Source of the DNA: Halodesulfovibrio aestuarii DSM 17919 = ATCC 29578
Lineage (GTDB): Bacteria; Desulfobacterota; Desulfovibrionia; Desulfovibrionales; Desulfovibrionaceae
Length of the DNA stretch: 32,796 nt
Assembly (NCBI RefSeq): GCF_000384815.1
Contig: NZ_ARQF01000014.1
Location: 1 to 32,796, forward strand
Direction of reading: 5' to 3'
Shown here: in pieces, positions 1 through 32,796 of the stretch
Layout of the letters: every line of letters starts with the position of its first letter
Position numbering within the stretch: position 1 is the stretch's first letter
Position numbers and translations under genes: made by a program
The notes under the pieces: model-generated
The model's input: only the letters and a program-made list of their open reading frames with translations
What the model was told of the DNA's origin: nothing
Databases searched by the model: none

Positions 1-545
1 GTTACTGGATCAAGGAAGGGGCAATCTATGCAGTTAATGGCGTGGCTAAAAACTCTTCTCCGGGTATCGAATACGCGCCACCGTCCATTTCTTGGAATCT
101 TGCAGAGAAAGCAATCAAGGGCGAGGTTCCTGCAACTATTCCAGTGTTTACTCTTTCTCCGGAAAAATTCATTGCCTCAGTTAACAGCCAGCTCAATGAG
201 CTAGGAGTGCCGGCACTCGAAAAGGAAACATATTTTAGTTACCTGTTAAAAGAAAAAGGCACTGTTATTGGCGCTGTTACCATGAAAGAAGTGGGGGGCG
301 AATTGGCCAAAGCCCACCTCGAAATAAATACAAAAGACATGGCCATTGCCCGGTCAATGTTAAGTGCGTTCTTCATCAACTTTGTCCAGGATGAAACAAA
401 CGAAGAACGAGCGAAGATATTTGCAACCGTAGCTTCTGCCAAAAAGAACCCGGGCAAAGAATACTCAATCACACTCAACCGGAAACAATTCACGTCTATT
501 TTAAAAGGCGTCTATTTAAACACGTCTGTTGTGCCAGCGAGTTAG
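1..545 (+). CDS. Predicted lipoprotein, 3' part (gene continues from 32512)
   Basis: This is the C-terminal part of a 244-residue protein whose start is at the other end of the window. The reading frame is open from base 3, and bases 1-95 repeat the last 95 bases of the window, so the ATG at 32512 joins this frame when the molecule is closed into a circle. The start at 42 (GTG) suggested by an isolated reading would drop the signal peptide and is not real. The body is soluble, mixed alpha/beta in composition, with no motif I recognise and no transmembrane segment. It is followed at once by a strong terminator, so it forms the end of its own transcript. A gene between terminators on a prophage suggests a moron expressed in the lysogen, for instance an exclusion or envelope-altering lipoprotein; that role is inference. 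Confidence 0.85.
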   Translation, partial: YWIKEGAIYAVNGVAKNSSPGIEYAPPSISWNLAEKAIKGEVPATIPVFTLSPEKFIASVNSQLNELGVPALEKETYFSYLLKEKGTVIGAVTMKEVGGELAKAHLEINTKDMAIARSMLSAFFINFVQDETNEERAKIFATVASAKKNPGKEYSITLNRKQFTSILKGVYLNTSVVPAS

Positions 546-565
546 TAGCCCTAGTAGCTAAAAAA

Positions 566-604
566 AGTCCCCTTTTCGGAGTCTCGAAAAAGGGGGCTTT
601 TTTT
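566..604 (+). terminator. Intrinsic terminator after the lipoprotein gene
   Basis: A G/C-rich stem (AGTCCCCTTTTCG paired with the CGAAAAAGGGGGCT arm, one bulged A) is followed by seven T. It lies 20 bases after the lipoprotein stop and closes that transcript. Confidence 0.9.
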
Positions 605-790
605 AGGACAACTAAAACGCCCTATAATAATACTACGTAAAAAAGGATCATAAAAAATGATAAAAAATAATAGAAAAATGGACTGCTAAAAAACGGGGAA
701 TAAAGGGGACCCCCCTCAAAAGCCTGTCGAACCTAAAATGCTGTAATAATTATTTTTTATTCAACAATCTTACATTATGCAATATCCTTA

Positions 791-830
791 ATCGTCCTAT
801 TTCGTCCTATTTCGCCCTATTTCGTCCGGA
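791..830. repeat. Four tandem 10-bp direct repeats
   Basis: Four head-to-tail copies of TTCGTCCTAT-like 10-mers in exact 10-bp register (variants at the first base, one T-to-C change, and a diverged last unit). A period near one helical turn would place the same face of each unit on one side of the DNA, as in protein-binding iterons. The binding protein is unknown. Confidence 0.7.
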
Positions 831-847
831 ATGAACCCTTGAATAAT

Positions 848-867
848 TAGTAAAACATGTTTAACTA
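848..867. promoter_or_regulatory. 20-bp near-palindrome, possible operator
   Basis: TAGTAAAACATGTTTAACTA reads the same on both strands except at one symmetric pair of positions. It lies between the 10-bp repeats and the inverted repeat at 892-918. It is typical in size for a dimeric repressor site; no protein can be assigned. Confidence 0.35.
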
Positions 868-891
868 TTAGTGAACGAACTTGATTAATTG

Positions 892-918
892 TTTGACAAG
901 AAAATCAAGCTTGTCAAA
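892..918. repeat. Inverted repeat TTTGACAAG / CTTGTCAAA
   Basis: A perfect 9-bp inverted repeat with a 9-base spacer. The left arm contains TTGACA, but no -10 element follows at the proper distance on the plus strand, so I do not call a promoter. Confidence 0.5.
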
Positions 919-921
919 GAA

Positions 922-953
922 AAGGCCGAATGTGCGCTAACACATTCGACCTT
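922..953 (-). terminator. Intrinsic terminator, minus strand
   Basis: A stem of 12 pairs with one mismatch (AAGG.CGAATGTG against CACATTCG.CCTT, loop CGCTAA). On the minus strand it is followed by TTTTCTTT, and there is no T tract on the plus strand. It would end a transcript coming from the small peptide gene at 1071-1187. Confidence 0.65.
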
Positions 954-1030
954 AAGAAGCGGCGCAGGATTGTTTTACAGCGAGACCTCCCCTGCTTCAT
1001 ACTAACATGAGTATTTACAAGTTTTCTTGT

Positions 1031-1061
1031 GCCCCGCCGTGGATGGAACCCACGGCGGGGC
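1031..1061. other. Strong GC hairpin downstream of the small peptide gene
   Basis: A perfect 12-bp stem (GCCCCGCCGTGG / CCACGGCGGGGC) with a 7-base loop, without a T tract on either strand. It lies in the 3' untranslated part of the minus-strand transcript, between the stop codon of the 38-residue peptide and the terminator at 922-953. It may protect or structure that RNA. Confidence 0.6.
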
Positions 1062-1070
1062 GCATCCGTT

Positions 1071-1187
1071 TTAGCCTATCAGCGCTTTAAGGACACTCAA
1101 GACACATGCAGCAGCTATCCAAAAGATAGCTCCATTTACTGCATATGGAGTTGCCCACGCTAACCATGATGACATAAATGCAATCAT
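1071..1187 (-). CDS. 38-residue hydrophobic membrane peptide
   Basis: A short open frame starts with ATG at 1187, 8 bases after a good Shine-Dalgarno (AAGGGAG), and stops at TAA (1071). The product begins MIAFMSSWLAWATPYA and continues with a hydrophobic stretch ending in KALIG. It is almost entirely apolar, with aromatic residues at the membrane-interface positions and a single lysine near the C-terminus, so one transmembrane helix spanning roughly residues 18-33 is likely. The transcript has a long structured 3' part ending in the terminator at 922-953. Size, hydrophobicity and structured RNA resemble small membrane toxins of type I systems or small phage membrane effectors, but no antisense RNA promoter is evident. 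Function unknown. Coding is supported by the ribosome binding site and composition, not by recognised homology. Confidence 0.6.
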   Translation of the reverse strand: MIAFMSSWLAWATPYAVNGAIFWIAAACVLSVLKALIG

Positions 1188-1295
1188 AAGCGTTCTCCCT
1201 TATCAGTTTGCTCTGCGCCTTGTGCCGTAGCACGATAAGGAAGTCTCACCATATGAAGCATCTCTTATATCCCATAACATCAAAGAATTAAACCA

Positions 1296-1335
1296 AAAAA
1301 GACTTCACCTAGATTTTTCTAAGTGAAGTCTTTTT
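1296..1335 (-). terminator. Terminator after hicB, probably bidirectional
   Basis: A 13-bp arm AAAAAGACTTCAC pairs perfectly with GTGAAGTCTTTTT around a partly paired loop. The minus strand ends in six T, five bases beyond the hicB stop; the plus strand also carries five T. Confidence 0.85.
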
Positions 1336-1340
1336 AATTA

Positions 1341-1745
1341 TTATAGCTCGCCTTGCGGCCTATTTCTTGGTGCACACTTTAGACCGCAATCTATTAAGTA
1401 CTGCGATCTACTTTTCCCGGCTACTTTTGCAGCACGATCGATGGTGGCCATAAGACATGGCGCTGTTGAGATGTTGTAGCGCTTAGCTGTCTTTTCGAGA
1501 AAGGAAAGATCCACGTCGACAAGCATTACAAAGCCGCCTTGTGCTTCTTCTGAGGCGGCAAGCTCTGCCACACTTGACGGGACAGGAACGTCCGCGCCTG
1601 TTTCTTCCATCACGAGCTGCACTACATCCTGCAACATTGGCTGTATTTCTTCCTGCGAATCTGCTTCAGAAAAGCAGCTCGGAAAATCCGGCGCAGTAAA
1701 AGTGTAGCCGCCATCCTCTTCATGAACAATAATTGGATACAACAT
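1341..1745 (-). CDS. hicB: HicB antitoxin
   Basis: A 134-residue antitoxin that binds and neutralises HicA and, with it, represses the operon. The N-terminal 70 residues show the HicB partial RNase-H-like fold (opening MLYPIIVHEEDGGYTFTAPD, then the DFPSC turn and the DSQEEIQ helix). The C-terminal part (about residues 84-122) looks like a ribbon-helix-helix DNA-binding segment (ATIDRAAKVAGKSRSQYL). It lies 43 bases downstream of hicA in the usual toxin-first order. Start ATG 1745 has AAAAGGGG about 10 bases upstream. Likely regulated by the two palindromes in the hicA promoter. On a phage-plasmid it would act as an addiction module, defence module or both. Family assignment is firm; binding to those palindromes is inferred. 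Confidence 0.93.
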   Translation of the reverse strand: MLYPIIVHEEDGGYTFTAPDFPSCFSEADSQEEIQPMLQDVVQLVMEETGADVPVPSSVAELAASEEAQGGFVMLVDVDLSFLEKTAKRYNISTAPCLMATIDRAAKVAGKSRSQYLIDCGLKCAPRNRPQGEL

Positions 1746-1767
1746 ATATATTAACCCCTTTTAGAGT

Positions 1768-1783
1768 GGGGGCTTTCGCCCCC
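1768..1783 (-). other. hicA-hicB intergenic hairpin with GAAA tetraloop
   Basis: On the minus-strand RNA this reads GGGGGC-GAAA-GCCCCC, a perfect 6-bp stem capped by a GNRA tetraloop. It lies between the hicA stop and the hicB ribosome binding site. No T tract follows, so it is more likely an RNA stability or processing element that adjusts the toxin to antitoxin ratio than a terminator. Confidence 0.6.
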
Positions 1784-1788
1784 TCCCT

Positions 1789-1977
1789 CTAGCTGAGTGT
1801 TACGTTTGCAAGTTTTTCAATACTCCGTAGGGTTCCGATTTTCAGGTCTTTCCCTTTATGCCTTGGTACTGGCACCATCCGCCCATCGGGATGTTGGTAG
1901 ATGTCGTGCTTGCTACCTTTTCGGCTTTTTCGGAACCCTGCCTTTTTCAGTTTCTTTATTACCTCCGTGTTCGTCAT
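1789..1977 (-). CDS. hicA: HicA mRNA-interferase toxin
   Basis: A 62-residue toxin of the HicA family, which cleaves mRNA and is held inactive by HicB. The whole family pattern is visible: N-terminal helix ending KKLKKAGF, the GSKH segment with the conserved catalytic histidine, IYQHPDGR, the VPRHKGKDLK strand and turn, and the C-terminal helix GTLRSIEKLA. I chose ATG 1977 over an upstream in-frame TTG at 2013 because the protein then has family length and because TTG 2013 overlaps the -35 element. There is no Shine-Dalgarno before ATG 1977, and the predicted transcription start falls at or next to it, so the message may be leaderless. It is the first gene of the hicA-hicB operon, controlled by the two palindromes upstream. 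Confidence 0.93.
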   Translation of the reverse strand: MTNTEVIKKLKKAGFRKSRKGSKHDIYQHPDGRMVPVPRHKGKDLKIGTLRSIEKLANVTLS

Positions 1978-1984
1978 GAATATA

Positions 1985-2036
1985 TAAATACACACGGTGT
2001 GTAAACAAGTCAAGCAAAATTACACACCGTGTGTAA
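1985..2036 (-). promoter_or_regulatory. hicAB promoter with two palindromic operators
   Basis: Minus strand: -35 TTGACT (2013-2008), 17-bp spacer, -10 TATTTA (1990-1985). Two copies of the palindrome TACACAC-S-GTGTGTA are present at 1989-2003, filling the spacer, and 2020-2036, just upstream of the -35, the latter extended to 8-bp arms. Their centres are 32 bp apart, about three helical turns, which fits cooperative binding of the HicB RHH dimers. Binding would block RNA polymerase. Confidence 0.75.
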
Positions 2037-2148
2037 AAAAAATTTCTATTCATGGAAGTCTTAACCGGAATCATAATAGCACGAATCGCATACAGTTAAC
2101 TTGAGTAGTATACGGTTAATGCGAAGCGCTCCCCATTTTGAAAAGCAA

Positions 2149-2190
2149 AAAGCCCCTTGGAAGTGTTTTTGTTCACTTCCAAGGGGCTTT
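2149..2190 (-). terminator. Very strong intrinsic terminator
   Basis: A perfect 17-bp stem (AAAGCCCCTTGGAAGTG and its complement) with an 8-base loop. The minus strand continues TTTTTGCTTTT. It closes the minus-strand transcript of the gene at 2308-2607 and shields hicAB from it. Confidence 0.9.
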
Positions 2191-2307
2191 AAACTTGACA
2201 TACACATGTATTTTAATGAGTTACAAGCGGATAAAAAATATTCTCGTTAGCGCGTAACGGCTTTTATGTTAACTATCGATTTTGCGCGTGTTACGCAAAA
2301 AAATTTT

Positions 2308-2607
2308 CTAGAACTCTCCGAACTCATCAATAACAATATCCTCTTGTCCCCATTCTTCTTCAGTCTTTGCATGCTTTTCAAAAGTTGCATCAACTAATGC
2401 GGAAAAATTCTTATCTTCGATAGAACATGGTTGAAACTCAACTTCACCAGTATCAAGAAGAAAAGCTTTTGAATCCGATTTAGGCCCATAAACGGCTAAA
2501 CTTCTGTCTCCCTTTTTCAACTCAAACCAACACACAACTCTATCAACAGTAAAAAGAACGGTATCGTAACCAGACAAAACTTTATTCAATTCATCTTTCA
2601 CTATCAC
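2308..2607 (-). CDS. Small acidic protein of unknown function
   Basis: A 99-residue protein, start GTG 2607 with AGGA about ten bases upstream. The N-terminal 65 residues look like a compact alpha/beta fold (alternating strands DTVLFTVDR, VVCWFELKKGDRSLAVYG). The C-terminus is strongly acidic (EEEWGQEDIVIDEFGEF), which can mean DNA mimicry or a protein-binding tail. I do not recognise a family. It lies downstream of the par operon and the 56-residue gene on the same strand and ends at the terminator at 2149-2190. Confidence 0.65.
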   Translation of the reverse strand: MIVKDELNKVLSGYDTVLFTVDRVVCWFELKKGDRSLAVYGPKSDSKAFLLDTGEVEFQPCSIEDKNFSALVDATFEKHAKTEEEWGQEDIVIDEFGEF

Positions 2608-2658
2608 TACTCATTTCCTCATTTTCTGCTTCACACATACTCTCAACGACAACCTCTG

Positions 2659-2829
2659 TTAACACACTACACCTTTATATGGCATTCCAGCTAAAGCAGC
2701 ACGACACGCCTTTGCAGCTGCTGTAAATGTACGCGCCCTTCGGCCAACTGGTGCATAAAAATTCTCGGCTTTAACGGTCATTTTTCCAGCCTGTAACACG
2801 ATGCATTGACGCTCTGATTCTTTCAACAT
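2659..2829 (-). CDS. 56-residue basic protein of unknown function
   Basis: A short frame with ATG at 2829, a strong ribosome binding site (AAAAGGAAG, about 8 bases upstream) and a stop at 2659. The product starts MLKESERQCIVLQAGK and ends ACRAALAGMPYKGVVC. It is basic in the middle (GRRARTFTAAAKACRAA), with three cysteines. No family recognised. It lies between the RHH partition gene and the gene at 2308-2607, on the same strand, and could be expressed with either. Confidence 0.55.
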   Translation of the reverse strand: MLKESERQCIVLQAGKMTVKAENFYAPVGRRARTFTAAAKACRAALAGMPYKGVVC

Positions 2830-2913
2830 AAACTATGCTTCCTTTTGATCGTGCCCTTCATTCGTTCTACGTCGCCAAACTGCTGAACGATTGAGGGGCA
2901 TGGTTATTTATAT

Positions 2914-2961
2914 GACATAAAGACGTCTTTACGCCATGACGTCATAACACTATAACGTCTC
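2914..2961. repeat. 8-bp repeat array (GACGTCAT family), downstream of the RHH gene
   Basis: Six units in strict 8-bp register: GACATAAA, GACGTCTT, TACGCCAT, GACGTCAT and two diverged units running into the 3' end of the RHH gene. It is the same motif as the arrays upstream of parA and at 31467-31488, and is a likely binding site of the RHH partition protein. Confidence 0.7.
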
Positions 2962-3255
2962 ACCGTACCCTGCTGCTTTCAGTGCGTTGTCCATCGCTTC
3001 CGATACAAACGCATTGAAGCTCACTTCACTTTTTGGCCGACCTGCAATCACCTGGTCCATTTGCCACTTCATGAAACGGCGCTCCATTGATGCTGGAATA
3101 CGCAACGTATGACGGACAAGCTCTTCTGCTTTTGTAGCAGCTGGCTCCGGCGTTGGCTCTGGTGCTGGGGTTGATTCCTGTGTCGGTGTCGACTTTATCA
3201 ACGTACTCTGGCGACGTCTTGACGTCTTGACGTTATCTCCTAATGCACCACCCAT
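2950..3255 (-). CDS. Ribbon-helix-helix partition protein (ParB/ParG/omega-type)
   Basis: A 101-residue protein with a flexible, proline-rich N-terminal half (PTQESTPAPEPTPEPAAT) preceded by a basic tip, and a C-terminal ribbon-helix-helix domain: strand RHTLRIP at about 49-55, helix ERRFMKWQMD, helix SFNAFVSEAMDNALKA. This is the usual layout of the centromere-binding partner of short ParA proteins: an arm that stimulates ParA ATPase and an RHH dimer that binds tandem short repeats. The start ATG overlaps the parA stop (TAATG), indicating translational coupling. Arrays of an 8-bp GACGTCAT-like repeat lie before the operon, inside this gene and after it. Likely roles are partition and autorepression. 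The fold is firm; the DNA target is inferred from the arrays. Confidence 0.82.
   Translation of the reverse strand: MGGALGDNVKTSRRRQSTLIKSTPTQESTPAPEPTPEPAATKAEELVRHTLRIPASMERRFMKWQMDQVIAGRPKSEVSFNAFVSEAMDNALKAAGYGETL
3213..3236. repeat. Three 8-bp repeat units inside the RHH coding sequence
   Basis: GACGTCTT, GACGTCTT, GACGTTAT in 8-bp register near the 5' end of the RHH gene, encoding the basic N-terminal tip. The motif matches the non-coding arrays, so the coding sequence itself may be part of the centromere. Confidence 0.6.
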
Positions 3256-4016
3256 TATGCACTCCGTTGTAAAATTTCTGTGGTTAATGCTTCGTAGTCT
3301 TCAGCACCTGCGCTGCCCGGCGCGTAATCATAAATCGGCTGGCAATGGCTTGGCGCTTCTGCAAGCTTCACGTTCTTACGGATCAATGTTTCAAAAACAT
3401 TATCTTTAAACTGCTGCTGCAATGCTTCCTGCACTTGTTTATTAAGCGAAAGCCCTTTGTTAAATTTTGTAGCCAGCACGCCGCCAATTGTTAAACCTGG
3501 ATGCAACGCTTCACGAACTTCATCGATTGTTTCAAGCAAATCAACAAGACCGTTTAGAGCAAAGGCTTCACACTCGACAGGAATAACAACCTCATCTGCA
3601 GCGACAAACGCATTAACTGTTAACAGGCCTAGCGTTGCTGGGCAGTCTATCAGTATATAATCGTAATCGCCTTCTACCTTGGCCAACGCTTTTTTAAGGA
3701 TGCGTTCTCTAGCCATCTTGTTCATCAAGATCGTATCCGCTCCGGCGAGTGCTCTATCAGCTGGCAACAAATCAACTTCATCTAGCTGCATAATGCCATC
3801 TGCGGTTTGAATGTCTCCCGCCAGAACTTCAAAAACTGTCTGCTGATCTTCTTCGAGACTTCCAGCCAATGCGTTAGTCAAGTTACCTTGTGGATCCAGA
3901 TCCACAAGCAGTGGACGCTTGCCAGTTTGACGAGCAATTCCTACGCCTACATTAATGACGGTTGTAGTTTTACCTACCCCGCCCTTCTGATTAGAGAGGG
4001 CTATTTTTCGAGCCAT
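3255..4016 (-). CDS. parA: ParA partition ATPase (type Ib, no N-terminal HTH)
   Basis: A 253-residue ParA/MinD-type ATPase that moves the plasmid prophage to daughter cells by a nucleoid-bound gradient. The deviant Walker A QKGGVGKTT lies at residues 10-18 with signature Lys11 and Lys16; Walker A' is DLDPQGN and Walker B ILIDCPATLG. The first motif is almost at the N-terminus and no helix-turn-helix precedes it, so this is the short type that relies on a small partner for DNA binding. I chose ATG 4016 (GAGG five bases upstream) rather than GTG 4022, which would lack spacing. The RHH gene follows with a TAATG overlap. Five-unit repeat arrays at 4034-4073 and 4128-4167 cover the promoter region, so autoregulation is likely. 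Confidence 0.95.
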   Translation of the reverse strand: MARKIALSNQKGGVGKTTTVINVGVGIARQTGKRPLLVDLDPQGNLTNALAGSLEEDQQTVFEVLAGDIQTADGIMQLDEVDLLPADRALAGADTILMNKMARERILKKALAKVEGDYDYILIDCPATLGLLTVNAFVAADEVVIPVECEAFALNGLVDLLETIDEVREALHPGLTIGGVLATKFNKGLSLNKQVQEALQQQFKDNVFETLIRKNVKLAEAPSHCQPIYDYAPGSAGAEDYEALTTEILQRSA

Positions 4017-4033
4017 ACACACCTCACGTTTTT

Positions 4034-4073
4034 GGCGTCTTGACGCTTTTACGTCATGACGTCTTTATGTCTT
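4034..4073. repeat. 8-bp repeat array upstream of parA, block 1
   Basis: Five units in strict 8-bp register: GGCGTCTT, GACGCTTT, TACGTCAT, GACGTCTT, TATGTCTT. It begins 18 bases upstream of the parA start, where it would overlap the leader or promoter. Candidate centromere and operator. Confidence 0.75.
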
Positions 4074-4127
4074 TATTCACCCTTCCCCTCTTCTCTTACA
4101 TAGTTTTTTCAGTGTGTAAAGTATTTT

Positions 4128-4167
4128 GACGTCATGACGTCATGACGTCATGACGTCTTTATGTCTT
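4128..4167. repeat. 8-bp repeat array upstream of parA, block 2
   Basis: Five units: three GACGTCAT, then GACGTCTT and TATGTCTT, again in strict 8-bp register. The last two units repeat the end of block 1. The best-conserved array with 31467-31488; likely the core partition site. Confidence 0.78.
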
Positions 4168-4181
4168 TTTTATCACGGCAC

Positions 4182-4211
4182 AAAAAAAGCCCTGCCGGAG
4201 TAGGGCAGGGC
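4182..4211 (-). terminator. Terminator after the gene at 4237
   Basis: Stem GCCCTGCC / GGCAGGGC with a 7-base loop, followed on the minus strand by seven T. Nearly identical in sequence to the terminator at 4738-4767. Confidence 0.88.
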
Positions 4212-4236
4212 GGGCATTGTAAGCCACAGATAAAAA

Positions 4237-4578
4237 TCATTTCATCTCTTTCATGAGATTATCTTTAATATCAATATAAGCTTCATTTTCGTTTTCACTG
4301 ACACTTTCAGAACGACTTATAGAAATCGCACCATTAGCTGCAACGCTAATATTTGTATCGCAATTGGCATTTTCGGCTTCATGTTGAAGTTGGCGCAGGA
4401 AGGTTCCACGAAAACTTCTCCGGCCTGTCATTTTTCTAGCTTCAGCCGGAGAAAAGGTTGCATCCATGTGAACCTCTGTGTGCCCATTATCCCTAGCATC
4501 CTGAAGATTATTTTCAAATCGACGATCCGCATTTTCACCAAGCTTGTTAATAAAGTCATACGCTGTTGGTTGGCTCAT
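4237..4578 (-). CDS. Unknown 113-residue protein
   Basis: A hydrophilic protein starting at ATG 4578, seven bases after GGAG (an upstream in-frame GTG at 4593 lacks such a site). The N-terminal 70 residues are charged and mostly helical (TAYDFINKLGENADRRFENNL, then FSPAEARKMTGRRSFRGTF). The C-terminal part is rich in Ser, Asn and Glu (SISRSESVSENENEAYIDI). I recognise no family. It stands alone between two near-identical terminators, so it has its own promoter or depends on read-through from the terminase-portal-ogr operon. A position at the end of the late minus-strand operon would fit a minor virion or regulatory role, which is a guess. Confidence 0.65.
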   Translation of the reverse strand: MSQPTAYDFINKLGENADRRFENNLQDARDNGHTEVHMDATFSPAEARKMTGRRSFRGTFLRQLQHEAENANCDTNISVAANGAISISRSESVSENENEAYIDIKDNLMKEMK

Positions 4579-4614
4579 ATTCAACTCCGTCACTACATAT
4601 TAAAATGGCTCTTC

Positions 4615-4680
4615 GCCTTCACTCGCCCCTCACTCGCCCTCACTCGTTCCCACTCGCTTTCGCTTGCCTTCACTTGTGAT
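4615..4680. repeat. Clustered CACTCGCC-like repeats
   Basis: About six imperfect copies of a TTCACTCGCC motif with 9-12 bp spacing (CTTCACTCGCC, CCTCACTCGCC, CCTCACTCGTT, CCCACTCGCTTT, then diverged CTTGCC and TTCACTTG). All frames contain stops, so it is not coding. It lies between ogr and the gene at 4237. Candidate terminase-recognition or promoter-proximal binding region. Confidence 0.6.
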
Positions 4681-4737
4681 CATTTGCCACCATTATTCCG
4701 TGCCCAACATAAAGTCAACAACATATTGAGATGTTAT

Positions 4738-4767
4738 AAAAAAAGCCCTGCCGGATTAGGGCAGGGC
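4738..4767 (-). terminator. Terminator after ogr
   Basis: Stem GCCCTGCC / GGCAGGGC, loop GGATTAG, seven T on the minus strand. It ends the terminase-portal-ogr operon and duplicates the element at 4182-4211. Confidence 0.88.
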
Positions 4768-4793
4768 GGGTATTGTAATTGGGGGAAATCGGG

Positions 4794-5063
4794 CTACTGG
4801 ACTGGCGACGTAATGCACTCAAACAAATTTTGCTGCTGTGACAGGGTTGTTGTTTTAAGCTGCTCTCGCATGTTCTCAGGCAGTTGATAAGCAGAAGGAC
4901 TCAAGGTGTGCGAGTACTCTAAATTCGAAACCCACGTCTGGCCACAGGCAGGATCACCACAACTGAAATAGAGCTGCTTTAATTCTTTCGATATAACCTT
5001 GCTGGACTCAATCCTTGCCTTATGACCGCACGTTGGGCAGTGCGAAACTAGTGTTCTGCTCAT
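4794..5063 (-). CDS. ogr: Ogr/Delta-type zinc-finger late transcription activator
   Basis: An 89-residue member of the Ogr/Delta family, which binds a dyad about 55 bp upstream of late promoters of P2-like phages and contacts the alpha subunit of RNA polymerase. The family zinc site is intact: CPTC (residues 9-12) and CGDPAC (about 35-40), with the spacing and the following aromatic segment typical of Ogr. The family is usually 70-80 residues; here a C-terminal tail rich in Gln and Leu is added. Start ATG 5063 has AAGGA about nine bases upstream. It follows the portal gene after 27 bases and shares its strand and terminator, unlike P2, where ogr lies beyond the tail genes. That arrangement would let late transcription raise its own activator. 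Confidence 0.9.
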   Translation of the reverse strand: MSRTLVSHCPTCGHKARIESSKVISKELKQLYFSCGDPACGQTWVSNLEYSHTLSPSAYQLPENMREQLKTTTLSQQQNLFECITSPVQ

Positions 5064-5090
5064 TAGCTATTTCCTTGTATGTTTTACGAA

Positions 5091-6113
5091 CTATACAGCG
5101 GTGTTACTAGGTGTGTCAAAGCTAACTCTTGCAGCAAGTGGCAAATAGTCATTTACTTCTAAAAGATCCTCTCGAATTGGCGTAACCTCGTTACGCTGGT
5201 ACACCGCATCTACTTTTTCTAAATCCCCAAACGAGGTATTTTGTCCCGGCATAATCGCAGCCAGTGCCGGCGGCATTCTGTTTGCTGCGATAATATCGTC
5301 ACGGGAAATATTTTTGATCTTTTCAAGATCATCTTTTGTGCTGAAATCTCCTACCGGCTTGATCTGGATCGCGTCTTTATCTGCGCCACCAATGTGCAGG
5401 AACATGTTTTTAAAGTTGCCAAGACCTTTTGACTTTTCAATGGCAGCCTTCATTTTTGCGCGCGTCTTTTCATCCAGGCCCGTGGCGGTCGAATAGAATA
5501 TGTATCCAATATGCGCGCCGTTCTTGTAGTACTTACGGCGGAACAGGGTAGCGTCCTCGTTCAACAGCATAGATTGAATTGCGCCAAGATACCCCGGAAT
5601 GCCGTAGATAGTTTGGGTAACATCATAGTTCGCAATGTGGATAACTTCGCCAGGCTTAAACTCGATAAGCTGGCCCGTATTATTAAGCATGCCGTAACAG
5701 TCTTGACCTTTACAGCGCCGCATATTGATTGCCGGCAAATGTTGCAATCTTACAATCTCACCATAAACCGAGCGGTAGACTTTAAAATAACAGTTTGCAA
5801 AGACGTTATAGTCCGTCGTGGCCTTTTTCATATCACGACGTTTTACTACGCTATTCCCCTGAAAGCCGCGCATTACCATGTTTGTTTTAAACTCAAGAAT
5901 CGGCCCGTGGTATGCGTTGGCTTTAAGCAGCTTGGCCAAGCCCGTTAAAGAAACCGGTGTAGAATAGTATCTGCCGTTATCAAGCAGCCACACGCCAAGA
6001 CCGTCTATAATTCGATCATTAAGCACTGTTTCCGGATCGCCAAAGGAAAACGCTTCCACCTCTGGTTCTGCCGGCTGTTCGTTTGTAAGCTTTTGAGCCT
6101 CGTTCTCCACCAT
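5091..6113 (-). CDS. Q: Portal protein (P2 gpQ family)
   Basis: A 340-residue portal protein forming the dodecameric DNA channel at the procapsid vertex, the docking site of terminase and later of the tail. The sequence shows the gpQ pattern throughout: STPVSLTGLAKLLKANAYHG, HLPAINMRRC, FKPGEVIHI, YGIPGYLGAIQSMLLNEDATLFRRKYYKNGAH, and the C-terminal RMPPALAAIMPGQ followed by the FGDLEKVDAVYQRNEV segment. Length matches P2 Q (344). I chose ATG 6113, seven bases after AAGGAG, instead of GTG 6131, which would overlap the terminase end. The terminase gene ends ten bases upstream, so P and Q form one leftward operon opposite to the other head genes, as in P2 and HP1. Confidence 0.96.
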   Translation of the reverse strand: MVENEAQKLTNEQPAEPEVEAFSFGDPETVLNDRIIDGLGVWLLDNGRYYSTPVSLTGLAKLLKANAYHGPILEFKTNMVMRGFQGNSVVKRRDMKKATTDYNVFANCYFKVYRSVYGEIVRLQHLPAINMRRCKGQDCYGMLNNTGQLIEFKPGEVIHIANYDVTQTIYGIPGYLGAIQSMLLNEDATLFRRKYYKNGAHIGYIFYSTATGLDEKTRAKMKAAIEKSKGLGNFKNMFLHIGGADKDAIQIKPVGDFSTKDDLEKIKNISRDDIIAANRMPPALAAIMPGQNTSFGDLEKVDAVYQRNEVTPIREDLLEVNDYLPLAARVSFDTPSNTAV

Positions 6114-6123
6114 AAAATGCTCC

Positions 6124-7899
6124 TTATTCACTTATTCCAAAGTCACAGCCACCGCCGGGCTGGTCTGCGAGAGGTTCGTTGTATAGTGCATGCATAATTG
6201 CAAAAGCCACGTCTGCATGGCCGGTACTCTTAGTACGGTCAGCAACGTATGTTATGCCGCCATTCTTTGTTGATTCCTGCTTAATAGTAAGGAAGGCCGC
6301 GGGAATATCGCTCTCTCTAAAGTCCCATTCCAATCGGCCGCTATGGATAACGTCCTGCGTTTTTAAAACAAGAGCTGTCTTTGTCTGCAGGCCGTAATGA
6401 ATAGCAGTAATAGCAGGGTAGAACGTTTGAACCATTTCATATACGCCAAGCCCCGGGCCAGTGGTATCGACACCGATGTAATCAAAGTTGTATTTCTGCG
6501 TAAGCTTTCTAATTTCTTCCGCTTGCCAACGTAGGTTTTTACCTACCCACGTATACCTAGCCAACAAACGGAACCGACCGCCTTCTTTCAATGGCGGGGC
6601 AACGATGACAAAGGATGCATCATCACGGCTACGGCTTGGATCGTACCCACCCCATACAGGCCCATTACCGAAAGGCCGGTCGGCCTTTGGATCAAAGTCT
6701 TTCCATGCTGAAGTGTCCGCATTACATTCTTCCAGCTCTGAAAGCTTGAATACCCCCTGCGAACCATCAATGAATTTACAGCAGTAAAGGTTCTGGAAAA
6801 CGGCCGGGCTAAATTTGAGCTTAAGCCGCTCAATATTAAAGAGGTCACACCCACCGCGCGCGGCATCTTCCAGCGTAATGACTTTGCGCCATATTCCGTC
6901 TGGACATTCCGCGCCTTTCTGCATGGCCTTAAAAGTTGGGAATGAAACACGCTTTTTCTTAAAGCGCTTATTGTACTCGTCACCTATCCAAAGTGGGTAC
7001 GCTTCGTGGGTAACGATCGAAGGCGTTGAGAAAAGAGTTGTACGCCACTTGGCATGCGCTGCCATACCCGAAGCAAGGTCATGCAGCTTTTTAAATTTAT
7101 TAATCCAGAAACACTCATCAATATAAACGTGGCCATGATAGCCCTGAGCGCTGCTGCTATTATTGGAAAGGAAGTAAAGCGTTGCCTTACCTTTCTTTGT
7201 ATGCAGCTCAATTTTATCCTTACCCTTTAACTCAATGCCGAACTTCTCTTCTGCGATACTGATAATATACGCACGGAAAATGTCGGCCTGTGCTCGAGTA
7301 GCAGATAAGAATATCTGGTTATCGCCGGTAAGGCATGCGTCCTCAAATGCTTCCTGGGCGAAGTACCAGGTTGCACCGATCTGGCGCGACTTGAGAATGA
7401 AACGATCTTCATACTTTTTAGACGCGCGCAGCTCGTGCTGATACTCGAAGTAATGACAGTGCAGCTTTTCTGAAAAATCTTTTTCGGTAAGTTGGGAAAC
7501 GTCGTTTTTATGCTTCTTGTTAGCGCGACCTTTCTTCCCCTTGCCGCCACCTCGGGTTCGCTTTGCACCCTGATCCGCTTCGTCTGATTGTGGCCAACTG
7601 CGTTCTTCCAACTTCTGCAGTCGTTCAAGACTACGGGTAAGGACGTCCACTTCTGCCAAGTCCGTTTGCGTCTTGTCCTCTTTCGCTGCAAGCAAAACGA
7701 GACGCCTATGAATGGCCTCTTGTGCAGACTCATGACGCAATAAATCTTTCCAACCCTCTGTATCACACCAGTAATACAAAGTTCGAATTGCAACCTTGAG
7801 TTCTTTGTGAATTTCTGCAATCTTATGTTTCCGCAAAAACATAGACCGTGCTGCATATTTCACTTCATCGGAATATTGTGGCATGGCTCCACAATACAT
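6124..7899 (-). CDS. P: Terminase large subunit, ATPase and nuclease (P2 gpP family)
   Basis: A 591-residue packaging motor that cuts concatemeric or circular DNA and pumps it into the procapsid. The N-terminus has a helix-turn-helix-like segment (HKIAEIHKELKVAIRTLYYWC, residues 25-45), then a basic linker. The ATPase has Walker A SRQIGATW (171-178), Walker B VYIDE (258-262) and the coupling motif STPS (291-294). The nuclease shows acidic residues in GGYDPSRSRDDA (D420), YIGVD (D478) and GHADVAFAIMHAL near the C-terminus. Length equals P2 gpP (590). Start ATG 7899 follows AAAGGA too closely, while ATG 7884 follows GGAG; either is possible. It is the first gene of the leftward operon, divergent from the scaffold gene. 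Confidence 0.96.
   Translation of the reverse strand: MYCGAMPQYSDEVKYAARSMFLRKHKIAEIHKELKVAIRTLYYWCDTEGWKDLLRHESAQEAIHRRLVLLAAKEDKTQTDLAEVDVLTRSLERLQKLEERSWPQSDEADQGAKRTRGGGKGKKGRANKKHKNDVSQLTEKDFSEKLHCHYFEYQHELRASKKYEDRFILKSRQIGATWYFAQEAFEDACLTGDNQIFLSATRAQADIFRAYIISIAEEKFGIELKGKDKIELHTKKGKATLYFLSNNSSSAQGYHGHVYIDECFWINKFKKLHDLASGMAAHAKWRTTLFSTPSIVTHEAYPLWIGDEYNKRFKKKRVSFPTFKAMQKGAECPDGIWRKVITLEDAARGGCDLFNIERLKLKFSPAVFQNLYCCKFIDGSQGVFKLSELEECNADTSAWKDFDPKADRPFGNGPVWGGYDPSRSRDDASFVIVAPPLKEGGRFRLLARYTWVGKNLRWQAEEIRKLTQKYNFDYIGVDTTGPGLGVYEMVQTFYPAITAIHYGLQTKTALVLKTQDVIHSGRLEWDFRESDIPAAFLTIKQESTKNGGITYVADRTKSTGHADVAFAIMHALYNEPLADQPGGGCDFGISE
7875..7895. promoter_or_regulatory. Dyad ATTGTGG / CCACAAT, possible Ogr binding site
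   Basis: A perfect 7-bp inverted repeat with a 7-base spacer, containing TGT-N11-ACA. P2 Ogr sites are TGT-N12-ACA near -55. The centre is about 110 bp upstream of the scaffold start, so a rightward transcript from about 7940 would place it near -55. It overlaps the first codons of the terminase gene, which weakens the case. Confidence 0.35.
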
Positions 7900-7994
7900 A
7901 TCCTTTCTACAAGTTACCTCCCACTACATTCCTATAAGAGTCATATAGGATTCCTGAATATTGCATCGGCTCTATACTAGAGTATCTTTGCACA

Positions 7995-8888
7995 ATGTTA
8001 GAAACAAAGTTCATCAAGGTTGCACAGTCTGGCCCGACAATCGACGGGCGCGAGATTGCAGCGCAAGACCTGCGCGACATTGCAGAGACGTATAGTCCCC
8101 AAACATACGAAGCTGTAATTTGGCCAGAGCACGAACGGTTCTGGGGCAATCACGGAACAGTATTGGCAACTGAAGCACGCGAAAATGGCGATGTGACAGA
8201 GCTGTACGCAAAGTTAAAGCCTGGCTGGCGCTTTATTGAAAAGAATAAAGATGGCCAGAAGCTCTATCCCTCTATCGAAATTGACCCAAATTTTGCTGAC
8301 ACGAACAAAGCCTACATGAGCGGAATCGCTATCACAGATTCCCCTGCATCTCTTGGTACTGAACGAATCAAATTCTTTTCTCAGCAACGCGCCCAGCGCG
8401 GTGAAGAACTCGGAGAATTCTATTGTTCCGGTATTGAGTTGGAAGGGTTGTTCGACAATGAACCAACAGCTCCCACCGGAGAAGAAGCTGAAAAGCTTTT
8501 TACACGCCTCTTCCATCGGGTGTTCGGTAACCAGCAGCAAACCACACCTCCGACAAACAACGAGGAAGAAATGAACACAGAACAATTTAATCAGATGCTT
8601 AGTGCCACGAAGGCAAACGCTACAGCCATTGAGGGACTGGCTAACCAGTTCACCAAGATTGCTGAATTGGCGTCTAAGCAGTTTAGCCAGGGCGGCGAAG
8701 AAGAAGATCCGGAAAAGGGCAACGAGCCTAAAGACACCCCGGAAACAATCGACCTTGCCGCACTAGCGGGCATGGTCACCAAACTTTCATCTACCGTGGA
8801 AGGTATGGACAAGAAGTTTAACCAGGCTCTCCCTGGAACACCTGTTCCTGAGAACCCAACCCCTGCGGAAGACGCTGGGATTATCTAA
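7995..8888 (+). CDS. O: Capsid scaffolding protein with autoprotease domain (P2 gpO family)
   Basis: A 297-residue internal scaffold and maturation protease. The N-terminal 140 residues are the serine-protease domain: Asp17 in GPTIDGR, His46 in WPEHERFWGN and Ser116 in AITDSPASLGT match the Asp19-His48-Ser107 triad known for P2 gpO. The central part (about 185-225) and the C-terminal helical part (NQMLSATKANATAIEGLANQ and LAALAGMVTKLSSTVEGMD) form the scaffold, linked by a Glu/Pro-rich stretch. No clear Shine-Dalgarno precedes ATG 7995, which is unusual for this otherwise well-equipped operon. It is the first gene of the rightward late operon, and capsid follows after nine bases. Confidence 0.95.
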   Translation: MLETKFIKVAQSGPTIDGREIAAQDLRDIAETYSPQTYEAVIWPEHERFWGNHGTVLATEARENGDVTELYAKLKPGWRFIEKNKDGQKLYPSIEIDPNFADTNKAYMSGIAITDSPASLGTERIKFFSQQRAQRGEELGEFYCSGIELEGLFDNEPTAPTGEEAEKLFTRLFHRVFGNQQQTTPPTNNEEEMNTEQFNQMLSATKANATAIEGLANQFTKIAELASKQFSQGGEEEDPEKGNEPKDTPETIDLAALAGMVTKLSSTVEGMDKKFNQALPGTPVPENPTPAEDAGII

Positions 8889-8897
8889 GGGGAAAGC

Positions 8898-9944
8898 GTG
8901 AAGACTTTAACTCGTCAAGCGTTTAACGCGCTCTGTAAGGCGTATTGCCTCGGCTATGGAGTTCCTAGCGTAAAAGAATCCTTTTCGATTACGCCTTCTG
9001 TAGAACAGAAGCTGCAGGATAAGATTGTCGAAAAATCAACCTTCCTGAAGGACATTAACGTCATCACTGTAGATGACCTGCAGGGACAGAATATTTTAGG
9101 CAGCGTAACCGGCCCTGTGTCCGGACGCACCGATACCACTGTAGAAGGCAAGGAACGTACTCCGCGCGACGTGCTTGGCCTGGAACCATTCGAGTACCAG
9201 CTGCATCAGGTCGATAGCGATGTGTACATGACCTACCGAACTATGGATGCGTGGGCGAAATGGCCAGACTTCCAAGCCCGATACACCAACAACGTACAAG
9301 AACAAATCGCAAACGACCGCGAAATGGTTGGTTGGTACGGCGAACAGGCAGCAAAAGACACCGATCTCGAAACCTACCCGCTTATGCAGGACGTTCTCCC
9401 GGGCTGGATGCAGTACATGCGCGACCGCAAGCCTGGAAACATCATTTCTGCCGGTAAAAAGGCTGCTGGTGAAATTCGTATCGGCCCTGGCGGTGACTTT
9501 CCAAACCTTGATGCGGCCGTCAACGACATTCTGCAGGGCATCCCGAAATGGAAGCGTAAAGGACTTATTGTTCTTGTTGGTGACGAACTCATCGCACGCG
9601 AACGTGCCGCGCTCTATGAAAAACAGGGCGACACACCAACAGAGAAAAACTCCATCAATACCGCTATGGCCAAACTTGGCGGCCTTGATTGGGAAACCCC
9701 TTCCAACTTCCCTGGACGCGGTCTCATCATCACCAGCAAGAAAAACCTTTCGATCTACGTGCAGGAAGGCAGCTGGCGTCGTCACCTCAAAGACAAGCCA
9801 GAGAAAAACCGCGTTGAAGACTTCAACAGCCGTAACGAGGGCTACGTGGTCGAAGACGTTGAACAGTTTGTTGGCATGGAGTTTGACAATGTGAAACTTC
9901 CAAACGTCAACAAAGCACAAGAGAGTGATCCGGACTGGATCTAG
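8898..9944 (+). CDS. N: Major capsid protein (P2 gpN family)
   Basis: A 348-residue HK97-fold major head protein. The P2 gpN family signature is clear: an N-terminal segment processed by gpO, then SFSITPSVEQKLQDKIVEKSTFLKDINVI, the LGSVTGPVSGRTDT strand, the long spine region around the NNVQEQIANDREMVGWYGEQ helix, LPGWMQYMRD, and the C-terminal NEGYVVEDVEQF segment. Length is close to P2 N (357). The start is GTG 8898, with AAGGGGA six bases upstream. A weak terminator follows at 9967-9993, separating capsid and scaffold expression from downstream genes, which fits the need for hundreds of capsid copies. Confidence 0.95.
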   Translation: MKTLTRQAFNALCKAYCLGYGVPSVKESFSITPSVEQKLQDKIVEKSTFLKDINVITVDDLQGQNILGSVTGPVSGRTDTTVEGKERTPRDVLGLEPFEYQLHQVDSDVYMTYRTMDAWAKWPDFQARYTNNVQEQIANDREMVGWYGEQAAKDTDLETYPLMQDVLPGWMQYMRDRKPGNIISAGKKAAGEIRIGPGGDFPNLDAAVNDILQGIPKWKRKGLIVLVGDELIARERAALYEKQGDTPTEKNSINTAMAKLGGLDWETPSNFPGRGLIITSKKNLSIYVQEGSWRRHLKDKPEKNRVEDFNSRNEGYVVEDVEQFVGMEFDNVKLPNVNKAQESDPDWI

Positions 9945-9966
9945 TCGAATCCTTCCTTCTTAATCT

Positions 9967-9993
9967 GGTGGGAACATCATGTTCCCACCTTTT
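9967..9993 (+). terminator. Weak terminator or attenuator after the capsid gene
   Basis: Perfect 9-bp stem GGTGGGAAC / GTTCCCACC, 5-base loop, then TTTT. The T tract is short, so partial read-through is likely. Confidence 0.7.
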
Positions 9994-10010
9994 ACTCAAA
10001 GGGGTGAGTT

Positions 10011-10721
10011 ATGAGTCTTATGTTGGAGAACCAACGAAAACACGAACAGGCGAAGCAGCAGGGCAAACAGCTGCAAGAAGCAGCGCCGACCGGATCCACC
10101 AGCACACATGTTGAATCCGGCGTCATGCAATCAACTCAGCTTAACGTCACACTTGATATGGCTTTGAAACAAGACTTTATCATGCTGAAGGGCATTAACT
10201 CCCGCGACAGACGCGCAGAGGTAAAGCTTGATCTGATTGAAAAATACCGCCCACACGTTGAACGCATGGCAAAGTCCGGCGACCGCCACGAAGTACAGGG
10301 TTGGTTCCTTATTTGGCTGTTCGATACCGGCAGCATTCACGAAGCAGTCCATTGTGGCATGTGGTGTATTGCAAACAACATCCCACTGCCAGAGCGCTTT
10401 AACCGCGCTACCGAAATTTTTATTGTCGACGAAGTATTGGAATGGGCCGATGGAGAATTTGAAGAAGAAAACAGCATTGAGCCATACTTCTCCTTCATCT
10501 TTGAAAACGCTGACGGCTTCTGTTCTAAGCCGTGGAATCTGCCCGACGAAGTGACCGCCAAGCTGTACCGCTTGCACGGGTTGCGCCTGTTTGCTGAAGA
10601 AAAATACGCTGCTGCAGCTGACGCACTGGCCGAAGCATTCGCGCTTGGTGCCAAGGTAAAAACCAAGCTGGACAAAGCACGTAACAAAGCTGCGGCTCTG
10701 GAAGAAGAAAACGCAGCATAG
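10011..10721 (+). CDS. M: Terminase small subunit (P2 gpM family)
   Basis: A 236-residue DNA-recognition subunit of the packaging terminase. The gpM pattern is seen in KQDFIMLKGINSRDRRAEVKLDLIEKYRPHVERM, WFLIWLFDTGSIHEAVHCGMWCI and PLPERFNRATEIFIVDEVLEWAD. An N-terminal Gln/Lys-rich arm would carry DNA binding, and the C-terminal 45 residues are a helical Ala/Lys/Glu tail (YAAAADALAEAFALGAKVK), which may be the part that contacts gpP. Start ATG 10011 follows AAAGGGGTGAG. It is flanked on both sides by terminator-like hairpins, so it may be made at a lower level than capsid. Confidence 0.92.
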   Translation: MSLMLENQRKHEQAKQQGKQLQEAAPTGSTSTHVESGVMQSTQLNVTLDMALKQDFIMLKGINSRDRRAEVKLDLIEKYRPHVERMAKSGDRHEVQGWFLIWLFDTGSIHEAVHCGMWCIANNIPLPERFNRATEIFIVDEVLEWADGEFEEENSIEPYFSFIFENADGFCSKPWNLPDEVTAKLYRLHGLRLFAEEKYAAAADALAEAFALGAKVKTKLDKARNKAAALEEENAA

Positions 10722-10738
10722 AGTCTTACACACCCCCC

Positions 10739-10803
10739 AAAAGGTCGGCTGCTCTGAGCACCAGAGCAACGCTCTAAGTGCTGCAGAAGCAAGCCGGCCT
10801 TTT
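10739..10803 (+). terminator. Branched terminator-like structure between M and L
   Basis: Outer stem AAAAGGTCGGCT with AGCCGGCCTTTT (one G-T pair), enclosing a smaller hairpin made of GCTCTG / CAGAGC. The T tract is four bases. Probably an attenuator or processing site inside the late operon. Confidence 0.6.
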
Positions 10804-10816
10804 CTCAAGGATCCTT

Positions 10817-11293
10817 ATGAGCAGTTTTTCCGGACATACAGCCGAACTTGCAACAGTGACAGTCACGAACGAACCGTTCTGGCCCGACCTCTCCCTTGCA
10901 GAATTTCAAAAGATTTACAGGCTACCACGCGAGTACACAGACGAGCTGTTAATCAACCAGCTAAAGCTCGGCATGGCGTGGGCAAACAAGCAGCTGATTG
11001 ACTGGAAGAATGAACAAATTGCGGCAGGGTATTCCTCCTTAGCGTCTGTTCCAGAGGACATACAAGGATGTGCATTAGGCGGAGAAACACCGGCAGTACT
11101 GCACTACAAACGCGCTGTTTCCAACTACGCCAAGGCGTATTTGCTGCAGCACTACGCCACTATCAACAGGCGTGAAGCTGCCCATAACGAAGCAAAGGAA
11201 AGTACCGAAACCCGCGACACACTGCTGACCAACGCAGAGGACGCAATTTCCGACTTTCTCGGCAACAATCGCGTCGATGTGGAGCTTATTTAA
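10817..11293 (+). CDS. L: Head completion/stabilisation protein (P2 gpL family)
   Basis: A 158-residue protein that binds the packaged head at the portal and makes it competent for tail joining. The family pattern appears as FWPDLSLAEFQKIYRLPREYTDELL, followed by the helix ELLINQLKLGMAWANKQLIDW and a C-terminal ALEL-type helical part (NEAKESTETRDTLLTNAEDAISDFL). P2 L is 169 residues. ATG 10817 follows AAGGA by five bases; an upstream in-frame start at 10778 lies within the terminator-like stem and is unlikely. The gpR gene begins on the last base of this frame (11293). Confidence 0.88.
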   Translation: MSSFSGHTAELATVTVTNEPFWPDLSLAEFQKIYRLPREYTDELLINQLKLGMAWANKQLIDWKNEQIAAGYSSLASVPEDIQGCALGGETPAVLHYKRAVSNYAKAYLLQHYATINRREAAHNEAKESTETRDTLLTNAEDAISDFLGNNRVDVELI

Positions 11294-11754
11294 TGCGGAA
11301 ACTACAGCAGCTCACAGCCTACCTTGAAGAACATGCAGGACTTGACCGGGAACAAGTACAAAGCTTTGCAGACCGTGGCGAACTGTACCCGACCGGTAGC
11401 GACCTTGGCCACGGTGTAGAGCTTGGCCGGTTTAAGTACGACGCGCTTATTCAAATTGAAAACTACAGTGGGGACGCAGATGTTTTGTTGCTGCTCATCC
11501 TTGCCTGGATAAGTGAACATGACACGAACCGGGATGAAGACGGGCTTGCGGATCCGGAGACAGATATTTCGTTAAACGATCAGGATACAGCCGACATTGA
11601 TATTGCTGTTGAGTTTGAAGAAGGGCTGCAGATTGTACCAGACGAGAACGGGCCTATCCCTTTTGATGGAAGACAATGGCGCGTATCTGATGTGCCTATC
11701 GATGTTGCTGAAGAATTAGAAAACTTGGAGCCGCAAGGCGATGTCGCAGAATAA
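11293..11754 (+). CDS. R: Tail completion protein (P2 gpR family)
   Basis: A 153-residue protein that helps finish the tail end that joins the head. The gpR pattern is visible: an N-terminal helix (LQQLTAYLEEHAGLDREQVQSF), ADRGEL, then the strands RFKYDALIQIENYSGDADVLLLLILAWISEHD. The C-terminal half is very acidic. The start overlaps the stop of L and the end overlaps the S start by 14 bases, so L, R and S are translationally linked. P2 gpR is 155 residues. Confidence 0.88.
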   Translation: MRKLQQLTAYLEEHAGLDREQVQSFADRGELYPTGSDLGHGVELGRFKYDALIQIENYSGDADVLLLLILAWISEHDTNRDEDGLADPETDISLNDQDTADIDIAVEFEEGLQIVPDENGPIPFDGRQWRVSDVPIDVAEELENLEPQGDVAE

Positions 11755-12475
11755 ACCGGCACTCAATCTCTCAGTAGACAAACGCTCCCGCTTGCGTCTG
11801 AGGGAACAGCTAACCCTGCTGCAGATGCCACCGAAAAAGCAACGCCGGATTGTTATGAGCATGGCGCGAACTGTACGCAAACAGGCTGCCCAGAACATAC
11901 GCCAGCAACGCACGGTGCGCGGAACGCAGATGGCACCGCGCAAGAATAGCAGGAACAAAAACCGCCTTCTTAAAAAGCTGGCCGGCACAAAGCTTGGCAA
12001 GAATCCGAAGGGTAAAGGCAAAGGCTTAAACGTCTACGGCCGCGGCAAAACTAAAGCCGAGGTGACATGGGGCAACGCTTTCGCGGCCCGTATCGCATAC
12101 GCACAACAGCACGGCATAGCTCAAAAGTGGTCAGCAAGCAAAGCCCGGAAAAGATATGGCGTTCCTAACTACAAAGCGCCGGCCACAAGAGCACAAGCAA
12201 AAGCTCTTCTTGATGCCGGCTACCGCCTGAGAGTTCGCAAAAAACGCGGCAAAGGGACACGGCTTAAACGAGTAACCATCAAGTGGATCCGCGAGAACAT
12301 GACGGTCGGCAAAGCGGCACTCATTTTAAATATTTTACGTGGAAACGAGAACCGGCCAACAGCCTGGGAAGTTAAACCAGAAGCCAGACCGTTTCTCGGA
12401 GTCCCTGCAGAAAAGGCAGATGAAATGTTGCAGGACTTAGCCCGGCAAACACTCCAACAACTTAAAAAGGCATAG
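11741..12475 (+). CDS. S: Phage virion morphogenesis / tail completion protein (gpS family)
   Basis: A 244-residue, strongly basic protein of the gpS type, involved in closing the tail and in tail length or head-tail joining. The N-terminal helix and the segment MPPKKQRRIVMSMARTVRKQ, and the C-terminal ARPFLGVPAEKADEML, are family hallmarks. It is longer than P2 gpS (150) because of a Lys/Arg/Gly-rich insert (about residues 65-105) and an extra central domain, as in HP1-type relatives. It overlaps R, and the sheath gene follows after eight bases with AGGAGG as its ribosome binding site. Confidence 0.85.
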   Translation: MSQNKPALNLSVDKRSRLRLREQLTLLQMPPKKQRRIVMSMARTVRKQAAQNIRQQRTVRGTQMAPRKNSRNKNRLLKKLAGTKLGKNPKGKGKGLNVYGRGKTKAEVTWGNAFAARIAYAQQHGIAQKWSASKARKRYGVPNYKAPATRAQAKALLDAGYRLRVRKKRGKGTRLKRVTIKWIRENMTVGKAALILNILRGNENRPTAWEVKPEARPFLGVPAEKADEMLQDLARQTLQQLKKA

Positions 12476-12483
12476 GAGGCCGT

Positions 12484-13602
12484 ATGGCAACAGGCCAGAT
12501 TCAAATAAACCGCCTTAACCGCATGCAGGGGCCATTCAACGAAGTTGAACGGTACTTCTGTTACATCGGCCAAGGCTCAACAAATCAGGGCAAGCTTGTT
12601 CCCCTGAATACTGACACCGATCTGGACGAAGTGCTCGGCAGCGCTGAAAGCATTTTGAAAACACAAATTGAAGCTGCCAAGCTTAACGCCGGCCAGAACT
12701 GGAATGCTTGTGCGTTTGTCCTCGACGAAAATATTACATGGGACAAAGCCGTTGATACAGTCATGGAACAGGCCAAAGTGGAAGCGATAGCCGTTACCGA
12801 CCCGATTACCGCATCAACAGACCTTGAGGCCATGCGAGATAAGCAAGCCTCTGTTCGCGCACAATATCAGCGTCCGTTAGTCTTTATTGCAACAATCGCA
12901 AAGATCAATCCAGAAACAGAAAGCTGGTCTGATTTTATCACCAGAGCCACAGCGCTTGTGACCGGCATTAAAGCCGATTGTGTTTCCGTTGCTCCGTATA
13001 TTTGGGGGCATGAAGTCGGAACCTATGCCGGCAGACTGTGCGACCGCTCCGTGACGGTTGCAGACTCTCCTATGCGCGTTGAAACAGGGGAACTAAAAGG
13101 CCAGTGGTCTAACAAGCCTACGGACAAAGACGGTCGCGAAATCGACACTTCCATTCTCAAAGCGCTTGCAAATGCCCGTCTCAGTGTTCCGTGGTGGTAC
13201 GCCGACTACGAAGGTCTTTATTGGACAGATGGCCACCTGCTCGACGTTGAAGGCGGCGACTATCAGGTTATTGAAAATTTGCGAGTTGTACAGAAGGCCA
13301 TGCGCCGTGTGTACAAGCTAGCTGTTGCCCGTATTGCCGACCGTAAGCTTAACAGCACTCCGGATTCCATCAACTACCATAGCGGGTACTTTATGCGCCC
13401 TCTGCGTGAAATGTCTAAAAGCGTTGAAATATTAGGGCAGGTGTTCCCGGGCGAAGTGAAGCCGCCAAAAGATGGCGATATTGTTATCTCCTGGCCAACA
13501 CGAACCACAGTCGGAATATACATGGCAGCTCGCCCGTACAACTGCCCTAAAGCGATTACATGTAACCTAATGCTTGACCTGTCTAACCCTGCAGCCAGCT
13601 AG
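12484..13602 (+). CDS. Contractile tail sheath protein (HP1 type, DUF2586 family)
   Basis: A 372-residue protein with the position and look of the HP1-type sheath rather than P2 FI. It starts MATGQIQINRLNRMQG and shows the VERYFCYIGQG strand, the helical VDTVMEQAKVEAIAVTDPI part and the C-terminal core (LRVVQKAMRRVYKLAVARIADRKLNSTP, then GDIVISWPTRTTVGIYMAARPYNCPKAITCNLMLDLS), which in sheath proteins exchanges strands with neighbours. It would polymerise around the tube and contract on infection. An ideal AGGAGG precedes the start. The tube gene follows after 15 bases. Confidence 0.87.
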   Translation: MATGQIQINRLNRMQGPFNEVERYFCYIGQGSTNQGKLVPLNTDTDLDEVLGSAESILKTQIEAAKLNAGQNWNACAFVLDENITWDKAVDTVMEQAKVEAIAVTDPITASTDLEAMRDKQASVRAQYQRPLVFIATIAKINPETESWSDFITRATALVTGIKADCVSVAPYIWGHEVGTYAGRLCDRSVTVADSPMRVETGELKGQWSNKPTDKDGREIDTSILKALANARLSVPWWYADYEGLYWTDGHLLDVEGGDYQVIENLRVVQKAMRRVYKLAVARIADRKLNSTPDSINYHSGYFMRPLREMSKSVEILGQVFPGEVKPPKDGDIVISWPTRTTVGIYMAARPYNCPKAITCNLMLDLSNPAAS

Positions 13603-13617
13603 TAATGGATAACGACT

Positions 13618-14076
13618 ATGAAAGGACAAAGACTTAGCGGCAAGAATATTACCGTTACAATTGGCGATATGAAGGTTCGCTTTTTAAAAGCCAGCCTTGA
13701 GATTTCAGATAACTCCGCGGTTGCTTCCGACGGTGGCATCCCAAATGGATGGGTTGACGGTGACGTTTCCGCAAATGGCGAGATTGAAGTTAACCTTGCC
13801 AACTTTAAACTCATTAAAGAAGCGGCCAAAAGCGCCGGTTCCTTCCGCGGATTAGAACCTTTTGACATTACTTTCTACGGTAAGACCGCCGACAAAGAAG
13901 AAGAAAAGATCGAAGCCTTTGGTTGCAAAATCAAGCTTGGCAGCATCCTTGATGCAGACAGCAAGGGCGGCGAGGCACTCTCCCGAAAACTTATCTTCGA
14001 CGTTACTTCACCGGACTTTGTCAACATTGGTGGCGTTCCATATCTCCGCGAAGATGAAACCGAGGGCATGCTGTAA
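13618..14076 (+). CDS. Tail tube protein (DUF2597 family)
   Basis: A 152-residue tube protein that stacks as hexameric rings inside the sheath. Family features: an opening KGQRLSGKNITVTIGDMKV, SLEISDNSAVASDGGIPNGWVDGDVSANGEIEV, NFKLIKEAAKSAGSFRGLEPFD, the FGCKIKLGS strand and the C-terminal VTSPDFVNIGGVPYL. These match the HP1-type replacement for P2 FII. A mostly beta composition fits the tube fold. The next gene starts at the A of the TAA stop (TAATG overlap). Confidence 0.9.
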   Translation: MKGQRLSGKNITVTIGDMKVRFLKASLEISDNSAVASDGGIPNGWVDGDVSANGEIEVNLANFKLIKEAAKSAGSFRGLEPFDITFYGKTADKEEEKIEAFGCKIKLGSILDADSKGGEALSRKLIFDVTSPDFVNIGGVPYLREDETEGML

Positions 14077-14279
14077 TGGACGTTTTTGATAGAGCCTCCG
14101 ACGTGGAACAGCTTTCTATCAAGTCTGCCATTGCTCAAGCCCAAGCAAATAGACCTACAGGGCCAAGCCTCACGCATTGCGTTGAGTGTGGCAACCCAAT
14201 CCCAGAAGCACGGCAGATGGCCGTGCCTGGGTGTAGCCTCTGCATTGAATGTCAAAAAGAACAGGAAGGCACAGCATGA
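14076..14279 (+). CDS. TraR/DksA-type zinc-finger protein
   Basis: A 67-residue protein with four cysteines in CVEC...CIEC spacing (HCVECGNPIPEAR, then VPGCSLCIECQKEQE), the C-terminal C4 finger of the TraR/DksA family. It lacks the long coiled coil of DksA and is the short phage type found in P2- and HP1-like tail operons. TraR-like proteins bind in the secondary channel of RNA polymerase and shift promoter choice, so this one may redirect host transcription late in infection. It overlaps both neighbours (TAATG before, ATGA after), showing tight translational coupling. Confidence 0.88.
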   Translation: MDVFDRASDVEQLSIKSAIAQAQANRPTGPSLTHCVECGNPIPEARQMAVPGCSLCIECQKEQEGTA

Positions 14280-14680
14280 GTAAAGAACCTCGCGGTCTCC
14301 GCAACAACAACCCGGGCAACATCCGCAAGGGTACACAGTGGAACGGCCTAGCTACAGAACAGACAGACCCGTCCTTCTGTACTTTTGTTGACCCACAGCA
14401 CGGCATACGCGCAATGGGCAAGATCCTGCTTACCTACGAGCGCAAGTACGAACTTAACACCGTAGCCGGCATTATCGACCGTTGGGCGCCTCCGGTGGAA
14501 AACGACACCAACGCATATGCCGGTCATGTAGCCGAACGCCTCGGCGTGGATCCGGATGAAGCAATCAACGTGGCCGACCATTTGGAAGAACTGGTTTCTT
14601 CTATCACACTGCACGAAAACGGCGTGAATCCATATGATCCAGAAGTGATTATGGAAGGCTGCCAGCTGGCGAGGGCGTAA
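14276..14680 (+). CDS. Muramidase-like endolysin / structural P5-type protein
   Basis: A 134-residue protein beginning MSKEPRGLRNNNPGNIRKG. The RGLRNNNPGNIR motif marks a phage family of lysozyme-like proteins, often annotated as structural protein P5 or virion-associated transglycosylase. Further family segments are FVDPQHGIRAMGKILLTYERK, the linker AGIIDRWAPP, and the NDTNAYAGHVAERLGV helix. I see no signal peptide, so export would need the neighbouring holin. ATG 14276 overlaps the preceding TGA (ATGA). With the holin-like gene directly after it, it probably cuts peptidoglycan for lysis. The catalytic residue is not certain from sequence alone. Confidence 0.8.
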   Translation: MSKEPRGLRNNNPGNIRKGTQWNGLATEQTDPSFCTFVDPQHGIRAMGKILLTYERKYELNTVAGIIDRWAPPVENDTNAYAGHVAERLGVDPDEAINVADHLEELVSSITLHENGVNPYDPEVIMEGCQLARA

Positions 14681-14681
14681 T

Positions 14682-15101
14682 ATGGTTGGTCTTGACGGCA
14701 TCCTCAATATTGGCGGCAAGCTCATCGACCGCTTGTGGCCTGACCCAGAGACAGCGGCAAAGGCAAAGCTTGAACTGGCGAAGATGAAGCAGAACGGCGA
14801 ACTGGCAGAAATGGACGCCCGGTACAAAGCCATTACTGCAGAAGCTAATAGCGGCGACAAATGGACAAGCCGAGCGCGTCCTATGTTTCTGTACGTCATG
14901 TACGGCGTTATCGGTCTGTGTGTCGTCGGTAGTATCCTCGGTATTTGGTGGCCGGCTGAAATGAAACAGGCAGCCGCTAACATGAAGTTTATGTTTGCCA
15001 GCATTCCGGAACCGCTCTGGATGCTCTTTGGCTCCGGCTACCTTGGTTACTCTGCATCCCGTTCTTACGACAAAAAGCAAAAAGCTAAAGCAGGACTTTA
15101 A
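14682..15101 (+). CDS. Holin-like membrane protein (3TM holin superfamily)
   Basis: A 139-residue protein with an N-terminal soluble helical segment (residues 1-65, starting MVGLDGILNIGGKLIDRLWPD), then the motif DKWTSRARPMFLYVMYGVIG leading into a first membrane helix (about 66-88) and a second one (IPEPLWMLFGSGYLGYSASR, about 108-126) before a basic tail KKQKAKAGL. WTSRARP followed by two hydrophobic helices is the pattern of the GTA/3TM holin superfamily. It starts one base after the muramidase-like gene. It would permeabilise the inner membrane at lysis time. Confidence 0.82.
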   Translation: MVGLDGILNIGGKLIDRLWPDPETAAKAKLELAKMKQNGELAEMDARYKAITAEANSGDKWTSRARPMFLYVMYGVIGLCVVGSILGIWWPAEMKQAAANMKFMFASIPEPLWMLFGSGYLGYSASRSYDKKQKAKAGL

Positions 15102-15104
15102 GAA

Positions 15105-15338
15105 ATGACCCTCATGGAAGCCGCAGAATTCTTTGCACGCTGTATCGCACCGTTTCTCGTCGCTTGGAACGTCTTTCTCTACAGAGCTTCAAATAAGAAT
15201 AGAGACGAGCTGTTCGCGTTGCGTCTGCACGTTGCAGAGAACTGCGCTTCCAAAGAGGACTTAGAGAAACTGTTCTCCAATTTTGAAGCACGAATCAACA
15301 AACAACTTGAGCAGCTTATTACGCTGCAAAGGAAATAA
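15105..15338 (+). CDS. Small membrane-anchored coiled-coil protein, possible spanin or lysis accessory
   Basis: A 77-residue protein with one N-terminal hydrophobic segment (about residues 6-26, including CIAPFLVAWNVFLY) and a C-terminal coiled coil (NRDELFALRLHVAENCASK and DLEKLFSNFEARINKQLEQL). Many HP1/Mu-type phages carry such a protein next to the holin. The layout, a membrane anchor plus a periplasmic or cytoplasmic coiled coil, would suit an inner-membrane spanin, but no partner lipoprotein is nested in it that I can see. Three bases separate it from the holin gene. Confidence 0.7.
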   Translation: MTLMEAAEFFARCIAPFLVAWNVFLYRASNKNRDELFALRLHVAENCASKEDLEKLFSNFEARINKQLEQLITLQRK

Positions 15339-15339
15339 T

Positions 15340-15600
15340 ATGGAACAAAAACTCAAACTCACCATTGCCGGCAAAGACTTTACCTTCAATCTCACTACTG
15401 AAGACTACAACGATTTTATTAATGCGCTGGATGGCAACAACAAAATTGAAGCAGCGCACAACTTTCTTGTCCGAGTTATCGACAAAGCCCAAAAAGACGA
15501 CTTGCTCAAGATTCTCGATTCTCCCGGTGCACCAGTGCAAATTATGACGATCATCACAAGAGAGTTTGTTCCTGATCTGAATATTCAGGTGGGAAAGTAG
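15340..15600 (+). CDS. Tail assembly chaperone (P2 gpE analogue)
   Basis: An 86-residue acidic protein (EQKLKLTIAGKDFTFNLTTE, helical YNDFINALDG, VRVIDKAQKDDLLKIL, ending IQVGK). Size, charge, position directly before the tape measure gene, and a -1 extension frame make it the first product of the tail assembly chaperone pair, which coats the tape measure while the tube is built. ATG 15340 follows AAAGGAA. Its last codons form the slippery heptamer GGGAAAG right before the TAG stop. Confidence 0.85.
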   Translation: MEQKLKLTIAGKDFTFNLTTEDYNDFINALDGNNKIEAAHNFLVRVIDKAQKDDLLKILDSPGAPVQIMTIITREFVPDLNIQVGK

Positions 15601-15788
15601 AACGGCGGGTTGCATCCATAGAAGGGCAAGCGCTGTCACAAATGATGGTCTTTTCCCATAAGTGGTTCCCCGGCCAAAAAGCTACAGAGAAGACCATGGC
15701 AGAGGCAATGTTTTTAGAAAACGACTACTGGAAGAAAATGGAAATTGCGATAGCAAACGGTTCTTCCAGGGCATTTTGCGGACGGTAG
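15591..15788 (+). CDS. -1 frameshift extension of the tail chaperone (E+E' / GT-type)
   Basis: The heptamer G GGA AAG (15591-15597) lies in the zero frame of the chaperone, one codon before its TAG stop, and fits X XXY YYZ; it is the same heptamer as in the lambda G-GT shift. Slipping back one base gives GGG AAA GTA GAA and opens a frame of 63 codons up to TAG 15786. The extension starts VERRVASIEGQALSQMMVFS and includes FLENDYWKKMEIAIANGSS, without its own ribosome binding site. The fusion would be 149 residues. It ends three bases before the tape measure start. This matches E+E' in P2 and G-GT in lambda, where a minority of ribosomes make the longer product. Confidence 0.88.
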   Translation, partial: GKVERRVASIEGQALSQMMVFSHKWFPGQKATEKTMAEAMFLENDYWKKMEIAIANGSSRAFCGR

Positions 15789-15791
15789 CAC

Positions 15792-17747
15792 ATGAATTTA
15801 GAAAAACTACTTTTCCAAGTAGACATGCTGGACAACGTGACCGGCCCTGTCGGGAAGATGCAAAAAAAGCTTGATGGCTTTGCTACCTATGCACGCAAGT
15901 CCTTTCTTCAGGTTGGCACCGGGGCCGCTGGCATGTGGGCTGCCACAGAAGGTATTACTGCCATGCTCGGCCCTGCCCGAGAAATGAACAAAGCCCTGCA
16001 GGAAGTTTCTTCGCTTGATGTGAGCGACTCCGCATTAAAGCAGCTCAACAACCAGGCGCTTAAATACTCTATTAAATATGGCGAGTCTGCAGACGCCTTT
16101 GCTTCATCCGCATACGATATTCAATCATCCATTGAAGGTCTTGACGGGAAGGAGCTGGCGGCCTTCACCAACTCTTCCAACGTACTGGCCAAAGCAACGA
16201 AAGCCGACGCTGCAACCATTACCAACTATACTGGCACCATGTTTGGCATCTTTAAAAACGAAGCCAATGCAATGGGCAAAGCCAAATGGGTAGAGCAGCT
16301 CACCGGCCAGACCGCCACCGCGGTACAGATGTTCAAGACAAACGGTATGGAAATGTCTGGCGCGTTCACTTCGCTTGGCGCGTCTGCAACTTCTGCCGGC
16401 ATTAACGCAGCTGAACAGATGGCCGTACTTGGCTCGCTGCAATCTACTATGTCCGGCAGTGAAGCCGGTACAAAGTACAAGGCGTTTCTTTCCGGCGTTG
16501 GCGGCGCACAGGACAAGCTCGGCCTCAAGTTTACAGACTCCAACGGCAAAATGCTTGGCATGATGGATATTCTTACCAAACTCAAAGGCAAGTTTGGGAA
16601 TACTCTCGATGTTGCCGAGTCCGACGCATTGAAAAAGGCATTCGGATCCGATGAAGCGGTAGGTATGATTAAACTGCTTATGGCCGACACCGATGGGCTT
16701 GGCCAATCCATTAAAAAACTCGGCAATGTTCAAGGCATGAGCAAAGCAGAACAGATGGCCTCTAAAATGGTGGATCCTTTCGACCGGCTTTCTGCCGGTG
16801 GCCGCGCCTTAACAACCGTTCTCGGTCAATCACTGCTGCCCGTAATCAATCCCCTGGTTAACATGATGGCCGACGCAACCGTCACTATGACGGAATGGGC
16901 CGACAAGTACCCTAACCTTACCCGCTGGATAGGCTACGGGGCTACTGCCATTCTCGGCTTTACCGGTATACTTGGAGCTGCTGCAGCTGCATCCGGCGTC
17001 ATGCGTATTGCCACCTTCGGGCTTGGTGTAGTGTTCGGCCCACTGAATAACGCACTTCAATGGAGTAAGGCTGTATGGGCGGCATATTCCGGATCTCAGT
17101 GGTTAGCAAATGCTGCGTTGTGGGGATTCCCTGCAACGTGGTTAGTTGCTGCGCTTGTTGGTGTTGGTGTTGCTGTCGGTGCTGTTATTTACTGGTGGGA
17201 TGATTTAACCGCTGTATTTTCTGACATACAGTGGTGGGATACTCTTTGCTCTGCTTTTGATTTCATAAAACTATTCTCTCCGATCGGATTGATTGTCACC
17301 TTCTTCGAAGATGGGTTTGACGGGGTACTTAATCTTGCCAGCAGCTGGTGGGATGCCCTTGGTTCTATCTTCGATTTTGTAAAAATGTTTACCCCTATCG
17401 GGTTGATCTTCACCTTTTTTACTGAAGGGTTTGACGGGGTGTTCACTTCCATTCTGGCTTGGTTTGACACACTCGGCTCCGGTGTTGATTGGTTCATCGA
17501 CAAACTAAACATGCTGCCCGGGGTAAACCTGTCCACCTCCTCGGAAACAACCGTTGTCAGTACCTCGCCTTCTCTTGAAGCAGGACGCCGGCTGAATGTT
17601 CCTCCCGGTGGTGCTGCTCAAAGTATCAGCAATTCCATGACCCAAAACCAGAGCAGCTCACAGAGTATCGGCAAGGTTGTTATCCAAACCGAAGGCAAAC
17701 AAGACGCGCAGAGCCTACGCGAACAACTCTTATTGGCCGGTGCTTAA
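15792..17747 (+). CDS. T: Tail tape measure protein (P2 gpT analogue)
   Basis: A 651-residue protein whose length sets the length of the tail. The N-terminus is amphipathic (LEKLLFQVDMLDNVTGPVGKMQKKL). Residues about 60-330 match the phage minor tail/TP901 core domain (ALQEVSSLDVSDSALKQL, SAYDIQSSIEGLDGKE, the long Ala/Gly/Ser-rich helical part). Then come hydrophobic segments (about 378-412 and 440-470) that may insert in the host membrane during injection. Residues about 481-570 hold three tandem 38-residue units beginning WWDTL, WWDAL and WFDTL. The C-terminus is polar. It is shorter than P2 gpT (815). The next gene starts with a TAATG overlap. Confidence 0.92.
   Translation: MNLEKLLFQVDMLDNVTGPVGKMQKKLDGFATYARKSFLQVGTGAAGMWAATEGITAMLGPAREMNKALQEVSSLDVSDSALKQLNNQALKYSIKYGESADAFASSAYDIQSSIEGLDGKELAAFTNSSNVLAKATKADAATITNYTGTMFGIFKNEANAMGKAKWVEQLTGQTATAVQMFKTNGMEMSGAFTSLGASATSAGINAAEQMAVLGSLQSTMSGSEAGTKYKAFLSGVGGAQDKLGLKFTDSNGKMLGMMDILTKLKGKFGNTLDVAESDALKKAFGSDEAVGMIKLLMADTDGLGQSIKKLGNVQGMSKAEQMASKMVDPFDRLSAGGRALTTVLGQSLLPVINPLVNMMADATVTMTEWADKYPNLTRWIGYGATAILGFTGILGAAAAASGVMRIATFGLGVVFGPLNNALQWSKAVWAAYSGSQWLANAALWGFPATWLVAALVGVGVAVGAVIYWWDDLTAVFSDIQWWDTLCSAFDFIKLFSPIGLIVTFFEDGFDGVLNLASSWWDALGSIFDFVKMFTPIGLIFTFFTEGFDGVFTSILAWFDTLGSGVDWFIDKLNMLPGVNLSTSSETTVVSTSPSLEAGRRLNVPPGGAAQSISNSMTQNQSSSQSIGKVVIQTEGKQDAQSLREQLLLAGA
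17232..17536 (+). repeat. 114-bp tandem repeat inside the tape measure gene
   Basis: Units start at 17232, 17346 and 17460 (period exactly 114 bp, 38 residues): WWDTLCSAFDFIKLFSPIGL, WWDALGSIFDFVKMFTPIGL and a shorter, diverged WFDTLGSGVDWF. Each full unit ends with a GFDGV motif. Recent duplication or loss of a unit would change tail length by a fixed step. Confidence 0.85.
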
Positions 17748-18064
17748 TGCCAAAATACACCGACCTACTTATAACAAATAACGACTTTACACTTGATGCC
17801 GGGGGCAACCCGGCGCTTGTGCATGACGTCGATTGTATTGCCCAGGACATTGAACACATGATTCGAGAAACAGGGTTACTTGTTGAGCTGATAGCCAACA
17901 GGGATGCACGAAAGAAAGCGGCCAACCTGAACAAGATCATAATGGCCGTGGAAGAAGACGAACGCATAAAGCCCGGCACCGTGTACATAGAAGAACCTTC
18001 CCTCGGCACGTTCTATTTGGTCGCGGAGACGCTCGAATTTGGTGAGCTGCAGAGGACATTGTAG
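17747..18064 (+). CDS. Baseplate/tail protein of DUF2590 type
   Basis: A 105-residue protein starting MPKYTDLLITNNDFTLDAGG, followed by VDCIAQDIEHMIRETGLLVELIANRD and IIMAVEEDERIKPGTVYIEE. It belongs to the DUF2590 group found in this place in HP1-like phages and resembles gpW/gp25-type baseplate wedge proteins in its layout: a short strand, an IAQDI helix and a charged helix. It likely forms part of the wedge between tape measure and gpJ. It overlaps the tape measure stop and ends nine bases before the J gene. Confidence 0.78.
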   Translation: MPKYTDLLITNNDFTLDAGGNPALVHDVDCIAQDIEHMIRETGLLVELIANRDARKKAANLNKIIMAVEEDERIKPGTVYIEEPSLGTFYLVAETLEFGELQRTL

Positions 18065-18073
18065 GAGATATAA

Positions 18074-19255
18074 ATGCCAGCTGAATCTGAAAAAATCTTT
18101 ACCCAGATGCTTGAAGACGCAGACATCCCTGTTACCGAACAAGCCATGAAAGACCGCTGGAATGCTCTTAATAAAGAACAAGGCGGCCTTATTCAGAATG
18201 ACAGTAAATGGAGTCCGTTCTGGCGTCTTATTACCTCTATCATCACCACGCCATGCAGTGACCTTGTTAAGCTTCTTATTAAGCATGCGCTGCCCAACAT
18301 CTTTCTAAAATACGCCACAAGTACATGGCTTGATTTGTACGCCTGGGGAGTAGATGTGGAGCGCAAAAAAAGCGTTACCGCACAAGGTGTTTTACTTGTG
18401 ACTAGAACTGTTTCTACGGGTGAGCTGCTGTTCCCTGCAGGTACTATTATCGAAACTGCGCCTATCAACGGCTATGTATACCGCGTTACGACCACTGCAG
18501 ACACAATTATCCCGGACGGAGAACTTACAGGAAAAATTCCGGTACTAGCTGAGAAAGAAGGCAACGCCTACAACCTTGGCCCGGGCTACTATTCCGTTCT
18601 GCCAACACCAATAGCCGGCGTTGCTTCAGTAAAAAATGAAGCTGACTGGCTAAGTGTTGCCGGCGCGGATCAGGAACAAGACGAGCCGCTGCGCCTTCGT
18701 TGTCGCAATCAGTTTTCCGCGGTGGGCCAGTACCACCACGACGCGGCATATAGGGCAGACATAACCGGCTTTGCCGGCATTCGTCCGGACTATCTTTTTT
18801 TTGAACATGGAGCGCCTCGAGGCCCTGGCAGTGCAAACTGTTATGTGATGATCGAAAGCGGCATACCGTCGCAATCCTTTGTAGATCAAATCAACAGCCA
18901 TGTACGCGATACAGGCAACCACGGCCACGGTGACGACATGCTTTGTTTTCCAATGCCTACGCAAGATATTGCGCTTGGCGTTACTGTTCATCCACAGCCA
19001 CACCTTACGGACGAAAAAGAAGAGGCCTTACGGGGCGGGGTAGAGAATATGATCCGGTGTGCGTTCCGTGAAAATGAAACATACACCGTGACCAAAGTAT
19101 TTCCCCAGAGCCGTTTTTCCTTCTCCAAACTTTCCGACGAGCTGCACGGAAAATTTACGGATTTAAAATCCGTTGAGTTCGACATGCAGGACATTACCAG
19201 CGCAACCACACTGCCAAAGTTAAGCGCACTTACCGTAACGCTCGGAGCTGAATAA
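18074..19255 (+). CDS. J: Baseplate wedge protein J
   Basis: A 393-residue baseplate J-type protein, a core wedge component that links the hub to the fibre attachment side. It carries the family patterns: WLDLYAWGVDVERKKSVTAQGVLL, FPAGTIIETAPINGYVYRVT, AEKEGNAYNLGPGYYSVL, then EPLRLRCRNQFSAVGQYHHDAAYRADITGFAGI and the C-terminal ALTVTLGAE. It is longer than P2 gpJ (302), as is usual for the HP1 group. Start ATG 18074 follows AGGAGA. The stop overlaps the start of the gpI gene (TAATG). Confidence 0.92.
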   Translation: MPAESEKIFTQMLEDADIPVTEQAMKDRWNALNKEQGGLIQNDSKWSPFWRLITSIITTPCSDLVKLLIKHALPNIFLKYATSTWLDLYAWGVDVERKKSVTAQGVLLVTRTVSTGELLFPAGTIIETAPINGYVYRVTTTADTIIPDGELTGKIPVLAEKEGNAYNLGPGYYSVLPTPIAGVASVKNEADWLSVAGADQEQDEPLRLRCRNQFSAVGQYHHDAAYRADITGFAGIRPDYLFFEHGAPRGPGSANCYVMIESGIPSQSFVDQINSHVRDTGNHGHGDDMLCFPMPTQDIALGVTVHPQPHLTDEKEEALRGGVENMIRCAFRENETYTVTKVFPQSRFSFSKLSDELHGKFTDLKSVEFDMQDITSATTLPKLSALTVTLGAE

Positions 19256-19836
19256 TGGCCGCGGTAAAACTTCCATTCTGGTTTTCAGAAGAACAAGTAC
19301 GCATTCTTACGCAAAGCGCGGCCAAGTGGTTCGAGCTGCTGACAAGTTGGGCCAGCTGGCCACTCCTTCAGATGAATCCGGAAACATGCGTTGAAACCGT
19401 GCTTAACCTCATAGCCTGGCAGCGCGACATTGACCGCTTTAAAGACGAACCACTGTCCTTGTTCCGGAAGCGAGTAAAATATGCATACATCAACGCCAAA
19501 GACGCGGGAAGCGTAGCCGGTTTTAAACGCATATTTATGCGGCTCGATATTGGCTATGTGGAAATTGAAGAACGCATGGACGGGATTGATTGGGACATTG
19601 TTGATATCCAGTTATCCGACTCCCAACTGGCCGAAAACCAGAAACTTTTAAAAGTGCTCATTCAGCATTACGGGCGAACATGCCGGCGGTATCGCTGGAA
19701 AATTATTACACCGGTTCCGTTCTATGTACGCGCCGGCGAATTCAACAATACATACGGGTACGATCACGCAGCAGTACCACCATGCACTATCGGTATCCGT
19801 GTTGAAGAATACTCTAACGACTTTGTAACGCTTTAA
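19255..19836 (+). CDS. I: Baseplate protein I (P2 gpI family)
   Basis: A 193-residue wedge protein that connects the tail fibre to the baseplate. Family features are the N-terminal helical part, CVETVLNLIAWQRDIDRFKDEPLSLFRKRVKYAYINAKDAGSVAG and FKRIFMRLDIGYVEIEERMDGIDWDIVDIQL, with a C-terminal strand-rich end (CTIGIRVEEYSNDFVTL). P2 gpI is 176 residues. It sits between J and the fibre gene, as in P2. Confidence 0.86.
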   Translation: MAAVKLPFWFSEEQVRILTQSAAKWFELLTSWASWPLLQMNPETCVETVLNLIAWQRDIDRFKDEPLSLFRKRVKYAYINAKDAGSVAGFKRIFMRLDIGYVEIEERMDGIDWDIVDIQLSDSQLAENQKLLKVLIQHYGRTCRRYRWKIITPVPFYVRAGEFNNTYGYDHAAVPPCTIGIRVEEYSNDFVTL

Positions 19837-19849
19837 AGCAAGAGGACAT

Positions 19850-21751
19850 ATGGCAACAGCAATTACTTACGCAGGTGAAACGCTCATAGCTCAAAAGCAA
19901 GCAGCCGGTGCACCTCTCATTATTGAAAAATTTATCTTAGCTCTGGTTCCGGAGCTGGATCCTAATGCACCGGTTAACCGTGCAGACACAAGGCCGGACA
20001 ATGTCGTGCATGAGTACACTATTCCGGCCGAGTTTAAGAGCTTCTTAAATCCTAATCAGGTTGTGTATTCCATGTTGTTGGGTTCCAACCTTGGAAACTT
20101 CACCTTTAACTGGATTGGCCTCGCTGCTGAAGACGGAACAATTGTTACCGTTACGTATCTTCCTGAAATGGAAAAACTCAAAACAGCAAACAACGTACAG
20201 GGGAACAACCTTACCCGTAACGTGCTGCTTGAGTTCTCCGGAGCACAGGACGCAACAGGCATCACTATTCCGGCTAAAACATGGCAGATTGATTTTACAG
20301 CACGCCTTGACAGTATTGACGACCGCATGCGTAAAACCTGCCGCGACATCTACGGCCGTCAATGTTTCATTAAAGACGCAGCGCTTATAAAAAACGAGTC
20401 TGATAGCTTCACCCTGCAAGCGGGGTTCGGGTACATAGAAGGGATCCGCGTTGACTTTTCCACTATGCCGGTAGCCCTTGGCAGCCTACCAAAAAAACTT
20501 TGGTTAGACGTTGCCCTGCAGCAGCAAGGAGCAGACAAGGTTCCAGCTGTACAAGTTCTTTCTGCTGCTCCGGCTGAAGACAAGGCCGACTACACGGACA
20601 GCGCCAACGACCCGCACTATTTGGTTGCAATTGCCGACATCAACGCAGCTGGCGTGGTGACGGATCTACGCAGAGTAGAACAGGTAGAAACCGACCTTGT
20701 AAAATATCTGCTTGAGAACGGCGGCAAGAAAGAAGTTACTGTCCACCTGAATGATGCCAACCCTCATGGCTTGCCACTTGAAGGCGGCGAGGAAGGGCAG
20801 GTGCTTATCAAACAGGCCGACGGGGGGATTGCATGGGGAACCGTTGCCGGTGTTCCAGTTGGTGAACTCTGCTTTTCTACAAACGGCGAAGCATTGCCCG
20901 GAACAGTTCCGGCCAACGTAAAACAAAAAGTACGCTGTACCCTTTTTCCGCAGCTTTTTGAATGGATGAAGGGCGGGACGTATCTTACAGATGAAGCAGC
21001 GTGGGACGCCGAAGCCGCAGCACAGGACGGCACATGCGGCAAGTACTGTTGGGATGGTGGGGAATACTTCATTCTGCCGTGTTTCACAAAGTACTTTGCG
21101 GCGGCTCATGGGGATAAAGCGGTTGGTGATTGGGCAGGGGATGCAATTCGGAATATTACAGGGCGCTGGGAACAGGCCGCAAGTGGACAGTCAACAGAAG
21201 GAACGTCGGCAGGCGCAATTAGAGCTCTTGGGTTGCAACGAGGTCAAGAAGCAGAAGGCTCGTCTGGTCCGTTCAACGGTTTTGATTTTGATGCTTCCCG
21301 CGAAGTCCCCACAGCCGAAGAGAACCGCCCAAAAACCGCCTACGTTCTGCCATGTATCAAAGCGTTTGATATAGCCATTAATGCCGCACAGATTGACATG
21401 CAAGCACTGGCGCAACAGGTGGCGGCTATTAATGGGAACAAGGTTGATCGTTCCGAGTGGGTGGAACTGGTGCCGGGTAAGTCATACAAACGGCCTGACG
21501 GGATTATTGAACAAATAGGGTCTATCTCATATTTGAGCACAGGTGATGCTATTCTCCCAGAACATTTATTTCCTGTGGCGTTTACATCCATCCCTCATGT
21601 TTCTCTTAGTTTGGAAATTGATCATACGATCAATTACAATGCCAGCGTCTATAAAAAAAATATTACAAAAAATGGATTCACACCTCTAATCGACCGTGGT
21701 GCAACAGAGAGCGTTAACTTAGTAATTCATTGGAAAGCAACAGGGAAGTAG
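19850..21751 (+). CDS. H: Tail fibre protein (P2 gpH type, collar-fibre N-terminus)
   Basis: A 633-residue receptor-binding fibre. Residues 1-160 are the phage tail-collar fibre domain that attaches to the baseplate (AITYAGETLIAQKQAAGAPL, FNWIGLAAEDGTIVTVTYLP, LLEFSGAQDATGITIPAKTWQIDFTARLD). A short middle part has the HLNDANPHGLP motif common in fibres (about 304-314). Then comes a tail-collar segment (VGELCFSTNGEALPGTVPAN ... YFILPCFTKYF), and a beta-rich C-terminal tip (GSISYLSTGDAILPEHLFPVAFTSIPHVSLSL ... NGFTPLIDRGATESVNLVIHWKATG) like the gp53-type C-terminal domains. The last 90 codons are richer in A/T than the rest, hinting at an exchanged receptor-binding tip. Confidence 0.9.
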   Translation: MATAITYAGETLIAQKQAAGAPLIIEKFILALVPELDPNAPVNRADTRPDNVVHEYTIPAEFKSFLNPNQVVYSMLLGSNLGNFTFNWIGLAAEDGTIVTVTYLPEMEKLKTANNVQGNNLTRNVLLEFSGAQDATGITIPAKTWQIDFTARLDSIDDRMRKTCRDIYGRQCFIKDAALIKNESDSFTLQAGFGYIEGIRVDFSTMPVALGSLPKKLWLDVALQQQGADKVPAVQVLSAAPAEDKADYTDSANDPHYLVAIADINAAGVVTDLRRVEQVETDLVKYLLENGGKKEVTVHLNDANPHGLPLEGGEEGQVLIKQADGGIAWGTVAGVPVGELCFSTNGEALPGTVPANVKQKVRCTLFPQLFEWMKGGTYLTDEAAWDAEAAAQDGTCGKYCWDGGEYFILPCFTKYFAAAHGDKAVGDWAGDAIRNITGRWEQAASGQSTEGTSAGAIRALGLQRGQEAEGSSGPFNGFDFDASREVPTAEENRPKTAYVLPCIKAFDIAINAAQIDMQALAQQVAAINGNKVDRSEWVELVPGKSYKRPDGIIEQIGSISYLSTGDAILPEHLFPVAFTSIPHVSLSLEIDHTINYNASVYKKNITKNGFTPLIDRGATESVNLVIHWKATGK

Positions 21752-21760
21752 GAGGAATGT

Positions 21761-22183
21761 ATGAAAAGGTATTATTCACCATCAGAAAATTGTTTTCCTC
21801 AAGAGGGATCACTACCTGAAGATGCAATTTTAATCTCTGAGGATAATTTTTTACAGCTATTACGTGATCAAGAAAGGGGTATGGCTATCCAGCCAGACGA
21901 AAATGGCCACCCTGTTACAGTAACGCCACCTCCCGCACCAGAACCACCAGCACCAACAGAACAAGAATTAGCACAGCAACGCATTACCGAAATCACGCAG
22001 CAGCTCACAGCTAACGACCTTGCCTCTGTACGCCCTTTACGCGCTATTTTTGATGCACAGAAAAAAGGCGTTGAACCTAACGCGTTAGACGAAGCCCGAC
22101 TTACAGAATTGGAAGAACAGGCGCAAGCGCTACGAGCTGAATTGGTGACGCTTAACGAGCAACTTAACGCGGATGCCGGCTAA
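21761..22183 (+). CDS. Tail fibre assembly chaperone-like protein
   Basis: A 140-residue protein directly after the fibre gene. The N-terminus MKRYYSPSENCFPQEGSLPEDAILI and the following LLRDQERGMAIQPDENGHPV resemble the N-terminal domain of phage tail fibre assembly proteins, including a Pro-rich link (PPPAPEPPAPTEQ). The C-terminal half is a long helical part (ITEITQQLTANDLASVRPLRAI, LTELEEQAQALRAELVTLNEQL) that probably holds the fibre tip during trimerisation. The first 60 codons are A/T-rich like the fibre tip, so tip and chaperone may have been swapped together. It overlaps the next gene by one base. Confidence 0.8.
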   Translation: MKRYYSPSENCFPQEGSLPEDAILISEDNFLQLLRDQERGMAIQPDENGHPVTVTPPPAPEPPAPTEQELAQQRITEITQQLTANDLASVRPLRAIFDAQKKGVEPNALDEARLTELEEQAQALRAELVTLNEQLNADAG

Positions 22184-23079
22184 TGAGCTGGCAATCCCTC
22201 ACCTTTTCCCCGATCGGGGAAAACATACACGATGGATTGTTACCTGTGCTGTCCCAAGCTGCTGGCGAATTAGCCGGCAGTAAGGGGCGGCTTTCTTCCA
22301 TCTCCGGTGTTGTTCCCGTGGCGAAAAATCCACTTTCAAGCAGTGCAGCAACAGTTGCCGCGCTCCGGACGCAGCTCACAGACCTTGTTACCCGGTACGG
22401 ACAGTGCGTGTGTGTTCATCCATATTTACACACTGTAGGCCACAGACGTGGCGAATACAGCTATTTGACACCCAACGACGCACTCAAGCAGCTCGGCAAC
22501 AAGTTGATTGATGCAGAAGAAACATTCCCTTCCGGAAAATTGGGCGCGGTGGTTGTTGTGCTCTACGGCGCTACACACTCGGCATTTGTGGAGCAGCTTG
22601 AAACCTTCCTGCAGGTGTTCCCGGTAACGGAGCTGCAGAAGATACAACGCCGGGCCAACGGGCTAAGTTCACTTGAAACAGACAAGTTTTTCATTCCTGC
22701 AGCACGTAGTTGGCCGGAAGTCGTGCAACGGGATCCACGACAACACAACTCGCTACGTGACGTAGACACAACACTCGGCCAGCTGGTTGCAATAGGTGAA
22801 GGATACAACGAAACGACCGCACCAGAGGCACAGCTTGCGGCGCTTATCGACAAAAAGACAGCCACTATTCAGGCCGCGGAACAGGCATGGCAAAACCTGA
22901 CAACGAGTCTGGCCGGTGAAGCTGGCAAAGTTATGTACTGCGAAGGCAGCCCTGCAGGGTTACGTTCTGAATTATTCAAAAGCGGCTCACCTTCCAGCGT
23001 GTACAAATTGAGTGCGGCTATATCTTGGATAGCGCAGCCGGCACAGCTCACGGTTTTTAAAAAGGTATTTGGATTATGA
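22183..23079 (+). CDS. Unknown tail-operon protein (HP1-type position)
   Basis: A 298-residue protein between the fibre chaperone and the hub genes. No signal peptide or membrane helix. It begins MSWQSLTFSPIGENIHDGLL, with a helical first third, a central strand-helix part (LGAVVVVLYGATHSAFVEQLETFLQVFP) and a long helical stretch ending in AYKLSAAISW-type residues. I do not recognise a named family. HP1-like phages carry genes of this size in the same place, between fibre and baseplate hub. It overlaps both neighbours, so it is surely co-translated with the structural genes and is likely a virion or assembly component. Confidence 0.7.
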   Translation: MSWQSLTFSPIGENIHDGLLPVLSQAAGELAGSKGRLSSISGVVPVAKNPLSSSAATVAALRTQLTDLVTRYGQCVCVHPYLHTVGHRRGEYSYLTPNDALKQLGNKLIDAEETFPSGKLGAVVVVLYGATHSAFVEQLETFLQVFPVTELQKIQRRANGLSSLETDKFFIPAARSWPEVVQRDPRQHNSLRDVDTTLGQLVAIGEGYNETTAPEAQLAALIDKKTATIQAAEQAWQNLTTSLAGEAGKVMYCEGSPAGLRSELFKSGSPSSVYKLSAAISWIAQPAQLTVFKKVFGL

Positions 23080-23639
23080 CCCACTATCTACAGCTCAATG
23101 ACTTTAACGTACCAGGCTACAACCTCACCGTAACCGGCGACCTTGAAATTCGAACCGAGGATCTCTCCGGAGAAACAAGCAGCACCGCACGAGTTGATAA
23201 AGGCGTTAAGCCTAAAAAGCTGAATGTCTCTACAAATATCAAGTACCAGGATGCAAAGAAGCTGCGCGAACTTATCCGCGTCATAGAAGCCCGTGGCAAA
23301 AATGGTGAAGGCATGGTGTACAACATCACAAACCGCGACGCGAACGTTGCCGGCATTACGCAAGTACGTGTGACCGACCGTTTTAGCTGGAAGCCTATTA
23401 ATGGCCTTCAGGCGTGGTCTATAACATTTACGCTGCGTGAGTACTTGAGTGTTCCAGAGAAGGTAGAAAAGCGTGAGAAAAAAACGGATACAGTCGCACA
23501 GAAAAGCGAAGGAACACCGGTAGAGCCAAAGACGAAAACAGAAGACGCAGAAGCGCCACAACAAACCGCATCGGCCACACAAGACCCGCAGACGATGTTA
23601 GAAAACATCCTTCAGACAATCGATAAGGCGCTGGCATGA
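23076..23639 (+). CDS. Baseplate/tail hub-associated protein, tentative
   Basis: A 187-residue protein. The first 125 residues are a strand-rich domain (YLQLNDFNVPGYNLTVTGDLEIRTEDLSGETSSTARVDKG, then TNIKYQDAKKLRELIRVIEA and DRFSWKPINGLQAWSITFTLREYLSVPEKV) resembling small tail-tip adaptor domains. The final 55 residues are a low-complexity Lys/Glu/Thr/Ala tail with a last helix (DPQTMLENILQTIDKALA). It starts four bases before the previous stop (ATGA) and overlaps the gpD-like gene. The context suggests the HP1-type substitute for P2 U or X. The call rests mainly on context. Confidence 0.65.
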   Translation: MTHYLQLNDFNVPGYNLTVTGDLEIRTEDLSGETSSTARVDKGVKPKKLNVSTNIKYQDAKKLRELIRVIEARGKNGEGMVYNITNRDANVAGITQVRVTDRFSWKPINGLQAWSITFTLREYLSVPEKVEKREKKTDTVAQKSEGTPVEPKTKTEDAEAPQQTASATQDPQTMLENILQTIDKALA

Positions 23640-24334
23640 AGCTAAGAAAAACACTCACCATCGGCGGCAAAGCGGCCAAGCTGGTGGAAGAAGATATACG
23701 GCTTGATGTTGCCTCCCCCGGGCGCGCTTTTTTTCGCGTGAGAGCAACAGAAGCCCTCTCCGGTATCGTGCAATTCAGTCTTGGCTATTCCAGCCAGGAC
23801 AAAAACCAGCTCTTTTTTTCCGGATACATCGAAAGCAGCCATACGGTAGATACTGCCACGCAGAAGATCTTCTGCAGAGAAATGGCCGCGGCGCTCAACC
23901 TGCGCCTTCCTATCAGTTTACGCCACCCCACACTAAAAGACGTACTCGCGGCGTATAGCGACAAAACCGGCCTTGTGTTCACTGTTCCGGACGAACCCTA
24001 TGCAACGACGCGCATTCCCCATTTTCACACATTAGGGAGCGGCTATCACGGCATGGATCAACTCGGCGCGGTATTCGGTATAGAAAAATATTACTGGCAG
24101 CCACAGCCAGACGGTACGGTTTGGGTTGGTTCCTGGAACAATAGCAGATGGGCAACACGGCCCGTGAATATAGATGAAAAAGTTTTTACCGGTGTTACTG
24201 CTGCAGGGGCAAAAGTTCTGCCGGCTATTCCGGCGCTGCGTCCGGGTGTTTTTTTAAACGGCCAGTACTTAACCTCGTTACAACTCACAGGGCATGAAAT
24301 GGTGATTCAATGCGAGAACTCATTAAGCGCATAG
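23636..24334 (+). CDS. Baseplate hub protein (gpD/gp27-like)
   Basis: A 232-residue protein placed before the spike gene. It reads as a hub domain: strands at RVRATEALSGIVQFSLGYSSQDKNQLFFSGYIE, SSHTVDTATQKIFCREMAAALNLRLPISLRHPTLKDVLAAYSDKTGL, and YHGMDQLGAVFGIEKYYWQPQPDGTVWVGSW, the latter typical of late-control gpD-like hubs that read a codon-like string of strands and a short helix. It is shorter than P2 gpD (387). Its end overlaps the spike gene by 25 bases in another frame. It would form the trimer that joins tube and spike. Confidence 0.75.
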   Translation: MKLRKTLTIGGKAAKLVEEDIRLDVASPGRAFFRVRATEALSGIVQFSLGYSSQDKNQLFFSGYIESSHTVDTATQKIFCREMAAALNLRLPISLRHPTLKDVLAAYSDKTGLVFTVPDEPYATTRIPHFHTLGSGYHGMDQLGAVFGIEKYYWQPQPDGTVWVGSWNNSRWATRPVNIDEKVFTGVTAAGAKVLPAIPALRPGVFLNGQYLTSLQLTGHEMVIQCENSLSA

Positions 24335-25443
24335 TACTGCGTACTTTTCCAGAACTTACAGCGGGATTGCATCTTGATCGATATGCCAGAGTCTTGAAGG
24401 TTGCAGACGCTCCGGAAGACGGTGGAACTTGTGAGCGCTTCCGGCCGCGCTATGCCGTGGACGTGGAAATTCTTACACCTGAAGGCGAACCCGACAAAGC
24501 TTTCCCACGTTACGAGGCCGTGCCGCTTCCTGTTAATGGAGCCGGTAACGAGTCCGGCCAGTTCGCATATCCGGAACCGGGCGCAATGGTGGTAATTGGT
24601 TTTGCCTATGGTCGGGCCGATCATCCGATTATTCGCCAGGTCTATCCGCTTGGTTTATCTCTACCTGAGTTAACTAACGGCGAGTTACGTTGGCAACAGT
24701 CAGCTACAGTATACCAGAGTGCAGATAAACACGGGAACTGGACGCGCTCGAGCGAGGCCACCATAACCGACGAAAGCTTGCGGCAGGTTCGGCGCTGTGT
24801 GGAATCCATCGACAATATTTCCAGAGAATGGCGTACAGTTTTAGAAAACAGTACTGAAGAAGTCGGCGGCGTTAAAACTATTGAAGCACTCGGCTCGGTT
24901 CTCATCGGATCCGGCGGCCGCATGAATATATCTGCAGTAGACAGCATGAACTTAACAACGGCGCGAGATATGCGTCTTGTAGTAGCTGACAACATGCGCG
25001 TTGCTACCGGTGCCGATTATCAGGAAGTAATCAAGGGCAGCAGCTCTAGCAACATCACAGGCAACGAGGCCAGCACGGTCGGCGGCAATTTCACCCAGAG
25101 CGTAAGCAAAGACTACACGCAGACCATTAAAGGCAAGAGCAGCTCAACAGTCACAAAAGAAATTGCAATCAAAGCCGGCGGGACAATTACACACACTGCA
25201 GGTGGCGTCTTTACCATAGCAGCGCCAAAGATTGTAATCGGATCCGGTGCCGGCGGCGTCCATCTAATAGAAGAAACGCTCGGCGTCTGGGAAGAAGTAC
25301 GCGACGCGCTCAAAGTTCTAGCCGGGCATACACACTCACACCCACAAGGTGACACAGGCGCACCACTTCAAGGCGGCATCATTGCTGCACACTCAACGGC
25401 CGTGGGTGAACATCATGATCGGGTAGAATCTATTTCGGGATAA
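24310..25443 (+). CDS. V: Baseplate spike (gpV family)
   Basis: A 377-residue membrane-piercing spike. Residues about 20-115 form the OB-fold domain (RYARVLKVADAPEDGGTCERFRPRYAVDVEIL, AYPEPGAMVVIGFAYGRADHPII). Residues about 190-300 contain the repeated short strands of a triple-stranded beta-helix (GSVLIGSGGRMNISAVDSMNLTTARDMRLVV, SSSNITGNEASTVGGNFTQSVSKDYTQTIKG). The C-terminal tip carries AGHTHSHP and VGEHHDRVE, with HxH motifs like those that bind iron in P2-type spikes. It is longer than P2 gpV (211), with an extended beta-helix. It is the last gene of the late operon and is followed by the terminator at 25735. Confidence 0.9.
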   Translation: MRELIKRIVLRTFPELTAGLHLDRYARVLKVADAPEDGGTCERFRPRYAVDVEILTPEGEPDKAFPRYEAVPLPVNGAGNESGQFAYPEPGAMVVIGFAYGRADHPIIRQVYPLGLSLPELTNGELRWQQSATVYQSADKHGNWTRSSEATITDESLRQVRRCVESIDNISREWRTVLENSTEEVGGVKTIEALGSVLIGSGGRMNISAVDSMNLTTARDMRLVVADNMRVATGADYQEVIKGSSSSNITGNEASTVGGNFTQSVSKDYTQTIKGKSSSTVTKEIAIKAGGTITHTAGGVFTIAAPKIVIGSGAGGVHLIEETLGVWEEVRDALKVLAGHTHSHPQGDTGAPLQGGIIAAHSTAVGEHHDRVESISG

Positions 25444-25666
25444 CTTTTCCGCTACGGAATGTCATTTTAGACACAGAAATAAAAATTCCGTCTTCTTGTA
25501 CGCCTTTATAAATGCCCAACCCAGAATTCCAAGCCTTGCTCAATTGTTCCTCTGTACAAGTATTCATGAGTTTTGCCTCAGCTGGAACACCTTTGTGTTT
25601 TTCATCAGCAGAACAGTAGTACACACGCATTGGATCATTTGGATTTTGGTAAACAGCAATTAACAT
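25430..25666 (-). CDS. Small unknown protein convergent to the spike gene
   Basis: A 78-residue protein, ATG 25666 seven bases after GGAG. It starts MLIAVYQNPNDPMRVYYCSA, and the middle KLMNTCTEEQLSKAWNSGLGIYKGV suggests a small alpha/beta domain. Two cysteines are present. No family recognised. Its 3' end overlaps the last 14 bases of the spike gene on the other strand, so transcription of the two is mutually antagonistic at the tail. Confidence 0.6.
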   Translation of the reverse strand: MLIAVYQNPNDPMRVYYCSADEKHKGVPAEAKLMNTCTEEQLSKAWNSGLGIYKGVQEDGIFISVSKMTFRSGKVIPK

Positions 25667-25734
25667 AAAAAAACTCCGGCTAAATATTTATGATCCCAAC
25701 ATATTAAGATTATAAAAAAAATTGTAAAGGGGGG

Positions 25735-25760
25735 GGCCGGCGATAAGCCGGTCTTTTTTT
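25735..25760 (+). terminator. Terminator of the late operon
   Basis: Stem GGCCGGC / GCCGGTC around GATAA, followed by seven T. Preceded by a run of G. It ends rightward transcription from the scaffold-to-spike operon. Confidence 0.88.
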
Positions 25761-26206
25761 GTGTTTAACGCCAGAAAAAGAAAAAGAAGGGCCGGCCAGA
25801 AAAAAAAAGAATCCCCCAGAGAAAATAACTTTTCCTCCACTCCCACCTGAGGGCTTTTTTCACTTTTTTTGTGCAAATTTCATCGTATTACAAAACACCC
25901 CCGAGGACGCGCAGAATCTGCGCTTGCGCGCCGTTTCGCCCATTGCACAACTGGCAACTTATTGCAAAGTTTTGCAAGGCTTAAAATGGACAACCTGAAG
26001 ACTACACCATGCAACTATTTGAAGTGATTTGCTTTTTTGTTTTTTTTCAGCTCATCGACTTATTTTTAAGTGTACTTTTCCCGAGAAAAGCTTTTCAACC
26101 TTTCGAGTATAACTAACTTTATTTATTGCTGATCGACTAAATAATTTGACCGTGCAAAATTGCAAAACTCAGAAAAAAAGGGCTCTTAATTTTTTTCTGA
26201 TGCGGC
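25761..26206. other. Gene-free stretch with A-tracts and TTTGCAA repeats
   Basis: No credible gene. The left part has long A and purine tracts. The middle has a tight inverted repeat GCGCAG-AAT-CTGCGC (25908-25922) and TTGCAAA-GT-TTTGCAA (25963-25978); the TGCAAAA motif returns near 26152. Two long, odd-composition frames cross it but have no ribosome binding site. Position after the last tail gene is where HP1-type phages carry cos, so a packaging site here is possible. Confidence 0.4.
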
Positions 26207-26587
26207 TTACGCCTTCTTTTCCACCTCGCTGGCCGGAACCATCACCACACCTTTTCCGTAAATCTGAACTCCAACGAGCCACGCGCCATCGATGCGCTGT
26301 ATCGGATCCACGACAACGTGAGTGCTTTCATGCTTGAATGAATCGTGTGTTTCAATCCGGACGCTGACAGAATCACCGGCTTTTAAATCTGGTGCAACGG
26401 TCGGCGTTTCTTTTTCGTTGCAATAGTTCACCCAGTTCATAGCGGCCTCGCGTACCTGCTTTCCGGACATACCAAGCAGCACACCAGAGGCAGTGCATTT
26501 TACCTGCTTCCCTTTCTGATCTTCAGGAAGAGCACGACGGCCTTGTCCTCTATCTGCACCACCACGTTTTTCTTTTCGCTCTGACAT
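26207..26587 (-). CDS. Unknown 126-residue protein with basic N-terminus
   Basis: Start ATG 26587 with AGAGGGG five bases upstream. The N-terminus is basic and glycine-rich (ERKEKRGGADRGQGRR), a tip often seen on small DNA- or RNA-binding phage and plasmid proteins. A helix follows (SGKQVREAAMNWVNYCNEKE), then a strand-rich C-terminal part (DSVSVRIETHDSFKHESTHVVVDPIQRIDGAWLVGVQIYGKGVVMVP) that could be a small beta-barrel. No family recognised. The three 51-bp repeats at 26597-26735 end ten bases before its start, so it is probably regulated by, or binds to, those repeats. It lies downstream of repA on the same strand. Confidence 0.68.
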   Translation of the reverse strand: MSERKEKRGGADRGQGRRALPEDQKGKQVKCTASGVLLGMSGKQVREAAMNWVNYCNEKETPTVAPDLKAGDSVSVRIETHDSFKHESTHVVVDPIQRIDGAWLVGVQIYGKGVVMVPASEVEKKA

Positions 26588-26596
26588 ATTCCCCTC

Positions 26597-26735
26597 TTTG
26601 AAAAAATAGCACCTTTAATCAAAATTATTTTTGCTTTTCTGCTTACTTTTGAAAAAGTAGTACCTTTAATCAAAAAATATTACAAGAATATTTCCCATTT
26701 TGAAAAAATAGGTCTTTTAATCAAAAAATATTTTG
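26597..26735. repeat. Three direct repeats with 51-bp period
   Basis: Copies begin at 26597, 26647 and 26698, with the same G at 26600, 26651 and 26702 (period exactly 51). Each copy runs TTTTGAAAAA, then a variable AGNNC, then CTTTAATCAAAA, and is bounded by the inverted pair TTTTGA / TCAAAA. Extremely A/T-rich. They lie immediately upstream of the gene at 26207-26587 and about 760 bp beyond the repA stop, so they may be operators of that gene or an origin element. Confidence 0.8.
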
Positions 26736-26759
26736 TACTTTCAAAATAAAAGTGCGTCG

Positions 26760-27494
26760 GCTAATCGGATCCGGAATGCGACCAGCTGCACGGCCGATAT
26801 TCTTCCGGGTATAAATGTCTTCGGCCGAAGAGGTTTAAAAGTTCGCCGTATTTTGATTCTAAGAAAAAATTAGCGGGGTATGGGGCGGCAGCCCCTACTT
26901 TAGAAAGAAAAAAACTTTAGCGTTAGCACAGCGGCCTCGTAGGCCGCACGGAATTTGCTGTACAGCCTATGAGCTTGAAAAAAACTACTCACTTCTCATC
27001 AAGGAGAAATAACAGGTGTTGAGTTGGTAATACATGGTGCACAGCGGAACGCATGTTACGCTAGCACTGTACTGGGAAGAGTGTAGCTACTGCCGTTCAC
27101 TTGGTAAGAATTGAATCTATATGATAGAATGGCAGGAGCGAAGCGGTCACCTATGGCGGCTAGTCGCAGACGACGCCGCCGGTCCACTAACGTAAACCAG
27201 TTTAAGTCAGCAGGTTAGCTAGTCCGCTAGATATAAAAGCCCTCCATTCCCACCTAGTCCGCTATTTGGAAAAACACACTAGTCCGCCATTTAGGTGTTC
27301 CCGCCACATTCTCTACACGAAGTATGGTTCCAGGGGCGGGCTTACCTCTCGAAATAACACCCAATATCAACAGTGGTCTTTGCAAAATAGAAACCTGTAC
27401 TTAATAAAAAAGAGTGGCACTCTATTTTTAGATGTGCACACCCTTATGTTTTTGCTTATTTCTAAATTTTGGACGCAAGTGTAGTGGGGGTTGC
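26760..27494. other. 735-bp non-coding stretch downstream of repA with hairpins and repeats
   Basis: No gene supported. It holds hairpins GGGGC-GGCA-GCCCC (26882-26895) and GCGGCC-TCGTA-GGCCGC (26930-26946) and three CTAGTCCGC repeats (27219-27289). In IncFII plasmids the origin lies downstream of repA, beyond a cis-acting segment, so this is the most likely place for oriR. I find no perfect DnaA box in it. A 72-codon plus-strand frame at 27266 has no ribosome binding site and is antisense to likely repA read-through. Confidence 0.45.
27219..27289. repeat. Three CTAGTCCGC(T/C)A repeats
   Basis: Copies at 27219-27229, 27253-27263 and 27279-27289, same orientation, with spacings of 34 and 26 bp. 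A related inverted form (TTAGCGGAC) occurs at 31405-31413. Candidate replication-protein or host-factor binding sites just downstream of the repA gene. Confidence 0.6.
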
Positions 27495-28532
27495 CTAACC
27501 TTGCTGTGTCTTCAGCTCGGCAACTTTACTGATAACCATTTCTCTGTGCTCACGATTTCTCTTTGAGTCAAAGTTAGGAATCTCAGCTGCTAACAAAGCG
27601 TCGGCTCTACGGTATAATTCCGCTTCTATATTTTGCGGTTGTGGCTTCTTATCTTCGGCGTTCTGCTTAGGCTTAGCTTTCTTGCCTTTAAGCTTTTCGA
27701 CTTTGAGCTTAACCATCTCGGCTACAGTTACAGCGAGTTTTTTTGCTTCTTCTTTTATGCGACTAGAAGAGACCTTACGAGCTTTCTCTATGGTCTCTTC
27801 TGTAAAGCCTAACAGCTTGAAGAAGTCGACAGAGAATGTCCGCATGCTTGCGTAAAATTCGTATATTGCGCCTTTGATTGTTTTTCTACAGCAGTCGCCA
27901 TGATACGGCGTGTCCGTTGCTGACAGCTTTCGATACTGAGCTGCACTAGAGACCAGCTCCGATCTATACAGCAGAGTCAAAACAGCTTCACATCCACGTC
28001 TAGGAACGCGCGCAACTTCAGAAAGTCCCTTTACAGCCCAACCGCGCATACCGTTCGGGCTTGGCTTGCCAACTATCATAGTTGCAAGGCTAAGGCGGCG
28101 AAGCATTGAACTAAGCACCCTAACTACTTTTTCGCGCATCTGGCTACGCATGCGGCCTTTAGTGTAACCACAAATTGCATCGTTGAATTCTGGATAGCTA
28201 TCAGGGTTGATAGCCCAATTCTGTAAACGTTCAATGGCATCAACAATAATCGCCGGCATTTTGCCTTTACCCTTTTCTACAGGGTACGCGATTGCAAAAT
28301 CAAGATTATGCCTATCGTGGCCAAAGGAATTTACAGAGCGTGGACGTGGATCCGGATTGTCGGCGGGGGTAGGATGGTCTGTAGCGTCTGGTGGAATGCT
28401 TGCAACAATCTGCGAGAAAGGTGCTTGCACCTCTCCTGTATCTTCATCAAATGAAGGTTGCACTTCTCCTGTCTCTTCATCGTGGCCGAAGAGTTCAGAA
28501 TATTCTGATGCAGACGCAGAAACAGACGACAC
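27495..28532 (-). CDS. repA: IncFII-type replication initiator RepA
   Basis: A 345-residue protein resembling RepA of IncFII plasmids. Matching landmarks in order: NLDFAIAYPVE with KMPAIIVDAIERL (RepA: FDFAI and MPPVLRRRAID), the helical winged-helix-like part through VARVPRRGCEAVLTLLYRSELV (RepA: SITRATRALTFLSELGLI), FSVDFFKLLGFTEETIEKARK (RepA: FTSALFAALDVSEEAVAAAR), and the C-terminal AAEIPNFDSKRNREHREMVISKV. The family binds its origin, mostly in cis, and recruits host DnaA/DnaB. The N-terminal 70 residues are extra and include a tandem 11-residue repeat (DEETGEVQPSF, DEDTGEVQAPF). The start is GTG 28532, with GGAG seven bases upstream, and it shares its G with the TAG stop of the leader. 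This replaces the rolling-circle gpA of P2. Confidence 0.85.
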   Translation of the reverse strand: MSSVSASASEYSELFGHDEETGEVQPSFDEDTGEVQAPFSQIVASIPPDATDHPTPADNPDPRPRSVNSFGHDRHNLDFAIAYPVEKGKGKMPAIIVDAIERLQNWAINPDSYPEFNDAICGYTKGRMRSQMREKVVRVLSSMLRRLSLATMIVGKPSPNGMRGWAVKGLSEVARVPRRGCEAVLTLLYRSELVSSAAQYRKLSATDTPYHGDCCRKTIKGAIYEFYASMRTFSVDFFKLLGFTEETIEKARKVSSSRIKEEAKKLAVTVAEMVKLKVEKLKGKKAKPKQNAEDKKPQPQNIEAELYRRADALLAAEIPNFDSKRNREHREMVISKVAELKTQQG

Positions 28533-28615
28533 TAGAGCACTCCGTAGTTGAAGTTAAGCATCGCCTGTTTCGCAAAATGCAAAAGCGACGATACAGTGCT
28601 CTCAACCACGTTCAT
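28532..28615 (-). CDS. RepA leader peptide (Tap-like, 27 residues; longer form to 28786 possible)
   Basis: A frame ending in TAG whose G is the first base of the repA GTG start. From ATG 28615 it gives 27 residues (MNVVESTVSSLL ... FNYGVL), close to the 24-residue Tap leader of IncFII plasmids, whose translation is needed to open the repA ribosome site. The same frame is open up to ATG 28786 (84 residues), but those starts lack a Shine-Dalgarno; ATG 28615 has GAGG 12 bases upstream, also weak. The repA Shine-Dalgarno lies in a predicted stem with the leader codons (28534-28541 with 28595-28602). The role as a coupling leader is inferred from overlap and structure; sequence similarity to Tap is not evident. 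Confidence 0.6.
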   Translation of the reverse strand: MNVVESTVSSLLHFAKQAMLNFNYGVL

Positions 28616-28714
28616 GCGGTTTCGGTGCCTCGCGGCTTTCAGAGTCCACTTGTAAAAAGTATGGACTACTCCCGACACTATATCGTCGCTTTTTGCTGCT
28701 ATAATCGCAGCAAA
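28534..28714 (-). promoter_or_regulatory. repA leader RNA with alternative stems and kissing-type hairpin
   Basis: In the minus-strand RNA: stem B pairs AGAGCACT-type arms at 28534-28541 and 28595-28602 and covers part of the repA Shine-Dalgarno. Stem A pairs 28581-28598 with 28676-28693 (17 of 18 positions) and shares bases with stem B, so the two exclude each other. Stem A encloses a small hairpin at 28643-28667 and the leader start. A separate perfect 8-bp hairpin TTTGCTGC-loop-GCAGCAAA lies at 28692-28714; on the plus strand it is followed by TTTTGATTT and could end an antisense RNA of CopA type. I see no convincing antisense promoter. Confidence 0.6.
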
Positions 28715-28820
28715 TTTTGATTTCGATTGTGTGCTCTGTAAGGCTGAGCTAACCATGAACGTTTTGAGAGGAGTAAATTTAATCATGCGTAAGTCGCTTT
28801 GTCAATGGGTTATCAGAAGA

Positions 28821-28840
28821 CTACAGAAAAAAATCTGTAG
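28821..28840. other. Hairpin between the CII-like gene and the repA leader
   Basis: CTACAGA and TCTGTAG, a perfect 7-bp stem with a six-A loop (six T on the minus strand). No T tract follows the stem on either strand. It lies ten bases past the CII-like stop and may protect the RNA end or modulate read-through into repA. Confidence 0.5.
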
Positions 28841-28849
28841 GCTACAGCG

Positions 28850-29374
28850 CTACTGTTCGCGGTCAGTAGGGGTGCCGGACATTCTAGGCAAAGAGCTTGG
28901 AACTTCTTCTTTAGGAAGATCCACAGCAGCGTCTACAGCGTCAGCCATAGCAAGTAACTGTGCCGCTGCTTCTCGTGCTTCTTTACGAAAACGCACAGAC
29001 TCTTCCTGATCCACTACACCGTCGGCCATAATGTCATTATACGTACAAACCACATCGGCAAATTCTTTGCTGGATTTCATAAGCTCAAATTCCAGCTTGC
29101 AATCACTTCCAGCTGGAACCACATGTACACACAAATAGCCACGCTGCTCTGCAAGCCAATGCAGAGGTGTATCGTCGTTTGCTTCTTCCATTGCTGGCAG
29201 AACATTGTCGGCGTCAAAATGTGTGTAATCCACATTCGGGTTCAACTGCTGTGACAATGTAGTTGGGGTACGCCCTAGCCTTTTGGCCAGCTGATTCGTT
29301 TTTCCGCGACTGGTGAGCGTGTCGTGACATGCTTCAGTCAGGTTTGAATACTGAGAACTCTTCTTACCTGCCAT
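28850..29374 (-). CDS. Phage regulatory CII-family protein
   Basis: A 174-residue protein of the phage regulatory CII type found in P2/186/HP1-like phages. The N-terminal helix-turn-helix is LTEACHDTLTSRGKTNQLAKRLGRTPTTLSQQLNP (about residues 11-45). LPAMEEANDDTPLHWLAEQRGYLCVHV follows, then the helical end FADVVCTYNDIMADGVVDQEESVRFRKEAREAAAQLLAM. I chose ATG 29374, eight bases after GGAG, over the upstream ATG inside the operator region. In relatives the protein activates lysogenic transcription or early replication. It is divergent from the repressor across the operator cluster and sits in the copB position upstream of the repA leader, so it may set both the lysogeny decision and repA transcription. 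Confidence 0.82.
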   Translation of the reverse strand: MAGKKSSQYSNLTEACHDTLTSRGKTNQLAKRLGRTPTTLSQQLNPNVDYTHFDADNVLPAMEEANDDTPLHWLAEQRGYLCVHVVPAGSDCKLEFELMKSSKEFADVVCTYNDIMADGVVDQEESVRFRKEAREAAAQLLAMADAVDAAVDLPKEEVPSSLPRMSGTPTDREQ

Positions 29375-29396
29375 CTTATTGACTCCGATGTTTATT

Positions 29397-29438
29397 TTAT
29401 TTCTATAAAATTTTATTTCTATTACCATTCAGAAATAA
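29397..29438. promoter_or_regulatory. Operator cluster between CII-like gene and repressor
   Basis: Three copies of TTATTTCT: 29397-29404 and 29413-29420 in one direction, 29431-29438 inverted. The last two form the dyad TTTATTTCT-N10-AGAAATAAA. Spacing of the two direct copies is 16 bp. They cover the 5' leader of the CII-like gene, as expected for repressor binding at the early promoter. Confidence 0.7.
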
Positions 29439-29656
29439 ATTTCCGATATAATCCCTTACAACTTTTAACTAGCGTCAGACCATAGAACCGAAATAGTACA
29501 AGGATATCACCTAATTTATTGGCATACGGCTTAGTGACAACTAATGGCACTTTGCTTTTTTTGCTGCAAACCTTTCACTTTGTCAAGACTATGAAGATAA
29601 AACACTTACCCACACGAAAGCCTCTATGTCTTAAAAAAGACAAAAAAGAGGTAGAT

Positions 29657-30370
29657 ATGTCACTAATTAAACAAGCCAAATCTGTAACAACATATAACAA
29701 GATCTTAACGTATCTTATTGATGCTATGAATCTTCAAATTACCAAAGGGATATCAAAAGCTGAAATAGCAAGAAGACTTGGCGTTTCAGGAGCCACTATT
29801 ACCAGATGGTTAAACGGAGAGCGTAGCAATCTCAGACTCATCGACGCCATAAGAATGGCTAATTTCCTAGACCTCACTGACAAAGAATTAATGCAGCAAC
29901 TCTCTATTAATGAACTCAAAATATTAGCTATAGTAAGCCAACTAAAAGAAAGCTCTGGACAAGATCAAACAACTTATCTTGAACAAATAAAACAATACAC
30001 AGATGAGCATGGGAAATGGAAAGACGCAGTAAAGCTCTACACAACTCACCCATTCAGCATAAAGTGGCTTGAGTCGATATCCCCAACTCACTCTAATTGT
30101 TTCGTTTTAACAGTAAAAGACAACCTTATGTCTCCTACAATCAACAAAGGCGACGACGTCCTTGTCAATCCAGATCACGCAGACGTTAAACCTGGAGAAA
30201 TATTTTGTATCTCAATCAAGGGTGAAAAAATATTAGCTCGCCTTTTCCCTAAGAAAGAAAATATTGTCGCAATGTTCGATTCAGAAACAGCAGATGAACT
30301 CACAAGTAGCGCTTCTAATCCAGATTTTAAAATCGTCGGGCATGTTAGTTGGATGAACAGAAATCTTTAA
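29657..30370 (+). CDS. CI-like prophage repressor, S24 fold without catalytic dyad
   Basis: A 237-residue repressor. The helix-turn-helix is at 33-52 (SKAEIARRLGVSGATITRWL). The C-terminal domain (about 135-235) has the LexA/CI S24 pattern: LTVKDNLMSPTINKGDDVLVNPDHADVKPGEIFCI, GEKILARLF and FKIVGHVSWM. However, the usual DSM serine position is Leu157 and the lysine of the VKRL motif is Ala194, so self-cleavage is not expected. Induction would then need an antirepressor or another signal rather than RecA-driven cleavage, as in phage 186. ATG 29657 follows AGAGG by five bases; the open frame continues upstream to 29519, but without a ribosome site. It is divergent from the CII-like gene, with operators between. 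Confidence 0.88.
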   Translation: MSLIKQAKSVTTYNKILTYLIDAMNLQITKGISKAEIARRLGVSGATITRWLNGERSNLRLIDAIRMANFLDLTDKELMQQLSINELKILAIVSQLKESSGQDQTTYLEQIKQYTDEHGKWKDAVKLYTTHPFSIKWLESISPTHSNCFVLTVKDNLMSPTINKGDDVLVNPDHADVKPGEIFCISIKGEKILARLFPKKENIVAMFDSETADELTSSASNPDFKIVGHVSWMNRNL

Positions 30371-30618
30371 CCAGTACAGCCTCGACCGTTGACCCCCCCC
30401 CCAGCACAATTCAACGAACGAAGCACCACATCGCCGCTAGTACATGAGACCATATAGTCCTTACCGTTCAGCAAGGCATCGAGACAATGCTCAAACTCTA
30501 TAAAAGTCCATTTTTTATTTTCAAGCTCACTAAAAGTTTTGTTGTAAAAACTAGACTTAGCACCTGATAATAAAGACATTTCACAAAAACCTATTTGCAA
30601 TATTTCTTTTCTTAACAA
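30367..30618 (-). CDS. Unknown 83-residue protein with TTG start and G-tract
   Basis: Start TTG 30618 with a very strong AAGGAGG eight bases upstream, then MLRKEILQIGFCEMSL, a central KTFSELENKKWTFIEFEHCLDALLNGKDY and a C-terminal VVLRSLNCAGGGVNGRGCTG. The glycines near the end are encoded by a run of ten G (10 C on the plus strand, 30393-30402). A change of one base there would alter only the last residues. No family recognised. It converges on the repressor gene, sharing its last four bases. Confidence 0.6.
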   Translation of the reverse strand: MLRKEILQIGFCEMSLLSGAKSSFYNKTFSELENKKWTFIEFEHCLDALLNGKDYMVSCTSGDVVLRSLNCAGGGVNGRGCTG

Positions 30619-30994
30619 ATCCCCCTCCTCCTTAGAAGCTAACTTTCACACTTGCCACAACCCTTACCAATTGGTAAGGGTTGTGCATGGAAGAGAGAAA
30701 AAAACTTCTTCTCAAATCCCATCTACTAACTATGCGAAGCTTCGCCACCGTGTACGGTTCGGTAAGATCAAAGCAAGAAATTATGCACGGCGTAGTAATG
30801 CCTCATAACAACGTATAGTTACCGCATAGAACGCTCTGTGAATAGATGTAATGCACTGCAACATTTCATTTGTACAAACTTGATGTTGTGCAAGTACTCA
30901 CTCACAAACGTAATTGCCCGAAGGTATACACAAAACTGTCTTTGTACAACCGGAATATTAACGTGTTGATTAAAGCAACAGGAATTTACAAATC
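30619..30994. other. Gene-free segment with palindromes upstream of 30995
   Basis: No gene seen. It holds the 28-bp perfect palindrome at 30657-30684, the palindrome TTTGTACAAA (30869-30878) with a second half-copy TTTGTACAAC (30941-30950), and three sites with one mismatch to the DnaA box TTATNCACA (30781-30789, 30837-30845 reverse, 30924-30932). Confidence 0.45.
30657..30684. repeat. Perfect 28-bp palindrome
   Basis: ACAACCCTTACC, AATT, GGTAAGGGTTGT: 12-bp arms with a self-complementary centre, so all 28 bases are symmetric. No T tract follows on either strand. It lies 38 bp upstream of the TTG-start gene. Possible operator, resolution or nick site. Confidence 0.85.
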
Positions 30995-31309
30995 ATGAAT
31001 ATCTGTAGAGATTTAAATTACAAAAGAGATTTTTCTATACAGGGCATGCGAGTTGCAGTGTTTCAACAAGAAAGGTCGGGCGGCATAGAACTACGCATGC
31101 GTTTAGAATCTCATGGCTTTGTCGCTGTTATTCCTGTTTACGCTGGCGCAACACAAACGCACTCGGCAGCCGATGCATTAAAGCTACTTAACGCGCTTCC
31201 TGAAAAATTGCTGGAAGCTAGAGTAAGCTACGCAAAAAAAGAATTTAACGAGCCATTACGGAACGTGTCACCAGAGCTAGGCGATTACATCCATTGTGCG
31301 CCGTGCTAG
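30995..31309 (+). CDS. Unknown 104-residue early protein
   Basis: ATG 30995, with AGGAA about ten bases upstream. The product starts MNICRDLNYKRDFSIQGMRV. The middle, RVAVFQQERSGGIELRMRLESHGFVAVIPVYAGAT, is strand-rich, and the C-terminal helix ADALKLLNALPEKLLEARVSYAKK is followed by a cysteine-containing end (YIHCAPC). No family recognised. It is the first rightward gene of a group of small genes (30995 to 32342) in the early or accessory region. Confidence 0.62.
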   Translation: MNICRDLNYKRDFSIQGMRVAVFQQERSGGIELRMRLESHGFVAVIPVYAGATQTHSAADALKLLNALPEKLLEARVSYAKKEFNEPLRNVSPELGDYIHCAPC

Positions 31310-31433
31310 CTCCCCCACGCACGGCGCAACGCAAGCAAACAAGCTATTATGATAGCATGATAGCTTGATAGCCATATATCAAAAGAGAATGGTTGGACGG
31401 TTGATTAGCGGACATAGGAAGACTCCAGACGAC

Positions 31434-31456
31434 GCCCGCTGCCACACACAGCGGGC
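31434..31456. other. Hairpin GCCCGCTG / CAGCGGGC
   Basis: Perfect 8-bp stem with a 7-base loop, ten bases before the GACGTC array. A weak minus- or plus-strand terminator at best, as no T tract follows. Confidence 0.6.
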
Positions 31457-31466
31457 AAGACATTAA

Positions 31467-31488
31467 GACGTCATGACGTCATGACGTC
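31467..31488. repeat. Distal GACGTCAT array
   Basis: Three GACGTC cores at 31467, 31475 and 31483, in the same 8-bp register as the arrays around parA. On the circular map it lies about 5.3 kb from block 2 of parA. Likely a second binding site of the RHH partition protein. Confidence 0.78.
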
Positions 31489-31545
31489 TAACAATACACA
31501 GCAGAACAGAAGCACAACGCCGGACAGGGTCTACACCTCAACGGC

Positions 31546-31576
31546 CACCGCCCACGCTTATTAAGCGTGGGCGGTG
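31546..31576. repeat. 31-bp near-perfect palindrome
   Basis: CACCGCCCACGCTTA, one T, then the exact complement TAAGCGTGGGCGGTG. No T tract follows. It lies 37 bases before the gene at 31613, so it forms a strong hairpin in that gene's leader, or acts as a cruciform or binding site. Confidence 0.8.
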
Positions 31577-31612
31577 TTGCAGGTAGAGTAACTTTTTAAG
31601 GAGAAAGGGAAG

Positions 31613-31906
31613 ATGAACAAATTAGATCGAAAGCTTTGGACTCCGGTAGAATTAGAAATCCCACCTATTAACCAAATCAGCCGCGTACTGCTCGAGCACT
31701 ACAACGACGATGAACGCCTCGATATGACAACAGAACACCTTGCCATCGGTAAGGACGACAAGTCCGTTCTCATGACCACAAACAAACACGAAAGAAAACA
31801 TCGACTGCACAAAGTTACAGCATGGCAACCTATCAACCTGCTCGACAAAACAACCATGCTAGAAGTTACCGAGTTCTTAACCGAGATAGCGAAGGAAGAA
31901 AAATAG
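31613..31906 (+). CDS. Unknown 97-residue protein
   Basis: ATG 31613 with AAGGAGA nine bases upstream, a strong site. The product starts MNKLDRKLWTPVELEIPPIN and continues with ISRVLLEHYNDDERLDMTTEHLAIGKDD and KHERKHRLHKVTAWQPINLL, ending in an acidic helix. Rich in charge, no membrane segment, no cysteines. No family recognised. The next gene starts one base after its stop, so the two are co-translated. Confidence 0.65.
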   Translation: MNKLDRKLWTPVELEIPPINQISRVLLEHYNDDERLDMTTEHLAIGKDDKSVLMTTNKHERKHRLHKVTAWQPINLLDKTTMLEVTEFLTEIAKEEK

Positions 31907-31907
31907 C

Positions 31908-32102
31908 ATGACCTTCTACCGCGAAGCCAACCCAGACGAGACGCCGTGCAAAGAATGCCAGTTCTCATACATCTACACTGGTGCAGCTACGCGGCCGCTT
32001 AAATGTCTCTACGGCTACACAACTTCCAATGCTCAAAAAAAAGGCTACGGCGTACCCGTAGCGAAAGAATTTACATGCAACGTATCTAAAGACCGACTTT
32101 AA
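31908..32102 (+). CDS. Small cysteine-containing protein, possible zinc binding
   Basis: A 64-residue protein with CKEC (residues 14-17), a third cysteine in LKCLYGY and a fourth in FTCNVS, so a four-cysteine metal site of the CxxC-C-C kind is possible. It starts MTFYREANPDETPCKECQFS. AAGGAAG lies at the end of the previous gene. No family recognised. It lies within the group of small rightward genes. Confidence 0.62.
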   Translation: MTFYREANPDETPCKECQFSYIYTGAATRPLKCLYGYTTSNAQKKGYGVPVAKEFTCNVSKDRL

Positions 32103-32129
32103 CCGAACGATCAAAAGGAAGGGCTAAGT

Positions 32130-32342
32130 ATGCAGTGGCTTGATGTATTCGCTATCGTCATTCTCTTTGGCGCTCTCTGCTTCCTGATGGTCTGCAATGC
32201 ACGACAACACACCACGATACAGCAACTCATAGACGACAAGGCTAATTTAAAAACACAGCTCACAGCTCAACACTACACCGCAGAAGGCACCTCAAAACCA
32301 CCACCGCCACCACCTACGACATCGGCACTGGTCTATGACTAG
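32130..32342 (+). CDS. Small membrane-anchored protein with coiled coil and Pro-rich end
   Basis: A 70-residue protein: membrane helix at about residues 4-23 (WLDVFAIVILFGALCFLMV), then a short coiled coil (TTIQQLIDDKANLKTQL) and a tail with six prolines in a row. ATG 32130 follows AAAGGAAGGG by six bases. The layout resembles small phage inner-membrane proteins such as Rz-like or exclusion proteins, but I cannot assign one. It is the last gene before the terminator at 32410. Confidence 0.65.
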   Translation: MQWLDVFAIVILFGALCFLMVCNARQHTTIQQLIDDKANLKTQLTAQHYTAEGTSKPPPPPPTTSALVYD

Positions 32343-32409
32343 TAGAATCTGGTAACTTTACAGGCTAACTCGCGAAGAGTTGGCCACGCTGATCCGGAAG
32401 AACAAGCAA

Positions 32410-32450
32410 GCCCTCATCAAATTTTGGTGAGGGCATTTTTATTTTCTTAT
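32410..32450 (+). terminator. Terminator of the small early gene group
   Basis: GCCCTCA / TGAGGGC stem extended by TCAAA / TTTGG, followed by ATTTTTATTTT. It separates the genes at 30995-32342 from the lipoprotein gene. Confidence 0.9.
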
Positions 32451-32511
32451 TTCCGTTTTTATCTTAAACAACTACCTCTAATAATTTTACTACGATGGAG
32501 GCAGATAGCCT

Positions 32512-32796
32512 ATGCGGAAAATTCTTGTAACGCTTCTTGCGCTCACCTTGCTAGCTCTTGCTGGATGTGGTGGAGACACTTCTGTTGACGATCCCAATGC
32601 AAAGCTTGTTAAGAGCACTATGAACAACCCGGGCCAGTTCCGGAACAGTAAAAGCGTTCCAGCTGCAAACGGTACATTCGTTATTGTTGATGGCTCCGCT
32701 TGTTACTGGATCAAGGAAGGGGCAATCTATGCAGTTAATGGCGTGGCTAAAAACTCTTCTCCGGGTATCGAATACGCGCCACCGTCCATTTCTTGG
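32512..32796 (+). CDS. Predicted lipoprotein, 5' part (continues at 1-545)
   Basis: ATG 32512 with GGAGG 12 bases upstream. The N-terminus MRKILVTLLALTLLALAGCG is a textbook lipoprotein signal: two basic residues, a hydrophobic core and the lipobox LAGC with Cys19 as the lipidated residue after cleavage. Residues after Cys19 are GGDTS, without Asp at +2, so outer-membrane sorting would be expected under the enterobacterial rule. The frame is still open at the window end and continues in frame at base 3 through the 95-bp overlap, giving 244 residues in all. It has its own transcript between terminators at 32410 and 566. Probably expressed from the prophage; function unknown. Confidence 0.88.
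   Translation, partial: MRKILVTLLALTLLALAGCGGDTSVDDPNAKLVKSTMNNPGQFRNSKSVPAANGTFVIVDGSACYWIKEGAIYAVNGVAKNSSPGIEYAPPSISW

Follow-up and report, generated by a model that had tools for sequence, protein, structure and literature searches.

The repA gene of Halodesulfovibrio aestuarii (27495..28532, minus strand) lies on the same DNA as the genes of a P2-type phage, which raises the question of how this phage is maintained in its host. The DNA analyzed, hereafter called the window, is an entire contig (C14; 32,796 bases) of a 3.55-Mb assembly in 21 contigs. Its first 95 bases are identical to its last 95 bases, and a 244-aa lipoprotein-like ORF (plus strand; 32512..32796, continuing across the contig ends into 1-545) stays open across the join. 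Because of the identical ends and the continuous ORF, the natural reading of the contig is a circle of 32,701 bases. An integrated prophage or a tandem repeat falsely closed by the assembler could also leave such ends, since the overlap has the length of the k-mer. We regard this artefact as extremely improbable: an overlap of just this kind is expected from a circular molecule, a gene reads through it, no integrase was found on the contig, and repA has one match in the host genome. Thus, predicted virion genes, RepA, ParA and HicAB appear to share one circle, as a previous reading of the sequence alone (the sequence-only reading) had stated. The G+C content of the window is 0.474, compared to 0.439 and 0.452 in two 20-kb stretches of the host's large contigs.

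The virion genes were assigned with Pfam and by comparison with Pseudomonas phage phi3 (Peduoviridae) and the same-genus prophage G009. Nine of ten window proteins scanned matched Pfam, the exception being a 143-aa ORF at the lysin position; the matched proteins were Ogr/Delta, portal, terminase, GPO scaffold, P2 capsid, small terminase, GPL, DUF2586 (at the sheath position) and a spike-like protein. The Peduoviridae (P2-type) capsid, scaffold and terminase set (PF05125, PF05929, PF05944 and PF05926) is present. Together with the portal and head-completion families, this bears out the P2-like virion gene set of the sequence-only reading. On the minus strand, the gene for the Ogr/Delta late-gene activator (4794..5063; PF04606, E = 2e-14) is followed by those for the portal protein (5091-6131) and the terminase large subunit (6124-7899). 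On the plus strand, 7995..14279 holds the scaffold, P2-type major capsid, terminase small subunit and head completion genes and, after them, genes labeled by their position in phi3 as tail terminator, neck, sheath, tube and DksA-like. The stretch 14249..25443 (plus strand) comprises the lysis region, tape measure, baseplate J and I, fibre, fibre assembly and a gpV-like spike. Virion and packaging genes are thus accompanied by putative lysis genes, which are assigned by their position. Twenty virion-block proteins match phi3 in the same order, with 31 to 57% identity.

The regulators point to a temperate phage. A CI-like repressor with helix-turn-helix and S24 peptidase domains is encoded at 29624..30370 (plus strand; Pfam; phrog_4, E = 5e-24), and a CII-like regulator at 28850..29428 (minus strand; PF06892, E = 3e-22; phrog_101), upstream of a leader ORF and repA on the same strand. 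The presence of CI and CII indicates lysogeny. HicB (1341-1745) and HicA (1789-2013; both on the minus strand) were identified by family matches. Their presence on the element agrees with the sequence-only reading, but they were rejected as a plasmid marker, since HicB relatives also occur in 5 of 11 prophage regions of the family and the annotation of phi3 includes HicB and HicA as a pair. A perfect 30-bp palindrome, CACAACCCTTACCAATTGGTAAGGGTTGTG, is located at 30656-30685 in the gap after CI. Two near-identical stem-loops (GCCCTGCCGGA.TAGGGCAGGGC) were seen at about 4183-4222 and 4745-4785, on either side of ORF 4237-4593; they are candidates for a terminator or a packaging-related element. 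A search for shared noncoding sequence or a cos site gave one 43-base match (E = 0.009) and nothing useful.

Plasmids derived from phage-plasmids have been described for P1-like elements (PMC10879196), and the circle could likewise be a plasmid that captured a decayed phage, or a domesticated prophage without an infectious cycle. This is very improbable, because all 26 proteins from ogr to gpV are encoded by intact ORFs and match G009 in the same order, and because CI, CII and Ogr are present.

What distinguishes the window from related prophages is the set of genes next to the virion block. The P2-type capsid protein matched 11 further genomes among 149 relatives, with 79 to 80% identity to three same-genus prophages. 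A gene with the integrase domain PF00589 lies within 25 kb of the capsid gene in 8 of these 11 family relatives; in the other three (G007, G032 and G046), the capsid gene is at most 16 kb from a contig end. In one relative, G001, P2-type genes that resemble a remnant lie next to other phage genes, and the integrase there may belong elsewhere. The host genome has nine PF00589 matches, none of them on C14. A primase was detected in 9 of the 11 relatives, four of which supplied the query, and its Toprim domain was confirmed in the two proteins scanned. This protein of about 900 residues is absent from the window. Conversely, relatives of RepA, ParA and CII were found in none of the 11 family prophage regions at E ≤ 1e-5.

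The sequence-only reading had reported no integrase and no gpA on the element, and neither was found on C14 with PF00589 and PF05840. Furthermore, in a tblastn search of the window (E ≤ 1e-3) with 16 proteins of the relatives, among them integrases, primases, gpA and initiators, only the Zymomonas ParA gave a match. The largest window ORF without a phage or plasmid assignment encodes 244 aa, which argues, by ORF size, against a protelomerase and a serine integrase. Accordingly, the window appears to lack a chromosomal integration module, as judged by the PF00589 model and, for serine integrases, by ORF size only. The gpA rolling-circle endonuclease, the replication trait of P2 sensu stricto, is also absent from the window. 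However, gpA was rejected as the gene that was lost: PF05840, which matches an Escherichia coli control, had no match in any of 12 genomes (the host and the 11 family relatives). The sequence-only reading had stated that P2-like phages normally replicate by rolling circle; gpA-driven rolling-circle replication does not seem to operate in the closest relatives. Since they have no gpA and 9 of the 11 have the protein of about 900 aa, the genes replaced in the window would be the integrase and the primase.

The wider set of 99 portal relatives (genomes and viral contigs, many of them incomplete and 43 of at least 15 kb) contained a primase in 27 cases, gpA in 27, a query-like integrase in 4 and HicB in 14, while RepA and ParA were found in none.

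The candidate for replacing the primase is RepA. Its ORF is open over 345 codons and begins with GTG. The 345-aa product had no match in Pfam and NCBIfam at E of 0.1 and only weak PHROG matches without function (best E, 2e-4). RepA homologs were found in six other genomes of the family (E, 3e-7 to 2e-10; 149 relatives searched). A profile of five homologs, which come from four genomes of the family, matched the window RepA with a probability of 97.7% (E = 2.4e-12) and repP-11A of the Pseudomonas aeruginosa plasmid RP1-1 with a probability of 99.9% (E = 3.6e-31). The latter is annotated as a replication initiation protein, and RP1-1 and its RepP-11A presumably carry the label IncP-11. With the homolog L050 as a query, 122 plasmid records matched, 96 of them from Pseudomonas. 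By homology, the window RepA can be assigned to the RepP-11A class of plasmid replication initiators, at 23 to 27% identity to the five family homologs that provide the link. Searched directly by tblastn, it matched no phage and gave two weak plasmid matches (E, 0.4 to 0.7), and RepA pattern scans of viral contigs and genome contigs retrieved no relative. AlphaFold2 predicted a winged-helix-like core (residues ~91-270) with a modest mean pLDDT of 60.5. The model had no match in the PDB at E ≤ 0.001 (best E, 0.14, to winged-helix regulators) and one match among viral folds (E = 1.7e-8), to an unnamed viral protein.

The replicon had been proposed to be of the IncFII type. A plasmid-class initiator was indeed found, as was an IncFII-like upstream anatomy (see below), but membership of RepA in the IncFII family was rejected. 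PF02387 (IncFII RepA) found nothing in the host genome at E ≤ 10, and the homolog profiles matched R100 RepA with a probability of 1.2 to 1.7%. One of five homologs scanned reached PF02387 at an E of 3.3e-4, below the cutoff; the RepP-11A class is perhaps remotely related to IncFII.

The region upstream of repA resembles a copy control region. A leader ORF of 84 aa (28532..28786, minus strand; 74 aa if it begins at the in-frame ATG at 28756) shares the last base of its stop codon with the start codon of repA (TAGTG), and we propose that the translation of the two is coupled. The leader RNA is predicted to form a long hairpin (inverted repeat I3; 28581..28693, minus strand; arms 28581-28598 and 28676-28693), which we propose as an antisense-RNA target. 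Compared to shuffled sequences, the leader fold had z scores of -5.87 and -6.71 in two computations, while eight control stretches of the window had a mean of -0.47 and a lowest value of -2.75. In the predicted fold, both the Shine-Dalgarno-like GGAG and the GTG at which repA begins are paired; when the upstream arm was blocked, the GTG was freed and the GGAG was still paired, in another helix. On the opposite strand, a terminator-like stem with a T run (28692..28714, plus strand) is a lead to the 3' end of an antisense RNA; terminator-like sites were no commoner in the window (5) than expected from shuffles (5.8). No known antisense RNA was recognized by Rfam, which over 26500-29500 gave four matches, all far below the gathering scores. 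A promoter-like TTGACA-18-TAAATT (28776..28805, minus strand) between CII and repA was recognized by consensus match.

As a yardstick for this arrangement, we used the six family repA homologs that are not located beside P2-type virion genes. L045, L046 and L053 are on contigs of at least 3 Mb, and L050, L047 and L049 are on contigs of 22 kb, 30 kb and 5.7 kb, respectively; L046 and L047 are near-identical. In five of the six, the end of an upstream ORF and the beginning of repA overlap by four bases. The leaders of four of these five are strongly structured (z, -4.5 to -9.2), while that of L045 is not (z, -1.4). L049 lacks the ORF overlap, yet its leader has a z score of -6.8. In the R100 repA control, tap (24 aa) overlaps and the leader z score is -3.2. 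With an overlapping leader ORF and a leader predicted to be strongly structured, the control region in the window is IncFII-like.

Downstream of repA, about 0.9 kb without an assigned gene (26588..27494) is a candidate CIS/oriV, and we suggest that the origin may be located there. It contains CTAGTCCGC direct repeats (27219-27285). Three AT-rich repeats (26586-26735; each of 48 nt, at a spacing of 51 bp) lie upstream of ORF 26207-26587 and are candidates for operators or a part of the origin. The only exact DnaA box in the window is inside the portal gene and not near repA.

The element also carries a predicted partition module. ParA (3255..4022, minus strand) was identified as a partition ATPase (PF13614, E = 9e-56; ParA-like phrog_164, E = 4e-62). 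Directly after parA, a 101-aa protein without a meaningful family match is encoded (2950..3255, minus strand). In a single-sequence AlphaFold2 model of this protein (mean pLDDT, 68.8), the arrangement of helices 56-70 and 80-94 is compatible with a ribbon-helix-helix fold, and no strand is present in the monomer. Thus, of the ParA/ribbon-helix-helix pair claimed before, ParA is firm, and the fold of its partner is suggested by a weak model. The motif GACGTC, chosen post hoc after it was seen as tandem repeats, occurs 15 times in the window, compared to a mean of 4.8 and a maximum of 12 in 200 dinucleotide shuffles. Six pairs of GACGTC are spaced at 8 bp, versus none in each of the 200 shuffles. 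Units of the motif, four of them at 8-bp spacing, are located upstream of parA (4051..4157; candidate centromere), two just past the gene of the small partner (2922..2945) and others inside its first codons (3213..3235). A distant cluster at 31467..31488 has three units at 8-bp spacing. The clusters are likely to be a centromere. A partition system is thus indicated by the ParA family, the weakly modeled partner and the repeats.

Overall, the region of about 12 kb from gpV (end, 25443) through the join to ogr (start, 4794) contains a RepP-11A-class initiator, ParA with its small partner and clustered 8-bp repeats, and it contains neither an integrase nor a primase. The window is therefore best read as a phage-plasmid, as first suggested by the sequence-only reading, in view of the circle, the virion block, the plasmid-class initiator and ParA, while integrase, gpA and primase were not found. 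Specifically, we consider it probable that a temperate P2-type (phi3-like) phage persists here as a circular plasmid, its early block having been exchanged for a plasmid-type replicon.

The distribution of the RepA class is relevant to this reading. Not all of its members are on free plasmids, since three of the six yardstick homologs are on contigs of at least 3 Mb, and a profile scan detected it in 31 viral contigs. Among them is L167 (IMGVR_UViG_3300045286_000150; 36.5 kb), a P2-type contig in which an integrase accompanies RepA of the window's class. Nine Aeromonas phage records also match the class, and one of these phages, Ahp2, has an annotated integrase. With the RepA class occurring in phages as well, the plasmid reading leans on ParA, the absence of an integrase and the plasmid-like leader. 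In about 40-kb viral contigs (L164, L179, L190 and L191), the RepA class follows ORFs that resemble tail genes by eye, and three of them (L179, L190 and L191) also gave a match to the ParA profile; these and other RepA-class viral loci are possibly further phage-plasmid groups. L197 (IMGVR_UViG_2887179270_000002), with a distant RepA homolog, appeared by eye to carry a block with lysozyme-like ORFs twice in tandem; its contig also holds the P2-type locus L121.

The integrase-bearing phages L167 and, by annotation, Ahp2 count against the plasmid reading, as do the structured leaders without an overlapping ORF in L191 (z, -6.92) and L179 (z, -4.25). These integrase-bearing phages would suit a RepA that is a lytic initiator in place of the primase, in a phage that lost its integrase; the circle would then be a carrier-state or freshly infecting genome and not a stable plasmid prophage. 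The leaders of the phage-context RepA members differ among themselves: L191 (z, -6.9), L179 (z, -4.3) and L164 (z, -3.8, compared to -4.4 in one of its control stretches) are structured, L190 is weakly structured (z, -2.0), and L167 is unstructured (z, 0.4). However, an overlapping leader ORF was present in the window and in 5 of 6 family homologs outside a P2 context, versus 1 of 5 in a phage context (L190), where start codons are uncertain. Moreover, ParA, its small partner and the clustered 8-bp repeats point to segregation, and CI and CII indicate lysogeny. We therefore judge a purely lytic role of RepA to be unlikely.

The origin of the phage-plasmid was addressed with a terminase tree (37 rows). 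The window fell into a 100/100 clade with the same-genus prophages G009 and G007 and the viral contigs L084 and L085. As L085 does not differ from G007, and L084 hardly differs from G009, the two contigs may represent these prophages. In this nearest clade, an integrase was seen near G009 and none near G007. Another prophage of the genus, G006, has a different position within the Desulfovibrionaceae group, and Zymomonas, Arsenophonus and L167 are placed outside it, Zymomonas and L167 on long branches. The position of the window in the 100/100 clade, among chromosomal prophages of its genus, suggests an integrative-phage ancestry of the element. The conversion would have proceeded from integrative phage to phage-plasmid, a direction that rests on the tree of one gene. 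Among 348 genomes of the order, the capsid was found in 24 and the RepA class in 20, the host genome being included in both counts. Both were located on one contig only in the host genome; G075 has both on different contigs, and its 22-kb RepA contig (C5) has no end overlap.

These data suggest the following model for a phage-plasmid. An integrative phage would have swapped its early block with integrase and primase for a plasmid-type replicon; replicons of this class are carried by other genomes of the family as well. RepA would open an origin just downstream of repA, and its translation would be coupled to that of the leader ORF, with the structured leader RNA as a possible antisense-RNA target that keeps the copy number low. 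ParA and its small partner would segregate the circle. CI would repress transcription through CII, the leader and RepA; upon loss of CI, early transcription through repA would raise replication, and Ogr would switch on the late genes. Plasmid maintenance, copy control and virion production, as well as the place of the origin, antisense control, segregation and the control of repA by CI, are deduced from gene content and arrangement. More tentatively, the whole early block (integrase and primase) may have been exchanged in one step for an antisense-RNA-type copy-controlled replicon, so that one initiator behind CII, under the control of CI, would serve both low-copy lysogenic maintenance and lytic amplification; we put this forward as a possibility that is somewhat doubtful.

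Several known systems share parts of this organization. Phage phi3 (Phitrevirus, Peduoviridae) has the same order of the virion block, but it has an integrase and a protein annotated as a DNA primase, both of which the window lacks. At the end of its map (L002 1071-2756), phi3 has an annotated reverse transcriptase gene. The RepP-11A of RP1-1 shares the initiator class of the window RepA at the low identity to the linking homologs given above. The IncFII replicon of R100 has, like the window, a leader ORF overlapping the repA start and a structured leader, but its RepA is not significantly similar to the window's, for which an antisense RNA is a candidate only. L167 resembles the window in its P2-type packaging and capsid genes and RepA class and differs from it by its integrase, no ParA in the 20.6 kb seen, no overlapping leader ORF and another branch in the tree.

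P2-type virions on plasmid records were also found. The Zymomonas mobilis plasmids pZM36 and pZZM401 combine, like the window, a P2-type virion with ParA on a circle of 36 to 37 kb, with no integrase in their (incomplete) gene table. For pZM36, 27 phage-related genes among 47 and about one copy per cell are reported (PMC5930841). Their candidate initiator, a 546-aa helix-turn-helix ORF, has no match in the window, their ParA is 28% identical to the window ParA, and they are distant in the terminase tree. The 33.6-kb circle paNv_UK11 of Arsenophonus nasoniae, in which circular prophage elements occur (PMC7157526), has a P2-type virion, an AAA family ATPase, a ribbon-helix-helix protein and a replication initiator. 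It keeps an annotated replication endonuclease and is distant from the window in the terminase tree; its initiator (PF10134, RPA) was rejected as a relative of the window RepA, to which it has no similarity. In the Arsenophonus phage-plasmid, a gene annotated as M85 family metallopeptidase (L006 4928-6460) adjoins the portal gene. Pantoea pESL4.2 (L003) is a P2-type circle listed as a plasmid, with an annotated integrase and replication endonuclease, and is perhaps an excised or carrier phage.

Among eight groups of phage-plasmids tabulated in a review that mentions further, more diverse categories, no P2-type group was seen (PMC11652158). Among the papers listed in literature searches on phage-plasmids, none described the present combination in its title or the start of its abstract, and none named Desulfovibrio together with phage-plasmids there. 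The unusual combination claimed by the sequence-only reading thus appears to be new as a phage-plasmid lineage and as a combination of virion and replicon, but not as a kind, since P2-type virions on plasmids with other replication genes were already known from Zymomonas and Arsenophonus. The closest comparison is with the Desulfovibrionaceae prophages, which have an integrase in 8 of 11 cases, a primase in 9 of 11 and a RepA or ParA relative in none, the opposite of the window. With the virion block in common and the early block different between the circle and the same-genus chromosomal prophages, it becomes directly testable whether an integrative phage acquired a plasmid-type replicon, and phage-plasmids would gain a host family, the Desulfovibrionaceae, and a replicon class.
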